Below, in pieces: positions 1-64,000 of a DNA stretch of 64,000 nt. Made by a program: the position numbers and the translations under genes. The DNA comes from Enterobacter sp. RIT418 (lineage in GTDB: Bacteria > Pseudomonadota > Gammaproteobacteria > Enterobacterales > Enterobacteriaceae), in NCBI RefSeq assembly GCF_003057745.1, contig NZ_QBJD02000005.1:1-64000 (forward strand). Reading direction: 5' to 3'. Position 1 is the stretch's first letter, and every line of letters begins with the position of its first letter. Below the pieces are notes generated by a model. It saw only the letters and a program-made list of their open reading frames with translations, made no database searches and was not told the origin of the DNA.

Positions 1-101
1 AAATATTTGGTATTATCCCAAATTATGACGAAAATTAATCTATTTTTAACTTTTTTTTAAATATTGGTGAAAGTGGAACCAAAAACGCTATTTTTGTAAT
101 A

Positions 102-178
102 TATGCTTATAGCATAGCTATTTAGCATGTGTGCAGGGCACACTAGCTAAGCTGCGTAAGAGATAAGCTATAAGCATA
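102..178. repeat. Long imperfect palindrome (nested inverted repeats)
   Basis: The outer arms TATGCTTATAGC (102-113) and GCTATAAGCATA (167-178) are perfect 12-bp inverted repeats. Inside, TTAGC (122-126) pairs with GCTAA (146-150), and GTGTGC (129-134) pairs with GCACAC (138-143) across an AGG loop. The whole can fold into one 77-nt hairpin with internal loops. There is no adjacent T-tract, so it is not a simple terminator. Function is unknown; it could be a small structured RNA, a cruciform or a mobile-element remnant. Confidence 0.6.
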
Positions 179-453
179 AAGTTCAGCCCTAGCTCTATCT
201 AAAGATAGATGATCTTCTTCTTATAAAAGAAAACAGATCCGTTAGAAAAAGGAACTCATTCACTCTGTTCATTCGTAAAAGAAAAAGTATGATGTGATTA
301 GAGTAAATTAATTTCCCTCCAATATCCTCTAATAGCTGTAGAAATCAAAAATTTCTCAGCGCCAAAAGAAAAGTAATATCCCTAGAATATCTTATTAATG
401 CGTCGGAATTAATCTATAACTTTCTTTTGCCTTTAATCATTTCCTTATCGGAC

Positions 454-469
454 GTTCACGCATGTGAAC
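454..469. repeat. Short perfect inverted repeat
   Basis: GTTCAC (454-459), loop GCAT, GTGAAC (464-469). A 16-bp palindrome of operator-like size in otherwise AT-rich non-coding DNA. No assigned function. Confidence 0.4.
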
Positions 470-671
470 ATAATTATATCCGTGAAAATAATCACTTTCA
501 AACTGTGGCTTTTTTGCCAGCATTTTTTCTGTCAGTAAACCTATAAATATTCCGACAGATTAAACTAACTTTATTTTTTATCTCTTAATTAGTGAAGATA
601 GGAACTAAATAACTAACATTTGTAATATGCATATATACAAGGATGATAAATAATATGGATGATTAAAATCT

Positions 672-1220
672 ATGACGACTATTTCTATTTTAAAAGTTGG
701 TGATGTATTTGAATATAAAGATTTTGGGGATTTTTAAATAATTGAAATGGTCAGTAGCAAGCATGTTAAAATCAAATTCAAAAATACAGGTTATGAAAAA
801 ACTGTAATTAAATCCCTAGTCCGTCAGGGAATGATTAAAGATCCCAATTCCAGAAGTGTCTACGGTGTCGGATTAATTGGGGAAGGTCACAAGGCACAAA
901 AAGACGGCAAAATGTTTAGGCCGTATGTGCTTTGGAAAGAGATGTTACGCCGTTGCTATGATGTAAAGCATTTAGCTAAATATCCGATATATAGAGGGTG
1001 TGAAGTGTCTCCACGTTGGCATAATTACTAAAACTTCTATATGGATATTCAAACTCTTGAAGGGTATGAATCTTGGTTAGATCCTGAAAATAAATTTCAG
1101 CTTGATAAAGATATTAAGATCCCTGGTAATAAAGTTTATGGCGAAGCTACCTGCATGTTTGTTTCCGACACACAAAATTCAATCGATGCTAACGCTAGAC
1201 GACACAACAAAAAGAGCTAA
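672..1220 (+). pseudogene. Phage-type HNH/AP2-like protein gene with two in-frame TAA codons
   Basis: One reading frame runs from ATG 672 to TAA 1218-1220 (182 codons before the final stop) and is interrupted only by TAA at 735-737 and TAA at 1029-1031. Read through, it starts MTTISILKVGDVFEY, continues with VYGVGLIGEG and WKEMLRRCYD in the middle, and ends with QLDKDIKIPGNKVY and ATCMFVSDTQNS. These blocks, in this order, resemble small phage proteins of the HNH/AP2 type (G-D-x-F start, YGVGxxGEG, W-x-x-M-L-x-R-CYD, QLDKDIK). The middle piece alone (747-1031) could give a 94-residue fragment. Both interruptions differ by one base from sense codons (CAA, GAA or AAA), so this is best read as a decaying prophage gene. 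Family assignment is from memory of such proteins, and the exact function is not known. Confidence 0.7.
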
Positions 1221-1226
1221 TCTGTA

Positions 1227-1256
1227 ACCTCGCATTCTGGCGGGGTTTTGTTGTTT
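1227..1256 (+). terminator. Rho-independent terminator after the phage-type gene
   Basis: Stem CCTCGC (1229-1234) with GCGGGG (1239-1244, one G-U pair), short loop, then TTTTGTTGTTTTT. It begins 8 nt after the final TAA of the broken gene, so it probably insulated that gene from thiM. Confidence 0.75.
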
Positions 1257-1445
1257 TTGGGGGAGATGTTGACCGATTCAAATCTGTTAGAAAATCACCA
1301 CTCACTTAAACATAGCTGAGATAGTTACTTTGATAGATGTTTAAAAAACAATCTAAAAAGAAACCTCTTGCGCTAGGACTGTACACCCGGTTAAACTAAT
1401 CACCTACGAAATATTTACGTGTAATTGATTGAATTAAATAGAATT

Positions 1446-1573
1446 TGACTCGGGGTGCCCTTCTTAAATGAAGGCTGAGAAATACCCGTATTACCTGATC
1501 TGGATAATGCCAGCGTAGGGAAGTCAGATGCCTTCCCGGTCATCGCTTCTTCACGTAAGGCAGGAGCGAAACC
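1446..1573 (+). promoter_or_regulatory. TPP (thi-box) riboswitch of thiMD
   Basis: The aptamer spans 1446-1526. It shows the conserved thi-box segments CGGGGTGCCCTTC, AAGGCTGAGAAATACCC, ACCTGATCTGGATAATGCC and AGCGTAGGGAAGT. P1 pairs TGACT (1446-1450) with AGTCA (1522-1526). GGGAAG (1518-1523), which includes the 3' strand of P1, can instead pair with CTTCCC (1532-1537). The Shine-Dalgarno AGGAGCG (1562-1568) can pair with CGCTTCT (1544-1550). This fits control of translation initiation by thiamine pyrophosphate, as established for E. coli thiM. The pairings are read by eye. Confidence 0.95.
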
Positions 1574-2344
1574 ATGCAGCCTGACCTGCTCGATCTACAC
1601 GTTTTACATCAGTTCCATTCCCACTCGCCGCTCACGCACTGTATGACCAACGACGTCGTGCAGGCCTTTACCGCCAACGTGTTACTGGCCCTCGGCGCCT
1701 CCCCGGCGATGGTGATCGAGGCCGATGAAGCGGAACACTTTGCCTCTGCGGCAGACGCTCTGCTGATTAACGTCGGTACGCTGACCGCGCCGCGCGCCCA
1801 GTCGATGCGCCGGGCGATTGAAAGCGCCGTCGCGGCGGGAAAACCCTGGACGCTCGACCCGGTTGCCGTCGGCGCGCTGGCGTTTCGCACCCGCTTTTGC
1901 CAGCAGGTTCTGTCCCTTAAGCCCGCCGCCATTCGCGGCAATGCCTCCGAAATTCTGGCCCTGGCCGGAATGAGCGCAGGCGGTCGCGGCGTAGATTCCA
2001 CCGACAGCGCGTCCAGCGCGTTGCCCGCGGCGCAGGCGCTGGCCGAACGGACCCGCGCCATCGTCGTGGTCACGGGGGAGGTGGATTACATCACCGACGG
2101 ACAGCGAACCCGCACGGTCGCCGGCGGAGATCCGCTGATGACCCGCGTGGTAGGGACGGGGTGCGCGCTTTCTGCGGTTGTGGCCGCCAGCTGTTCGCTC
2201 CCGGGGGATCGGCTGGACAACGCGGCGGCGGCCTGTAAGTGGATGAAGCGCGCCGGGTCGCGCGCGGCTGCGGACGCTCGCGGGCCGGGCAGCTTCGCCT
2301 CCGCTTTTCTTGACGCGCTGTACGCGCTGGAGGTGCAGGCATGA
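1574..2344 (+). CDS. thiM: Hydroxyethylthiazole kinase
   Basis: ThiM phosphorylates 4-methyl-5-(2-hydroxyethyl)thiazole with ATP, salvaging the thiazole half of thiamine in the cytoplasm. The 256-residue product is close to the usual 262. It shows [13 protein letters not shown] near the N terminus, LDPVAVGAL in the middle, IRGNASEI, and the C-terminal [11 protein letters not shown] with the family's conserved cysteine at residue 197. The start is fixed by AGGAG at 1562-1566, eight bases before the ATG, and by the riboswitch that ends there. It overlaps thiD by 4 bp (ATGA), so the two are translationally coupled in one thiamine-salvage operon. Confidence 0.97.
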
Positions 2345-3141
2345 AGCGGATTAACGCACTCACTATCGCAGGCACCGATCCGAGCGGCGGGGCGGGGATC
2401 CAGGCCGATTTAAAAACCTTCTCCGCGCTTGGCGCGTACGGGTGTTCGGTCATTACCGCGCTGGTGGCGCAGAATACGCGCGGCGTGCAGTCGGTCTACC
2501 GCATTGAGCCGGATTTTGTCGCGGCCCAGCTGGACTCCGTGTTCAGCGACGTGCGTATCGATACCACCAAGATTGGCATGCTGGCGGAGACGGATATCGT
2601 GGAGGCCGTGGCCGAGCGGCTGCAGCGCTATCAGGTGCAAAACGTGGTGCTCGATACCGTGATGCTGGCGAAAAGCGGCGATCCGCTGCTCTCTCCGGCC
2701 GCGGTTGACACGCTGCGCAAAAAGCTGCTGCCGCAGGTGGCGCTCATTACGCCAAACCTGCCCGAAGCCGCCGCGCTGCTGGATGCGCCGCACGCGCGGA
2801 ATGAACGCGAAATGAAGGCGCAGGGCCACGCGCTGCTGGCGCTGGGCTGCGGTGCGGTGCTGATGAAGGGGGGACATCTTGACGATGCCGAAAGCCCCGA
2901 CTGGCTGTTCACCCGCGACGGGGAGCAGCGTTTTACCGCGCCGCGCGTGCAAACGAAAAACACCCACGGGACGGGCTGTACGCTCTCCGCGGCGCTGGCC
3001 GCCCTGCGCCCGCGACATCAACGCTGGAATGATACGGTGCTCCACGCCAAGACCTGGCTTTCCGCCGCGCTGGCGCAGGCCGACACGCTGGAGGTCGGCC
3101 ACGGTATTGGGCCGGTTCATCATTTTCACGCGTGGTGGTAA
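2341..3141 (+). CDS. thiD: Hydroxymethylpyrimidine / phosphomethylpyrimidine kinase
   Basis: ThiD phosphorylates HMP and then HMP-phosphate to HMP-PP, the pyrimidine precursor for thiamine monophosphate synthesis. The 266-residue product has the ribokinase-fold signatures [20 protein letters not shown] at the N terminus, [11 protein letters not shown] in the middle, ITPNLPEAA, and the C-terminal [17 protein letters not shown] anion-hole/catalytic segment. It overlaps thiM by 4 bp and should share the TPP riboswitch. A 139-nt gap separates it from fbaB. Confidence 0.97.
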
Positions 3142-3221
3142 CGCGGCGCGATGTACACGAATCGAGCCAGCAGAATGTGCTGAATAACGTTGCAAATGGT
3201 GGAAAATCTGTTAAGTCGGTA

Positions 3222-3256
3222 CCAGGCTTAGTCTGCCCACAACGCTGTGGGCCTGG
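3222..3256. other. Stem-loop between thiD and fbaB
   Basis: Perfect 7-bp stem GCCCACA (3235-3241) / TGTGGGC (3246-3252) with loop ACGC, extended by outer CCAGG (3222-3226) and CCTGG (3252-3256). No T-run follows, so it is not an obvious terminator. It may be an RNA processing or stabilising hairpin in the fbaB leader. Confidence 0.45.
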
Positions 3257-3280
3257 ATAACACGCTACGGGAGAATAGCT

Positions 3281-4333
3281 ATGACCGATATTGCGCAGTT
3301 GCTTGGCAAAGACGCCGACGGCCTTTTGCAGCATCGCTGTATGACCATTCCATCCGACCAGCTTTACCTGCCTGGCCACGACTACGTAGACCGCGTGATG
3401 GTGGATAACAACCGTCCGCCGGCGGTGCTGCGAAACATGCAGACGCTCTACAACACGGGCCGACTGGCCGGTACGGGCTATCTGTCCATTCTGCCGGTTG
3501 ATCAGGGCGTTGAACACTCTGCGGGCGCGTCGTTCGCGGCCAATCCGCTCTATTTCGATCCGAAAAACATCGTGGAGCTGGCGATTGAAGCCGGCTGTAA
3601 CTGCGTGGCGTCAACCTACGGCGTGCTGGCCTCCGTATCGCGCCGCTACGCGCACCGCATTCCGTTCCTCGTCAAGCTGAACCACAACGAAACCCTGAGC
3701 TACCCGACCGAATACGATCAGACGCTCTACGCCAGCGTCGAGCAGGCGTTCAATATGGGCGCGGTGGCGGTCGGGGCGACGATCTATTTCGGCTCCGAGC
3801 AGTCTCGTCGTCAGATTGAAGAGATCTCCGCGGCCTTCGAGCGCGCGCACGAGCTGGGCATGGTGACGGTGCTGTGGGCCTATCTGCGCAACTCCGCGTT
3901 CAAGAAGGACGGCGTGGACTATCACGTTTCTGCCGATCTCACCGGGCAGGCGAACCACCTGGCGGCCACGATTGGTGCGGATATCGTCAAGCAGAAAATG
4001 GCGGAGAATAACGGTGGCTACAAGGCGGTGAACTTTGGCTACACCGATGACCGTGTCTACAGCAAGCTGACCAGCGATAACCCGATCGATCTGGTGCGTT
4101 ACCAGCTGGCGAACTGCTACATGGGCCGCGCGGGGCTGATTAACTCCGGCGGCGCGGCGGGCGGCGAAACCGACCTTTCTGACGCGGTACGCACGGCGGT
4201 GATTAACAAACGCGCGGGCGGCATGGGGCTGATTCTGGGCCGTAAGGCGTTTAAAAAATCAATGGCCGACGGCGTGAAGCTGATCAATGCGGTTCAGGAT
4301 GTCTATCTGGACAGCAAAGTCACGATTGCCTGA
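3281..4333 (+). CDS. fbaB: Class I fructose-bisphosphate aldolase (DhnA type)
   Basis: This enzyme cleaves fructose-1,6-bisphosphate to DHAP and glyceraldehyde-3-phosphate through a Schiff-base lysine; in E. coli it is used mainly during gluconeogenic growth. The 350-residue length matches E. coli FbaB. The protein shows [44 protein letters not shown] and the C-terminal [14 protein letters not shown] phosphate-binding segment of the DhnA barrel. The start ATG at 3281 follows a purine-rich GGGAGAATAGCT. It stands alone: thiD ends 139 nt upstream, and yegS converges on it across a palindromic repeat. Confidence 0.96.
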
Positions 4334-4342
4334 CGCCTCCAT

Positions 4343-4423
4343 CCCCCTCTCCCAGTGGGAGAGGGGACAGGCCGAGCGCGGTATGGTTTTCTCCCTCTCC
4401 CGTGGGAGAGGGTTGGGTGAGGG
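4343..4423. repeat. Composite palindromic repeat, copy 1
   Basis: Two hairpins, CCCCTCTCCC-AGT-GGGAGAGGGG and CCCTCTCCC-GT-GGGAGAGGG, sit about 30 nt apart, and the second is followed by TTGGGTGAGGG. It lies between the convergent genes fbaB and yegS, starting 9 nt after the fbaB stop. It belongs to the same family as the elements at 7078, 37374, 43550 and 55514. It could also serve as a transcription terminator between the two genes. Confidence 0.85.
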
Positions 4424-4447
4424 CATCATCGCGCACCGTGTAAAACA

Positions 4448-5347
4448 TCAGCGCAGCAGCACGCAGTCCGGCGGCAAGCGGCACTGCAGCGCGCCCGGAA
4501 TGACCTCAATGCGGAACTGCGTCCCGCTCAACGGCTCGCCGTCAAGGTTAAACGTCATCCCGTGCGGGGCGTTAATCTCAAACCATGCCGATTTCCCGGC
4601 AATGATATTCGGGCTCTCTTCCGGCTGCGTCAGCGTGGTAAACAGCGCGGGCAGCAGCCCGTCTCCGGTAAAAATACGCAGCTGGAGCTGACCGTCGTTG
4701 ATCAGCGCCTCCGGGCACAGCTGCTGTCCGCCGCCCGCCTGGCGGCCGTTGCCAATCCCAATGACCAGCGCGTCGCCCTGCCAGTGGAAATTCTCGCCGT
4801 GAATCTCACAGCGGTCGGGCTTCAGCGTATCCATGCGCATCAGGCCATGAATCAAATACGACACGCCGCCCAGCGCGGCCTTTAGCTTCTCCGGCGTTTC
4901 GCTGGTGATGCGGGTGCCAAAGCCGCCCGTGGCCATATTGATAAAACAGGTTTTATCATTCACCTGGGCAATATCCACCGCGGTCGCCTTGCCGAGGATC
5001 GCCAGCTGGAGTGCTTTGCCTAACTCCTCCGGAATCCCCGCGCTGGTGGCGAAATCATTGGCCGTGCCGAGCGGTAAAATGCCCATCGCCGGACGTTCAG
5101 CCGCGTCCAGATCGACAAGCGCGCTCGCAATTTCGTTGATCGTGCCGTCGCCGCCGCCGGAAATGATGGTCTCGACGCCCAGCCGACGGCCTTCGTCGAT
5201 ATAGCGCGCCGCGTCGCCTTTCTCCCACGTGACGCGCACGTGGATGCGGGCTCCGTCTTCGCGTAGCGCGGTAATTGCCTGGCGCAGAATATCGTTGCCT
5301 GCACTTTTGCCATTCAGAATCAATAAACTGTCTGGATAGGTTGCCAT
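4448..5347 (-). CDS. yegS: Lipid kinase YegS
   Basis: This is a soluble kinase of the diacylglycerol kinase catalytic family. The E. coli homologue phosphorylates phosphatidylglycerol in vitro. The 299-residue product has the nucleotide-binding motif [17 protein letters not shown] around residues 61-77, then [12 protein letters not shown], and later [18 protein letters not shown], all typical of the family. Its length matches E. coli YegS. It converges with fbaB, and its promoter faces the CyaR gene region. The physiological substrate is not established. Confidence 0.94.
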
Positions 5348-5424
5348 TTACATTATTCCCTTTTTAGCTCTATCAAGAGTGTATCGCAGCGGGGAAAAAA
5401 GCGGGTAAGAACTGGACGAAAGGC

Positions 5425-5510
5425 AAAAAATAAGCCCACGTAAGGGAGATTACGCGGGCTAAGGAGGTGGTTCCTGGTACAGCTAGCATTTATGGGTTAT
5501 GTTTTTCAGC
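5425..5510 (-). ncRNA. cyaR: Small regulatory RNA CyaR
   Basis: Read on the minus strand the RNA begins GCUGAAAAACAUAACCC, contains AUGCUAGCUGUACCAGG and AACCACCUCC, and ends with a terminator hairpin AGCCCGCGUAA / UUACGUGGGCU (one G-U pair) followed by UUAUUUUUU. This is close to base-for-base the CyaR RNA of E. coli, about 86 nt. In E. coli and Salmonella, CyaR is Hfq-dependent, activated by CRP, and represses ompX, luxS, nadE and others through the CACCUCC region. Its position between yegQ and yegS is conserved. Confidence 0.97.
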
Positions 5511-5517
5511 GGGAGGG

Positions 5518-5560
5518 ATAATACCCGCATTGAGCGAAGCGGTATGTGATCCGATTCTAA
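5518..5560 (-). promoter_or_regulatory. cyaR promoter with candidate CRP site
   Basis: On the minus strand TATTAT (5523-5518) lies 7 nt before the CyaR 5' end and serves as -10. A TGTGA half-site (plus strand 5545-5549) followed by TCCGAT and TCTAA gives a half-conserved CRP site centred near -42, as expected for a class II CRP-activated promoter. CRP control of cyaR is established in E. coli. The exact site here is read by eye. Confidence 0.6.
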
Positions 5561-5595
5561 GAATCATCCCCGCGTGAAAAAATTACCCTGATTAA

Positions 5596-6957
5596 CTATT
5601 TGCCGTGGGGATTACGCGTGCTTTCGCCGTTGAAGTTGCGCATCAGCAGCGCAAATTTCAGCTCGATCTCTTCCGGCACCGGCATCCAGACGGTGTGCCC
5701 GTCGCCCGGTGCGACCTCAATCGCTTCCCCTTTGCCGTTTTCCAGATGCTCCAGCGTGAAGTTCATGTTGCCCTGCGGGGTCATCAGCTCCAGGCTGTCG
5801 CCCTTGGTGAACTTGTTTTTCACCGCCACGGCCGCCAGCGCGCCCTTGCGCTCGCCGGTGAAATCGCCGACGAACTGCTGGCGCTCGGAAACGGAGTAGC
5901 CGTGCTCGTAGTTCTGGTAGTCGTCGTGGGTGTGACGACGCAGGAAGCCCTCGGTATAGCCGCGGTGCGCCAGGCCTTCCAGGGTTTCCAGCAGGCTGGT
6001 ATCAAACGGTTTGCCGGCTGCGGCATCGTCGATGGCCTTACGGTATACCTGGGCGGTGCGCGCGCAGTAGTAGTAAGACTTGGTGCGGCCTTCGATTTTC
6101 AGGGAGTGCACGCCCATCTGCGTTAAACGCTCAACGTGCGCAATGGCGCGCAGATCTTTCGAGTTCATGATGTAGGTGCCGTGCTCGTCTTCAAAGGCGG
6201 TCATGTACTCGCCCGGACGCTTGGCCTCTTCAATCATAAACACGCTGTCGGTCGGCGCGCCGATGCCGAGCGTCGGCTCCACGTTGGTAACCGGAATCGG
6301 CTCGTGCTTGTGGACGATATTGCCGATGTCGTCTTCTTTGCCTTCCTGAACGTTATATTCCCAGCGGCAGGCGTTGGTGCAGGTGCCCTGGTTCGGATCG
6401 CGCTTGTTGATATAGCCGGAGAGCAGGCAGCGGCCGGAGTAGGCCATGCACAGCGCGCCGTGAACGAAAATTTCGATTTCCATATCCGGCACCTGGGTGC
6501 GGATCTCTTCGATCTCTTCGAGAGACAGTTCGCGAGACAAAATGACGCGCGTCAGCCCCATCTGCTTCCAGAACTTGACCGTCGCCCAGTTGACGGCGTT
6601 GGCCTGCACGGACAGGTGAATGTCCATCTCCGGGAAGTTTTCGCGAACCAGCATGATTAAACCCGGATCCGACATGATCAGCGCGTCCGGCCCCATATCC
6701 ACCACCGGCTTCAGGTCGCGAATGAACGTCTTCAGCTTGGCGTTGTGCGGCGCGATGTTAACCACCACGTAGAATTTTTTGCCAAGGGCATGCGCTTCGT
6801 TGATGCCGAGCTGCAGGTTCTCGTGGTTGAATTCGTTGTTACGCACGCGCAGCGAGTAGCGAGGCTGGCCCGCGTATACGGCGTCGGCACCATAGGCGAA
6901 AGCGTAACGCATATTTTGCAGCGTTCCCGCCGGGGAGAGGAGTTCCGGTTTAAACAT
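5596..6957 (-). CDS. trhP: tRNA 5-hydroxyuridine hydroxylase TrhP (U32 family, YegQ)
   Basis: TrhP is needed for prephenate-dependent hydroxylation of uridine-34 in tRNA, the first step to cmo5U. The 453-residue length matches E. coli YegQ. The N terminus reads FKPELLSPAGTLQNMRYA, the classical U32 start. The cysteine-rich segment around residues 169-201 (CMAYSGRCLLSGYI, GTCTNACRWEY) carries the conserved cysteines that probably bind an iron-sulfur cluster. The C-terminal beta-rich domain is present. The gene is monocistronic; cyaR lies directly downstream on the same strand. Confidence 0.95.
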   Translation of the reverse strand: MFKPELLSPAGTLQNMRYAFAYGADAVYAGQPRYSLRVRNNEFNHENLQLGINEAHALGKKFYVVVNIAPHNAKLKTFIRDLKPVVDMGPDALIMSDPGLIMLVRENFPEMDIHLSVQANAVNWATVKFWKQMGLTRVILSRELSLEEIEEIRTQVPDMEIEIFVHGALCMAYSGRCLLSGYINKRDPNQGTCTNACRWEYNVQEGKEDDIGNIVHKHEPIPVTNVEPTLGIGAPTDSVFMIEEAKRPGEYMTAFEDEHGTYIMNSKDLRAIAHVERLTQMGVHSLKIEGRTKSYYYCARTAQVYRKAIDDAAAGKPFDTSLLETLEGLAHRGYTEGFLRRHTHDDYQNYEHGYSVSERQQFVGDFTGERKGALAAVAVKNKFTKGDSLELMTPQGNMNFTLEHLENGKGEAIEVAPGDGHTVWMPVPEEIELKFALLMRNFNGESTRNPHGK

Positions 6958-7077
6958 GTTTGTTCTCGTTCTGATGACAGGTCAGATCCGCGCGCACCCG
7001 GTGCCGCGGTGAGGGGATGATCCCCTACTTTAAGGGCGGGCATTGTAGCGCCGAGGGGCAGGGAGGTAAAGTTTTTG

Positions 7078-7148
7078 CCCCCTCACCCCAAAGAGGAGAG
7101 GGTGAAAACCGCAGCTTACGGTCCCCTCGCCCCTTTGGGGTGAGGGGG
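7078..7148. repeat. Composite palindromic repeat, copy 2
   Basis: The outer arms CCCCCTCACCCC (7078-7089) and GGGGTGAGGGGG (7137-7148) are perfect inverted repeats of 12 bp. Inner blocks AGGAGAGGGT and CCCCTCGCCCC are divergent versions of the family core. It lies just downstream of baeR, between baeR and trhP. Confidence 0.8.
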
Positions 7149-7162
7149 AGGAGAATATTGTG

Positions 7163-7885
7163 TCACGCAATCCTGCACGCGTCCGCTTCCCAGCGATACC
7201 CCACGCCGTACACCGCGCGAATAAACGACTGCTCGGCGTCCAGCGCCTCCAGCTTGCGGCGCAGGTTTTTGATATGGCTGTCGATGGTGCGGTCGGTTAC
7301 CACGCGGTAATCGTCATACAGGTTGTTCAGCAGCTGCTCGCGCGAGAACACCTTGCCCGGCTCGTGGGAGAGCGTTTTAAGCAGGCGAAACTCGGCGGGC
7401 GTCAGGTCCAGCAGCTTGCCGCGCCAGCTTGCCTGGAAGCGGCTTTCGTCGACGATCAGCGGGCTTTCGGCATCCAGCGTCTGCAGCTCGCGCTGCGGCC
7501 TGCAGCGGCGCAGGATGGTCTTCACGCGGGCCACCACCTCGCGCGGGCTGTAGGGCTTGCAGATGTAATCGTCCGCGCCAATTTCGAGGCCCAGCAGGCG
7601 GTCGATCTCTTCGATTTTGGCGGTGACCATTACGATAGGCACGTCCGAGAAGCGGCGGATTTCCCGGCACAGGGTCAGGCCGTCGGTGCCTGGCAGCATC
7701 AGGTCCAGCAGGATCAGGTCCGGCGGCGTCTGGCGCACGTAGGGCAGCACCTGGTCGCCGTGGCTAATCAGCGAAGGGGCGTAGCTTGCCGCGCGCAGGT
7801 AGTCGATCAGGAGCTGCCCAAGCTTGGGCTCGTCTTCCACGATCAGGATGCGCGGCGTGTTTTCATCAATGGGTAACTCGGTCAT
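7163..7885 (-). CDS. baeR: Envelope-stress response regulator BaeR
   Basis: BaeR is an OmpR-family DNA-binding response regulator that activates mdtABCD and other efflux and envelope-stress genes. The 240-residue protein has a receiver domain at residues 11-125, with acidic residues in VEDEP and the phospho-acceptor Asp61 in [11 protein letters not shown]. The C-terminal winged helix ends with [14 protein letters not shown] and VYGVGYRWE. It overlaps baeS by 4 bp and is the last gene of the mdtABCD-baeSR operon. A palindromic repeat follows its stop. Confidence 0.96.
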
Positions 7886-9285
7886 GCTTCTCTCGATAAC
7901 TCCCGTTCCAGCGGTAATTCTACTGTAATGCTAACCCCGCCAAAAGGCGAATGGGCGGCGCGGATCGTGCCGTTGTGCGCTTCGACGATGTTCACGCAGA
8001 TTGCCAGCCCCAGTCCGGAGCCGCCGCTCGCGCGGTTGCGCGAGCCTTCCGTGCGGTAAAAACGCTCGAACAGCTTTTCCAGCTGCGCCTCCTGCACGCC
8101 GGGGGCAGAATCCGCAAAGGTGAGGGCAAAGCGGCCGTTTTCCCGCGTGCCGGAAATGTGCAGCCCGCCGCCGCTGTCGGTGTAGCGCAGGCTGTTTTCC
8201 AGCAGGTTGTTGAAGAGCTGCATCAGGCGGTCTTTGTCGCCAAACACCACGGCGCTGTCCGGCAGCGAAAGGTCAATCTTCAGGTTACGGCTGGCGAAGC
8301 GCTCGCGGAAGGCGCCGCTCGCCACTTCAAGAATGTTAATCACGTCCACCGGCGCTTTCTGGTAGGCCAGCGCGCCCTCGTCGGACATGGAGAGCTGGTG
8401 CAGATCGTCCACCAGCTTGGTCAGCGTGCCCACCTCCGCCTGCAGGGAAGCGACGGATTCAGGGGTGAACTGGCGCACGCCGTCCTGGATTGCCTCCAGC
8501 TCGCCGCGCAGCACCGCCAGCGGGGTGCGCAGCTCGTGCGAAATGTCGGCCATAAAGTCCCGGCGCATCTGCTGATTTTTTTCCAGCGTGCTCGCGAGCT
8601 GGTTAAAGTCCTGCGCCAGCTTGCCCAGTTCGTCCTGGCTGCGGGTGTCTACGCGGGTGGAAAAATCACCGGCGGCCAGCCTGTGCGTGCCCTCCACCAG
8701 CCGCTTGACCGGCGCAAGCAGGCCGCGCGCCAGCGGGAAGGTGGCGAGTGCCGCCAGCAGCGTGGAGAGCGCGACGATAAGCCAGCTGGTCTGGCGCTGC
8801 TGGCGGTCAAAGTTGATATCGGTATTGCGCGTCAGGCGCTCCACCGGAGAGGCGATCACCCAGCCGACGATGGCATTGTCTACCTTGACGGCGCGCTTTG
8901 AGCCGTCCGGCGGTACCGGCGCGCGCGGGCCGACCAGCACGCGCTGGTCCTGGTCGATCACCCAGAACTGGGTGCGCCAGCCGTGCGGCGGCATGCCGGG
9001 GCCAGGGCGATCGTCGTCGTTATCGTGCTCCAGCGAGCGCAGGATCTGGAAAATAAAACGGTCGTTATTGCGCAGGAACCGCCAGTTGCCGTGCAGGGCG
9101 TACTGCTCGCCCAGCGCGTCGCTCAGCCCCTGCAGGCGCTGCTCGTTGCCGTGCTTGATGTAGTCGATAAACCCGCGCTCAAAGCTCACCCGCACCGCCC
9201 AGTGCATGGTGATCAGCAGAACCATACAGGTGGCTAAAATCGCCACAAAAAGCTTGCCGGTAATGCCCGGTCGCCACAGTTTCAT
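7882..9285 (-). CDS. baeS: Envelope-stress sensor histidine kinase BaeS
   Basis: BaeS is an inner-membrane kinase that senses envelope damage and toxic compounds such as indole, flavonoids and tungstate, and phosphorylates BaeR. The 467-residue protein (E. coli also 467) has TM1 at about residues 10-30 and a periplasmic domain to about 165. TM2 and a HAMP domain ([17 protein letters not shown]) follow, then the H-box [13 protein letters not shown] and the N, G1 and G2 boxes ([25 protein letters not shown]). It overlaps both mdtD and baeR by 4 bp. Confidence 0.96.
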
Positions 9286-10697
9286 GGTGCACTCCTTTTG
9301 CCGCGCCGGATAACGACGTTCTTGCTGGTATCCGCCGGTACTCTGGCGAAGATGAAAGCGGGCAGGGCGATAATCACCGCCATGCTGAGGTAGGTATATA
9401 AAAAGACCTGGTGGGCAACCGGGGTGTCTACGCTGAGATGGTGCTGCCCGTACATCCCGAGCAGCAGCCCCGCAACGGTAACGCCCACGCTCATGGAGAG
9501 CTGCATGATCATCGACAGCAGGCTATTGCCGCTGCTGGCCAGCTCGTCGGGCAAATCCTTCAGCGTCAGGGTATTCATCGACGAGAAGCGCATGGAGTTG
9601 ATAATTCCCTGGCAGAAGAGCACCAGCGGCAGCGCGTAGTACCAGCCCATCAGCGCCACGCCCATGAACAGCAGGCTGACCAGCGCCAGCCCGAGCGTGG
9701 CGGCGACCAGCACGCGGCGATAGCCAAAGCGGTTAACCACCTGCACCACGATGCGCTTCATGCCCATGCTGCCGAGCACCATCGGGATCATCATCAGGCC
9801 CGCGTGGAACGGCGAAAAGCCCATGCCGATCTGTAGAAATACCGGCGTCATAAACGGCAGCATGCCGCTGCCGATGCGCCCGGCAAAGCTGCCGAACAGC
9901 CCCAGACGGTAGGTGGCGTTTTTGAACAGCGCCAGGCTGAACAGCGCGCGCTCGTTGCCTCTGGCGTGCCACAAATACCACAGGATGGCAGCGATACCGA
10001 TCGCCACCAGCGCCGCGAGCGAGAGCGATGAAATTCCCAGCCCCTTTTGGCCGTCGAGCGCCAGCGTCAGCGTGGCCATCCCCGCCGCCAGCAGAATAAA
10101 GCCGGTGAAATCAAAGCGCCGGGTCTGCATTTTGTAGTTCGGCATCAGCGTCAGGGTGGCAATCGCCCCGATGATGCCGACCGGCAGGTTGATCAGGAAA
10201 ATCCAGTGCCACGAGGCGTACTCCACCAGAATACCGCCCAGCGCCGGACCGAGCAGCGGCCCCACCTGGCCGGGCAGGGTGACGAAGGTCATCGCCGCCA
10301 TATACTGCTCGCGCGGCACGATTTTCATCACCGTCAGCCGCCCGACGGGCACCATCATCGCGCCGCCCACGCCCTGCAGCACGCGCGCCATCACCAGCTG
10401 GTCGAGCGTGTTGGCCTGGGCGCAGAACAGCGACCCGGCGGTGAACAGCACTATCGCGGTGAAAAAGATATTCCGCACGCCCACCTTGTCCGCCAGCCAG
10501 CCGCTGGCGGGCAGCATGATCGCCACCGTCAGCACGTAGGAGACAATCACCATATGCATATGCAGCGGGCTCTCCCCCAGGCTTCTCGCCATCGAGGGAA
10601 GGGCGGTATTGACGATGGTCGTGTCCAGCGACTGCATAAAGAAGCCGAAGGCGACAATCCAAAGCTGCCAGCGAACGCTGCTGGGGAGAACGGTCAT
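9282..10697 (-). CDS. mdtD: MFS transporter MdtD
   Basis: MdtD is a major facilitator superfamily protein of the DHA2 (14-TM) class, 471 residues as in E. coli. The N terminus has the DHA2 signature [19 protein letters not shown], then the loop motif [14 protein letters not shown] and the motif C-like [15 protein letters not shown]. It is co-transcribed with the MdtABC pump, but in E. coli it is not needed for MdtABC-mediated resistance. The start ATG directly abuts the mdtC stop, and the end overlaps baeS by 4 bp. Confidence 0.94.
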
Positions 10698-13600
10698 TTA
10701 CTCGGTCACCGTTGTTCTGTTTTTACGCGAAAAGCGCAGCCGCAGGCGGTCAAAGAAAAGATAGACCACCGGCGTGGTATAGAGCGTGAGCAGCTGGCTC
10801 ATCACCAGCCCGCCGACGATGGTGATCCCCAGCGGCTGGCGCAGCTCGGAGCCGTCTCCGCCGGAAATCACCAGCGGCAGCGCGCCAAACAGCGCCGCCA
10901 GCGTGGTCATCATAATCGGGCGGAAGCGCAGAAGACAGGCCTGGAAGATGGCCTCTTCCGGCGTCATGCCGCCGCTGCGCTGGGCGTCCAGCGCGAAGTC
11001 GACCATCATGATCGCGTTTTTCTTCACGATGCCGATGAGCAGCATGATCCCAATCAGCGCGATAAGGCTAAACGGCGCGCCGAACAGCTCCAGCGCTAGC
11101 AGCGCCCCGACGCCCGCCGACGGCAGCGTGGAGAGAATGGTCAGCGGATGCACGTAGCTTTCGTACAGCACGCCGAGCACGATGTAGACCGTCGCAATCG
11201 CCGCCAGAATCAAAATGACCTGCGAGTTCATCGTCTCCTGGAATACCTGCGCCGTGCCGGCAAAGCTGCCGCGCACCGTGGACGGCACGCCGAGCTGGGT
11301 CATGGCCCGAGTAATGGCGTCGCTGGCCTCCGAAAGCGAGGAGCCGGTTGGCAGGTTAAACGAGATGGTTGACGCCGCGGACAGCCCCTGGTGGTTCACC
11401 GAAAGCGGCGCGTTCGACGGCTGCCAGCTGGCGAAGTACGAAAGCGGAATCGCCTTGCCGTCGCTGTTGATCACAAACATTTTGTCCAGCGCGCTGATGT
11501 CCTGGGTATAGCGCGGGTCAACCTCCATCACCACCTTGTACTGGTTCATCGGCTGGTAGATGGTGGAGATCTGGCGCTGGCCAAAAGCGTTGTTGAGCAG
11601 GCTGTTCGCCGCCTCGACGTTAATGCCCAGCCGCGACATGGTTTCGCGATCGTAAATGAGCGCCATCTCCGCACCGTTATCCTGCTGATCGGAGTTAACG
11701 TCCGCCAGCTCCGGCAGGGCGGCCAGCGCCTTGCGGATCTTCGGCTCCCACTCGCGCAGGGCGGCAAGGTCGTCAGAGAGCAGGGTGTACTGGTAGCTGG
11801 CGTTGGCCTGGCGGCCGCCGACGCGGATATCCTGAACGGCCATCAAAAACAGGTTTGCCCCCGGCTCTTTGGCGAGCTTCACGCGCAGGCGGTCGATCAC
11901 CTGCTGCGCGGTTTCGCTGCGTTCGTCGCGCGATTTGAGGGTGATAAACATCATGCCGCTGTTCACGCGGGAGCCGCCGGTAAAGCCGGTCACGTTATCC
12001 ACCGCCGGATCTTCGCGGATGATCTTCATGAAGTCCTGCAATTTACCGCGCATCGCCTGGAACGAGATGCTCTGGTCGGCCTGAATGCCGCCCATCAGCA
12101 CGCCGGTGTCCTGCTCCGGGAAGAAGGTTTTCGGGATGGTAATGTACATCCAGACGTTCAGCGCGATGGTGCCAATCAGCACCAGGCCAACGATGCGGGT
12201 GTGCCTGAGCACCCAGCGCAGTGATTTCCCGTAGCCTTCCTGCATCGCCACAAGGACGCGGCCAAAGCCTTTGCGGCGCGGCTGCGACTGCGGCCTGCTG
12301 CGCTTGAGCATCCAGCCGCACATCATTGGCGTTAGCGTCAGCGAAATCACCAGCGAAATGCCTATCGCCACCGAGAGCGTGACCGCAAACTCGCGCAGCA
12401 GCCGCCCCGGCAGGCCGCCCATCAGCAGCAGCGGCAGGAAGACCGCCACCAGCGACAGGCTCATGGAGAGCACCGTAAAGCCGACCTCGCGCGTCCCCTG
12501 AAGCGCCGCCTGCAGCGGCTTCATGCCCGCCTCAAGGTGGCGGGAGATGTTCTCCAGCACCACGATGGCGTCGTCGACCACAAAGCCGGTGGCGATAGTC
12601 AGCGCCATCAGCGACAGGTTGTTAAGGCTAAACCCGCACAGGTACATGGCGGCAAACGTCCCAATCAGCGACACCGGAACGGCCACCGCGGGGATCAGCG
12701 TTGCGCGCCCCGAACGCAGGAACACGAACACCACCAGGATCACCAGCGCGATGGAGATGATCAGCGTTTGCTCCACCTCCTCAAGCGAGGCGCGGATCGT
12801 CGGGGAGCGATCCTGGGCAATTTGCAGGTCGATCGCTGCCGGAATGGTCTCCTTCAGTTCCGGCAGCCGTTCGCGAATGCCGTTGACCGTCTGGATAATG
12901 TTGGCTTCCGGCAGCTTGCGGATCATCAGCAAAATCGCCGGCTTCGCGTTGGTCATCCCGGCGTTGCGCACGTCCTGCACGGAGTTGGTCACGCTGGCAA
13001 CGTCGCTTAGCCGCACCGCCGCGCCGTTGTTGTAGTGAATAATCAGCGGCTCATACTCGGCGGCCGTTTTTAGCTCGTCGTTGGTCTGGATCTGCCAGCG
13101 GTGGCTGTCGTTCTCAATCGCGCCCTGCGGCTTACGCACGTTGGCATTGCTGATGGCGCTACGCACGTCGTCCAGCGATACGCCCTGGTTAAACAGCGCC
13201 TGCGGGTTAAGGCCCACGCGCACGGCGGGCAGCGAACTTCCGCCCACGTCCACGTCGCCCACGCCGTCGATCTGGGCGATGGTTTGCGCCAGCTGGGTGG
13301 AGGCGAAATCGTACAGCTCGCCCTGGGAATAGGTGTCCGAGGTGAGCGTTAAGATCATAATCGGCGCGTCGGAGGGGTTGGCCTTGCGGTAGGTCGGCCT
13401 GCTCGGCATGCCGCTCGGCAGCAGGCTCTGCGCGGCGTTGATGGCCGCCTGCACGTCGCGCGCCGCGCCGTTGATGTCGCGATCGAAGCTGAACTCCAGG
13501 ATGATGCGCGTGCTGCCGAGCGAGCTGCTGGAGGTCATCTCGTTGACCCCCGCGATGCGCCCGAGCGAGCGCTCAAGCGGCGTGGCGACGGACGAGGCCA

Positions 13601-13775
13601 TGGTCTCCGGCGACGCGCCCGGCAGCGAGGCGCTGACCATAATCACCGGAAAATCCACCTGCGGCAGCGGGGCCACCGGCAGCAGCCGGAAGCCGAGCAC
13701 GCCGCACAGGGTGATAGCGACCGAGATTAAAATCGTTGCCACCGGGCGATAAATGAAGAGGGCGAAAAACTTCAC
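10698..13775 (-). CDS. mdtC: RND multidrug efflux permease subunit MdtC
   Basis: MdtC is the inner-membrane, proton-driven subunit that forms a heterotrimer with MdtB; with MdtA and TolC it exports bile salts, novobiocin and other compounds. The 1025 residues equal the E. coli length. It has an N-terminal TM helix, two large periplasmic loops (about 35-335 and 555-850), and the TM4 segment [21 protein letters not shown] carrying the adjacent aspartates used for proton transfer. The C-terminal [18 protein letters not shown] is typical of RND pumps. There is no gap to mdtB or mdtD. Confidence 0.96.
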
Positions 13776-16700
13776 TTACGCCTCCTCTTCACGTTTCGGG
13801 AAGCGGCTTTTGGTCCACAGCGCCAGGCGGTCAAACAGCAGGTAGATCACCGGTGTTGTAAACAGCGTCAGCACCTGGCTGACCAGCAGCCCGCCGACCA
13901 TGCCGATCCCCAGCGGGCGGCGCAGCTCGGCCCCGACGCCGGTGCTGAGCATCAGCGGCAGCGCGCCTAACAGCGCCGCGAGGGTCGTCATCAGGATCGG
14001 GCGAAAGCGCAGCAGGCAGGCCTGGAAAATGGCGTCGCGCGGGGACATGCCCTGCTCGCGCTCGGCGGCCAGGGCGAAGTCGATCATCATGATGGCGTTT
14101 TTCTTCACGATGCCGATCAGCAGGATGATCCCGATAATCGCAATCACGTCCAGCTCGCTGCCCGCCAGCATCAGCGCCAGCAGGGCACCCACGCCGGCGG
14201 TCGGCAGGGTAGAGAGAATGGTGATCGGGTGAATAAAGCTCTCGTACAGCACGCCGAGCACGATGTACATCGCCACCACCGCGGCAACGATCAGCCAGAC
14301 GGTGCTGCCCAGCGCGGCCTGAAACGCCAGCGTGCTGCCCTGGAACTGGGTCTGTATATCCGACGGGAAGCTGATGGTTTTTTCCGCATTCTGGATCGCC
14401 TCGACCGCGTCGCCCAGCGAATACCCGTCCGCGACGTTAAACGAAACGGTGGTGGACGGGAACTGATCCAGATGGTTGATGGAAAGCGGGGCGTAGCGCT
14501 CTTCGACGCTGGCAATGGCGCTGAGCGGCACGATGCCGCCGTCCTTGCTGGTCAGGCGCACCGTGTCCAGCGCGGCGAGCCCCGGCGTGCTGTCGGTGTT
14601 GTGCTCCAGCACCACGCGATACTGGTTTGCCTGGGTGTAGATGGTCGAAATCAGGCGCTGGCCGAAGGCATTGTACAGGGCGTTATCCACGTCCGCCATG
14701 GTGATGCCCAGGCGGCTGGCGGCGTCGCGGTTCACGTTGACGTAGGCCGCCAGACCTTTGTCCTGCCAGTCGCTGCTGACGTCGGAAAGCTGCGGCAGCG
14801 CCTGGAGCGTGTTGACCAGCTGCGGCACCCAGGTGCTGAGCGCGTCGAGGCTGGTGGCCTGAAGCGTAAACTGGTACTGCGTGCGGCTCACCTGGGTGTC
14901 AATGGTCAAATCCTGAATCGGCTGCAGGTAAAGCGAAATGCCCGGCACCTTCGCCACCGCCTGCTGCAGGCGCTCAATCACCGCGTTCACGCGGTCCTCA
15001 CGCTCGTCGAGCGGCTTGAGGTTAATTTGCAGCCGCGCGCTGTTCAGCGACGGGTTGGTGCCGTCCACGCCGACGTAGGCGGTCAGGCTTTCCACCGCCG
15101 GGTCCTTCATCACGATCTCGGATACCTGCTGCTGGCGCTGGGCCATGCTGGCGAACGAAACCGACTGCGGGGCCTGGAGGGTGCCCTGGATGATGCCGTT
15201 GTCCTGAATCGGGAAGAAGCCTTTCGGGATGAAAATCCACAGCATCACGCTCAGGGCCAACGTACCCAGCGCCACGCCGAGCGTCGCCCACGGGTGGTTC
15301 AGCACCTTCGCCAACAGGCGGCCGTAGGCGGCAATGATGCGCTCGAACATGCGCTCGGAGGCGCGCGAGAAGCGGTTTTGCTTGCGCAGGGATTCCGCGC
15401 TCAGCATGCGCGCGCACATCATTGGCGTTAGGGTTAGCGACACCACGGCGGAGATCAGGATCGCCACCGCCAGCGTGACCGCAAACTCGCGGAACAGGCG
15501 GCCCACGATATCGCCCATAAACAGCAGCGGGATCAGCACCGCAATCAGCGAGAAGGTCAGCGAGATGATCGTAAAGCCAATCTCCCCCGCACCCTTAAGC
15601 GCGGCGGCGAGCGGCTTTTCGCCCTTTTCGATGTAGCGCGAGATGTTCTCGATCACCACGATGGCGTCGTCCACCACGAAGCCGGTGGCGATGGTGAGCG
15701 CCATCAGCGTCAGGTTGTTAATCGAAAAATCAAGGAACACCATGACGGCGAAGGTCCCGACCAGCGACAGCGGTACGGCGACGGCGGGAATAATCGTCGC
15801 CGGAACGTTGCGCAGGAACAGATAGATGATCATCACCACCAGCGCGATGGCGAGCATCAGCTCGAACTGGGTGTCGGTGACGGAGGCGCGAATGTTGGTG
15901 GTGCGGTCGGAAAGCACCTTCACGCTGACCGACTTCGGCAGGCTCTCAATCAGCTGCGGCAGCATCGCGCGGATGCTGTCGGCGGTATCAATGATGTTGG
16001 CGCCGGGCTGGCGCTGAACGTTCATGACGATCGCCTGCTGTTTGTTCGCCCACGCGCCCAGCCAGCTGTTTTCCGCGCCTTGTTCAACGGTCGCCACGTC
16101 GCCCAGGCGAATCGGCGCGCCGTTCTGGTAGGCAACGATCAGCTGACGATACTCGTCGGCGGACTGCATCTGATCGTTTGCGGAAAGCGTGACCGCGCGC
16201 GTTGGGCCATCGAGCGAGCCTTTCGCCGAGTTGACGTTAGCGTTGCTGATGGCGGTGCGGATGGTCTCGCTGGTTAAGCCCAGCGCGGCAATCGCCTGCG
16301 CGTTCAGCTTCACGCGCACGGCCGGGCGCTGCCCGCCCGCCAGCGTCACCAGGCCGACGCCGGAAACCTGAGAAATTTTCTGCGCCACGCGGGTTTCGAC
16401 CATGTCTTCCACCTGCGTCATCGGCAGGGCGGAGGAGGTGACCGCCAGCGTCATGATCGGCGGGTCCGCCGGGTTGACCTTGCTGTAGACCGGCGGGTTG
16501 GGCAGGTCGGACGGCAGCAGGTTGGTGGCGGCGTTAATCGCGGCCTGCACCTCCTGCTCGGCGACGTCCAGCGACAGCGTAAGCTGGAACTGCAGCGTGA
16601 CCACCGACGCGCCGCCGGAGCTTTGCGAGGACATCTGCTTGAGGCCGGACATCTGGCCGAACTGGCGCTCCAGCGGGGCGGTAATGGCGGAGGTGACCAC

Positions 16701-16898
16701 GTCCGGACTGGCGCCCGGATAAAGGGTCACCACCTGAATCGTCGGGTAGTCCACTTCCGGCAGCGCCGAAACCGGCAGGAAGCGGTAGCCAATAATCCCG
16801 GCCAGCAGGATCGCCACCATCAGCAGGGTCGTGGCAACGGGGCGCAGAATAAACAGGCGTGATGGCCCACCTGTAGCGCTTGGCGGCATCACCTGCAT
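13776..16898 (-). CDS. mdtB: RND multidrug efflux permease subunit MdtB
   Basis: MdtB is the partner of MdtC in the B2C heterotrimer (stoichiometry known from E. coli). Its 1040 residues match the E. coli length. The N terminus [19 protein letters not shown] is the RND entry helix. The TM4 segment again carries [20 protein letters not shown], and the docking and porter loops are full length. It overlaps mdtA by 1 nt and abuts mdtC. MdtB and MdtC are clearly paralogous, aligning over their whole length. Confidence 0.96.
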
Positions 16899-18127
16899 CA
16901 GTCTTTCGCTCCCCGTTTCGCAGGCTGTTCGGCTGCTGCTGTGCCTGCGTGCGCCTCGACGACTTCGACTTTGGCTCCTTCGGTCAGGCGGTCAATGCCG
17001 TCGGTGACGACGCGGTCGCCCGCTGAAAGCCCGGCGGCAATCACCACCGTCTGGCTGTCCTGAATCCCGGTTTTCACCAGATGTTTGCTCACCTTATTGT
17101 CGCCGTTCAGCACCCAGACGAAGTTTCCTTCATTACCCATCTGCAGCGCGGCGGTGGGGATCACCACGGCGTTCTCTTCCGTCGCAACCAGCATGCGCGC
17201 ATTGACGAACTGGTTCGGGAAGAGGGCGTCATCCTCATTGTTAAAGCGCGCCTTCAGCTTGATGGTGCCGGTCGTGGTATCGATCTGGTTATCCAGGCTG
17301 AGCAGGGAACCTTCGCTGAGCTTCTGTTTGTTGGTGCGGTCCCAGGCCTCGACCACCAGCCCTTTTCCGGCCTTCTGCGCCTGCACCACGGTGGCGATGT
17401 CGCTCTCCGGCAGGGTAAAGACCAGATCGATTGGGTGGGTCTGGGTGATGACCACGATGCCCGTGGTATCGCCGCTGGAAATCTGGTTGCCGATGTCCAC
17501 CTGCTTGAGGCCTACGCGGCCGTCAATCGGGGCGGTGATGCGGCTCCAGTCGAGCTGGAGCTGCGCGCTGGCAACGGCGGCTTCATCGGCCTTGACGGTG
17601 CCCTGCGTTTCGCTAACCAGCGAGCGCTGGGTGTCCAGCTCCTGTCTGGAGACCAGGTTGGTTTTCACCAGCTGCTGGTAGCGCGCCAGATCGCGCTGGG
17701 CGTTGGCGAGCGTGGCTTTATCTTTGGCGAGCTGCCCCTGCGCCTGCGCAAGGTTGACCTTAAACTGGCTCGGATCGATTTCGGCGAGGAGATCCCCGGC
17801 CTTTACCTGCTGCCCTTCCTGAAAATGCAGGGCCATCAGCTGGCCGTCAACGCGGCTGCGCACCGTAACGGTGTTGGCGGCGGTAATGGTCCCTAAACCC
17901 GTAAGATAACGCGGCACGGCTTTATTCACCGCGGTGGCCGCCTGAACCGGAGCCAGCGCGCCGCCGCGCATGCCGCGACGTCCGCCCGAGGCCTGCTGCG
18001 GGTGGCTGCTGGCACCCGCAGGTGCAGACGTTTTTGCAGAGTGGTTATGCCAGTACCAGGCGGCGGCAAGTGCCACCACAATGATGCCGGCGGCAATGGC
18101 CCAGCGGGATTTGTTACGGCCTTTCAT
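16898..18127 (-). CDS. mdtA: RND efflux periplasmic adaptor MdtA
   Basis: MdtA is the membrane-fusion protein linking MdtBC to TolC. The 409-residue product has an N-terminal membrane anchor at about residues 8-27, without a lipobox cysteine. A Gly/Ala/Gln-rich linker follows, then the barrel-sandwich/lipoyl half [20 protein letters not shown], a coiled-coil hairpin (about 125-190), and the second half [15 protein letters not shown] with a beta-barrel to the end. It is the first gene of the mdtABCD-baeSR operon. The C-terminal tail is Ala/Glu-rich and probably disordered. Confidence 0.96.
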
Positions 18128-18186
18128 CGTTATACGTTCTCATCCTGAAACACTTCGGGGAATGATACTAGTTTAGTCAGGCATCC

Positions 18187-18208
18187 CGGCAGAAAAATGG
18201 AGGAAATG
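18187..18208 (-). promoter_or_regulatory. Candidate BaeR box upstream of mdtA
   Basis: The minus strand reads ATTTCCTCCATTTTTCTGCC, about 60-80 nt upstream of the mdtA ATG. It partly matches the E. coli BaeR-box consensus TTTTTCTCCATDATTGGC: the CTCCAT core and flanking T-runs are kept, and the 3' part is weaker. The position is right for BaeR activation of mdtA. Confidence 0.45.
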
Positions 18209-18727
18209 TGGAACACCGTAGGGAATTGTCTGATAGGGACGTACGGCGAGAGGCAACGTGATGTGCTTCCGGCTTTTAGATTTACGCGGCGCAGGCAGCG
18301 CTTTTAAGTAATAGGCGTAAAAACGCAATGCCCAGAAATAGACAATAAAAATTAAAAGAAGAAAAAATAAAAATGGATGAATGATTTTCTAAGATAATTT
18401 CCAATATATTTAAAAAGGCTTAGGAATTTTCTCTAATTAAATATTTTATAGCGTTTTTATATCATTTCATTAACAATCAAATGGTTTTAGGGTGTCGTGA
18501 TATAGAGTATTGATTTAATTGCCAAATTTTACCTTCAGGACGATGCGTGCAATTTGATGTGGATCAAAAATCAAAATTAGTGAAAAAATATGAATTTGAA
18601 TATATTATTGGTTTTTAATTCTTATTAAAATAGCATTGCCGGGTTTTAATGCTAGTTTTGTCGACTTTTGCTGATTTTAGGTTAGGGGTTTTCTCAAGTA
18701 GGTTGAGAATATTCGTATTTTTGTTTG

Positions 18728-18756
18728 TTGTTATGTAACTTAATTCAAATAATAAT
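18728..18756 (+). promoter_or_regulatory. Candidate ecpA promoter
   Basis: TTGTTA (18728-18733), 17-nt spacer, AATAAT (18751-18756). This matches 4 of 6 and 5 of 6 consensus positions and gives a leader of about 90 nt before the ecpA start. The region is AT-rich, so chance matches are frequent. Confidence 0.4.
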
Positions 18757-18851
18757 TTTTTTCGCGCAGCGGTTATTGCTCGCATCTAATGGAGCTTCTG
18801 ACATATCCCTAATATTGTCAGGTAGCAAGTATGTTCTCAGGAGAAGATAAA

Positions 18852-19439
18852 ATGAAAAAATTATTACTGGTTGCCTCTTTGGCTTCTGTATTTGCTACAG
18901 CAAATGCGCTGGCGGACGTCACCGCTTCGGCCACCGCATCATGGGATGCGACCGCGACGAAAGACACGACCAGCATGCTGGTGGTGACCCCTCTGAACTC
19001 TCTGACGTTCCAGTACGCCGAAGGCCTGAAGGGCTTTAACGCTCAGGACGGGGCGTTTGACGTCACGATTCAGGGCCAGGACAGCGCAACGGATTTCAAA
19101 TTGACCGCGCAGGTTATTAGCAGCACGCTGACGAATGCCAGCGGTGATGCCTCGACGCTGAACGTTGGCGTGGCGTGGAATGGCAAAGCCCTGTCAAACG
19201 CCTCTGAAACCATCCTTGTGAACGGATCCTCAACGTCCGGTCTTGAAAGCCTGATGGCCGACGGCGCGTACAACGGTACGAAGCGCGTTAGCGATCGGTC
19301 CAGCTTCAAGTTCACCATTGCCTCCGCCACGTCTGACGGAACGACGGCCGTAACGGATTACTCCTCGCTACCGGACGGCTACTGGACGGGCGACGTGAAG
19401 GTACAGTTCAACGCAACGTGGACCACCCCAACGGCGTAA
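18852..19439 (+). CDS. ecpA: E. coli common pilus-type major pilin EcpA
   Basis: This is the main shaft subunit of the ECP (Mat) pilus, exported by Sec and assembled by donor-strand exchange. The 195-residue length equals E. coli EcpA. It has a signal peptide to about residue 22 (ending NALA), then a mature start DVTASATASWDATATKDTTS, and the family blocks LVVTPLNSLTFQYAEG and DGTTAVTDYSSLP with a C-terminal FNATWTTPTA strand. The start at 18852 is preferred over 18831 because AGGAGA (18839-18844) precedes it and a normal signal peptide results. A strong terminator-like palindrome follows. Confidence 0.93.
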   Translation: MKKLLLVASLASVFATANALADVTASATASWDATATKDTTSMLVVTPLNSLTFQYAEGLKGFNAQDGAFDVTIQGQDSATDFKLTAQVISSTLTNASGDASTLNVGVAWNGKALSNASETILVNGSSTSGLESLMADGAYNGTKRVSDRSSFKFTIASATSDGTTAVTDYSSLPDGYWTGDVKVQFNATWTTPTA

Positions 19440-19450
19440 TGCATCAGAAT

Positions 19451-19476
19451 TCGGGGGAGATCTCCCCCGAGTTTTT
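19451..19476 (+). terminator. Palindromic terminator/attenuator between ecpA and ecpB
   Basis: TCGGGGGA (19451-19458), loop GATC, TCCCCCGA (19463-19470), then GTTTTT. A GC-rich 8-bp perfect stem with a T-run, 11 nt after the ecpA stop and 13 nt before ecpB. No separate promoter for ecpB is evident, so partial read-through would set a high pilin to chaperone/usher ratio. That role is inferred. Confidence 0.8.
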
Positions 19477-19488
19477 AGAGGAAATGTC

Positions 19489-20166
19489 ATGAAGAGATAT
19501 TTGCCAATAACCTTTTTGGCAGGGATGGTGCTGTCCTTTTCGTGCCTGGCAATAAACGTGGGCGATATTACGTCGATAATGACCGCAGAGCAGAGTTCAT
19601 TATCGAAAGAAATTACCAATACTACCGATGCTGCCCGCTACGTCAGCGTCTCCATAAAGCCGCTTTCTTCACCGCTGCCCGATGGTGTGGAAATTAAACC
19701 CAATAATGCGGGCGAGATTTTGCTGACCCCGGCCAACCTTATTCTGCCCGGCCAGGCGAAAGACGTATTTCGTTTTTTCTATAAAGGCCCCGCCGATGAC
19801 AGGGAGCGCTATTACCGGCTGCAGTGGATCGATGAGCCGGTGAGTGAAACCGGCGTAACGCATGCCAGCAAGGCCGCCGTTGCGACGGCATCCGCTGAAA
19901 TCGGTACGCTGCTCGTCGTCGCGCCGCGAAAAGAGCGGTTCGATTACGCTCGACGTGATGACGTCATTGAAAATAAGGGAAATGTATCGTTTCGAGTCAT
20001 CGCCTACGGCGCATGTAAAGACCCCTCTCACGACCGCGGGAAAGGCTGTCGCGAGCGGTATTACGTGATGCCGGGTACGAAAATTAAGCTTCAGCGTACG
20101 GACGTAAATAATAAAAATTCACATGTCGGTATCTGGCATGGCAAACAGTTTATTTCCGCTAAGTAA
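19489..20166 (+). CDS. ecpB: ECP pilus chaperone-like protein EcpB
   Basis: EcpB is a periplasmic immunoglobulin-fold chaperone of the alternative (alpha/ECP) chaperone-usher type, required for ECP assembly. At 225 residues it is close to E. coli EcpB (222). It has a signal peptide to about residue 22 (SFSCLA), the block VFRFFYKGPADDRERYYRL in mid-protein, and TLLVVAPRKERFDY at the domain boundary. EcpE downstream carries the same RERYYR block, so the two are paralogues. The RBS is GAGGAAATGTC before ATG 19489. Confidence 0.9.
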   Translation: MKRYLPITFLAGMVLSFSCLAINVGDITSIMTAEQSSLSKEITNTTDAARYVSVSIKPLSSPLPDGVEIKPNNAGEILLTPANLILPGQAKDVFRFFYKGPADDRERYYRLQWIDEPVSETGVTHASKAAVATASAEIGTLLVVAPRKERFDYARRDDVIENKGNVSFRVIAYGACKDPSHDRGKGCRERYYVMPGTKIKLQRTDVNNKNSHVGIWHGKQFISAK

Positions 20167-20219
20167 TAAGCAATGACGTTTTCCGGTCGGGATTAAAATA
20201 GCGAAGCGTAAGGATGCAT

Positions 20220-22712
20220 ATGTCATTTAACTCTCTGGCAGGGAGAGGCGTTATTCTCTCTTTGACGTTAATTCCTGGGTACCTGAATGCCGCGCCTGTT
20301 AAAATTGGTCATTACGTTATTCCCGGTGCCTTTGCACAATCCCTGGAGCAGGGGATGAGCGTCCCCGTTTATATTCGATATGAGAAAACTGATGAAAAAA
20401 GCCAGCAAAAGATAGCTGATGCAGTTATTTCATTGGATAACGGAAATATTATCGTCAGGTCTATTACGCTGGTTGATTTGCCGGATAACGCCGTGCTGTC
20501 GGATAAAACCCGCGCGATGGTTGATAAAATGCGCGACGTAAAGTTTCGCGATAACACCTCAATCGTCCTGACGCCCGACGCCAGCCTGACGCTTAACGTC
20601 TCATCGTTTCATCTGGAAATGATCGTCAGCAAGGATGCGCTCACGGAAGCAATCGTGGCGCGAAGCAGCCTGCTCGGGCCTTCCAGCGTTAACGGCGTCT
20701 CCAACGTGCTGAATTATAATTTTGGCTCGTATTACAATGATTATAAAAACGGCAGCAGCTCACGGAGCTATTTAACCGTCGATAATATGACGGCGCTCCG
20801 GGAGCACCATTTTAATATCAACGGCTCGCTTTATGGCATTGGCAACAGCAATAGCACCGGCAAACTTTATCGGGCGATGTACGAGCGCGACGTTGGAGGC
20901 TACCGGGTGGCGCTGGGGATGCTCGATACCTGGAACGTTCAGTCTATTGCCAGCCTTAACGCGCTAAACGGCGGAAAAATCTACGGCGTAAGCTACGGCA
21001 ATAAAGGCAGCACGGTTATCGAGAATACGACGCTGGCGCTAACCCCGATAAAGGTATTTCTGCCCGCGGCAGGTGAAGTGCATGTTTTCCGTGAGGGGCG
21101 GCTGCTCAGCGTCCAAAACTTCAATATGGGCAGCTATGAAATTGATACCAGCAAATTCCCCTACGGCGTGTACGACGTCAGGGTCGATATTGTGGTGAAT
21201 GGCCGCACGGTCAACACTCTCGTAAGCCGGGTCAATAAAATCTTCTCGAGGCGACAGCAGGCGGGGGCCGGTTCATTCTCGTGGCAGGTTTTTGGCGGCT
21301 CCCTGGACTACGACCGCGTAAGCTACCGACGTCATCATTACCGCGACGAGGGCAGCGAGCAGACGTGGATTGCAGGAGGCGCCGCGTCCGCCACCCTGGC
21401 GGTGCTGTCCGGGCTCAACGTGAAATCGACGCTTTACGGTTTCGACGCGAACGCCGTCAACGAAACGGACGTGACGCTCAGCGTCAATGAGCACGTGAGC
21501 GTGGGCGCCCAGACGCTGGTGGCAAACGACGGCACGTGGCGAAACGTGAGCAATATTACGCTGTCGTCGCCGGGAGGATTTGGCTCGCTGTGGGCGTCCC
21601 GCGAGGATAGCCATATCGGGTCGCGTTTGCCTGTGCAGGAGCGCGATAACGACTCGGTGGGCGCGACGCTCAATCTGAGCAAATTTGTGCCTCACGGCGG
21701 TTCACTTACCGTGAGCCAGACCGTGAACCGCTATTCCGGCAACAAATATCGCAATCTCGACTACAGCACGACGCTCTATTCCGGTCGTTATGCCACGGTG
21801 GGGTTGCGCGCGGGGCTCCAGCGCTATTACTACAACAACGTCAACGATGACGGACGCCAGGAGCGCTATATCAGCCTGGATTTCTCCCTCCCGCTGGCCT
21901 CGTGGATGAGCCTGGGCGTTTCGAGGGATCGTTACGGCAGCACGCAGGGGAATATCAGCGCCCGCAAGCAGTTCGCAGAAGGGGCGATCAGGTCGGTGGG
22001 GCTTTCTGCATCAACGCGCCTGAGCGGTGAGCAGGCCGGCGATAACCGCTACTCCGTCAACGGCAACCTGGGGTATGACACGAAATACAATGCCGGCACC
22101 GTTTCCGTGACCCGCGCCGGGGATGCCTCTACCAACATGAACTATTCCTCGCAGGGCTCGGTCGCGTGGGCGGGCGGAGAGTTTGGCCTGAGTAAGGAAA
22201 GGGAGCGTTCGGGGATAATCATTAAAACCGATAGCGTGGGCGACGGAAGGCTGGCGGCGAAAATTAATAATCAACACTATGTGCTGAGCGGCAGCTCGAG
22301 CTTTATCGCCCTGCCGCCGTATGCCCAATACAAGCTGGAAATAATGAACGATAAAAATTCGGAAGACAGCTTTGATATTGTTTCCGGGCGTAAAGATACG
22401 CTTAACCTTTATCCCGGCAACGTCGGCATCGTGTCGCCCGATATAAAAAGCATGGTGACGGTATTTGGCCGCATCCGCTATCCCGACGGTAACCTCGCGG
22501 CGAACGTCGATATTCACAATCACATTGGAAAAACGCGTACCGACGATAAGGGCGAGTTCGCCATTGATATCGATAAAAAATTCCCCGTGATTACCCTCGT
22601 TTCACGCAGCGGAAATATTTGCGAAGCCGATTTGGATCTTAACAAGGCGCGCGGTGCCGCGTGGGTGGGCGATATTCAGTGTAACGCTCAGGAATCGCTG
22701 GCCCAAAGGTAA
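20220..22712 (+). CDS. ecpC: ECP pilus outer-membrane usher EcpC
   Basis: EcpC is the outer-membrane usher that secretes and polymerises EcpA with the EcpD tip. The product is 830 residues (841 in E. coli EcpC). It shows the N-terminal GHYVIPGAFAQSLEQGMSVP, the barrel blocks LREHHFNINGSLYGIG, MYERDVGGYR and VQNFNMGSYEIDTSKFPYGV, and the C-terminal HIGKTRTDDKGEFAID and ARGAAWVGDIQC. The start at 20220 is chosen because AAGGA lies five bases before it; the ATG at 20214 sits on top of that ribosome site. It runs 10 nt into the gap before ecpD. Confidence 0.92.
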   Translation: MSFNSLAGRGVILSLTLIPGYLNAAPVKIGHYVIPGAFAQSLEQGMSVPVYIRYEKTDEKSQQKIADAVISLDNGNIIVRSITLVDLPDNAVLSDKTRAMVDKMRDVKFRDNTSIVLTPDASLTLNVSSFHLEMIVSKDALTEAIVARSSLLGPSSVNGVSNVLNYNFGSYYNDYKNGSSSRSYLTVDNMTALREHHFNINGSLYGIGNSNSTGKLYRAMYERDVGGYRVALGMLDTWNVQSIASLNALNGGKIYGVSYGNKGSTVIENTTLALTPIKVFLPAAGEVHVFREGRLLSVQNFNMGSYEIDTSKFPYGVYDVRVDIVVNGRTVNTLVSRVNKIFSRRQQAGAGSFSWQVFGGSLDYDRVSYRRHHYRDEGSEQTWIAGGAASATLAVLSGLNVKSTLYGFDANAVNETDVTLSVNEHVSVGAQTLVANDGTWRNVSNITLSSPGGFGSLWASREDSHIGSRLPVQERDNDSVGATLNLSKFVPHGGSLTVSQTVNRYSGNKYRNLDYSTTLYSGRYATVGLRAGLQRYYYNNVNDDGRQERYISLDFSLPLASWMSLGVSRDRYGSTQGNISARKQFAEGAIRSVGLSASTRLSGEQAGDNRYSVNGNLGYDTKYNAGTVSVTRAGDASTNMNYSSQGSVAWAGGEFGLSKERERSGIIIKTDSVGDGRLAAKINNQHYVLSGSSSFIALPPYAQYKLEIMNDKNSEDSFDIVSGRKDTLNLYPGNVGIVSPDIKSMVTVFGRIRYPDGNLAANVDIHNHIGKTRTDDKGEFAIDIDKKFPVITLVSRSGNICEADLDLNKARGAAWVGDIQCNAQESLAQR

Positions 22713-22722
22713 GGATAAAAAA

Positions 22723-24330
22723 ATGAAATTACTTCCTGGATTGCTTTTTGCCTGCGCCATGCTGCCGGTCTCGGGCCCGGCGCTGGCCCTCACGGCGTCA
22801 ACGCAGGCGGCGGTGAGCAACACGTTTTTGTTTATCGAGAATAACGTCGATAATGAATTTTTCATCACGCCCTCGTCGCTCGATCCGCGCATCAGCGGCG
22901 CGAACACGTGGGTGAAATATGGTTCCGATCAGGACAGCCTGGGCTATATGGGCATCGTCGGCTGGGTTGCCAATACGAATTATTATAAAGACATGTGGAT
23001 TGAAAACTCGCCAATAAGCGAACCGTTCCGCGGGATCCGCTGTACGACGGGCGCTAACTGCCCGTCGTCAGGCTACATATCCGCGGATTTAACCGACCGA
23101 TTCGGTTTCTATCACACGAAAGCGACGGGGGGAGGCATTGGCGGAGGGTATTACGGCTTCGCGTCTTTGGGCGACGCTGCCTATGACTATTTCCGCAATA
23201 TGTCCGTGGGGGCCACAGAAACCTATAACCTCAACTTTTGCCGCACGACGGTCGACTATGATTATGCAGCCGGCGAGCGCTGTAAGGATCAAAGCAGCGG
23301 CAACTGGTACATTCGGCCCTATTCACTGACCAAGGTAGGGCACCTGTCGCTTGAATCAACCAACGCGTTCCAGGAATTGTGGATCGCCAGCGACGGTACG
23401 CCCAGCATCGCCAAAGACAGCGGCTTCTGCGAGCTGGGCGTGGTGGGCAACGTCGACGGCGTGATCTGCAAAATGATCTCGTATCATTTTAGCCAGTCCA
23501 GCAGCCTGACAAATTCGCTGCGTATTCGAATGTACGCCGACAGCGCGCTGCTGGGCTTTTCACCGGCTGCGGCAACGATTAAATATTCCGGCGATGGGCA
23601 AAGCTGGACAAACTTCAGCAGCGCGGTGATTTACAGCAACCTCTTCAGCAGCGGCGGAGAGTATGTCTATGTCTTTCTCTCAAAGACGTTTTTAAAGAAT
23701 ATGGTCGACGCTGGCGTGAGTATTTCGAACACGCAGCCCTTTACGTTTGCATTTACGAATAGCGTGACGCCGGAGTCGGGTTATTATCAGTTTTCACCGT
23801 CGCTACAGCTGAATATTGTGCCGAAAGAGTATGGGATAAGCATATTGACGTCGGACAATACCACCTCAGCCAGCGGCAGCGGCGTTATTGGAGAAGAAAC
23901 GCCAATTGAAATGGATTATGTCATTACCGTATCCGGCCCGCGCCAGGCAGATAGCATTACGGCGCAGGTTACCGGAGACAGCACGACGATCAATTCTGTT
24001 CCTTACTGCCTGTTTACGTCCGGGCAGGACGGCATAAATGTGCCCATTCCGGCGTATCTGCGCTACAGCGACCGTTCCGGCGGCACCGTGCAGGCGCGCA
24101 ACAGCTGCAGCGAAGAGGCCATAAGCCTCAGCAATGCGCTATGGCAGCAGGCTCCATGGGATGCAAACAACACCGACGACGGCAGCTTTTTCACGACAAA
24201 CCTGACGCTGCTGTTTCCTATGAATGACTCCCGCTCTTTGCTCACGGTCTCCGGCAGCGACTGGGAAGGCGTGGTGAGCGCAAGCGGCGAGCTGCGGGTG
24301 ACGGCAAACTGGGTGGGAGTCACGCCATGA
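22723..24330 (+). CDS. ecpD: ECP pilus tip adhesin EcpD
   Basis: EcpD is the polymerising tip adhesin of ECP, which binds host cells and pairs with EcpA. The 535-residue product (547 in E. coli) has a signal peptide to about residue 23 (GPALALT). Two large beta-rich domains follow. The first holds paired cysteines (GIRCTTGANCPSSGYIS, FCRTTVDYDYAAGERC). The second, from about residue 370, starts KEYGISILTSDNTTSASGSG and ends in a strand LRVTANWVGVTP that resembles the pilin C terminus. The start at 22723 follows AAGGATAAAAAA. The end overlaps ecpE by 4 bp. Confidence 0.9.
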   Translation: MKLLPGLLFACAMLPVSGPALALTASTQAAVSNTFLFIENNVDNEFFITPSSLDPRISGANTWVKYGSDQDSLGYMGIVGWVANTNYYKDMWIENSPISEPFRGIRCTTGANCPSSGYISADLTDRFGFYHTKATGGGIGGGYYGFASLGDAAYDYFRNMSVGATETYNLNFCRTTVDYDYAAGERCKDQSSGNWYIRPYSLTKVGHLSLESTNAFQELWIASDGTPSIAKDSGFCELGVVGNVDGVICKMISYHFSQSSSLTNSLRIRMYADSALLGFSPAAATIKYSGDGQSWTNFSSAVIYSNLFSSGGEYVYVFLSKTFLKNMVDAGVSISNTQPFTFAFTNSVTPESGYYQFSPSLQLNIVPKEYGISILTSDNTTSASGSGVIGEETPIEMDYVITVSGPRQADSITAQVTGDSTTINSVPYCLFTSGQDGINVPIPAYLRYSDRSGGTVQARNSCSEEAISLSNALWQQAPWDANNTDDGSFFTTNLTLLFPMNDSRSLLTVSGSDWEGVVSASGELRVTANWVGVTP

Positions 24331-25031
24331 GCCGTGGGCGCGTAGCGATTTTTTATTCAGCACTCCTGCTGGCGGCGTTATTTTTACCTCGCGCGAACGC
24401 CATTTATATGGACTCAACGATCTATGAAATGGCGTCCGACGAGTCGTTTATCAGCAAGCGAATCGTGAACGACGGCAGCAAACAGAATTTGTACGGTATC
24501 GCAGCCGTAAAAATAGACCGGCCGGGAGCGGGAGGCGAACGTCGTGAACGTATTGCAAACGGAGAGCTTCTCTTTGCTCCGCTGAGCTTCTCGCTGTCTC
24601 CGGGAAGCGGTGAGTTTTTCAAGATTTTCTATCGCGGACCGGAAGACGATCGGGAGCGCTACTACAGGATCCTGTATAGGGAGATGCCTATGCTGCTGTT
24701 TCCCGAGAAACGTGGAGGAAAAAAAAGCGAGGCGGTACCCGTCGTTGCCATGGAAACCATTCTGGTGGTTCGCCCCAGAAAAATCAGTTTTAGCTATTCG
24801 CTGGACGAGAGTCGAGGCGTAATAAAAAATACCGGAAATACATTTTTTAAGCTCATTCTGCACAAAGGCTGTCACTCGGCGGACGATGAGGCCGAGATGA
24901 TTTACCTGCTGCCCGGCGAAACGTTTGATAGCGCAAGGTTGAAGGGGCAAAATAAAAAATTCATTGTCGCGATGAAAAAATATATACCCTTGGGTAATGC
25001 CTGTTTTGATGCTCAAAACAGCATCAAATGA
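24327..25031 (+). CDS. ecpE: ECP pilus second chaperone-like protein EcpE
   Basis: EcpE is a periplasmic chaperone-like paralogue of EcpB, 234 residues (236 in E. coli). It has a signal peptide to about residue 24 (PRANA), the shared block KIFYRGPEDDRERYYRILYRE in mid-protein, ETILVVRPRKISFSY, and KNTGNTFFKLILHKGCHS in domain 2. It overlaps ecpD by 4 bp, consistent with one operon ecpBCDE. A stem-loop covers its last codons. Confidence 0.9.
   Translation: MSRGRVAIFYSALLLAALFLPRANAIYMDSTIYEMASDESFISKRIVNDGSKQNLYGIAAVKIDRPGAGGERRERIANGELLFAPLSFSLSPGSGEFFKIFYRGPEDDRERYYRILYREMPMLLFPEKRGGKKSEAVPVVAMETILVVRPRKISFSYSLDESRGVIKNTGNTFFKLILHKGCHSADDEAEMIYLLPGETFDSARLKGQNKKFIVAMKKYIPLGNACFDAQNSIK
25005..25028 (+). 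terminator. Stem-loop at the 3' end of ecpE
   Basis: TTTGATGCT (25005-25013), loop CAAAAC, AGCATCAAA (25020-25028): a perfect 9-bp inverted repeat ending just before the ecpE stop codon. No run of T follows, so it may be a transcript-stabilising 3' hairpin or a weak terminator rather than a classical one. Confidence 0.5.
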
Positions 25032-25118
25032 AAAGAATATTATATTGCTAACTCTTTTCAATAAAATTATTCTGGATCGGGTGATGATATCTCCATGAGA
25101 ATATAAGAGCCTATTCAG

Positions 25119-25847
25119 ATGAAATGTGTGATTAATGAACGGATCGTATATGATTTCAACAATAGAGAGTTGAGTTTATATTCCAGAAAGGTAACTTTAC
25201 CCGCAGCAACGGCAAGATTACTCGCATTGTTTATTATGCATAATGGTCAGCAGGTTAATCGTGAGCCTATTATTGAGGAGGTGTGGGGAAAGCATGGCAT
25301 GGCACCCTCTGGACACAGTCTCAATAAAAATATTAGCCTTTTACGCAAAGCATTTTCTGAACTTGGCGAATTAAATTTAATTGAAACCATCCCTCGCGAA
25401 GGCTTCGTTTTTCGGGCCAGCATCAGAAGTCTGGATCCTTATTCTCTGGACATCACACCGTCAACGGCAATGGACAGAAATGAAGAGGGGCACAACAGCA
25501 ATAGGATATTTTATTTTCTATGGCTAACGGTTGGCGTATTAGTGTTGCTTGCCTCAGGACTTTTGTATTGTGGTTTCTTCAAAAATGACGATGTTACCTT
25601 CGTGCGGAAAATAGGAGGCTGTAAAATATTCACAACGCGTGATAACCCTCCTGGGAAAATTGCCCATTTCCTGCTGACGGAAAAATGGCAGAAGATCCGC
25701 TCCGTCTGTTCAGAAGGACAGCGGGTTATCGTGTTCTATGATGACAACAGTCTTTCAGGGGATAACAGGCTAAAAGAACATTTTCTAAGCGTGTGTCCGG
25801 CGGATAAAAAAGGTATGGCGTATGCGTGCGAAAATTACGTTTATTAG
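25119..25847 (+). CDS. ToxR/MarT-like membrane-anchored transcription regulator
   Basis: The protein is 242 residues. Residues 1-105 form an OmpR/ToxR-type winged helix (LPAATARLLALFIM, VNREPIIEEVWG, LNKNISLLRKAF, LIETIPREGFVF). One TM helix follows at about 130-154, then a periplasmic domain of about 88 residues with four cysteines (168, 197, 226, 237) that could form disulfides. This is the CadC/ToxR/MarT plan: a one-component regulator that binds DNA while anchored in the inner membrane. It starts 87 nt after ecpE in the same direction and overlaps the FidL-like gene by 26 bp. Control of the ecp operon is likely from position but not shown. No symbol is assigned. Confidence 0.8.
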   Translation: MKCVINERIVYDFNNRELSLYSRKVTLPAATARLLALFIMHNGQQVNREPIIEEVWGKHGMAPSGHSLNKNISLLRKAFSELGELNLIETIPREGFVFRASIRSLDPYSLDITPSTAMDRNEEGHNSNRIFYFLWLTVGVLVLLASGLLYCGFFKNDDVTFVRKIGGCKIFTTRDNPPGKIAHFLLTEKWQKIRSVCSEGQRVIVFYDDNSLSGDNRLKEHFLSVCPADKKGMAYACENYVY

Positions 25848-26352
25848 CCTGAGCGTGCTTCTTATGGTTATTTTCTTGCTGGCTTTACTGATTCACGCTA
25901 ACCCCAGCGCGCTGGTGTGTACTGCCCGATATCATCTCGCGTTAAGTACGCAGCAGGATGGGATCGCTATCAGCGGTGAGGTTTTACAGGTTTTTCGCAT
26001 CGCTTCGAAGTCAGAAGGAGTTGTTTCACAGGTGGGCGTGATAACAGTGAATGAGAAAGGCTATTCGGTAAACCGAACGACAATCATAAAGTTTGTCGGT
26101 AAGGACAGCGATGGGTATCTGCGCACCCTGCGCAAGGGGATCGTTAAGAATGAGAATGACGATCTCCCTGACGCCATCACGGATATCCTGATGTCTAAGC
26201 AAAAGCTATTTTTTTATAAAGTCATGCCCATATCCGGGAATATTTATGGAATAAGAGATTTACGTCGTACGATTGCTGTTTGCAGAGCCGACCGGCCGGA
26301 AGGCATGCACCGGTTCACCAGGATTTTTTCGCCCGCCATGTCGTCGTGGTGA
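25822..26352 (+). CDS. FidL-like inner-membrane protein
   Basis: The 176-residue protein has an N-terminal uncleaved TM helix at about residues 5-24 and a periplasmic domain holding two cysteines (33 and one in IAVCRADR). Size, topology and place directly after a MarT/ToxR-like regulator match the FidL-like family, in which a small membrane protein accompanies MarT in Salmonella. A ToxS-like role, stabilising or tuning the periplasmic domain of its neighbour, is inferred. The 26-bp overlap with the regulator supports coupled expression. The start is the first ATG with a purine-rich stretch (AAAAAAGG) upstream. Confidence 0.7.
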   Translation: MRAKITFISLSVLLMVIFLLALLIHANPSALVCTARYHLALSTQQDGIAISGEVLQVFRIASKSEGVVSQVGVITVNEKGYSVNRTTIIKFVGKDSDGYLRTLRKGIVKNENDDLPDAITDILMSKQKLFFYKVMPISGNIYGIRDLRRTIAVCRADRPEGMHRFTRIFSPAMSSW

Positions 26353-26657
26353 ATATAAATCCTGAATAACGCAGCTCTGTATTATTTTATGCTGTCTTGA
26401 TGTGAATTTCAGGACGTTTATGTGTACTGGACCCTGACTGCGTTTTCTCCTGTCCGGATTCTTAAAAGGATTTTACTATGCCCATAAAGCGATAAAGCAC
26501 TTTTTAAGGGAGGGGATTAACCGAAATTCCGACTTAAAACGTCACGCTGCGCCTGGCGCGTAGCGTCTATAAGCCGTTCCATGCGAAATACAAATTCAAA
26601 GGCGCTTTTAAACGGGCGAGAGGATTACGTTGTATAAATAACGGTGTGGTAATTATT
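26353..26657 (+). other. Intergenic region before the HTH-EAL gene
   Basis: No gene is seen in these 305 nt apart from tiny unsupported frames. A -10-like TATAAA lies at 26633-26638, but its implied leader would be very short. CGCTGCGC ... GCGCGTAGCG near 26550-26570 forms a bulged hairpin that may end the upstream transcript. GGTGTGG at 26646 lies about 5 nt before ATG 26658 and is the probable ribosome site. Confidence 0.4.
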
Positions 26658-28127
26658 ATGAATGCGAAAAAGATATTTCTTCTAAGCTATGATATTTATC
26701 TTTTCTCAGGGATTAAATCATTCATACCTAATCTGGTACTGGTAGATGCAAACACGTTTGTCCTGGATGCGAGCTTATTAACGCCTCGGTTCAGCTTGTG
26801 CCTGCTTATTGTGGATACGCGCGTGCCTTTTCTTTGGGTGAATAAATGGCTGCAGCGAAACAGCAGCCAGTTCAGCAATTTCAAATGCGTCGCGTTAACG
26901 ATGAGTGAAAGTCAGTGCATTAATCGGGGATATGAGTCTCTCGAGTCGGTAAGCGGCAGTTTAACCAGTAAGAGTATTATCCACTTTTTGCAAAGCAGAG
27001 CGCTGAATCCAATGGTCAATGGCATAGCGCAGGGTGAGGAGGTGATGACATTTCAGCTTACCGATTTTGAAGAGGAATTATTCAGAGTTTCCTTTGATAA
27101 GGAGGCTCTGGACGATTTCTGCATCGCCAACTCGCTGAGCAAAAAAGCGCTGTATCGCTACAGGGAAAAAATCACCCATCGCCTGGGCCTGAGCCATTTT
27201 AATGAAAGCATCATTTTCGTTTGCCGTAATAATTTGCTTGGCTTCTCTGCGCACGGAAAAGAGCACGCCCACGCGCCGGCTGATAAAAACGGATCGGAAA
27301 GCCCTGAGGCCCAGCGGTTGAGTCTGGCATTAAAAAATGACGAAATTGTTCCCTGGTTTCAGCCCATCGTCGATGGTCAGGGAGAAGTGCGCGGCGTGGA
27401 AATACTTGCGCGCTGGCCAATGGGCCATAACTACGCAATCTCGCAGCGCGAATTTATTCCTCTCGCGGAGCAAAGCGGGCTAATGAGCGAGCTCACAAGC
27501 TATCTGATGAATAAAGTGGCTGAGGATCTTAACCTTTGCCGCGGATGGGGGGATAAATCGCTTTATGTCGCGTTTAACGTCAGCCCGGCGCATTTAAGCA
27601 ATCCGGTATTTTATTGGGAATGCCTGCATTTCCTCGAGCTTACGGCTTCGCTACCGGTTACGCTGATGATTGAAATTACGGAAAACCAAACGCTTCAGGT
27701 TAACCTTGCCCTGAAGGAGCTCATGCGCTCTTTACGAAATAGAGGCGTCCTGTTTGCGCTCGATGACTTTGGTACGGGCTATGCCAATTTATGTTATTTA
27801 AATGAACTCGATTTGGACGTTATTAAGATTGATAAAGTGTTTATCAATACTATTAAGAACGAGGAGCAGACGTTGCCGATGCTGGAGTCGATCATCAATC
27901 TGGCAAAATTGCTGGGGCTGGGCATCGTGGCGGAAGGCGTGGAGCGTGAACCGCAGCATCAGTGGCTTACCGATCGTCAGGTCGACCTGCTGCAGGGATA
28001 TTATTATTTACCGCCGGTCAGCTTTTGCGACTTCGCTTACTATGCCCGGCTTGAACATGCTTCCGGCCTCGGTGCAGAGAAGGGCTGGCGCTATGGTGAT
28101 GATAGCGTGAGGCTCACCGCACCTTAG
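26658..28127 (+). CDS. LuxR-like HTH plus EAL-domain c-di-GMP phosphodiesterase
   Basis: The protein is 489 residues. Residues 1-130 look like a degenerate receiver (LLSYDIYLFSGIKSFI, LCLLIVDTRVPFLW). Residues about 134-195 form a LuxR/GerE-like helix-turn-helix (LTDFEEELFRVSFDKEALDD, KALYRYREKITHRLGLSHF). From about 225 to 470 there is an EAL domain. The catalytic set appears complete: E248 in EILARW, Asn in FNVSPAHL, Glu in EITEN, the Asp pair in LDDFGTGY, Lys in IKIDK, Glu in AEGVE, Gln in LQGYYY. It is therefore probably an active c-di-GMP phosphodiesterase that may also bind DNA. It lies after the regulator pair of the ecp island. The GTG at 26646 is a possible alternative start. Confidence 0.85.
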   Translation: MNAKKIFLLSYDIYLFSGIKSFIPNLVLVDANTFVLDASLLTPRFSLCLLIVDTRVPFLWVNKWLQRNSSQFSNFKCVALTMSESQCINRGYESLESVSGSLTSKSIIHFLQSRALNPMVNGIAQGEEVMTFQLTDFEEELFRVSFDKEALDDFCIANSLSKKALYRYREKITHRLGLSHFNESIIFVCRNNLLGFSAHGKEHAHAPADKNGSESPEAQRLSLALKNDEIVPWFQPIVDGQGEVRGVEILARWPMGHNYAISQREFIPLAEQSGLMSELTSYLMNKVAEDLNLCRGWGDKSLYVAFNVSPAHLSNPVFYWECLHFLELTASLPVTLMIEITENQTLQVNLALKELMRSLRNRGVLFALDDFGTGYANLCYLNELDLDVIKIDKVFINTIKNEEQTLPMLESIINLAKLLGLGIVAEGVEREPQHQWLTDRQVDLLQGYYYLPPVSFCDFAYYARLEHASGLGAEKGWRYGDDSVRLTAP

Positions 28128-28155
28128 GGGAGAGCCTCTTTCGTGGATGCGGGGC

Positions 28156-29511
28156 TTAACCGCTAAACACCACCTGCGCCCAGCGGGCCAGCCCCGCGGT
28201 TACGGAGCCAAAGTCATCGCCTCCCGCAATCGGAATGCCCGGCAGCTGTTCCGCCAGCGCTTTTTTGACGAGCGGTGAGCGGGCGCTGCCGCCGGTCAGG
28301 TAAATCACGTCCGGCTTCTCGTTGCCGTTTTCGAGCGCCAGCTGCACCTGCTCCAGAATCCGCTGCAGCGGCTGGGAAAGCGCCGCCTCAAGCCCTTCCT
28401 GTGAAATCGCCGTGGCCAGGTCGTCGCTGATGAACGGCAGAGACACCGCGTGTTCCGGGCGATCGGAAAGCGCGATTTTGCTCTCTTCAGCGGTTCGCAC
28501 CACGCGATAGCTCAGGCGCTGGCGCCACACCTTATGCAGCAGGGCGACTTTATCCGCGTCCTGCGCGTCGCGCACCAGGTCGTTGAGGAAGCGGCCGTTG
28601 GCGGTGCTGTAAAAATCGCTCTGCGCCGGCACGTCGTTGATGGCGATGGCGTTCCACCACGGCAGGATCGGCAGGGCGATGCCTTTTTCAGTTTGCCCGC
28701 CCATGCCGAGCAGCGGCATCAGGCTTTTGAACGCCAGGGCGATATCCAGATCGTTACCGCCGACGCGGCAGCCGCTGTGGCCGAGAAGGCTGTTTTCGCG
28801 ATCGCGACGGGCGTGCCACTGCGGCCCCATCAGCAGCAGCGAGCAGTCCGTGGTCCCGCCCCCGATGTCGACAACCAGCACGCGCTTCTCTTCCGTTAGC
28901 GTGGCCTCGAAGTCCAGACCGGCCGCGACCGGCTCGTACTGGAACACCACGTCGCGAAAGCCCGCGCGGTGCGCGGCGCGCTCAAGGATGCCCTGAGCCT
29001 GCCGGTTCGCCTCATCGCCGCCCAGCCCCTGGAAGTTAATCGGACGACCAATCACCGCCTGGTCAATCGCCTCCGTCACCTGCGTTTGCGCCTGGTTGCG
29101 GATGTGCAGCATCATGGCGCAGACCAGATCTTCAAACATCGCCACCTGCTGCGGCTTCAGGCCGCTGGCGCCGAGGAAGGATTTTGGTGATTTAACGAAG
29201 TACACCTCTTCCGGGTCTTCAATATAGTGCCCGAGCGAGGAGAGGCCGAACTGCACGCTGGACGGCGTAACCTCAATGTCTTCATCGCGGTTAAAGCTGA
29301 CCGCCCGGCGCAGCAGGGCCTGGCTTTCCGCCGCGGTGGCAGGAACCTGGTGATGGCGATACAGCCATTCGCTGACCGCTTCACGCGTCGGGGCGCAGAG
29401 CATTGACGGCAGCAGGGTGCTCTCCTTCTCCATTTTCAGGAGCTGAGGCTGGCCGTTTTGCATAATCGCCACCGAGCAGTTCGCGGTGCCGTAGTCGAAT
29501 CCAATAAACAC
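28156..29511 (-). CDS. yegD: Hsp70-family chaperone-like protein YegD
   Basis: YegD is an actin-fold ATPase related to DnaK but lacking the usual substrate-binding domain; its function is not established. The 451-residue form begins VFIGFDYGTANCSVAIMQNG, using GTG at 29511 after GGGGA. This matches the 450-residue E. coli protein, whereas the longer frame to 29589 adds 26 unlike residues. The phosphate and adenosine motifs are VLVVDIGGGTTDCSLLL in mid-protein and YLTGGSARSPLVKKAL near the C terminus. It converges on the HTH-EAL gene and diverges from alkA. Confidence 0.92.
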   Translation of the reverse strand: MFIGFDYGTANCSVAIMQNGQPQLLKMEKESTLLPSMLCAPTREAVSEWLYRHHQVPATAAESQALLRRAVSFNRDEDIEVTPSSVQFGLSSLGHYIEDPEEVYFVKSPKSFLGASGLKPQQVAMFEDLVCAMMLHIRNQAQTQVTEAIDQAVIGRPINFQGLGGDEANRQAQGILERAAHRAGFRDVVFQYEPVAAGLDFEATLTEEKRVLVVDIGGGTTDCSLLLMGPQWHARRDRENSLLGHSGCRVGGNDLDIALAFKSLMPLLGMGGQTEKGIALPILPWWNAIAINDVPAQSDFYSTANGRFLNDLVRDAQDADKVALLHKVWRQRLSYRVVRTAEESKIALSDRPEHAVSLPFISDDLATAISQEGLEAALSQPLQRILEQVQLALENGNEKPDVIYLTGGSARSPLVKKALAEQLPGIPIAGGDDFGSVTAGLARWAQVVFSG

Positions 29512-29641
29512 GTTAAGTCCCCATGCCGGTGAGAAGGGGCGAGACTTTAGCGAAATGTCCGCCTGGCGACAACAGGAATATGAAAGCAAGGCGAAACCGA
29601 TGCTTTCCGTTTAGACTCAGGAAAACCTGAAAGGAGCGACG

Positions 29642-30481
29642 ATGTATACCCTGACCTGGCAACCCCCCTACGACTGGCACTGGATGTTTAGCTTTCTTGG
29701 CGCGCGTGCGGTGACCGGCGTCGAAACCGTCACGGAGGCCTACTACGAGCGCAGCTTTGCCTGCGAGGGGTACCAGGGGATATTTCGCGTGACGCCGGAC
29801 GAGCAGGCCCAAACGCTTCAGGTGACGCTCAGCCCCGGGTTAATTCCGGTTGCGCAGGCCTGCCTTGCGCGAATCGGGCGGCTTTTCGATCTCGACTGCG
29901 ATCCTGCTGCGATCCGCTCGGCGCTGGGGGAGCTGGGGGCCGAACGGCCCGGCCTGCGCCTGCCCGGCGCGATGGATGCGTATGAACAGGGCGTGCGGGC
30001 GATCCTTGGGCAGCTGGTGAGCGTGGCGATGGCGGCCAGGCTGGCGACGCGCGTGGTCGAGCTGTGCGGCGAACCGGTGAAAGACGCCCCGGGATACCGC
30101 TGCTTCCCAACGCCATACGCGCTGGCCGCGGCCGATCCGCTGGCGTTGAAAGCCCTCGGCATGCCGCTAAAGCGCGCGGAGTCGCTGATTCATCTGGCTC
30201 AATCGGTGGTCGACGGCGAGTTTCCGCTATCGCCGCCCGAGGACGTCGAGGCCGGAATGAAGGGCCTGCAGCAGCGGCCTGGCATTGGCCGATGGACCGC
30301 AAACTATCTCGCCCTGCGCGGCTGGCAGGCGAAAGATGTTTTTCTTCCGGACGATTATCTGATCAAGCAGCGCTTTGCCGGCATGACGGCCGCGCAGATA
30401 CGCCGCTACGCCGAGCGCTGGCGGCCCTGGCGCTCGTACGCGCTGCTGCACATCTGGTATACGGAGGGCTGGAAGCCCTAG
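29642..30481 (+). CDS. alkA: DNA-3-methyladenine glycosylase II
   Basis: AlkA excises 3-methyladenine and other alkylated bases from DNA in base-excision repair. The 279-residue product (282 in E. coli) has the N-terminal AlkA domain MYTLTWQPPYDWHWMFSFLG, the HhH region LQQRPGIGRWTANYLALRGW, and the catalytic aspartate in FLPDDYLIK. The RBS is AAAGGAGCGACG just before the ATG. It converges with dgcE, overlapping by 4 bp at the 3' ends. In E. coli it belongs to the Ada regulon; no Ada box was identified here. Confidence 0.96.
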   Translation: MYTLTWQPPYDWHWMFSFLGARAVTGVETVTEAYYERSFACEGYQGIFRVTPDEQAQTLQVTLSPGLIPVAQACLARIGRLFDLDCDPAAIRSALGELGAERPGLRLPGAMDAYEQGVRAILGQLVSVAMAARLATRVVELCGEPVKDAPGYRCFPTPYALAAADPLALKALGMPLKRAESLIHLAQSVVDGEFPLSPPEDVEAGMKGLQQRPGIGRWTANYLALRGWQAKDVFLPDDYLIKQRFAGMTAAQIRRYAERWRPWRSYALLHIWYTEGWKP

Positions 30482-33400
30482 TTAATCGCGAAGTAGCTGG
30501 TGTTCAGCAGAAGCTCCAGCGGTTTCGGTTCCGAGAGGGTATCCCCGTAGATGTAGTCGATGCCAATACCGGAAAGCGTGTCCATCATGATCGGCTGATT
30601 GCACGGCCCGGCCAGCGTTTTCATCCCCAGCCGCTGGGCGTGGCCCTGAATAATGGTCACCATCATTTCGTCCATCAGGTTCCCGTGGACGTGCGTGACG
30701 ATGTCCGGATCGAGCATCAGGTAATCGGCCACGTTGGCGCTCAGGTGGTTGAATATGTCCATATCCCCCCCGACCTGGCTCAGCACAACGCGGCAGCCCG
30801 CGCCGCGGAGTTTGTGCAGCCCCTGCTGGAGCTTGACGTCTTCAGAGCGAACGACGTTAACGGGGATAACCAGGTGCAGCAGCCGTCCCGGCAGCGGCCC
30901 GTTCTGCAGATGATCGAGCAGCTCATCGACCAGCGTGGCGCTGGACAACCCCGCCTCCGACAGCGGCAGGGCGACGCCGAGCCCCTTCGTGGCCACCAGC
31001 GCGGCGAAGGTGCGGAAAAACTCCCCGAAGAGACGCCTGTCGAGCGCGTGCAGCAGCTCCCGCTCGGTCAGCCCTGCGCGGAAGGCCTGCTCCTCCTGCA
31101 TCTCTCCCTGGCTGGTCCACAGGCGTAGCGAAATCAGCCAGAAGCTGCACGTTTCCGGAATGCGCGGAGACGCAACGCTGCGGGCCATCATCACCAGCGG
31201 GTTGTCTTTAATCATGTGCCACTGTTCATCCAGAGACATCATGCTGCGCATGCTGTGCGCGCGTTCCTGCTGCGGGGTGTAAACCGTCACTACGCCGCGT
31301 CCGTTATTTTTCGAGGCGTAGCAGGCAATATCCGCCTGCGACATCACCTCCGCGGCCTGATAGTTCGCGTCGTCGAGGATCGTAATCCCGGCGCTGGCGC
31401 CGATACGGTGCAGGCGGCCTTCCCACATAAAGTGATAGTTGTTGATCGAATGAATCAGGCGACCCGTAATATAGCGTGCGCTCTCAACGTTGCAGTCCGG
31501 CAGCAGCAGGCCAAACTCATCGCCGCCCAGGCGCGCCAGCACGTCGCTTGAGCGCAGCATGGTCAGCATCAAAGAGGAGAGCTCGCGAAGCAGGGCGTCG
31601 CCCGCGGCGTGCCCCGCGGTGTCGTTGACGGCCTTAAAGCGATCGAGATCGATAAAGACCAGCGCGTGGCGCTGGTGCGTCTCCTGCACGGTTTGCAGCA
31701 GACGCTTGAGGTGCGCTTCGAAACTGACGCGGTTCGCCAGGCGGGTGAGGGCGTCATGGGATGCGCTGTAGCTAAGCTGGCGCAGCATTTTGCGCGACTC
31801 GGTGACGTCCTGAATGACCAGCACCGAACCGATGTTTTGCCCGTCCAGCGTGCTGAGCGGGGTGATGCTGTAGTGAATGTCGAAGCTGCCCCCGTGGCGG
31901 CAGTTGAGCACCAGCTCCTGATCCATCTTCGAGCGGGATATATCGCCGCTGTGGATGTTCTCCATGATCGGGCCTTTTACCCCGAAGGTAATATGCAACA
32001 CCTTGAGGAGCGGTTGACCGATCGCTTCACCCTGCGGCCAGCCGCTCATTTTCTCCGCCACCGGGTTCATGAAGGTCACGTTCATGTCGACGTCCGTACA
32101 CAGCACCGCTTCGCCGATGGAGTCGAGGGTAATATGCAGACGCTCTTTTTCCTGAAACAGCGCTTCGTTAAGCTGTTTCACCTCGGTCATGTCCATGTTA
32201 ATGCCGAGCAGGCGCTCCACGTCGCCGTCCTTGCTCAGCACCCGGTTCGCCAGCGAGCGAATGTGGCGCACGCCCTCTTTGACCCGAATACGAAACTCAA
32301 GCTTGAACGGCTGTCTCGCCGTCAGCGAGTCGCGAATGACCTGCTCGGCGTGCTCGCGGTCTTCCGGCACAACCGAATCATACCAAAGCTGCCAGGTGGG
32401 CTTGATGTGGGGCGGGATTTCGTAAAGCTCAAACATCCGCTTATCCCAGCTGATAACGTCCGGCGCTAAATCCCACTCCCAGATGCCGATGCCGCCCGCT
32501 TCGTTGGCGAGGGTGATGCGCTCCATCAGCCGCTTATTGACCCACTCCGTCTGCTTGAGGTCGTTGATGTCCTCAATCTGAGCAATAAAGTAGAGCGGCG
32601 ATCCGTCGGCGTGGCGAACCAGTGAAACCGCCAGTAGCGCCCACACCACTTCTCCGCTACGCGTGTAATAGCGTTTCTCCATGGAGTAGGTGTTGATATC
32701 GCCGTTCAGCAGCTGTTGGAGCTGCTCAAGGTCGATGTTCAGATCGTCAGGCCACGTTAACTGCTGGAACGTGAGCGATTGCAGCTCCGCCTGGCTGTAG
32801 CCCAGGAACTGACACAGCGCTTTGTTCGCCTGCAGCCATTGGCCTTCAATTCCTACCAGCGCCATCCCGATGGCGGAATATTCCATCGCGTTGCGAAAGC
32901 GCTCTTCGCTCTCGGTGATGTGTTTACGCTCGGCGCGGAAGGCGTACATCACCATCGTCATGATGTTCGCGGGGAGCAGCATCATCAAAAACGGCAGCCA
33001 CGGCGCGTTAAGCATCGCGTTGGAGTGCTGCGAGACCAGAAGAGAGGGCGCGTGAGCCATCATCAGGGAGACCATCATTACCGTCGCCAGGAAGACCATG
33101 AACGCTTCCATGCGGGGCAAGCGTACCGCGCTCCACATCAGCAGAACGATAATGCAGGTAAATGGCCACGGCATCCAAAGGATAGAAATCCAGCTGAACG
33201 CCAGGGTAATCGCCATGGTTACCAGCGTCTCAAACAGCAGATGGGGATTGCGGTGGCGCAGCAGGTAGTGCGGTTTGAACAGTAACCCCAGCGGCACCAG
33301 CGCCAGCGCGCCAATGGATTCTGATAATACCCAAACCAGGAAGTGGCGTAGGGGTTCATCGTCTGGCACCAGAAGGTGCACCAGCACGCCGCCTACGATT

Positions 33401-33807
33401 GGCGGCACGATGGCGCTGCCGATGGCCAGCCGAACCCAGTCGTTCAGATTTTGCAGCGGGTTATACCAGGGAAGGAGCTTGCGCAGCAGCAGCGCGCCGA
33501 TGCAGGCCTCGATGACGTTAATCGACGTATATATAACGCTTATCGACTCCCACGAAAAAAGTAGCCACGAGGCAAACACGTTGCCAAAGGAGCAGGCCAG
33601 CGCAATGCCGGGCCACATTTTCCCGGCATGACGGTAAAACGCCACCATCATAATTGACGTCGGGAACCACACCGGCGCCAGAAGCGTGCCGAAGCGGGCG
33701 AGCTCAAGCGAGAAAAGCGTAAAAATAAAGGTGACCAGGCCCAGACAGACAAGTCGCAGTAAAGGATGTGAGGAGGTAACCAAAACCCGATGGTGTTGTT
33801 TATTCAT
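30478..33807 (-). CDS. dgcE: Diguanylate cyclase DgcE (YegE), MASE1-PAS-GGDEF-degenerate EAL
   Basis: DgcE makes c-di-GMP and in E. coli drives curli expression through the DgcE-PdeR-DgcM-MlrA pathway. The protein is 1109 residues from ATG 33807, whose product aligns with the E. coli N terminus; a frame from 33831 adds 8 residues. It has a multi-TM MASE1 domain (about 15-300) and three PAS domains (about 300-680, e.g. MEYSAIGMALVG). GGDEF follows, with an intact RLGGDEFGLLLPD near residue 760. The C-terminal EAL-like domain is degenerate: LISL replaces EAL, LSQVGGD replaces DDFG and TLAGP replaces AEGVE. It should be a cyclase without phosphodiesterase activity. Confidence 0.94.
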   Translation of the reverse strand: MNKQHHRVLVTSSHPLLRLVCLGLVTFIFTLFSLELARFGTLLAPVWFPTSIMMVAFYRHAGKMWPGIALACSFGNVFASWLLFSWESISVIYTSINVIEACIGALLLRKLLPWYNPLQNLNDWVRLAIGSAIVPPIVGGVLVHLLVPDDEPLRHFLVWVLSESIGALALVPLGLLFKPHYLLRHRNPHLLFETLVTMAITLAFSWISILWMPWPFTCIIVLLMWSAVRLPRMEAFMVFLATVMMVSLMMAHAPSLLVSQHSNAMLNAPWLPFLMMLLPANIMTMVMYAFRAERKHITESEERFRNAMEYSAIGMALVGIEGQWLQANKALCQFLGYSQAELQSLTFQQLTWPDDLNIDLEQLQQLLNGDINTYSMEKRYYTRSGEVVWALLAVSLVRHADGSPLYFIAQIEDINDLKQTEWVNKRLMERITLANEAGGIGIWEWDLAPDVISWDKRMFELYEIPPHIKPTWQLWYDSVVPEDREHAEQVIRDSLTARQPFKLEFRIRVKEGVRHIRSLANRVLSKDGDVERLLGINMDMTEVKQLNEALFQEKERLHITLDSIGEAVLCTDVDMNVTFMNPVAEKMSGWPQGEAIGQPLLKVLHITFGVKGPIMENIHSGDISRSKMDQELVLNCRHGGSFDIHYSITPLSTLDGQNIGSVLVIQDVTESRKMLRQLSYSASHDALTRLANRVSFEAHLKRLLQTVQETHQRHALVFIDLDRFKAVNDTAGHAAGDALLRELSSLMLTMLRSSDVLARLGGDEFGLLLPDCNVESARYITGRLIHSINNYHFMWEGRLHRIGASAGITILDDANYQAAEVMSQADIACYASKNNGRGVVTVYTPQQERAHSMRSMMSLDEQWHMIKDNPLVMMARSVASPRIPETCSFWLISLRLWTSQGEMQEEQAFRAGLTERELLHALDRRLFGEFFRTFAALVATKGLGVALPLSEAGLSSATLVDELLDHLQNGPLPGRLLHLVIPVNVVRSEDVKLQQGLHKLRGAGCRVVLSQVGGDMDIFNHLSANVADYLMLDPDIVTHVHGNLMDEMMVTIIQGHAQRLGMKTLAGPCNQPIMMDTLSGIGIDYIYGDTLSEPKPLELLLNTSYFAIN

Positions 33808-34150
33808 TACCGCGTTATCCAGGGACGCCATGCCGTCAGGAGCGAAATCCGGACGCGTGAAAGTGAGAGTGGGGTTTATGCTAGTACAAACAATTTACAA
33901 TTCCTATGCCGACTGCTCATAATTTGACATCATAGACTTATTAAAGAGTTACTCTGCTAAAAATTCATCCCAGACGCTGAAAAAACAGGCGTTAAAATTT
34001 AGCTCAGGGAGTGATAAACGACTTTGCTGCCCCTCTCGCAATACCTGCGCATTCGACTGGTATCGCGCAGGCGAAATCCCTATAATTGCCGCGTTTGACG
34101 CTACGGCGTCGTCCTTCCTTAACATCCAGGTCAATCAGGTCGCTAAATTT
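33808..34150. promoter_or_regulatory. Divergent dgcE / udk intergenic region with udk promoter
   Basis: No gene is supported. A consensus -10 TATAAT lies at 34081-34086, with a weak -35 CTGGTA at 34057-34062 (18-nt spacer), giving a udk leader of about 55-60 nt. The leader contains a small perfect hairpin GACGC-TACG-GCGTC (34097-34110). A perfect TTGACA at 33924-33929 has no good -10 at the right distance. Confidence 0.5.
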
Positions 34151-34792
34151 ATGACTGATAAGTCTCATCAGTGCGTCATTATCGGCATCGCCGGCGCATC
34201 AGCTTCAGGTAAAAGTCTTATTGCCAGTACGCTTTATCGCGAACTGCGCGAACAAGTTGGTGATGAGCATATCGGCGTCATACCCGAAGACTGCTATTAC
34301 AAAGACCAATCTCATCTTTCGATGGAAGAGCGCGTTAAGACCAACTATGACCATCCGAACGCGATGGATCACAGCCTGCTGTTCCAGCATTTAGAGGCGC
34401 TGAAAAGCGGCCAGGCCATTGAGCTGCCGGTTTACAGCTACGTCGAGCATACTCGCCTCAAGGAGACCGTTCGCATTGAGCCGAAGAAGGTCATCATTCT
34501 GGAGGGCATTCTCCTGCTGACGGACGCGCGCCTGCGCGAATCGATGAACTTCTCTATCTTCGTCGATACCCCGCTGGATATCTGCCTGATGCGCCGTATT
34601 AAGCGCGATGTCAACGAGCGCGGCCGCTCAATGGACTCCGTGATGGCGCAGTATCAAAAAACCGTGCGCCCGATGTTCCTGCAATTTATTGATCCTTCCA
34701 AGCAATATGCCGATATTATCGTCCCTCGTGGCGGCAAAAACCGTATCGCCATTGATATCTTAAAAGCGAAAATCAGCCAGTTTTTTGAATAA
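34151..34792 (+). CDS. udk: Uridine/cytidine kinase
   Basis: Udk phosphorylates uridine and cytidine to UMP and CMP using GTP or ATP, a pyrimidine-salvage step. The 213-residue length matches E. coli Udk. The P-loop GASASGKS lies near the N terminus. [16 protein letters not shown] is the substrate-binding stretch, followed by [22 protein letters not shown] and the lid segment [13 protein letters not shown]. It is the first gene of the udk-dcd-asmA run on the plus strand. Confidence 0.97.
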
Positions 34793-34832
34793 GCCGTGCG
34801 AATTGTGTACCGTTCAGAGATAACCTGGTTTT

Positions 34833-34858
34833 GCCCTGAGCCTGTACGGCGTCAGGGC
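34833..34858 (+). other. Strong stem-loop between udk and dcd
   Basis: GCCCTGAGCC (34833-34842) pairs with GGCGTCAGGGC (34848-34858) with one bulged G, loop TGTAC: ten base pairs. No U-run follows, so it is more likely an mRNA processing or stability element than a terminator. It lies 26 nt before dcd. Confidence 0.5.
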
Positions 34859-34883
34859 GCGATGCACGAAAGGAGAGAGTGCC

Positions 34884-35465
34884 ATGCGTCTTTGTGACCG
34901 TGATATAGAAGCCTGGCTGGATGAAGGCCGCCTGTCTATTACCCCGCGTCCGCCGGTGGAGCGTATTAACGGCGTCACCGTCGACGTGCGTTTGGGGAAT
35001 AAATTCCGCACCTTCAGCGGCCATACTGCACCGTTTATCGACCTGAGCGGGCCGAAAGATGAAGTCAGTGCGGCGCTTGACCGGGTGATGAGCGACGAAA
35101 TTGTTCTTGAAGACGGCGAGGCGTTTTATCTTCATCCTGGCGAACTGGCGCTGGCCGTGACCTTTGAGTCGGTCACGCTGCCGGCCGATCTGGTGGGCTG
35201 GCTTGACGGACGCTCCTCGCTGGCGCGCCTGGGGCTGATGGTCCACGTGACCGCGCACCGAATCGATCCGGGCTGGTCAGGGCGCATTGTGCTGGAGTTT
35301 TTCAACGCCGGTAAACTGCCGCTGGCGCTGCGCCCGGGCATGATGATAGGTGCGCTCAGCTTTGAACCGTTAACGGGCCCGGCGGATCGTCCCTACAACC
35401 GCCGCCAGGACGCAAAATACCGCGATCAGCAGGGTGCGGTCGCCAGTCGTATTGATAAAGACTGA
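34884..35465 (+). CDS. dcd: dCTP deaminase
   Basis: Dcd deaminates dCTP to dUTP, the main source of dUMP for thymidylate synthesis in enterobacteria. The 193-residue length equals E. coli Dcd. The N terminus [19 protein letters not shown], the block [20 protein letters not shown] with the trimer active-site residues, [12 protein letters not shown], and the C-terminal [14 protein letters not shown] are all typical. AAAGGAGAGAG precedes the ATG. asmA follows after 22 nt. Confidence 0.97.
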
Positions 35466-35487
35466 TTGCTAGTCCACTGAGGATGCC

Positions 35488-37338
35488 ATGAGAAGAGTTC
35501 TGACAACGCTGATGATTTTGCTGGTGGTGCTGGTGGCTGGCCTTTCAGCGTTGGTTCTGCTGGTAAACCCGAATGACTTCCGCACCTATATGGTGCGGCA
35601 GGTTGAGGCGCGCAGCGGTTACCAACTTAAGCTCGACGGGCCGCTGCGCTGGCACGTTTGGCCCCAGCTCAGCATTCTTTCTGGCCGCATGTCGTTGACC
35701 GCGCCGGGGGCGGCACAGCCGATCGTGGCGGCAGACAATATGCGCCTTGACGTGGCGCTCATTCCGCTCTTTTCCCATCAGCTTCAGGTCAATCAGGTGA
35801 TGCTGAAAGGCGCGGTGATTCAGCTGACGCCGCAAACGGAAGCCGTACGCCAGCCGGACGCGCCGGTGGCACCGCGAGAAAATACGCTTCCTGACGTGCC
35901 GTCCGACACCGGCTGGTCGTTTGACATCGCGACCCTGAAGGTGGCCGACAGCGTGCTGGTCTTCCAGCACGAAAGCGACGAGCAGGTCACCGTTCGCGGC
36001 ATCAACCTAAAAATGGAGCAGGATGCGAACCACGTCGGCACGCTCGATTTTTCTGGCCGGGTCAATCGCGATCAGCGTGACCTGACCCTCTCCCTGAACG
36101 CCAACATCGATGCATCCGATTACCCCCATCGCCTGATGGCCGATATCCAGCAGATGAACTGGCAGCTGACCGGGGCTGACCTCCCAGCCAAGGGCATTAC
36201 CGGCCAGGGCACCCTTCAGGCCGTGTGGCATGAAGAACAAAAGCAGCTGGAGCTGGACAAGCTCGACCTGCAGGCCAACGACAGCAGCCTGAAAGGTCAG
36301 GCCAGCGTCCTGCTCGCCGAAAACCCTAAATGGGTCCTGGATCTCCAGTTCGACAAGCTGAACCTGGAGAATCTGCTTCCGCCGGAACCGGATAGCGCCG
36401 CAGCACTCGATAATGGACAGATCGGAAAAAACCCGATGTCGCAGTCGCGCCCGGTGATCTCCTCGAATCTCGAACAGCCTGACTACAACGGGCTGCGCGG
36501 CTTTACCGCCGATATTCTGCTGAAAGCCAACAGCGTGCGCTGGCGCGGCATTGACTTCACCGACGTCAGCGGCCAGATGTTTAACCACGGCGGCCTGCTG
36601 GTGATTTCCGAGCTGGCGGGCAAGATGGGGGCAGGGAATATCTCACTGCCGGGCACGCTGGACGTGCGCACGGATACCGCCAGCGCGGAGTTCAAGCCGC
36701 GCCTTGAAAACGTAGAGATTGGTACGATCCTCAACGCCTTTAACTATCCGATTGCGCTGACGGGGAAAATGTCGCTGGCAGGGGACTTCTCCGGCACCAA
36801 AATTGACGCCGAGGCGTTCCGCCGCAGCTGGCAGGGCCAGGCGCACGTTGCGCTCAAGGATACCCGCATGGAAGGGCTTAACTTCCAGCAGCTGGTGCAG
36901 CAGGCGGTCGAGCGCAGCAGCAGCGTGAAGGCGCAGGAGAATTATGACAGCGCCACGCGTCTCGACAGCTTTAGCACCGACCTGACGCTGAACAATGGAA
37001 ACCTGTCCCTGAACGGGATGCAGGGCACGTCCTCTATGCTGGCGCTGACCGGGTCCGGCACGATGGACCTGGTAAAAGAGACGGCGGACACCCGCTTCAA
37101 CGTTCGCGTGCTGTCAGGCTGGGAAGGGCAAAGCGAGCTGATTGATTTCCTGAAGGTTACGCCGATACCGCTCACCGTTTACGGTAAATGGCAGGCGCTG
37201 AACTACAGCCTGCAGGTCGACCAGATCCTGCGTAAGCATCTGCAGGATGAGGCAAAACGCCGCCTGAACGAGTGGGCGGATCGCAACAAGGATTCGCAGA
37301 ACGGGAAGGACGTGAAGAAGCTGCTGGATAAGCTTTGA
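35488..37338 (+). CDS. asmA: AsmA family outer-membrane assembly protein
   Basis: AsmA is an inner-membrane-anchored periplasmic protein of the AsmA-like/TamB (repeating beta-groove) family. It was first found as a suppressor of OmpF assembly defects and is linked to phospholipid transport and LPS levels. The 616-residue product is close to E. coli AsmA (617). It has one N-terminal TM helix (about residues 5-27), the N-terminal motif NPNDFRTYMVRQVEARSGY, a long beta-rich middle, and the C-terminal LDSFSTDLTLNNGNLSLNG repeat. It closes the udk-dcd-asmA run. Confidence 0.95.
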   Translation: MRRVLTTLMILLVVLVAGLSALVLLVNPNDFRTYMVRQVEARSGYQLKLDGPLRWHVWPQLSILSGRMSLTAPGAAQPIVAADNMRLDVALIPLFSHQLQVNQVMLKGAVIQLTPQTEAVRQPDAPVAPRENTLPDVPSDTGWSFDIATLKVADSVLVFQHESDEQVTVRGINLKMEQDANHVGTLDFSGRVNRDQRDLTLSLNANIDASDYPHRLMADIQQMNWQLTGADLPAKGITGQGTLQAVWHEEQKQLELDKLDLQANDSSLKGQASVLLAENPKWVLDLQFDKLNLENLLPPEPDSAAALDNGQIGKNPMSQSRPVISSNLEQPDYNGLRGFTADILLKANSVRWRGIDFTDVSGQMFNHGGLLVISELAGKMGAGNISLPGTLDVRTDTASAEFKPRLENVEIGTILNAFNYPIALTGKMSLAGDFSGTKIDAEAFRRSWQGQAHVALKDTRMEGLNFQQLVQQAVERSSSVKAQENYDSATRLDSFSTDLTLNNGNLSLNGMQGTSSMLALTGSGTMDLVKETADTRFNVRVLSGWEGQSELIDFLKVTPIPLTVYGKWQALNYSLQVDQILRKHLQDEAKRRLNEWADRNKDSQNGKDVKKLLDKL

Positions 37339-37373
37339 TAGCGCGAGTGCCGGGTGGGATGTGCGGCCTGATG

Positions 37374-37464
37374 CCCTCACCCAAGCCCTCTCCCACGGGG
37401 AGAGGGAGTATTCGGTGCCAGACTGTAATTTGTGGGGAACCCTCAGCCCACGGGGAGAGGGGGC
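37374..37464. repeat. Composite palindromic repeat, copy 3
   Basis: CCCTCACCCAAGCCCTCTCCCACGGGGAGAGGG in two blocks (37374-37406), then about 40 nt of spacer, then CCCTCAGCCCACGGGGAGAGGGGG ending near 37464. It lies between the convergent genes asmA and yegH. It shares the CCCTCTCCC/GGGAGAGGG core with copies 1, 2, 4 and 5. Confidence 0.8.
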
Positions 37465-37470
37465 AAACAG

Positions 37471-37500
37471 TAAAAAAGGCAACGGCGTTGCCGTTTTGCT
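37471..37500. terminator. Bidirectional terminator between asmA and yegH
   Basis: AAAAAA, stem GGCAAC (37478-37483), loop GGC, GTTGCC (37487-37492), then GTTTTGCTTTT. A-run on the left and T-run on the right allow termination of asmA transcripts (+) and yegH transcripts (-). Confidence 0.75.
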
Positions 37501-37505
37501 TTTAT

Positions 37506-39089
37506 CTACACTTCATAATCCAGGTCATCCTCACCGCGCAGCGGAATAAGCTGCACCTTCTGCACGCGGTGGCTTTCAACCTGCAGCGTCTTAATCATGT
37601 AATCCCCCACCTGAACCTCTTCGCCCGGCGTGGGGATACGCTGCAGGTACTCCATGAGCAGCCCCGCGATGGTGTGGTACTCGCGCTTCTCATCAAGCGG
37701 CAGAGGAACAAACTGCACCAGATCTTCAAGCGGCATATGGCCGTTTGCCGTCCAGGTGCCGTCGGCGTTCTTCTGGATATCGTGACGGGCGTCGATCTCG
37801 TCCACCTCGTTCGGTAAATTCCCGGCGATGGTCTCCATCACGTCGCTGAGCGTCACCAGACCCTCCACGGAACCAAATTCATCCACCACGAACGCAAAGT
37901 GGGTGCGCGCGTTGCGGAACTGCTCCAGCGCGGAGAGCAGCGGTAGCCCCTCCGGGAACACCAGCGGCTGGCGCACCAGCGCGCGCAGGTTGAGCGGCTC
38001 GCCGTGAAGCTGCTGCTGCAGCAGGTCGATCACGTGCACCACGCCCAGCAGCTCCTCTTCCTCTTCACCGCCGGTGACCACCACGCGGGTGTGCTGATTT
38101 TTGTCCAGCAGGGCGCGCACGTGCTCTTCGGGCGCCGTCAGGTCGATATGCTCGATATCGTGGCGCGAGGTCATAATGCTGCTGACCGTACGCTGGTTCA
38201 GGTTCAGCACCCGCTCGATCATCCTCCGCTCCTGCGGGTTAAAGATCGGCTCGTCGCGATGGTCGGCCAGCATCGCGGAGGATTCCGCATCCAGCTCCGC
38301 GTCCTCTTTTTTCCCGCTGAGCAGGCGCATCACCGTGTCGGCCGTGCGCTGGCGCAGCGTCTGGTTGGCGGAGAGGAAGCGGCGGCGGTTAAACGACGCC
38401 AGCTGGTTAAGCGCTTCGATAATCACCGAGAAGCCAATCGCCGCGTACAGATAGCCTTTAGGAATGTAGAAGCCGAACCCGTCGGCCACCAGGCTAAAGC
38501 CGATCATCAGCAGGAAGCTCAGGCAGAGGATCACAATGGTCGGGTGGCTGTTCACAAACCGCGTCAGCGCCTTGCTGGCCATCACCATCAGCGTAATGGC
38601 GATGATCACGGCGGCCATCATTACCGCGAGGTGGTCCACCATCCCGACGGCGGTGATCACCGAGTCCAGCGAGAAGACGGCGTCCAGCACCACGATTTGC
38701 GCCACCACCGGCCAGAATTTGGCGCCCCGGCGCTGGGTCGGGTTTTCGCTGTCCTTGCCCTCAAGCCGCTCGTTGAGCTCCACCGTGGCTTTGAACAGCA
38801 GGAACAACCCGCCGAACAGCATGATCAGGTCCCGGGCGCTAAAGCTCAGGCCGTGAACGGTGAAGAGGGGAGTGGTCAGCGTCACCAGCCAGGAAATTGA
38901 CGCCAGCAGCAGCAGGCGCATCACCATCGCCAGCAGCAGGCCGGTGACGCGCGCGCGGTCACGCTGCGCAGGGGGCAGTTTTTCCGCGAGGATAGCGATA
39001 AAAACCAGGTTATCAATACCGAGGACTAATTCAAGAACAACCAGCGTAACCAGCCCGGCCCAGATTGATGGATCGGCAATCCATTCCAT
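37506..39089 (-). CDS. yegH: TerC-CBS-CorC_HlyC membrane protein YegH
   Basis: The protein is 527 residues, as in E. coli YegH. It has an N-terminal TerC-type membrane domain of about seven helices ([40 protein letters not shown], with conserved acidic residues), a tandem CBS pair ([49 protein letters not shown]) and a C-terminal CorC/HlyC transporter-associated domain. A role in metal transport is suggested by the family but is not proved. It is transcribed away from the colanic acid promoter. Confidence 0.94.
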
Positions 39090-39344
39090 AGTAATAGCAA
39101 TACCTTCTGTTGTATGACCAATGTCACACTTCGATCATGGATAATATGCAGGAAAAATGCAATGCCATGCTGAGATTTCTCTTAATACTGCCGAGATATA
39201 AGATCGCCAAATAATGTGTCTGTAAATAAGCCAGTTGCGCAGAATATATTACATAGTTACGTATTTAGGAAATATCGCAGGCCAGGGCTTTTAATAATAT
39301 TTTGTCAATATAAAGAAAATCCTAAAACCACGAAAACTTGCGCT

Positions 39345-39358
39345 TAATATTATTCTTA
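39345..39358 (+). promoter_or_regulatory. Candidate RcsAB box of the colanic acid promoter
   Basis: TAATATTATTCTTA matches 11 of 14 positions of the RcsAB consensus TAAGAATATTCCTA. Its centre is about 54 nt upstream of the start site predicted from the extended -10 at 39391-39399. Activation of the cps operon by RcsA-RcsB at this location is established in E. coli. Confidence 0.7.
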
Positions 39359-39565
39359 AAAACCAATATTAGGACGGTTGTCTCCTTGCCTGCTATTAGG
39401 TTAGCTGCAACAATTCTCCCAGCATCAAATGTTAAATTTCCTTGTTGCTATTATTGTTTCGGTCTGACGAGAAGGTTATTCATTTTCAGCCGACGTCAAA
39501 CGTTGCTGAACTATTTTCCAAAAGACCTCATCCAAGAGGGAGTTTATCCATAACACATTGTTTAG

Positions 39566-39604
39566 TCAGTGGATTGGTAACTGAAAGCCAAGGGCGGTAG
39601 CGTG
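39566..39604 (+). promoter_or_regulatory. JUMPstart element with ops site (RfaH recruitment)
   Basis: The last 12 bases, GGCGGTAGCGTG (39593-39604), are the exact ops core. The preceding bases (TCAGTGGATTGGTAACTGAA, then AGCCAAG) match the longer JUMPstart sequence. RfaH loads onto paused RNA polymerase at ops and suppresses polarity over long polysaccharide operons. The site lies in the wza leader, 178 nt before the start codon. Confidence 0.92.
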
Positions 39605-39782
39605 CCCGAAAGCGTGTGAGTCAGCCTCAATTATTCTGTCAATAGCCAATGGATGAATAAGCTTTTTTTAGGACTGATGCCAGTTATATTTCTTTCGTGT
39701 TAACTGCATTCTGAATGACATAACGATCCGCGCTTATTTAATTTGCACAGGATAATTACTCTGCCAAAGTGATAAATAATCA

Positions 39783-40922
39783 ATGATGAAATCCAAAATG
39801 AAATTGATGCCATTATTGGTGTCTGTGACCTTGATGAGTGGTTGCACGGTGTTTCCCGGCAGCAATATGTCAACAATGGGAAAGGATGTGATTAAACAGC
39901 AGGATGCTGATTTTGACCTCGACAAAATGGTGAATGTGTATCCGTTAACCCCGCGTCTGGTTGAACAATTACGCCCGCGTCCAAATGTTGCGCAGCCGAA
40001 TATGTCCCTGGATCAGGAAATCGCCAACTACCAGTATCGCGTCGGGCCGGGTGACGTCATTAACGTGACCGTCTGGGACCACCCCGAACTCACCACGCCA
40101 GCGGGTCAGTACCGCAGCTCAAGCGACACCGGCAACTGGGTGCAGTCTGACGGGACGATGTTCTATCCGTATATTGGCAAAGTGCATGTGGCAGGCAAAA
40201 CGCTTGCCGAGATCCGTAGTGATATTACCGGCCGCTTAGCGCAGTACATCGCCGACCCGCAGGTAGACGTTAATATCGCCGCGTTCCGCTCGCAGAAAGC
40301 CTACATTTCCGGCCAGGTGAACAAGTCCGGCCAGCAGGCCATCACCAACGTTCCGCTGACCGTGCTGGACGCTATCAACGCCGCCGGCGGCCTGACCGAC
40401 GGCGCCGACTGGCGCAACGTGGTGCTGACGCACGGCGGAAAAGAGCAGCGCATCTCGCTCCAGGCGCTGATGCAAAACGGCGATCTGACGCAAAACCGCC
40501 TGCTTTATCCGGGCGACATTCTCTACGTGCCGCGCAACGACGATCTGAAAGTGTTCGTGATGGGCGAAGTGAAGAAGCAGAGCACGCTCAAAATGGACTT
40601 CAGCGGCATGACCCTGACCGAAGCGCTGGGCAATGCGGAAGGCATCGACCTGACCTCCTCCAACGCCAGCGGCATCTTCGTGATCCGCCCTCTGAAGGAC
40701 GACGCCAGCAGCAAAGGCAAGATTGCCAACATTTACCAGCTCGATATGTCCGACGCCACCTCGCTGGTGATGGCAACGTCGTTCCGCCTCCAGCCTTATG
40801 ACGTGGTGTATGTCACTACCGCGCCGGTTGCCCGCTGGAACCGCCTGATCAACCAGTTGCTGCCAACCATCAGTGGCGTTCGCTACATGACGGATACGGC
40901 GCGCGACATTCACACCTGGTAA
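39783..40922 (+). CDS. wza: Outer-membrane polysaccharide export lipoprotein Wza
   Basis: Wza is an octameric outer-membrane channel through which colanic acid leaves the cell. The 379-residue length matches E. coli Wza. The signal peptide ends in a lipobox MSGC (Cys near residue 21). The PES domain reads [19 protein letters not shown]. Two SLBB domains follow ([39 protein letters not shown]), and the C-terminal amphipathic helix [19 protein letters not shown] forms the outer-membrane barrel. It is the first gene of the operon. wzb starts 6 nt later. Confidence 0.97.
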
Positions 40923-40928
40923 GCCGCG

Positions 40929-41372
40929 ATGTTTAACAAAATTTTGGTGGTATGCGTGGGGAACATTTGCCGTTCCCCAACGGCTGAACGTCTGCTGAAG
41001 CAGTACCAGCCTGCGTTAACGGTTGATTCTGCGGGTCTGGGCGCGCTGGTCGGCAAAGGCGCCGACGAACGCGCCTCAAACGTCGCTCTGGATCATCACC
41101 TCTCCCTCGACGGGCACGTTGCCCGCCAGGTCACCGGCCGGATGTGTCGGGAATATGACCTGATCCTCGCGATGGAAAAGCGCCACATTCACGCGCTCTG
41201 CGATATCGCACCCGAAATGCGCGGCAAGGTGATGCTCTTTGGCCACTGGGACGGCGAGCGCGAAATTCCCGACCCGTATCGCAAGAGCCGTGAGGCATTT
41301 GAGGCGGTATACACCTTACTTGACCAGTCTGCCCAACAGTGGGCGCAGGCACTGAAAGCTCAGCAGGGATAA
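40929..41372 (+). CDS. wzb: Low-molecular-weight protein tyrosine phosphatase Wzb
   Basis: Wzb dephosphorylates the tyrosine kinase Wzc, a cycle needed for colanic acid polymer export. It has 147 residues as in E. coli. The P-loop CVGNICRSPTAE has the nucleophile Cys9 and Arg15, and the general-acid aspartates lie in IPDPYRKSREAF. It lies between wza and wzc with gaps of 6 and 1 nt. Confidence 0.97.
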   Translation: MFNKILVVCVGNICRSPTAERLLKQYQPALTVDSAGLGALVGKGADERASNVALDHHLSLDGHVARQVTGRMCREYDLILAMEKRHIHALCDIAPEMRGKVMLFGHWDGEREIPDPYRKSREAFEAVYTLLDQSAQQWAQALKAQQG

Positions 41373-41373
41373 C

Positions 41374-43536
41374 ATGACAGAAAAAACAAAACCTTCTGCC
41401 GCCCCGACGTCGGGCAGTGATGAAATTGATATTGGCCGCCTGGTTGGCACCGTTGTCGAAGCGAAGTGGTGGGTGCTTGGGATCACCGCCGTATTTGCCG
41501 CCGCCGCGGTGATCTATACGCTTTTCGCCACCCCGATCTACAGCGCCGACGCGCTGGTGCAAATCGAACAAAACACCGGCAACTCGCTGGTGCAGGACAT
41601 TGGCTCCGCGCTGGCGAACAAGCCGCCCGCCTCGGACGCTGAAATTCAGCTGATCCAGTCTCGCCTGGTGCTGGGAAAAACGGTTCACGATCTGGGCCTG
41701 GATATCTCCGTGACCAAAAATACCTTCCCGATCTTCGGCGCGGGCTGGGACAGGCTCATGGGCCGCAGCAATGACACGGTAAAAGTGAGCGATTTCGTGC
41801 TGCCGAAAGGGACAGGCGACCAAACCTTCACCCTTACCGTGCTAGGGCCAACCCGGTATCAGCTGACCAGCGACGCGGGCTTCAGCGCGCGCGGTGAAGT
41901 TGGGCAGATGCTGACCAAAGACGGCGTGAGCATGCGGGTCAGCGCGATCCACGCGCAGGAGGGCGGCGAGTTTACCGTCACCAAATTCTCCACGCTCGGG
42001 ATGATCAACAACCTGCAAAACAACCTGACCGTGACGGAAAACGGTAAAGACACCGGCGTGCTGAGCATGACCTTTACCGGGGAAGATAAGGATCAGATCC
42101 GCGACATCCTCAACAGCATCACCCGCAACTACCTTGAGCAGAACGTTGAGCGCAAGTCGGCCGAGGCTGCGAAAAGCCTGGCCTTCCTCGGTAAACAGCT
42201 TCCTGAAGTGCGTGCTCGCCTGGACGACGCCGAAAACAAGCTGAACGCGTTCCGCCAGGATAAAGACTCCGTTGACCTGCCGCTGGAAGCGAAGTCCGTT
42301 CTCGACTCGATGGTCAACATCGACGCCCAGCTGAACGAGCTGACCTTTAAGGAAGCGGAAATCTCCAAGCTCTATACCAAGCGCCATCCGGCCTACCGCA
42401 CGCTGCTGGAAAAACGCCAGACGCTGGAAGAAGAGAAGGCGAAGCTTAACAACCGCGTAACCGCCATGCCGAAAACGCAGCAGGAGATCGTTCGCCTGAC
42501 GCGCGACGTGGAGTCCGGCCAGCAGGTTTACATGCAGCTGCTGAACAAGCAGCAGGAGCTGAAGATCACCGAGGCCAGCACCGTTGGCGACGTGCGCATC
42601 GTTGACCCGGCCATCACCCAGCCCGGCGTGCTGAAGCCAAAGAAAGCGCTGATTATTTTCGGCAGCATTATTCTCGGCCTGATGCTCTCCATCGTCGGCG
42701 TGCTGCTGCGCTCCCTGTTCAACCGCGGTATCGAAAGCCCGCAGGTGCTGGAGGAGAACGGTATCAGCGTCTACGCCAGCATCCCGCTGTCCGAGTGGCA
42801 GAAGTCGCGTGACAGCGTGAAAACCGTGAAGGGCGTTAAGCGCTACAAGCAGAGCCAGCTCCTTGCCGTGGGTAACCCGACCGACCTGGCGATTGAAGCG
42901 GTGCGCAGCCTGCGTACCAGCCTGCACTTCGCCATGATGCAGGCCAAGAATAACGTGCTGATGATGACCGGCGTCAGCCCGTCGATTGGTAAAACCTTCG
43001 TCTGCGCCAACCTGGCGGCGGTGGTGAGCCAGACCAACAAGCGCGTGCTGCTGATCGACTGCGATATGCGTAAGGGCTATACCCACGAGCTGCTGGGCAC
43101 CAACAACGTTAACGGCCTGTCTGAAATTCTGCTCGGCAAAGGGGAAATCAGCGAAAGCGCTAAGCCGACCTCGATTCCTAAGTTCGACCTGATCCCGCGC
43201 GGCCAGGTGCCGCCGAACCCGTCCGAGCTGCTGATGAGCGAGCGCTTTACGCAGCTGATTGAATGGGCGAGCAAACACTATGACCTGGTGCTGATCGATA
43301 CCCCGCCAATTCTGGCCGTGACCGATGCCGCCGTCGTGGGCCGCCATGCGGGCACCACGCTGATGGTGGCGCGCTATGCGGTTAACACGCTGAAGGAAGT
43401 GGAAACCAGCCTCAGCCGGTTCGAGCAAAACGGCATCGAGGTGAAAGGGGTGATCCTGAACTCCATCTTCCGCCGCGCGACCGGGTATCAGGATTACGGT
43501 TATTACGAGTACGAATATAAGTCTGACAGTAAATAA
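41374..43536 (+). CDS. wzc: Polysaccharide co-polymerase and tyrosine autokinase Wzc
   Basis: Wzc is an inner-membrane BY-kinase that controls chain length and export with Wza. The 720-residue length equals E. coli Wzc. It has a Wzz-type domain with TM1 at about 32-52, a long periplasmic coiled coil (about 250-390), and TM2 at about 428-448 (LIIFGSIILGLMLSIVGVL). The cytoplasmic kinase carries Walker A SPSIGKTFVCANLAAV, Walker A-prime LLIDCDMRKG and Walker B LVLIDTPPIL. The C-terminal cluster holds six tyrosines (GYQDYGYYEYEY). A palindromic repeat follows the stop. Confidence 0.97.
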   Translation: MTEKTKPSAAPTSGSDEIDIGRLVGTVVEAKWWVLGITAVFAAAAVIYTLFATPIYSADALVQIEQNTGNSLVQDIGSALANKPPASDAEIQLIQSRLVLGKTVHDLGLDISVTKNTFPIFGAGWDRLMGRSNDTVKVSDFVLPKGTGDQTFTLTVLGPTRYQLTSDAGFSARGEVGQMLTKDGVSMRVSAIHAQEGGEFTVTKFSTLGMINNLQNNLTVTENGKDTGVLSMTFTGEDKDQIRDILNSITRNYLEQNVERKSAEAAKSLAFLGKQLPEVRARLDDAENKLNAFRQDKDSVDLPLEAKSVLDSMVNIDAQLNELTFKEAEISKLYTKRHPAYRTLLEKRQTLEEEKAKLNNRVTAMPKTQQEIVRLTRDVESGQQVYMQLLNKQQELKITEASTVGDVRIVDPAITQPGVLKPKKALIIFGSIILGLMLSIVGVLLRSLFNRGIESPQVLEENGISVYASIPLSEWQKSRDSVKTVKGVKRYKQSQLLAVGNPTDLAIEAVRSLRTSLHFAMMQAKNNVLMMTGVSPSIGKTFVCANLAAVVSQTNKRVLLIDCDMRKGYTHELLGTNNVNGLSEILLGKGEISESAKPTSIPKFDLIPRGQVPPNPSELLMSERFTQLIEWASKHYDLVLIDTPPILAVTDAAVVGRHAGTTLMVARYAVNTLKEVETSLSRFEQNGIEVKGVILNSIFRRATGYQDYGYYEYEYKSDSK

Positions 43537-43549
43537 CAAAATACCCACA

Positions 43550-43679
43550 CCCCTCACCCTAACCCTCTCCCCACAGGGGAGAGGGGACTGTCCGGTGCGG
43601 GAGTTTGGGTATGAACATAATGACGACTACTGACTGCCTTTCACCCTCTCCCCTTTGGGGAGAGGGCTGGGGTGAGGGG
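43550..43679. repeat. Composite palindromic repeat, copy 4 (wzc-wcaA)
   Basis: The left arm CCCCTCACCCTAACCCTCTC continues CCC-ACA-GGGGAGAGGGG. The right arm reads CCCTCTCCCC-TTT-GGGGAGAGGG then CTGGGGTGAGGGG. Each arm is itself a hairpin, and the two outer arms are inverted copies of each other over about 23 bp, separated by about 60 nt of unique sequence. This gives a MITE-like symmetrical unit of 130 bp inside the operon. Confidence 0.9.
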
Positions 43680-43685
43680 AAGACC

Positions 43686-44528
43686 ATGAACACACAACGC
43701 CCTTTAATTTCGATCTATATGCCGACATGGAACCGTCAGCAGCTGGCGATCCGCGCCATTAAGTCGGTGTTACGTCAGGATTACGATAACTGGGAGCTGA
43801 TTATCGTCGACGACTGTTCATCCTCCTTCGAGCAGCTGCAAAAGTTTGTCGCCGACCTCAACGACCCGCGCGTGATGTATACGCACAACGCCATCAACTC
43901 CGGCGCGTGCGCGGTGCGCAACCAGGCGATTATGCAGGCGAAGGGCCAGTACCTGACCGGTATTGACGATGACGACGAGTGGACGCCGAACCGCCTGTCG
44001 ATTTTCCTGTCGCACAAGGCGCAGCTGGTGACGCACGCGTTTTTATATGCCAACGACTACGTCTGCCAGGGCGAGGTGTACTCGCAGCCCGCGAGCCTGC
44101 CGCTGTACCCGAAATCGCCGTACTCTCGCCGCCTGTTCTACAAGCGCAACATTATTGGCAATCAGGTCTTTACCTGGGCATGGCGTTTTAAGGAGTGTCT
44201 GTTCGATACCGAGCTGAAGGCGGCGCAGGATTACGACATCTTCCTGCGCATGGTGGTGGAGTACGGCGAGCCGTGGAAGGTAGAGGAAGCCACGCAGATC
44301 CTGCACATCAACCACGGCGAAATGCAGATTACCTCGTCGCCGAAAAAATTCTCCGGCTACTTCCACTTTTACCGCAAGCACAAGGACAAGTTCGACCGCG
44401 CCAGCCGTAAATATCAGCTCTTCACCCTTTACCAGATCCGCAACAAGCGCATGAACTGGCGCACGCTGATAACGCTGCTGTCGGTACGCAACGGCAAGCG
44501 TCTGGCCGACGGGCTTCGGGGGAAATAA
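43686..44528 (+). CDS. wcaA: Colanic acid glycosyltransferase WcaA
   Basis: WcaA is a GT2-family transferase of the colanic acid unit, assigned as the glucuronosyltransferase in E. coli biochemistry. The 280-residue form starts MNTQRPLISIYMPTWNRQQL, close to the 279-residue E. coli protein, and has VDDCSS and the metal-binding DDDDEWTPNRL. The open frame extends to 43605, but those 27 residues are translated repeat sequence (SPSPLWGEGWGEGK), so ATG 43686 is chosen. The ribosome site GAGGGGA lies at the edge of the palindromic repeat. It overlaps wcaB by 1 nt. Confidence 0.94.
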   Translation: MNTQRPLISIYMPTWNRQQLAIRAIKSVLRQDYDNWELIIVDDCSSSFEQLQKFVADLNDPRVMYTHNAINSGACAVRNQAIMQAKGQYLTGIDDDDEWTPNRLSIFLSHKAQLVTHAFLYANDYVCQGEVYSQPASLPLYPKSPYSRRLFYKRNIIGNQVFTWAWRFKECLFDTELKAAQDYDIFLRMVVEYGEPWKVEEATQILHINHGEMQITSSPKKFSGYFHFYRKHKDKFDRASRKYQLFTLYQIRNKRMNWRTLITLLSVRNGKRLADGLRGK

Positions 44529-45019
44529 TGTTTCTGGAAGATTGCCGCGCAAATAGCTGGAGCCTGCGCCCGTGCTGCATGGTTCTGGCCTATCGCATCG
44601 CGCACTTTTGCTCCGTATGGCGCAAGAAAAACGTGCTAAACAACATTTGGGCCGCGCCGGTGCTGGTGCTGTACCGCATCGTCACCGAGTGCATTTTTGG
44701 CTATGAGATTCAGGCTGCCGCCACCATCGGCCGACGCTTCACCATTCACCACGGCTATGCCGTCGTCATCAACAAGTTTGTCGTCGCGGGGGATGACTTC
44801 ACCATTCGCCACGCCGTGACCATAGGCAACCGCGGGCCGGACAGCCTGGCCTGCCCGGTGATTGGCAACAACGTCGAGCTGGGGGCGAACGTGGTAATGA
44901 TTGGCGACATCGCGATCGGCAATAACGTGACGATTGGCGCAGGCAGCGTGGTGCTGGACAGCGTTCCCGACAACGCGCTGGTGGTGGGCGAGAAGGCCCG
45001 CGTGAAGGTGATTGAATGA
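44528..45019 (+). CDS. wcaB: Colanic acid acetyltransferase WcaB
   Basis: WcaB is a left-handed beta-helix (hexapeptide) acetyltransferase, 163 residues (162 in E. coli), related to serine acetyltransferases. Hexapeptide repeats are visible from about residue 65 to 150 (IGNNVELGANVVMIGDIAIG, NNVTIGAGSVV), with the active-site histidine region HHGYAVVINKF. It acetylates one sugar of the colanic repeat; WcaF is the second such enzyme. It overlaps wcaA by 1 nt and wcaC by 4 nt. Confidence 0.94.
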   Translation: MFLEDCRANSWSLRPCCMVLAYRIAHFCSVWRKKNVLNNIWAAPVLVLYRIVTECIFGYEIQAAATIGRRFTIHHGYAVVINKFVVAGDDFTIRHAVTIGNRGPDSLACPVIGNNVELGANVVMIGDIAIGNNVTIGAGSVVLDSVPDNALVVGEKARVKVIE

Positions 45020-46233
45020 ACATTCTGCAATTTAACGTGCGCCTCGCAGAGGGCGGGGCGGCAGGCGTGGCGCTGGATCTGCACCAGCGCGCGCTGCAAC
45101 AGGGACTTCATTCGCGCTTTGTCTACGGCTACGGCAAGGGCGGCAAAAAAAGCGTCAGCCACGACAGCTATCCGCACGTCGTAAAGCAGACGCCGCGCCT
45201 GACCTCAATGGCCAACATTGCCCTGTTTCGCCTGTTCAACCGCGATCTGTTTGGCAACCTCAACAACCTTTACCGCACGGTCACCCGCACCAGCGGCCCG
45301 GTTGTGCTGCATTTCCACGTGCTGCACAGCTACTGGCTGAATCTGGAAGAGGTGGTGTCGTTTTGTGAAAACGTGCAGGCCCACAAGCCGGACACCCGCT
45401 TCGTCTGGACGCTGCACGACCACTGGAGCGTGACCGGGCGCTGCGCGTTTACCGACGGCTGCGAAGGCTGGAAAGATAACTGCCAGAAATGCCCGACGCT
45501 CAGCAACTATCCGCCGGTGAAGGTGGATCGCGCCCACCAGCTGGTAGCCGGCAAGCGCCAGCTGTTCCGCGAGATGCTTTCGCTCGGCTGCACCTTTATT
45601 TCACCGAGCCAGCACGTGGCGGACGCCTTTAACAGCCTGTACGGGGCAGGGCGCTGCAAAATTATCAATAACGGCATCGACGTGGCGACGGAAGAGATTC
45701 TGGCAGAGCTCACGCCGGTTGCGCAGACCGCAGGCAGGCCGAAAATTGCCGTGGTGGCGCACGACCTGCGCTACGACGGCAAAACTAACCAGCAGCTGGT
45801 GCGCGACATGATGGCGCTCGGCGACAAGATTGAGCTGCATACCTTCGGCAAATTTTCACCGTTTGACGGGGCCAACGTGGTGAACCACGGGTTTGAAACC
45901 GACAAGCGTAAGCTGATGAGCGCGCTGAATGAAATGGACGCGCTGGTGTTCAGCTCGCGCGTCGACAACTACCCGCTGATCCTCTGCGAAGCGCTTTCCA
46001 TCGGCGTGCCGGTGATTGCGACCCACAGCGACGCGGCGCGTGAGGTGCTGGAAAAATCGGGCGGTAAAACCTTTGCGGAAAACGAGGTGCTGCCGCTGGT
46101 GCAGATGCCGAAGGCGGAGATTGCGCAGGCCGTTTTTGGCACTGACCTGGAATCGTTCCGCAAGCGCAGCCGCAAGGCCTACAGTGGACAACAGATGCTG
46201 GAGGAGTATGTCTCGTTCTATCAGAATCTGTAG
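45016..46233 (+). CDS. wcaC: Colanic acid glycosyltransferase WcaC
   Basis: WcaC is a GT4-family (GT-B fold) transferase, 405 residues as in E. coli, assigned to galactose addition. The N-terminal domain begins MNILQFNVRLAEGGAAGVAL. WTLHDHWSVTGRCAFTDGC contains a conserved cysteine/histidine region. The C-terminal nucleotide-binding half includes VFSSRVDNYPLILCEALSIG. It overlaps wcaB by 4 nt and wcaD by 26 nt. Confidence 0.94.
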   Translation: MNILQFNVRLAEGGAAGVALDLHQRALQQGLHSRFVYGYGKGGKKSVSHDSYPHVVKQTPRLTSMANIALFRLFNRDLFGNLNNLYRTVTRTSGPVVLHFHVLHSYWLNLEEVVSFCENVQAHKPDTRFVWTLHDHWSVTGRCAFTDGCEGWKDNCQKCPTLSNYPPVKVDRAHQLVAGKRQLFREMLSLGCTFISPSQHVADAFNSLYGAGRCKIINNGIDVATEEILAELTPVAQTAGRPKIAVVAHDLRYDGKTNQQLVRDMMALGDKIELHTFGKFSPFDGANVVNHGFETDKRKLMSALNEMDALVFSSRVDNYPLILCEALSIGVPVIATHSDAAREVLEKSGGKTFAENEVLPLVQMPKAEIAQAVFGTDLESFRKRSRKAYSGQQMLEEYVSFYQNL

Positions 46234-47428
46234 CTATCTGCTGCTGCCGCTGATCTACCTGCTGGTCAACGTCAAGATTGCCCAGCTGGGCGAAAGCTTC
46301 CCGATTACCATCGTGACCTTCCTGCCGGTGCTGCTTTTACTCTACGTTGAGAAAATCAGCCTTAAGAAGCTGATGATCGCGCTGGGGCTTGGGTTTGGCC
46401 TGACGGCGTTTAACTACATCTTTGGCCAATCGCTGGATGCCAGCAAATACGTCACCTCCACCATGCTGTTCGTCTATATCGTGATTATTATCGGCATGGT
46501 GTGGAGTATTCGCTTTAAAACAATTTCTCCGCACAATTATCGGAAAATCCTCAGGTTCTTTTATATTGTCGTCGGGCTGATTGTTATGCTTGCCGCTATG
46601 GAGATGGCGCAAATTATTTTGACAGGCGGCAGCAGCCTGATGGAAATAATTTCGAAATATCTTATATACAGTAACAGCTATGTACTGAACTTCATTAAGT
46701 TTGGCGGGAAGCGTACTACGGCGCTTTATTTTGAACCGGCGTTCTTCGCTCTGGCGTTAATCTCAATTTGGCTCAGCATCAAACAGTTTGGTATCAAAAC
46801 CCCTAAAACCGATGCTATGATTCTTGCAGGAATTGTTCTGTCGGGATCGTTCTCAGGGGTAATGACATTTATCCTGTTTTACCTGCTGGAGTGGGCCTTT
46901 CAGTACCTGAACAAAGACGCGATTAAGAAAAAGCTGCCGCTGGCGATTATCTCTCTGACGGTATTTTTAGTTGGCGTGATATTTGCCTTCCCGTACATCT
47001 CTGAACGTCTGGGAGATTTGGGAACGGAAGGGTCATCATCTTATTATCGCATCATTGGTCCACTGGTAATGGTGGGTTATTCCTTAACCCATATTGATGG
47101 CGTAGTAAGATTCGGCTCACTTTATGAATATGTTGCATCATTCGGAATCTTTAACGGTGCGGATGTCGGAAAAACCATAGACAATGGTCTGTATCTGCTG
47201 ATTATTTATTTTTCGTGGTTCGCCGTACTGTTGACCCTGTGGTATCTGTTTAAAGTTTTCAAAATGATGATTAACGCGTTTGGTGATAACCAAAACTTCC
47301 GCGTGCAGCTTTATCTTTTTACGCCGGTGTCGCTGTTTTTTACCGGGTCAATATTTAGCCCGGAATATGCATTCTTGATTGTCTGTCCGTTTATTTTGCG
47401 CAAGGCGCTTAATATTACGCGCGTATGA
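46208..47428 (+). CDS. wcaD: Colanic acid polymerase WcaD (Wzy)
   Basis: WcaD is an integral inner-membrane protein that polymerises the lipid-linked repeat units in the periplasm. The 406-residue form starts MSRSIRICSYLLLPLIYLLV, nearly identical to the E. coli start, and has about 10-11 TM helices with a periplasmic loop around GGKRTTALYFEPAFFALALI. The frame opens further upstream to 46016, but that stretch is out-of-frame wcaC sequence. It begins inside the 3' end of wcaC, with GGAGGAG just before ATG 46208. It is more AT-rich than its neighbours, as Wzy genes often are. Confidence 0.92.
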   Translation: MSRSIRICSYLLLPLIYLLVNVKIAQLGESFPITIVTFLPVLLLLYVEKISLKKLMIALGLGFGLTAFNYIFGQSLDASKYVTSTMLFVYIVIIIGMVWSIRFKTISPHNYRKILRFFYIVVGLIVMLAAMEMAQIILTGGSSLMEIISKYLIYSNSYVLNFIKFGGKRTTALYFEPAFFALALISIWLSIKQFGIKTPKTDAMILAGIVLSGSFSGVMTFILFYLLEWAFQYLNKDAIKKKLPLAIISLTVFLVGVIFAFPYISERLGDLGTEGSSSYYRIIGPLVMVGYSLTHIDGVVRFGSLYEYVASFGIFNGADVGKTIDNGLYLLIIYFSWFAVLLTLWYLFKVFKMMINAFGDNQNFRVQLYLFTPVSLFFTGSIFSPEYAFLIVCPFILRKALNITRV

Positions 47429-47444
47429 CGAAATGAGGTGATTT

Positions 47445-48191
47445 ATGTTTCTTAGCGTGGTTACCGTCGCCTTTCGCAACTACGAAGGGGTGGTAAAAAC
47501 CTGGCGCTCGCTGCGCAATCTGGCGCGCGATCCGAGTATCACCTTTGAGTGGATCGTGGTCGACGGCGGCTCAAACGACGGCACCGCAGAATTTCTGGAA
47601 AAACTCAACGGTGAGTTCAACTTACGCTACGTCAGCGAGAAAGATAAAGGCATCTACGATGCCATGAATAAAGGCATCAATATGGCGCAGGGCCGTTACG
47701 CCATCTTCCTGAACTCGGGCGATGTGTTCCATAACGATGTCGCGCTGTTTGTCCGCCAGCTGGCCCGTCAGAAAAAAGAGGCGCTGTATATTGGCGATGC
47801 GCTGCTCGATTTTGGCGAAGGGAATAAAGTGCTGCGTAGCGCAAAGCCGGGCTGGTATATCTACCACAGCCTGCCGGCGAGCCATCAGGCTATTTTCTTT
47901 CCGGTAAAAGGTCTGAAAAAACAGCCTTACGATTTGCAGTATAAAGTGTCTTCCGATTATGCACTGACCGCCAGCCTGTACAAGGCAGGCTATCCGTTCC
48001 GTCGAATTAAAGGGCTGGTGTCCGAATTTTCAATGGGCGGGGTGTCAACCTCGAATAATCTGGAATTATGTCAGGACGCAAAAAACGTGCAGCGCAAAAT
48101 ACTGCGCGTGCCGGGATTCTGGGCAGAACTCTCTTATTACCTGCGCCTGAAAACGACGGGTAAAGCCAAAACCTTATATAACAAAGCCTGA
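47445..48191 (+). CDS. wcaE: Colanic acid glycosyltransferase WcaE
   Basis: WcaE is a GT2-family transferase, 248 residues as in E. coli, assigned to fucose addition in the colanic unit. It has the N-terminal [20 protein letters not shown], the nucleotide-binding [39 protein letters not shown] and a DXD-like NSGD. It is preceded by GAGGTGATTT and lies 16 nt after wcaD. Confidence 0.94.
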
Positions 48192-48207
48192 GATATAAGG
48201 AAACGTA

Positions 48208-48762
48208 ATGCAGGAATTAAACGGATTCTCCGTGCCGAAAGGTTTTCGCGGCGCGGGCGGAATTAAGGTGCAGCTGTGGTGGGCGGTGCAGGCAACGTTA
48301 TTTGCCTGGTCGCCGCAGGTACTGTACCGCTGGCGCGCATTTTTACTGCGCCTGTTTGGCGCAAAAATAGGAAAAAACGTAGTTATTCGCCCATCGGTAA
48401 AAATTACCTATCCGTGGAAATTAACCCTCGGGGATTATGCCTGGGTAGGCGATGACGCGGTGTTATATACCCTTGGCGACATTACCATTGGCGCAAATTC
48501 GGTAGTCTCACAGAAGTGTTATTTGTGTACCGGCAGCCACGATTTTATGAGCCCGCATTTTGATATTACCGCCACGCCTATTGTGATTGGCGAAAAATGC
48601 TGGCTGGCAACGGATGTCTTTGTTGCACCCGGCGTTTCTGTTGGCGACGGCACGGTTATTGGTGCCCGCAGCAGCGTTTTTAAATCGCTACCGGCAAATA
48701 CAATTTGCCGTGGCAACCCCGCAGTGGTGATACGCGAACGCGTTGAAACTGAAAAACTTTGA
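48208..48762 (+). CDS. wcaF: Colanic acid acetyltransferase WcaF
   Basis: WcaF is a hexapeptide acetyltransferase of the maltose/galactoside O-acetyltransferase type, 184 residues (182 in E. coli). The N-terminal part (WWAVQATLFAWSPQVLYRWR) is followed by left-handed helix repeats, with the catalytic histidine in CTGSHDFMSPHFD and the end CRGNPAVVIRERVE. It acts on the first fucose in E. coli. It lies 16 nt after wcaE and 21 nt before gmd. Confidence 0.94.
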   Translation: MQELNGFSVPKGFRGAGGIKVQLWWAVQATLFAWSPQVLYRWRAFLLRLFGAKIGKNVVIRPSVKITYPWKLTLGDYAWVGDDAVLYTLGDITIGANSVVSQKCYLCTGSHDFMSPHFDITATPIVIGEKCWLATDVFVAPGVSVGDGTVIGARSSVFKSLPANTICRGNPAVVIRERVETEKL

Positions 48763-48783
48763 TAAGTACAGAGGAATATAAAC

Positions 48784-49905
48784 ATGTCTAAAGTCGCTCT
48801 CATCACCGGCGTTACCGGGCAGGATGGTTCTTACCTGGCAGAACTGCTGCTGGAAAAAGGGTATGAAGTTCACGGCATTAAGCGTCGTGCGTCTTCATTC
48901 AACACCGAGCGCGTGGATCACATCTATCAGGATCCGCACGCGGCAAACCCGAAATTCCACCTGCACTACGGCGACCTGACCGATACCTCCAACCTGACCC
49001 GCATCCTGCAGGAAGTGCAGCCGGATGAAGTGTACAACCTGGGCGCGATGAGCCACGTTGCGGTTTCTTTCGAATCCCCGGAATACACCGCAGACGTTGA
49101 TGCCATGGGCACGCTGCGCCTGCTGGAAGCCATTCGCTTCCTCGGCCTTGAGAAGAAAACCCGCTTCTACCAGGCGTCCACCTCCGAGCTGTACGGCCTG
49201 GTGCAGGAAATCCCGCAGAAAGAGACCACGCCGTTCTACCCGCGCTCTCCGTATGCGGTCGCCAAACTGTACGCCTACTGGATCACCGTGAACTACCGTG
49301 AATCCTACGGCATGTATGCCTGTAACGGCATCCTGTTCAACCACGAATCCCCGCGCCGCGGCGAAACCTTCGTCACCCGCAAAATCACCCGCGCGATCGC
49401 CAACATCGCTCAGGGCCTGGAGTCCTGCCTGCACCTCGGCAACATGGATTCCCTGCGCGACTGGGGCCATGCGAAAGACTACGTGAAAATGCAGTGGATG
49501 ATGCTGCAGCAGGACAAACCGGAAGACTTCGTGATCGCCACCGGCGTCCAGTACTCCGTTCGCCAGTTCGTGGAAATGGCCGCGGCACAGCTGGGCATCA
49601 AGCTGCGCTTTGAAGGCACCGGCGTGGATGAGAAAGGTATCGTGGTATCCGTGACCGGGCACGACGCGCCGGGCGTGAAGCCGGGCGACGTGATCGTTCA
49701 GGTTGACCCGCGCTACTTCCGCCCTGCCGAAGTGGAAACCCTGCTGGGCGACCCAACCAAAGCGCACGAGGTTCTGGGCTGGAAGCCGGAAACCACGCTG
49801 CAGGAGATGGTGTCCGAGATGGTGGCTAAAGATCTCGAAGCGGCGAAAAAACACTCCCTGCTGAAGTCCCATGGCTACGAGGTTGCCATCGCGCTGGAGT
49901 CCTGA
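48784..49905 (+). CDS. gmd: GDP-mannose 4,6-dehydratase
   Basis: Gmd makes GDP-4-keto-6-deoxymannose, the first step to GDP-L-fucose. The 373-residue length equals E. coli Gmd. It is an SDR fold with the Rossmann motif [20 protein letters not shown], the catalytic STSELYG serine/threonine and glutamate, and the [15 protein letters not shown] Tyr-x-x-x-Lys. It lies 2 nt before fcl. The codon usage looks strongly biased towards preferred codons, unlike wcaD. Confidence 0.97.
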
Positions 49906-49907
49906 GA

Positions 49908-50873
49908 ATGACCAAACAACGTATTTTTGTTGCCGGCCACCGCGGCATGGTGGGCTCGGCGATTGTGCGCCAGCTTGAGCAGCGCGGCGACGTCGAGGTG
50001 ATTGTCCGCACGCGCGACGAGCTAAACCTGCTCGATGGCAAAGCGGTGCAGGACTTTTTTGCCAACGAACGTATCGACCAGGTGTATCTGGCGGCGGCGA
50101 AGGTGGGCGGCATTGTCGCCAATAACACCTACCCGGCGGATTTCATCTACGAGAACATGATGATCGAGAGCAACATCATTCACGCGGCGCACCTGCACAA
50201 CGTGAACAAGCTGCTGTTCCTCGGCTCATCCTGTATTTACCCGAAAATGGCGAAGCAGCCGATCGCCGAAAGCGAGCTGCTGCAGGGCACGCTGGAAGCG
50301 ACCAACGAGCCCTACGCGATTGCCAAGATTGCCGGGATCAAGCTGTGCGAGTCCTACAACCGTCAGTACAACCGCGACTATCGCTCGGTGATGCCGACCA
50401 ACCTGTACGGGCCGCACGACAATTTCCACCCGAGCAACTCGCACGTGATCCCGGCGCTGCTGCGCCGCTTCCACGAGGCGACCGCCGAGAGCGCGCCGGA
50501 CGTGGTGGTGTGGGGCAGCGGCACGCCGATGCGCGAGTTCCTGCACGTGGACGACATGGCTGCGGCCAGCATTCACGTGATGGAGCTGGATCGCGAGGTG
50601 TGGCAGGAGAACACCGAGCCGATGCTGTCGCACATCAACGTGGGCACCGGCGTGGACTGCACCATCCGCGAGCTGGCGCAGACCATCGCGCAGGTGGTGG
50701 GCTACAAGGGCCGCGTGGTGTTTGACGCGACGAAACCGGACGGCACGCCGCGCAAGCTGCTGGACGTGACCCGTCTGCATCAGCTGGGCTGGTACCACGA
50801 GGTGTCGCTGGAGCAGGGGCTGGCCAGCACCTACCAGTGGTTCCTGGAAAACCAGCACCGCTTCCGGGGGTAA
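49908..50873 (+). CDS. fcl: GDP-L-fucose synthase
   Basis: Fcl (WcaG) epimerises and reduces GDP-4-keto-6-deoxymannose to GDP-L-fucose with NADPH. The 321-residue length equals E. coli Fcl. The Rossmann motif is [20 protein letters not shown], the catalytic serine/cysteine region is [16 protein letters not shown], and Tyr/Lys lie in [15 protein letters not shown]. gmm starts 2 nt after its stop. Confidence 0.97.
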
Positions 50874-50875
50874 CG

Positions 50876-51355
50876 ATGTTTTTAAGTCAGGAAGATTTTG
50901 CCACGGTGGTGCGTTCCACTCCGCTCATCTCGATTGATTTGATCGTGGAGAACGAACGCGGCGAGTTCCTGCTGGGAAAACGAACCAACCGTCCCGCACA
51001 GGGCTTTTGGTTCGTGCCCGGCGGGCGCGTGCAGAAGGATGAGACGCTGGCAAACGCATTTGAGCGTCTCACCCTGGCGGAGCTGGGCCTTCAGCTGCCG
51101 ATGGCGGCGGGCCAGTTTTACGGGGTCTGGCAGCACTTCTATGACGATAACTTTTCAGGCACCGGGTTCACCACGCACTACATCGTGCTGGGGTTCCGCC
51201 TGAAGGTGACTCAGGCAGACCTGCGTCTGCCTGATGCTCAGCATGACGACTACCGCTGGCTGGCACCGGACGCGCTGCTGGCGAGCGATAACGTTCACGA
51301 CAACAGTCGGGCCTATTTCCTCGCGGAGCGTCAGGCCGAGGTGCCGGGCTTATGA
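50876..51355 (+). CDS. gmm: GDP-mannose mannosyl hydrolase (Nudix-like)
   Basis: Gmm (WcaH/NudD) hydrolyses GDP-mannose or GDP-glucose to GDP and sugar, probably tuning GDP-sugar pools. The 159-residue form starts [12 protein letters not shown] and equals the E. coli length; the longer frame from 50837 is fcl sequence read out of frame. The Nudix box is the variant [20 protein letters not shown], lacking the REUXEE core, as known for this family. It overlaps wcaI by 4 nt. Confidence 0.95.
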
Positions 51356-52575
51356 AGATCCTCGTTTATGGAATCAACTACTCGCCGGAGCTGACCGGCA
51401 TCGGCAAATACACCGGCGAGATGGTCGAGTGGATGGCGAGCCAGGGGCACGACGTCCGGGTCATTACCGCGCCGCCGTACTACCCGGAGTGGAAGGTGGG
51501 CGAGCGCTACTCGAGCTGGCGCTACCGCCGCGAAGAGGGGGCCGCCACCGTCTGGCGCTGCCCGCTGTACGTGCCGAAGCAGCCTTCAACGCTCAAGCGC
51601 CTGCTGCATCTGGGCAGCTTTGCCCTGAGCAGCTTCTTCCCGCTGATGGCGCAGCGTCGCTGGAAGCCGGACCGCATTATCGGCGTGGTGCCGACGCTGT
51701 TCTGCACGCCGGGCATGCGCCTGCTGGGCAAGCTCTCCGGCGCGCGTACCCTGCTGCACATCCAGGATTATGAAGTGGACGCGATGCTCGGCCTGGGCAT
51801 GGCGGGCAAAGGCAAGGGCGGCAAGGTGGCGAAGCTCGCCAGCGCCTTCGAGCGCAGCGGGCTGCACAACGTCGACTACGTTTCGACCATCTCGCGCTCG
51901 ATGATGAACAAGGCGCAGGAGAAGGGCGTGGCGGCGGAAAAGGTGATCTTCTTCCCGAACTGGTCCGAAGTGGCGCGCTTTCGCGACGTGACGGAGCAAG
52001 ACGCTCAGTCGCTGCGCGCGCAGCTCGGCCTGCCTGATGACCATAAAATCATTCTTTACTCGGGCAACATTGGTGAAAAGCAGGGGCTGGAGACCGTCAT
52101 CGAGGCGGCGCAGCAGCTGAGCGCACGCCCGCTGACGTTTGCCATCGTCGGGCAGGGCGGTGGTAAAGCGCGGCTGGAAAAAATGGCGCGCGAGCGCGGC
52201 CTGACCAACGTGAAATTCTTCCCGCTGCAGTCCTATGACGCGCTGCCCGCGCTGCTGAAGATGGGCGACTGCCATCTGGTGGTGCAAAAGCGCGGCGCGG
52301 CGGACGCGGTGCTGCCCTCCAAGCTGACCAACATTCTGGCGGTGGGCGGAAACGCGGTGATTACGGCTGAAGCCGAAACCGAATTAGGCCAGCTGTGCAA
52401 CGGCTATCCCGGAATCGCCGTCTGCGTGGAGCCGGAGTCGGTTTCCGCGCTGGTGGCCGGAATCGAACGGGCGCTTGCCATGCCAAAAGAGAACACGGTG
52501 GCACGTGAATATGCCGAACGCACCCTCGAGAAAGAGAGCGTGCTGAGCCAATTTATTGCAGATATACGGGGATAA
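51352..52575 (+). CDS. wcaI: Colanic acid glycosyltransferase WcaI
   Basis: WcaI is a GT4-family transferase, 407 residues as in E. coli, assigned to adding the first fucose to undecaprenyl-PP-glucose. The N-terminal glycine-rich motif is [19 protein letters not shown], the inter-domain region is [20 protein letters not shown], and the C-terminal nucleotide site is [20 protein letters not shown]. It overlaps gmm by 4 nt and lies 3 nt before manC. Confidence 0.94.
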
Positions 52576-52578
52576 ATC

Positions 52579-54015
52579 ATGAGTCAAAGCAAACTGTATC
52601 CGGTCGTGATGGCTGGAGGCTCTGGTAGCCGGTTGTGGCCGCTGTCCCGCGTGCTCTATCCAAAACAGTTCCTCTGCCTGAAAGGGGATCTCACCATGCT
52701 GCAAACGACGGTTAACCGTCTGCACGGCGTGGAGTGTGAAAGCCCGGTGGTGATTTGTAACGAACAGCACCGCTTTATCGTTGCCGAGCAGCTGCGCCAG
52801 CTGAACAAACTCACCGAAAATATCATTCTGGAGCCTGCCGGACGAAACACCGCACCGGCCATCGCCCTGGCGGCGCTGGCGGCAAAGCGCAGCAGCCCGG
52901 ACTGCGATCCGCTGATGCTGGTGCTCGCCGCTGACCACGTGATTCAGCAGGAAGACGCCTTCCGCGATGCGGTGCGCGCGGCCATTCCGTATGCCGAAAA
53001 CGGCAAGCTGGTGACCTTCGGTATCGTGCCGGATCTCCCGGAAACCGGCTATGGCTACATCCGCCGCGGCGACGTGACGCCGGGCGAGGGCGACAGCGTG
53101 GCGTTTGACGTCGCGCAGTTCGTTGAAAAACCGAATCTGGAAACCGCGCAGGCCTACGTTGCCAGCGGGGAATATTACTGGAACAGCGGCATGTTCCTGT
53201 TCCGCGCCGGGCGTTACCTCGAGGAGCTGGAGAAATACCGTCCGGATATCCTGAACGCCTGCGAACGCGCGATGAACGTGACCGACCCGGATCTCGACTT
53301 TATCCGCGTCGACGAAAAATCCTTCCTCGCCTGCCCGGAAGAGTCTATTGACTACGCGGTGATGGAGCGCACCGCCGACGCGGTGGTGGTGCCGATGGAC
53401 GCGGGCTGGAGCGACGTTGGCTCATGGTCATCCCTGTGGGAGATCAGCGCGCATACCCCGGAGGGTAACGTCCACCATGGTGATGTGATCAGCCATAAAA
53501 CGGAAAACAGCTACGTGTATGCGGAGTCCGGGCTGGTGACCACGGTGGGCGTGAAGGATCTGGTGGTGGTGCAAACCAAAGACGCCGTGCTGATTGCCGA
53601 CCGTAACGCGGTGCAGGACGTGAAGAAGGTCGTGGAGCAGATCAAGGCCGACGGCCGCCACGAGCACCACATTCACCGTGAGGTTTATCGTCCGTGGGGC
53701 AAATACGACTCCATCGACGCGGGCGAGCGCTATCAGGTGAAACGCATCACCGTGAAGCCGGGCGAGGGGCTGTCGGTGCAGATGCACCATCACCGCGCCG
53801 AGCACTGGGTGGTGGTGGCGGGTACCGCCAAAGTGACCATCGACGGTGACGTGAAGCTGCTCGGTGAGAACGAATCTATCTACATTCCGCTGGGCGCGAC
53901 GCACTGCCTCGAAAACCCGGGGAAAATTCCGCTCGACCTGATTGAGGTGCGCTCCGGTTCGTATCTGGAAGAAGACGACATCGTTCGCTTCCAGGACCGC
54001 TACGGCCGGGTATAG
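52579..54015 (+). CDS. manC: Mannose-1-phosphate guanylyltransferase
   Basis: ManC (CpsB) makes GDP-mannose from mannose-1-phosphate and GTP. The 478-residue length equals E. coli CpsB. The pyrophosphorylase motif is [20 protein letters not shown], then [11 protein letters not shown]. The C-terminal cupin-type domain (phosphomannose isomerase-like) carries [20 protein letters not shown] and [12 protein letters not shown]; isomerase activity is not implied. A REP element separates it from manB. Confidence 0.96.
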
Positions 54016-54027
54016 CACCGTTTTAAC

Positions 54028-54058
54028 GCCGGATGACGCTTCGCTTATCCGGCCTACG
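54028..54058. repeat. REP (repetitive extragenic palindrome) unit
   Basis: GCCGGATGACGCTTCGCTTA followed by TCCGGC and CTACG: stem GCCGGAT / ATCCGGC around an internal CGCTTCG, then the typical CTACG tail. This is the classic enterobacterial REP/PU sequence. It lies between manC and manB inside the operon and may protect the upstream mRNA from 3' exonucleases. Confidence 0.9.
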
Positions 54059-54123
54059 AATGAATAAAAACAATTTTGCCTGTTAATCGGGCGGGCCAAC
54101 TGTTGCCTGAAAAAGGGGTCATC

Positions 54124-55494
54124 ATGGAAAAGTTAACCTGTTTTAAAGCCTACGATATCCGCGGCAAGCTGGGCGAAGAGCTGAACGAAGACATTGCGTG
54201 GCGCATCGGCCGCGCGTACGGCGAATACCTGAAGCCAGGAACCATCGTGCTGGGCGGCGACGTGCGCCTGACCAGCGAATCCCTGAAGCTGGCGCTGGCC
54301 AAAGGGCTGCAGGACGCGGGCGTGGACGTGCTGGATATCGGCCTGTCCGGCACCGAAGAGATTTACTTTGCCACCTTCCACCTGGGCGTGGACGGCGGTA
54401 TCGAAGTGACCGCCAGCCATAACCCGATGGACTATAACGGCATGAAGCTGGTGCGCAAGGGCGCGCGCCCGATCAGCGGCGATACCGGCCTGCGCGACGT
54501 GCAGCGCCTGGCGGAAGCCAACGACTTCCCGCCGGTGGATGAAGCGAAACGCGGCAGCTACAGGCAGATCAATCTGCAAAAAGAGTATATCGACCACCTG
54601 CTCGGCTACATCAACGTGGCGAACCTGAAGCCGCTGAAGCTGGTGATCAACGCCGGCAACGGCGCGGCGGGCCCGGTGGTGGACGCCCTGGAGGCGCGCT
54701 TTAAGGCGCTGAACGTGCCGGTGACGTTTATCAAGGTACACAACACCCCGGACGGCAACTTCCCGAACGGTATTCCTAACCCGCTGCTGCCCGAGTGCCG
54801 CGATGACACCCGTAATGCGGTGATTGAGCACGGCGCGGACATGGGCATCGCCTTTGACGGCGATTTCGACCGCTGCTTCCTGTTCGACGAGAAAGGGCAG
54901 TTCATTGAAGGCTACTACATCGTCGGCCTGCTGGCGGAGGCGTTCCTCGAGAAGAACCCGGGCGCAAAAATCATTCACGATCCGCGTCTCTCCTGGAACA
55001 CCGTCGACGTGGTGAGCGCCGCGGGCGGCGAGCCGGTGATGTCGAAAACCGGTCACGCCTTCATCAAAGAGCGCATGCGCGAAGAGGACGCCATCTACGG
55101 CGGCGAGATGAGCGCCCACCACTACTTCCGTGACTTTGCCTACTGCGACAGCGGGATGATCCCGTGGCTGCTGGTGACCGAGCTGCTGTGCCTGAAGGGC
55201 CAGACGCTGGGCGAGCTGGTGCGCGACCGCATGGCGGCGTTCCCGGCGAGCGGTGAAATCAACAGCAAGCTGGCCGCGCCCGCCGAGGCGATTGCCCGCG
55301 TGGAGCACCACTTTGCGATCCACGCCCTGGAAATCGACCGCACCGACGGGATCAGCATGTCGTTCCCGCAGTGGCGCTTCAACCTGCGCTCGTCAAATAC
55401 CGAGCCGGTGGTGCGCCTGAACGTGGAGTCGCGCGCGGATGCGGCGCTGATGGAAGCGCGAACGAAGGACATTCTGGCGCTGTTGAATCAGTAA
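54124..55494 (+). CDS. manB: Phosphomannomutase
   Basis: ManB (CpsG) converts mannose-6-phosphate to mannose-1-phosphate for ManC. The 456-residue form starts [20 protein letters not shown] and equals the E. coli length; the frame to 54076 adds 16 residues without support, and AAAGGGGTCATC precedes ATG 54124. The phosphoserine loop is [13 protein letters not shown], the metal loop DGDFDRCF, the sugar loop [10 protein letters not shown] and the phosphate loop [12 protein letters not shown] palindromic repeat follows. Confidence 0.97.
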
Positions 55495-55513
55495 TACCAA
55501 AACCTAAAACCTG

Positions 55514-55595
55514 CCCCTCACCCTAACCCTCTCCCCAGAGGGGAGAGGGAACGTAAACACCCTCTCCCCTCTGGGGAGAGGGTCGGGGTGAGGGG
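55514..55595. repeat. Composite palindromic repeat, copy 5 (manB-wcaJ)
   Basis: The left arm CCCCTCACCCTAACCCTCTC ends in hairpin CCCC-AGA-GGGGAGAGGG. The right arm CCCTCTCCCC-TCT-GGGGAGAGGG is followed by TCGGGGTGAGGGG. The outer arms are inverted copies, with only about 10 nt between the two hairpins. It is the most compact and symmetrical copy in the window, and similarity of the arms appears to extend outwards into AAAACC.../...GGTTTT. Confidence 0.9.
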
Positions 55596-55627
55596 CGGGG
55601 TTCGGGTTTTGAACTAAAGGAACAACG

Positions 55628-57022
55628 ATGACGAATCTAAAAAAGCGCGACCGAGCGAGAACGAATGCATCGTTAATCTCTATGGTGCAGCGATTTTCTG
55701 ATATCACCATCATGGTCGGCGGATTGTGGCTGGTGTGTCAGGTTAGCGGACAGCCGTTCTTATATATGCACCTGCTGATGGCGCTGATCGCGCTGGTGGT
55801 GTTCCAGATGATCGGCGGAATGACCGATTTTTACCGCTCGTGGCGCGGCGTGAAGATAACGACCGAGCTGATGCTGCTGCTGCAAAACTGGACCCTGAGC
55901 CTGATTTTCAGCGCCGGGCTGGTGGCCTTCAGCCATGCTTTCGATAACCGCCTCGTCACCTATCTGAGCTGGTATCTGCTCACCAGCGTTGGGATGGTGG
56001 TCTGCCGCTCGCTGATTCGCTTTGGCGCAGGCTGGCTGCGCAACCGCGGCTATAACACCCGCTACGTGGCCGTGGCCGGTGATTTGCCGGTAGGGCAGGT
56101 GCTGCTCGACAGCTTCCGCAAAGAGCCGTGGCTGGGCTTTGAGGTCGTCGGGGTTTATCACGATGCGAAGCCTGGCGGCGTGCCCGCGGAATGGGCGGGC
56201 AGCTACGATCAGCTTATCGACGACGCGAAGGCCGGTAAAATTCACAACGTCTATATCGCGATGCAGATGAAGGACGAGACGCGCATCAAAGCGCTGATGC
56301 GCGAGCTGGCGGATACCACCTGCTCGGTGATCCTCATTCCGGACGTCTTTACCTTCAACATCCTTCACTCCCGCATTGAAGAGGTGAACGGCGTTCCCGT
56401 CGTTCCGCTGTACGACACGCCGCTGTCAGGCATCAACCGCGTGCTGAAGCGCGCGGAAGATATTGTGCTTTCGTCGCTGATCCTGCTGCTGATCTCCCCG
56501 GTGCTGTGCTGCATTGCGCTGGCGGTGAAATTGACCTCGCCTGGCCCGGTGATCTTCCGCCAGACCCGCTACGGCATGGACGGCAAGCCGATCATGGTGT
56601 GGAAATTCCGCTCCATGAAGGTGATGGAAAACGACAAGGTGGTCACCCAGGCGACGCAAAACGATCCGCGCGTAACCCGCGTGGGCAACTTCCTGCGCCG
56701 CACCTCGCTGGACGAGCTGCCGCAGTTTATCAACGTCTTTACCGGCGGGATGTCCATCGTCGGGCCGCGTCCGCACGCGGTCGCCCACAACGAGCAGTAC
56801 CGTTCGCTGATTGAGGGCTACATGCTGCGCCACAAGGTGAAGCCGGGCATTACCGGCTGGGCGCAGATCAACGGCTGGCGCGGCGAGACCGATACCCTGG
56901 AAAAAATGGAAAAACGCGTCGAGTTCGACCTGGAGTACATCCGCGAGTGGAGCCTCTGGTTTGATATCAAGATCGTCTTTCTGACCGTGTTCAAAGGTTT
57001 TGTTAACAAAGCGGCGTACTGA
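55628..57022 (+). CDS. wcaJ: Undecaprenyl-phosphate glucose phosphotransferase WcaJ
   Basis: WcaJ starts colanic acid synthesis by moving glucose-1-phosphate from UDP-glucose to undecaprenyl phosphate at the inner membrane. The 464-residue length equals E. coli WcaJ. It has four N-terminal TM helices, a central Rossmann-like domain (AVAGDLPVGQVLLDSFRKEP), a re-entrant hydrophobic helix (about residues 276-300) and the catalytic C-terminal PGT domain (KLTSPGPVIFRQTRYGMDG, RVGNFLRRTSLDELPQFINV, GPRPHAVAHNEQY). The RBS is AAAGGAACAACG. wzxC starts 1 nt after its stop. Confidence 0.97.
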   Translation: MTNLKKRDRARTNASLISMVQRFSDITIMVGGLWLVCQVSGQPFLYMHLLMALIALVVFQMIGGMTDFYRSWRGVKITTELMLLLQNWTLSLIFSAGLVAFSHAFDNRLVTYLSWYLLTSVGMVVCRSLIRFGAGWLRNRGYNTRYVAVAGDLPVGQVLLDSFRKEPWLGFEVVGVYHDAKPGGVPAEWAGSYDQLIDDAKAGKIHNVYIAMQMKDETRIKALMRELADTTCSVILIPDVFTFNILHSRIEEVNGVPVVPLYDTPLSGINRVLKRAEDIVLSSLILLLISPVLCCIALAVKLTSPGPVIFRQTRYGMDGKPIMVWKFRSMKVMENDKVVTQATQNDPRVTRVGNFLRRTSLDELPQFINVFTGGMSIVGPRPHAVAHNEQYRSLIEGYMLRHKVKPGITGWAQINGWRGETDTLEKMEKRVEFDLEYIREWSLWFDIKIVFLTVFKGFVNKAAY

Positions 57023-57023
57023 G

Positions 57024-58502
57024 ATGAGCTTACGAGAAAAAACCATCAGCGGCGCGAAGTGGTCAGCGATGGCGACCATCGTCATCATCGGCCTTGGCCT
57101 GGTGCAAATGACGGTGCTGGCGCGCATCATTGATAATCACCAGTTCGGCCTGCTGACCGTCTCGCTGGTGATTATCGCCCTCGCCGATACGCTGTCCGAC
57201 TTTGGTATTGCCAACTCGATTATCCAGCGCAAGGAGATTAGCCATCTGGAGCTGACCACGCTCTACTGGCTCAACGTTGGGCTGGGGATTGTTGTGTTTG
57301 TGCTGGTCTTCCTGCTGAGCGACGTGATTGCGCAGGTGCTCCACAACCCGGATCTGGCCCCGCTCATGCGCGCGCTGTCGTTCGCGTTTGTGCTGATCCC
57401 GCACGGGCAGCAGTTCCGCGCGCTGATGCAAAAAGAGCTGGAGTTCAACAAGATCGGCATGATTGAGACCAGCGCCGTGCTGGCGGGCTTTACCTTTACC
57501 GTGGTCAGCGCCCATTTCTGGCCGCTGGCGATGACCGCCATTCTCGGCTACCTGGTGAACTCCGCCGTGCGCACGCTGCTGTTCGGCTACTTTGGCCGCA
57601 AGATCTACCGCCCGGGGCTGCACTTCTCGCTGGCGTCCGTGTCGTCCAACCTGCGCTTCGGCGCGTGGCTGACGGCGGACAGCATCATCAACTACGTCAA
57701 TACCAACCTTTCCACCCTGGTGCTGGCGCGTATTCTTGGGGCGAGCGTCGCGGGGGGCTACAACCTGGCCTATAACGTCGCCGTTGTGCCGCCGATGAAG
57801 CTGAACCCGATTATCACCCGCGTGCTGTTCCCGGCGTTCGCCAAGATCCAGGACGACACCGAGAAGCTGCGCGTGAACTTCTACAAGCTGCTCTCGGTGG
57901 TGGGGATTATCAACTTCCCGGTGCTGCTGGGGCTGATGGTCGTCTCCAGTAATTTCGTGCCGCTGGTGTTTGGCGAGAAGTGGAACAGCATCATTCCGAT
58001 CCTGCAGCTGCTGTGCGTGGTGGGGCTGCTGCGCTCCGTGGGTAACCCGATCGGCTCGCTGCTGATGGCGAAGGCCCGCGTGGATATCAGCTTCAAGTTT
58101 AACGTCTTTAAAACCTTCCTGTTCATTCCGGCGATTATCGTCGGCGGGCATACGGCGGGCGCCATCGGGGTAACGATCGGCTTCCTGCTGGTGCAAATCA
58201 TCAATACCGTGCTGAGCTACTTCGTGATGATCAAACCGGTGCTGGGCTCCAGCTACCGGCAGTACATCCTGAGCCTGTGGCTGCCGTTTTATCTTTCGCT
58301 GCCCACGCTTGCGGTGAGCTTTGGCCTGGGCATCGTGCTCAACGGCCATCTGCCGCTGGCCGCGCTGCTGGCGGTGCAGGTCGCCGCGGGCGCGCTGGCG
58401 TTCGGCGTGATGATTGTGCTCTCGCGCAACGCGCTGGTGGTAGAGATGAAGCGCCAGTTTTGCCGTAACGAAAAAATGAAAACGCTGCTTCGCGCAGGCT
58501 AG
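57024..58502 (+). CDS. wzxC: Colanic acid flippase WzxC
   Basis: WzxC moves lipid-linked colanic repeat units across the inner membrane. The 492-residue form, starting MSLREKTISGAKWSAMATIV, equals the E. coli length; a frame from 57000 would add 8 residues of wcaJ overlap. It has about 12-14 TM helices of the MATE-like/MOP polysaccharide exporter family, with the N-terminal ARIIDNHQFGLLTVSLVIIA block. wcaK follows after 17 nt. Confidence 0.95.
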   Translation: MSLREKTISGAKWSAMATIVIIGLGLVQMTVLARIIDNHQFGLLTVSLVIIALADTLSDFGIANSIIQRKEISHLELTTLYWLNVGLGIVVFVLVFLLSDVIAQVLHNPDLAPLMRALSFAFVLIPHGQQFRALMQKELEFNKIGMIETSAVLAGFTFTVVSAHFWPLAMTAILGYLVNSAVRTLLFGYFGRKIYRPGLHFSLASVSSNLRFGAWLTADSIINYVNTNLSTLVLARILGASVAGGYNLAYNVAVVPPMKLNPIITRVLFPAFAKIQDDTEKLRVNFYKLLSVVGIINFPVLLGLMVVSSNFVPLVFGEKWNSIIPILQLLCVVGLLRSVGNPIGSLLMAKARVDISFKFNVFKTFLFIPAIIVGGHTAGAIGVTIGFLLVQIINTVLSYFVMIKPVLGSSYRQYILSLWLPFYLSLPTLAVSFGLGIVLNGHLPLAALLAVQVAAGALAFGVMIVLSRNALVVEMKRQFCRNEKMKTLLRAG

Positions 58503-58519
58503 TTCTTTAAGAGGCCATT

Positions 58520-59800
58520 ATGAAATTACTGATTCTTGGCAACCATACCTGCGGCAACCGTGGCGACAGCGCCATTCTGCGCGGTTTACTGGATGCGATT
58601 AACACACTCAATCCTGACACCGAAGTGGACGTGATGAGCCGTTATCCGGTCAGCTCGTCCTGGCTGCTGAACCGCCCGGTGATGGGCGATCCGCTGTACG
58701 GCCAGATGAAGCAGCACAACAATGCCGCGGGCGTGATGGGGCGCGTCAAAAAAGTGCTGCGCCGCCGCTACCAGCACCAGGTGCTGCTCTCCCGCGTGAC
58801 CGACACCGGCAGGCTGCGCAACATCGCGATTGCCCAGGGCTTTACCGACTTCGTTCGCCTGCTGTCCGGCTACGACGCCATTATTCAGGTAGGCGGATCG
58901 TTCTTCGTCGACCTCTACGGCGTGCCGCAGTTCGAACACGCGCTCTGCACCTTTATGGCGAAAAAGCCGCTGTTTATGATTGGCCACAGCGTCGGGCCGT
59001 TCCAGGACCCGCAGTTTAACCAGCTGGCGAACTACGTGTTTGGCCACTGCGACGCGCTGATCCTGCGCGAGTCCGTGAGCCTCGATCTGATGAAGCGCAG
59101 CGACATCGACACCTCCAAAGTGGAGCACGGCGTCGACACGGCGTGGCTGGTGGACCATCAGGACGACAGCTTCCAGGCGAGCTACGCGGTGCAGCACTGG
59201 CTGGACGTGGCGGCGAAGCAGAAAACCGTGGCGATTACCCTGCGCGAGCTGGCTCCGTTCGACAAGCGTCTCGGTACCACTCAGGCTGCCTACGAGAAAG
59301 CGTTCGCCGAGGTGGTAAACCGCGTGCTGGACAGCGGCTACCAGGTGCTGGCGCTCTCTACCTGCACCGGCATCGACAGCTACAACAAGGATGACCGCAT
59401 GGTGGCGCTCAACCTTCGCGGCCTGGTCAACGACCCGTCCCGCTATCACGTGGTGATGGACGAGCTGAACGATCTGGAGATGGGCAAGCTGCTTGCAGCC
59501 TGCGACCTGACCGTGGGCACGCGCCTGCACTCGGCGATTATCTCCATGAACTTTGGCACCCCCGCCATTGCTATCAACTACGAACACAAGTCTGCGGGCA
59601 TCATGCAGCAGCTCGGCATGCCGGAAATGGCGGTGGATATTCGCCACCTGCTGGACGGCTCCCTCGGGGCGATGGTCGGCGATACGCTCGGCCAGCTGCC
59701 TGCCATCAACGAGCGCCTGGCCGCGGCGGTGAAAGCCGAGCGCGAAAAGGGCATCGCGATGGTGAAATCCGTGCTGGATCGCGTCGGGGAGGGGAAATGA
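58520..59800 (+). CDS. wcaK: Colanic acid pyruvyl transferase WcaK
   Basis: WcaK belongs to the polysaccharide pyruvyl transferase family and adds the pyruvate ketal of colanic acid. The 426-residue length equals E. coli WcaK. The N terminus MKLLILGNHTCGNRGDSAIL is typical of the family; IIQVGGSFFVDLYG, GHSVGPFQDP and the C-terminal VGTRLHSAIISMNFGTPAIA form the conserved GT-B-like core. It overlaps wcaL by 4 nt. Confidence 0.95.
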   Translation: MKLLILGNHTCGNRGDSAILRGLLDAINTLNPDTEVDVMSRYPVSSSWLLNRPVMGDPLYGQMKQHNNAAGVMGRVKKVLRRRYQHQVLLSRVTDTGRLRNIAIAQGFTDFVRLLSGYDAIIQVGGSFFVDLYGVPQFEHALCTFMAKKPLFMIGHSVGPFQDPQFNQLANYVFGHCDALILRESVSLDLMKRSDIDTSKVEHGVDTAWLVDHQDDSFQASYAVQHWLDVAAKQKTVAITLRELAPFDKRLGTTQAAYEKAFAEVVNRVLDSGYQVLALSTCTGIDSYNKDDRMVALNLRGLVNDPSRYHVVMDELNDLEMGKLLAACDLTVGTRLHSAIISMNFGTPAIAINYEHKSAGIMQQLGMPEMAVDIRHLLDGSLGAMVGDTLGQLPAINERLAAAVKAEREKGIAMVKSVLDRVGEGK

Positions 59801-61017
59801 AGGTTGGCTTTTTCCTGCTGAAATTCCCCCTGTCGTCCGAGACCTTCGTGCTGAACCAGATCACCGCGTTTATCGATATGGGATACGACGTGGAGATTGT
59901 CGCCCTGCAGAAGGGCGACACGCAAAACACCCATGCGGCGTATACCCAGTATGGGCTGGAGGCGAAAACCCGCTGGCTGCAGGACGAGCCGAGCGGGCGG
60001 ATAAAGAAGCTGCGCTATCGCGCCGGCCAGACGCTGCGCGGCATCCATCGCCCTTCGACCTGGCGGGCGCTTAACGTCTCTCGCTACGGGGCGGAATCCC
60101 GCAACCTTATTCTTTCTGCCATTTGCGGGCAAACCCAGACGCCGTACCGCGCGGACGTGTTTATCGCCCACTTTGGCCCGGCGGGGGTTACGGCGGCCAA
60201 GCTGCGCGAGCTGGGCGTGATCGAAGGCAAAATCGCAACCATTTTCCACGGCATCGACATCTCCAGCCGTGAGGTGCTGAACCACTACACGCCGGAGTAC
60301 CAGCAGCTGTTTCGCCGCGGCGACATGATGCTGCCGATCAGCGACCTGTGGGCCGGACGCCTGAAGACCATGGGCTGCCCGAGCGAGAAGATCGCCGTCT
60401 CGAGAATGGGCGTGGATATGGAACGCTTTACCCAGCGTCCGGTGAAGGTGCCGGGCAAGCCGCTGCAGATTATCTCCGTGGCGCGCCTCACTGAGAAAAA
60501 GGGGCTGCACGTGGCGATTGAGGCCTGCCGCCAGCTTAAGGCGCGCGGCGTTGATTTTCGCTACCGCATCCTCGGCATTGGCCCGTGGGAACGCCGGCTG
60601 CGCACGCTGATCGAGCAGTATCAGCTGGACGACCTGGTCGAGATGCCCGGCTTTAAGCCGAGCCACGAGGTGAAGGCAATGCTTGACGAGGCGGACGTGT
60701 TCCTGCTGCCCTCCGTCACGGGAACCGATGGCGATATGGAAGGGATACCGGTGGCGCTGATGGAGGCGATGGCGGTAGGCATTCCGGTGGTGTCGACGCT
60801 GCACAGCGGCATTCCCGAGCTGATCACGTCCGAGCATTCCGGCTGGCTGGTGCCTGAAAACAACGCGCTGGCGCTCGCCGACCGCCTGGCCGCATTCAGT
60901 GATATTGACCAGCAGACGCTGGTACCCGTGCTGCGCAATGCCCGACAAAAGGTCGAGGCTGATTTTAACCAGCAGGCGATCAATCGCCGGCTCGCGAGCC
61001 TGCTTCAAACGCTGTAA
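59797..61017 (+). CDS. wcaL: Colanic acid glycosyltransferase WcaL
   Basis: WcaL is a GT4-family transferase, 406 residues as in E. coli, assigned to a late galactose addition. The N terminus reads MKVGFFLLKFPLSSETFVLN. ISVARLTEKKGLHVAIEACR starts the donor domain, and the E-x7-E motif lies in EGIPVALMEAMAVGIPVVST. It overlaps wcaK by 4 nt. wcaM begins 12 nt later. Confidence 0.95.
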   Translation: MKVGFFLLKFPLSSETFVLNQITAFIDMGYDVEIVALQKGDTQNTHAAYTQYGLEAKTRWLQDEPSGRIKKLRYRAGQTLRGIHRPSTWRALNVSRYGAESRNLILSAICGQTQTPYRADVFIAHFGPAGVTAAKLRELGVIEGKIATIFHGIDISSREVLNHYTPEYQQLFRRGDMMLPISDLWAGRLKTMGCPSEKIAVSRMGVDMERFTQRPVKVPGKPLQIISVARLTEKKGLHVAIEACRQLKARGVDFRYRILGIGPWERRLRTLIEQYQLDDLVEMPGFKPSHEVKAMLDEADVFLLPSVTGTDGDMEGIPVALMEAMAVGIPVVSTLHSGIPELITSEHSGWLVPENNALALADRLAAFSDIDQQTLVPVLRNARQKVEADFNQQAINRRLASLLQTL

Positions 61018-61029
61018 CGCCGAGGTTGT

Positions 61030-62427
61030 ATGCTGAAAAAGATTACCCGACGCCATTTTGTATCAACGCTGTCCGTTCTTGCAGCCATGCCGCTCCTGCC
61101 GCTTCGCACCGCGCGGGCGGCAGGCGGAAAGACCGTCTCCGTTAATCAGTACAATAACAACGACTGGATCGCCGCCTTTAAGCAGGCGTTTAGCGAAGGC
61201 GATACCGTTGTTGTCCCCGCCGGGGTGACCTGTGAAAACATCAACACCGGCATTTTTATTCCTGACGGCAAAACGCTGCTGATCCGCGGCGCGCTGACCG
61301 GCAACGGCCGCGGACGGTTCGTGCTGCAGGAAGGGAGTAAGGTTATCGGTGAAGGGAAGGGGCGTACCGAGAACATTACGCTCGACGTGCGCGGCTCTGA
61401 CTGCGTAATAAAGGGGCTGGCGATGAGCGGTTTTGGCCCGGTTACGCAGATTTATATCGGCGGTAAAAAGCCGAAAGTCATGCGCAACCTGCTCATTGAT
61501 GACATCCACGTAAGCCAGGCCAACTACGCCATCCTGCGCCAGGGGTTTCACAATCAGGTGGACGGCGCACGGATCACCAACAGTACGTTTAGCCACCTGC
61601 AGGGCGATGCCATCGAGTGGAACGTCGCCATTAACGATCGCAACATTCTGATTTCCGACCACGTAATCGACAACATTAACTGCACTAACGGCAAGATAAA
61701 CTGGGGGATTGGCATCGGCCTCGCGGGCAGCACCTACGATAACGACTACCCTGAAAAGCAAACCGTAAAAAACTTTGTGGTGGCAAATATCACGGGAAGT
61801 AACTGTCGACAGCTTGTTCACGTTGAGAACGGGAAACATTTTATTATCCGTAATATAAAGGCCGTCAATATCACACCTGACTTCAGTAAAAAAGCGGGAA
61901 TAGATAACGCAACCGTCGCGATATATGGCTGTGATAATTTCGTTATTGATAATGTGGATATGGTAAACAGCGCCGGAATGCTCATTGGTTATGGCGTCAT
62001 CAAAGGCGATTACCTGTCGATACCCCAGAACTTTAGGCTCAACGGTATTCGTCTGGACAACCGCAGGCTTGCCTATAAGCTGCGCGGGATACAGATTTCC
62101 TCCGGGAACGCGACCTCGTTTGTCGCCATCACCAACGTGGATATGCAGCGCGCAACGCTTGAGCTGCACAACAAGCCGCAGCACCTTTTCTTACGCAATA
62201 TCAATGTGATGCAGGAGGCTGCGGTAGGCCCTGCGCTGAAGATCAATTTCGATCTGCGTAAGGACGTGCGCGGTAAGTTTATGGCCAAAGACGAGACGCT
62301 GCTGTCGCTTGCGAACATCCATGCGGTGAATGAGAAGGGGCAAAGCTCGGTGGATATCGACCGGGTGGACCAGCAGGTGGTGAATACGGAGCGGCTGAAT
62401 TTTGCGCTTCCGTCCAGCAGAAAATGA
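61030..62427 (+). CDS. wcaM: Colanic acid biosynthesis protein WcaM
   Basis: The 465-residue length is as in E. coli. WcaM is the last gene of the colanic acid operon and its exact role is unsettled. The N terminus [20 protein letters not shown] carries a twin-arginine-like signal (TRRHFVS), with cleavage after RAA near residue 31. The mature part is a parallel beta-helix with regular short repeats ([31 protein letters not shown]), as in polysaccharide lyases or depolymerases. A periplasmic polysaccharide-binding or editing role is plausible. No clear terminator follows. Confidence 0.93.
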
Positions 62428-62611
62428 TGCTTTAGACTTATGGGATCGCGGAACTTTCTGCTATCCCTAAATTTTGTTACTGAACTCAGTGATGTTAGGG
62501 TTTATAATCCGTAGCAATATTCTGCCGGATTTGTTTAATCAATAGCTCTACCTCAGGGAAGATCGTGAATACCAGAGGTGTGACAAACACATATAACGCA
62601 TTGAGTGGTGT
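62428..62611 (+). promoter_or_regulatory. Intergenic region with candidate gnu promoter
   Basis: A perfect -10 TATAAT at 62503-62508 has a weak -35 CTGAAC at 62480-62485 (17-nt spacer), giving a leader of nearly 100 nt. This suggests that gnu has its own promoter in addition to any read-through from wcaM. GGGAT (62441-62445) / ATCCC (62462-62466) could form a loose hairpin just after wcaM. Confidence 0.5.
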
Positions 62612-63607
62612 ATGAACGATAAAGTTTTGTTTATTGGCGCGTCTGGTTTTGTTGGGACCCGTTTGATCGAGATTTCTCAGGCTGAGTTTGATGTCACTAA
62701 CTTCGACAAACAGCAAAGTCACTTTTACCCAGACATCACCGTTTCAGGTGACGTGCGTAATCAGGACCAACTCGATCGGGCTCTGGCTGGTTTCGATACC
62801 GTTGTGTTGCTTGCGGCTGAACACCGAGATGACGTAAGCCCAACGTCTTTGTACTACGATGTAAACGTGCAGGGAACGCGTAACGTTTTGGCTGCAATGG
62901 AAAAAAATAATGTGCAAAACATTATTTTTACCAGTTCGGTTGCCGTATATGGCCTCAATAAAGTCAATCCTGATGAAACTCATCCGCATGACCCATTCAA
63001 CCATTACGGGAAAAGCAAGTGGCAGGCTGAAGAGGTTTTGCGAGAGTGGTACAACAAAGCCCCAGAAGCGCGCTCTTTGACGATCGTTCGACCCACTGTC
63101 ATTTTCGGTGAGCGCAACCGCGGAAATGTATACAACCTGCTTAAACAGATAGCGGGGGGTAAGTTTGCGATGGTAGGGGCAGGTACTAACTACAAGTCCA
63201 TGGCGTACGTTGGCAACATCGTTGAGTTTATCAAGTTCAAACTCAGTAACGTCAAGCCCGGTTATGATGTGTACAACTACGTTGATAAACCGGATTTGAA
63301 CATGAATCAGCTGGTGTCGGAAGTTGAGAAAAGCCTCAATAAGAAGATCCCGTCCGTTCATCTTCCCTATCCTCTCGGCATGTTAGGCGGTTACTGCTTT
63401 GATATTCTCAGCAAGGTCACGGGCAAAAAATATGCAATCAGCTCGGTCCGCGTGAAAAAATTCTGTGCCACAACCCAGTTTGACGCCACCAAAGTGCATA
63501 GTTCCGGCTTTACGGCTCCTTATACCCTCTCACAGGGGCTGGACCGTACGCTTAAGTATGAATTTGTGCATGAAAAACAGGACGACATTACGTTTGTATC
63601 GGAATGA
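62612..63607 (+). CDS. gnu: UDP-/Und-PP-N-acetylglucosamine 4-epimerase family protein Gnu
   Basis: The E. coli O157 homologue (Z3206, Gnu) converts GlcNAc-PP-undecaprenol to GalNAc-PP-undecaprenol, supplying a first sugar for some O antigens. The 331-residue length is the same. It is an extended SDR: Rossmann motif LFIGASGFVGTRLIE, Ser in IIFTSSVAVYGL, and Tyr-x-x-x-Lys in NHYGKSKWQAEEV. Its place between wcaM and galF matches E. coli strains that carry it. Whether this strain's O antigen uses GalNAc cannot be seen here. Confidence 0.9.
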   Translation: MNDKVLFIGASGFVGTRLIEISQAEFDVTNFDKQQSHFYPDITVSGDVRNQDQLDRALAGFDTVVLLAAEHRDDVSPTSLYYDVNVQGTRNVLAAMEKNNVQNIIFTSSVAVYGLNKVNPDETHPHDPFNHYGKSKWQAEEVLREWYNKAPEARSLTIVRPTVIFGERNRGNVYNLLKQIAGGKFAMVGAGTNYKSMAYVGNIVEFIKFKLSNVKPGYDVYNYVDKPDLNMNQLVSEVEKSLNKKIPSVHLPYPLGMLGGYCFDILSKVTGKKYAISSVRVKKFCATTQFDATKVHSSGFTAPYTLSQGLDRTLKYEFVHEKQDDITFVSE

Positions 63608-63625
63608 CCGCTGGCCGGCTGCGAT

Positions 63626-63673
63626 TTGTCGGAAACAGAGCCTAAATCAGTTTTTAAGTGGGGTTTCCGACAA
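63626..63673 (+). terminator. Long inverted repeat downstream of gnu
   Basis: TTGTCGGAAAC (63626-63636) and GTTTCCGACAA (63663-63673) are perfect 11-bp inverted repeats around a 26-nt loop. It lies 18 nt after the gnu stop and about 150 nt before galF. There is no T-run after the right arm, so it is an mRNA 3'-end structure or processed hairpin more than a standard terminator. Confidence 0.5.
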
Positions 63674-63764
63674 TTCTGGGTCACGCAAACCACGTTTTGC
63701 GGTTAAGTTGTATCAGTTACAGCTAAAAACGTGATTTGCATATGGCGCAGTAGAGTTCATTCAC

Positions 63765-63793
63765 CTGTTAATTCGCGGGATCGAGGCTATACT
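63765..63793 (+). promoter_or_regulatory. Candidate galF promoter
   Basis: CTGTTA (63765-63770), 17-nt spacer, TATACT (63788-63793). The -10 matches 5 of 6 consensus positions, the -35 only 3 of 6. The expected start is near 63800, and the leader of about 23 nt contains the galF ribosome site AAGGTGG. Confidence 0.45.
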
Positions 63794-63822
63794 TCGTCAA
63801 CCATTTTAAGGTGGAAGATATA

Positions 63823-64000
63823 ATGATTAATTTGAAAGCAGTCATTCCGGTAGCGGGTTTAGGTATGCATATGCTGCCAGCCACGAAGGCAATCCCAAAA
63901 GAGATGCTGCCGATCGTCGACAAGCCGATGATTCAGTACATTGTCGACGAGATTGTTGCTGCAGGGATCAAAGAAATCGTCCTGGTTACACACTCTTCCA
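63823..64000 (+). CDS. galF: UTP-glucose-1-phosphate uridylyltransferase-like GalF (partial)
   Basis: Only the first 59 codons are in the window; the gene runs off the right edge. They read [20 protein letters not shown], then [20 protein letters not shown] and VLVTHSS. This is GalF rather than GalU: the pyrophosphorylase loop has [10 protein letters not shown] instead of GLGTRMLPAT, as in E. coli GalF, which modulates UDP-glucose levels. galF marks the start of the O-antigen or capsule locus beyond the window. AAGGTGG precedes the ATG. Confidence 0.95.

Follow-up and report, generated by a model that had tools for sequence, protein, structure and literature searches.

PdeL (YahA) of Escherichia coli joins a LuxR-type helix-turn-helix (HTH) to an EAL domain and is described as a trigger phosphodiesterase in the available text of PMC5052742. 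It binds its own promoter, activation being blocked at high c-di-GMP, and dimerisation of its EAL domain is promoted by c-di-GMP (available text of PMC5052742 and PMC12564702). Two trigger phosphodiesterases are named in the excerpts of PMC5052742, PdeL being the only one of them that binds DNA. A related arrangement occurs in the Klebsiella fim operon, which encodes FimK, a protein of 470 amino acids (aa) with an N-terminal HTH and a C-terminal EAL domain (excerpts of PMC9487511), and beside the mrk (type 3 fimbriae) operon, where MrkI is a FixJ/LuxR-type regulator and MrkJ an EAL phosphodiesterase (excerpts of PMC3161979). Finally, EcpR (MatA) is a LuxR-type regulator of the ecp/mat operon and a partner of RcsB in E. 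coli (excerpts of PMC5651002).

Here we consider a stretch of 64,000 nucleotides of Enterobacter sp. RIT418 (contig NZ_QBJD02000005.1, positions 1 to 64,000; the window), for which the original prediction had proposed a fusion of a receiver-like segment, a LuxR-type HTH and a complete EAL domain next to a pilus operon.

Domain architecture of the fusion protein

The receiver-like / LuxR-type HTH / EAL fusion protein is encoded at 26658..28127 on the + strand and comprises 489 aa, as delimited from the open reading frame list, Pfam, AlphaFold and residue counts. The frame as listed begins with a GTG at 26646 and its stop codon ends at 28127, but the ATG at 26658 matches the conserved start M-N-[TA]-K-K of its relatives, so the start at 26658 and the length of 489 aa stand. 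The proposed three-part architecture was recovered, the EAL domain by Pfam and the N-terminal folds by AlphaFold and Foldseek.

The EAL domain covers residues 219-453 (27312..28016, + strand; PF00563, E 2.2e-58) and, with 197.9 bits in Pfam, passes the curated cut-off of 31.3. We take its metal, base and substrate positions to be Q235, E248, R252, N307, E339, E342, D369, D370, K390, E426, E429 and Q446. All 12 of these positions are filled in the window's protein, in agreement with the claim that its catalytic residues are intact. Across 32 full-length family proteins, eight of the positions are identical in 32/32 and the other four in 30-31 (these are P0001-P0033, where P0001 is the window's own protein, with the 399-aa P0032 excluded, as were the shorter P0034-P0037). 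Two divergent members, P0031 (D369N, E426K and E429K) and P0033 (D370N and E426G), carry changes at catalytic positions, and their sequences suggest that they are likely degenerate sensors. By its domain and residues, the fusion protein itself is likely of the c-di-GMP phosphodiesterase kind, with a putative activity.

Because a Foldseek search with the whole model returned mainly EAL rows, residues 1-202 were modelled alone with AlphaFold (pLDDT 81.8). The original prediction had called for a fold check of residues 1-220, and this model does predict an HTH, of the four-helix LuxR/NarL type, at residues 132-191 (27051..27230, + strand), with helices at 136-144, 148-157, 162-176 and 181-190 (pLDDT 85-93 by block). 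The same HTH is indicated by the phmmer alignment to full-length PdeL (7pk5), the nearest solved protein by sequence (E 3.2e-43); the aligned part begins at residue 161 and extends across the EAL domain. Residues 1-118 (26658..27011, + strand) form the degenerate receiver-like domain, delimited from the model, PDB fold matches and residue counts, with a predicted beta/alpha fold at residues 4-116. When the N-terminal model was compared with the PDB, the first Foldseek rows were ChrA, FixJ and NarL, and the rows covering both domains were ChrA, FixJ, NarL, RcsB, EvgA and StyR; just two rows reach E 0.001, and their rmsd of 12-18 arises because the two domains are differently placed. The predicted structure thus has the receiver and four-helix HTH of the NarL/FixJ-type fold.

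The receiver-like segment is degenerate, as had been claimed. Among the 32 family proteins, D12 and D53 are identical in 32/32, but Y predominates at position 11 and R at position 81 (after beta-4), and no Lys is conserved at 98-101 after beta-5. A phosphorylatable receiver was therefore rejected, as its site would need an acid pair, an Asp, a Thr/Ser and a Lys, of which only D12 and D53 are conserved. Residues of the HTH such as Y166, R167, R169 and R175 are also identical in 32/32 proteins, a figure not comparable with that of the catalytic positions since these positions were chosen as already invariant in an earlier alignment. Pfam and NCBIfam gave no receiver or HTH match for the window's fusion protein, and GerE of Pfam matched 0 of the 23 family members scanned (the scan alignment took 23 of 37 family-like hits); with no profile match, the HTH rests on one model and one alignment. 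Searching with an alignment of the N-terminal half returned nothing useful from PDB sequences and only pieces of the family itself from the protein database. We conclude that this half is predicted to consist of a degenerate receiver followed by a LuxR/NarL-type HTH.

Genomic context and relatives of the two halves

The fusion gene adjoins a pilus operon, as originally described: homologs of ecpA-E lie upstream on the same strand, with MarT- and FidL-like genes in between. These are, all on the + strand, ecpA for the major pilin (18849..19439; FimblnEcpA, 269.9 bits, over cut-off), ecpB for a chaperone (19489..20166; EcpB_C, 1.5e-28), ecpC for the usher (20214..22712; TcfC and CooC_C domains), ecpD for an adhesin homolog (22726..24330; 420.5 bits, under the NCBIfam cut-off of 900) and ecpE for a second chaperone (24327..25031; weak PapD_N and EcpB_C matches, both under cut-off, at a conserved position). 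Next come, on the + strand as well, the genes for a MarT-like regulator (25119..25847; Trans_reg_C, PF00486, 3.9e-11, then one hydrophobic stretch) and a FidL-like protein (25822..26352; a name kept from the original prediction, with no library match over cut-off). The block of ecp and fusion genes is presumably flanked by mdtA and yegD. Upstream of ecpA, 18128-18830 holds no open reading frame of at least 80 aa, and Rfam yielded no RNA element at the gathering threshold in 18000-29000. The EcpR model NF047921 does not match the window's fusion protein at E 0.1, and its best match in the same genome (30.9 bits) is on a different contig; as the fusion gene is also not positioned upstream of ecpA, an EcpR equivalog was rejected. 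Less than 3 kb from the fusion gene, 30478-33831 of the window (- strand) encodes a second c-di-GMP-type protein of 1117 aa with a weak EAL match (79 bits), which we presume to resemble YegE/DgcE.

A genomic survey of linkage to fimbriae, suggested with the original prediction, gave a uniform result. A search of 392 family genomes with the N-terminal half yielded 21 places, six full fusions and 15 weaker matches, and the fusion lies behind ecpABCDE in 6/6 fusion genomes. Similarly, all eight named fusion loci of a contig collection (Citrobacter amalonaticus, C. werkmanii, C. sp. MGH106, C. braakii, C. portucalensis, C. sedlakii, Enterobacter soli and E. asburiae) are behind ecpABCDE. Within the genus, 8 of the 61 genomes carry the fusion, and in 8/8 an equally oriented EcpA gene, over cut-off, precedes it by 7-8 kb (at the four loci added by this survey, EcpA alone was checked). 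Pooling all surveys and removing overlaps, 15/15 distinct fusion loci of Enterobacter and Citrobacter are downstream of ecp; as this linkage is kept across species, it is not due to chance. These counts cover genome loci only, and one family protein of the database, P0025, is labelled Klebsiella pneumoniae.

In the other direction, no fusion was found at 71 other EcpA loci, which represent 73 of the 74 EcpA places outside the ecp loci of the six fusion genomes (one, on G200, is missing); some of them hold a partial operon (e.g. L140, L147 and L164), and L172 matched nothing. Likewise, of the 12 genomes of the genus in which EcpA passes its cut-off, four have no fusion. Scored against the window's EcpC, the ushers of five fusion loci reach 1414-1514 bits and those of other loci at most 1018, a gap which indicates that the fusion is characteristic of a single ecp subclade. 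EcpR is over its cut-off in 4 of the 392 genomes.

The fusion protein could also be a DNA-binding regulator of remote targets, for instance c-di-GMP or motility genes, its ecp link simply reflecting the travel of a block. Such a reading fits with ecp and the fusion forming an accessory block, found with the fusion in only the minority of the genus counted above, and with the reported target of E. coli PdeL, its own gene (available text of PMC5052742). However, EcpA is missing from 0/15 fusion loci and the linkage holds in two genera whose blocks differ in position: no MdtA or YegD query match was obtained in the stretch examined at the Citrobacter-side loci L024, L026-L028 and L046-L048, so that the block sits elsewhere there, yet with ecp. 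We regard regulation of remote targets as quite improbable. Spread of the fusion by plasmids was rejected too, as a plasmid collection contained no match at 1e-60.

The MarT/FidL-like pair, which had been included in the proposed module, is present in the window but is not a fixed partner. Of 11 fusion loci, only six have both genes and one retains a FidL fragment; the other four have neither, and there the fusion begins 202-512 bases after ecpE; an obligatory role of the pair was thus rejected. At L025, the FidL match crosses stops near its end. Among 13 further FidL-like loci, all except L178 have a MarT-like match and six have an usher match (L179, L181, L182, L186, L187 and L188), suggesting that the pair accompanies pilus genes in general.

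The 15 weaker N-terminal matches provide relatives of this half. Thirteen of them adjoin pgaABC in divergent orientation, one in the window's own genome (G000:C41, L031:8488-9066, - strand) and the others at L029, L030, L032-L037 and L039-L042. The proteins concerned are the clearest homologs of the fusion's N-terminal half (hhalign probability 99.2%, E 3.4e-19), but, unlike the fusion, they are free-standing receiver-HTH regulators of about 195 aa with no EAL domain. We consider them candidate regulators of PNAG synthesis, and hence of pga in Enterobacter and genera related to it. In a fourteenth case (L038, genome G313), a different chaperone-usher operon is followed by the module in split form, as four adjacent genes at 4338-7064 (- strand) in the order receiver-HTH (192 aa), EAL (258 aa), MarT-like and FidL-like. 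The last match, L043, has a different location. Two of the 15 matches cross stop codons, and in NCBIfam scans 10 of the 15 match regions stayed below every family cut-off.

By contrast with the pga-linked regulators, the fusion's N-terminus is not detectably related to RcsA (hhalign 0.6%), RcsB (13.9%), EcpR (1.2%) or FimK (1.0%), and an EcpR-EAL fusion was rejected on this basis; EcpR-like genes of other ecp loci match it weakly (27%, E 6.7e-4, 55 columns). In a tree of EAL domains whose deep forks and bootstrap are not settled, 12 family rows form one group, and the FimK candidates and PdeL fall in other supported groups. From these sequence comparisons we infer that the fusion arose separately from PdeL and FimK; a single old HTH-EAL fusion whose N-terminus was later replaced may also account for the pattern. 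P0038 and P0040 stand near the family in this tree, but at the DDFGTGYANLCYLNEL block each sequence changes suddenly into the C-terminus of the family. We rejected them as stand-alone sister EAL proteins, since they resemble chimeras of metagenome assembly with their junction at DDFGTGYANLCYLNEL.

RcsAB-box-like sites and candidate control of ecp

The RcsAB box consensus, TAAGAATATTCCTA, is stated in the Figure 3 legend of PMC4325325, a source available in part. In the window, a site with two mismatches to TAAGAATATTCCTA lies upstream of ecpA at -148 (18704..18717, + strand) and a second one, with three mismatches, at 18421..18434 (- strand); at three mismatches, the whole window contains eight matches versus 1.5 expected. 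When up to two mismatches are allowed, 19 such sites lie upstream of ecpA at the 11 fusion loci, distributed over 11/11 of them, versus a shuffle expectation of 0.17 (largest 2). Most are near -460, -200 and -170, and in 6 of the 10 other fusion loci a site falls between -167 and -172 (five with at most two mismatches and one with three). In control ecp loci with no fusion, boxes occur in 6/69 versus 0.75 expected, i.e. slightly over chance (two of the 71 controls were dropped, having no EcpA match at 1e-8 or fewer than 300 bases upstream), and no-fusion Enterobacter ecp loci have them in one case out of five. Only 356 bases upstream were available at L026, and 88 at one no-fusion control. The pattern was first spotted in an alignment and tested afterwards, which leaves four held-out fusion loci as the only test that is not post hoc: three of them have boxes, and the fourth has two sites with three mismatches. 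All fusion loci in the box counts share ancestry. On these counts, Rcs-type control of the fusion-bearing ecp subclade is likely, the binder being a candidate only. The string 'ecpA promoter' also appears in a table of hits of a genome-wide c-di-GMP sensor screen, as seen in the available part of PMC13031359.

Upstream of the fusion gene itself, boxes are found in 2/11 loci at two mismatches and in 6/11 at up to three (seven sites, 0.63 expected). None with up to three mismatches precedes the window's own fusion gene, so that PdeL-like autoregulation is without support there. At L046, L047 and L048, a dyad-like CTCTCGT...ACGAGGG lies about 60 bases before the fusion start; it may be a terminator or an operator and is not conserved in the window. 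In the pga intergenic regions beside the free-standing relatives, boxes were detected in 0/13 cases at two mismatches and 1/13 at three, and we therefore rejected the idea that the N-terminal family as a whole recognises these boxes.

Who would bind the boxes bears on what the fusion protein does. The window's genome encodes both RcsA (388 bits) and RcsB (464.9 bits), which could use the boxes with no contribution from the fusion protein. The latter might then be a local c-di-GMP phosphodiesterase only, its HTH a relic or an anchor, with ecp controlled by RcsA/RcsB and the MarT-like protein. This would suit the boxes upstream of ecpA, the presence of both Rcs genes, and another ecp locus, L151, in which an EAL-only gene (13644-14378, + strand; 244 aa) lies 21 bases behind ecpE. 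L151 also has a LuxR-like gene upstream of ecpA. Yet many positions of the HTH region are invariant in the family, P0031 and P0033 keep these invariants despite their changed catalytic residues, and the fusion persists where the MarT/FidL-like pair is absent (4/11) or FidL is a fragment (1/11). We therefore think that a purely local phosphodiesterase is unlikely.

Our preferred reading, in which we have moderate confidence as a whole and less in each detail, is that the fusion protein is a putative locus-specific trigger phosphodiesterase, which would bind DNA controlling ecp and both sense and degrade c-di-GMP. Its receiver-like domain would serve in dimerisation or partner contact rather than phosphorylation, and its HTH would contact DNA upstream of ecpA, as an activator or a repressor, with the RcsAB-box-like sites or their surroundings as possible targets. 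Occupation of the EAL pocket by c-di-GMP would favour a catalytic dimer and make DNA binding weaker or different, as reported for PdeL. Transcription of the pilus genes would thereby track c-di-GMP, whose level the protein would itself reduce, creating a feedback. Taking context and architecture together, it is likely that the fusion tunes the pilus genes to c-di-GMP.

A special form of this trigger phosphodiesterase model would make the receiver-like/HTH half an RcsB partner of the RcsA/EcpR type, binding the boxes as a heterodimer while the EAL domain tunes the complex through c-di-GMP. The contrast in box frequency between fusion loci (11/11, and 3/4 of those held out) and controls (6/69) is consistent with it, as are the boxes with up to three mismatches before the fusion gene in 6/11 loci (seven sites versus 0.63 expected), the presence of RcsB among the fold matches (5o8z, E 2.5e-3) and the reported partnership of EcpR/MatA with RcsB at the same kind of operon (excerpts of PMC5651002). 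On the other hand, there is little or no profile relation to RcsA, EcpR or RcsB (0.6%, 1.2% and 13.9%), and EcpR-like genes from elsewhere, at other ecp operons, give no more than 27% (E 6.7e-4, 55 columns); moreover, the boxes may simply serve RcsA-RcsB, and none is present at the window's own fusion promoter. An RcsB partnership is accordingly a doubtful refinement of the model.

Comparison with known systems

Titles and abstract beginnings among the literature matches listed revealed no ecp-linked fusion protein and, within the same scope, no conserved ecp-linked lineage, box-bearing ecp subclade, kinship of such an N-terminus to pga-linked regulators, or split module. Very few DNA-binding trigger phosphodiesterases are known. 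A lineage that is conserved, tied to one operon and provided with a clear candidate target would make it testable whether c-di-GMP occupancy of an EAL domain switches a pilus promoter directly. It also provides a candidate regulator for an ecp subclade devoid of EcpR. In its boldest version, which we advance as a long shot, the family would be a third, separately evolved LuxR-EAL fusion, acting as an RcsB-partner trigger phosphodiesterase on RcsAB-type boxes of the ecp promoter; it would join envelope-stress (Rcs) and c-di-GMP signals at one operator and replace EcpR in this subclade, and its free-standing cousins would form an unrecognised family of pga (PNAG) regulators.

PdeL is similar in carrying a LuxR-type HTH and an active EAL domain in one chain, the counterpart being predicted in the fusion protein, and 100 of 292 aligned residues are identical between the fusion and the PdeL-like P0074. 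This protein of 362 aa, however, is devoid of the long receiver-like N-terminus of the fusion. Since the fusion's EAL domain falls outside the supported group of PdeL and is preceded by this extension, a PdeL ortholog was rejected. The two differ in addition in that PdeL is reported to target the promoter of its own gene rather than that of a pilus operon (available text of PMC5052742).

The fusion protein, with its predicted HTH, resembles FimK in being an HTH-EAL protein associated with a chaperone-usher pilus operon (for FimK, excerpts of PMC9487511); the FimK N-terminus appears receiver-like too, by eye only. The pilus is a different one (fim versus ecp). Candidate FimK copies lie near ushers at L191-L193, and we assume them to be FimK from their position and length. 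The fusion's EAL domain is 24-25% identical to theirs and belongs to a separate supported group, so that a FimK ortholog was rejected; the N-termini give 1% with hhalign, three sequences being used, and may be related all the same. In the window's own genome (G000:C5), a 489-aa FimK-like EAL frame is located at L194:5884-7350 (+ strand), with no usher match in 14 kb.

MrkI and MrkJ differ from the fusion in being encoded by separate genes, together with the PilZ protein MrkH, and EcpR in that it sits upstream of ecpA, has no EAL domain and is not related to the fusion protein by profile (1.2%). The suggestion in the original prediction of a candidate undescribed system is thus not supported: as far as the available parts of these sources go, an HTH-EAL fusion at a pilus operon (FimK), a split form of it (mrkI/mrkJ) and a DNA-binding trigger phosphodiesterase (PdeL) are already known, and PdeL and FimK between them show the principle on which the ecp-linked fusion would operate.
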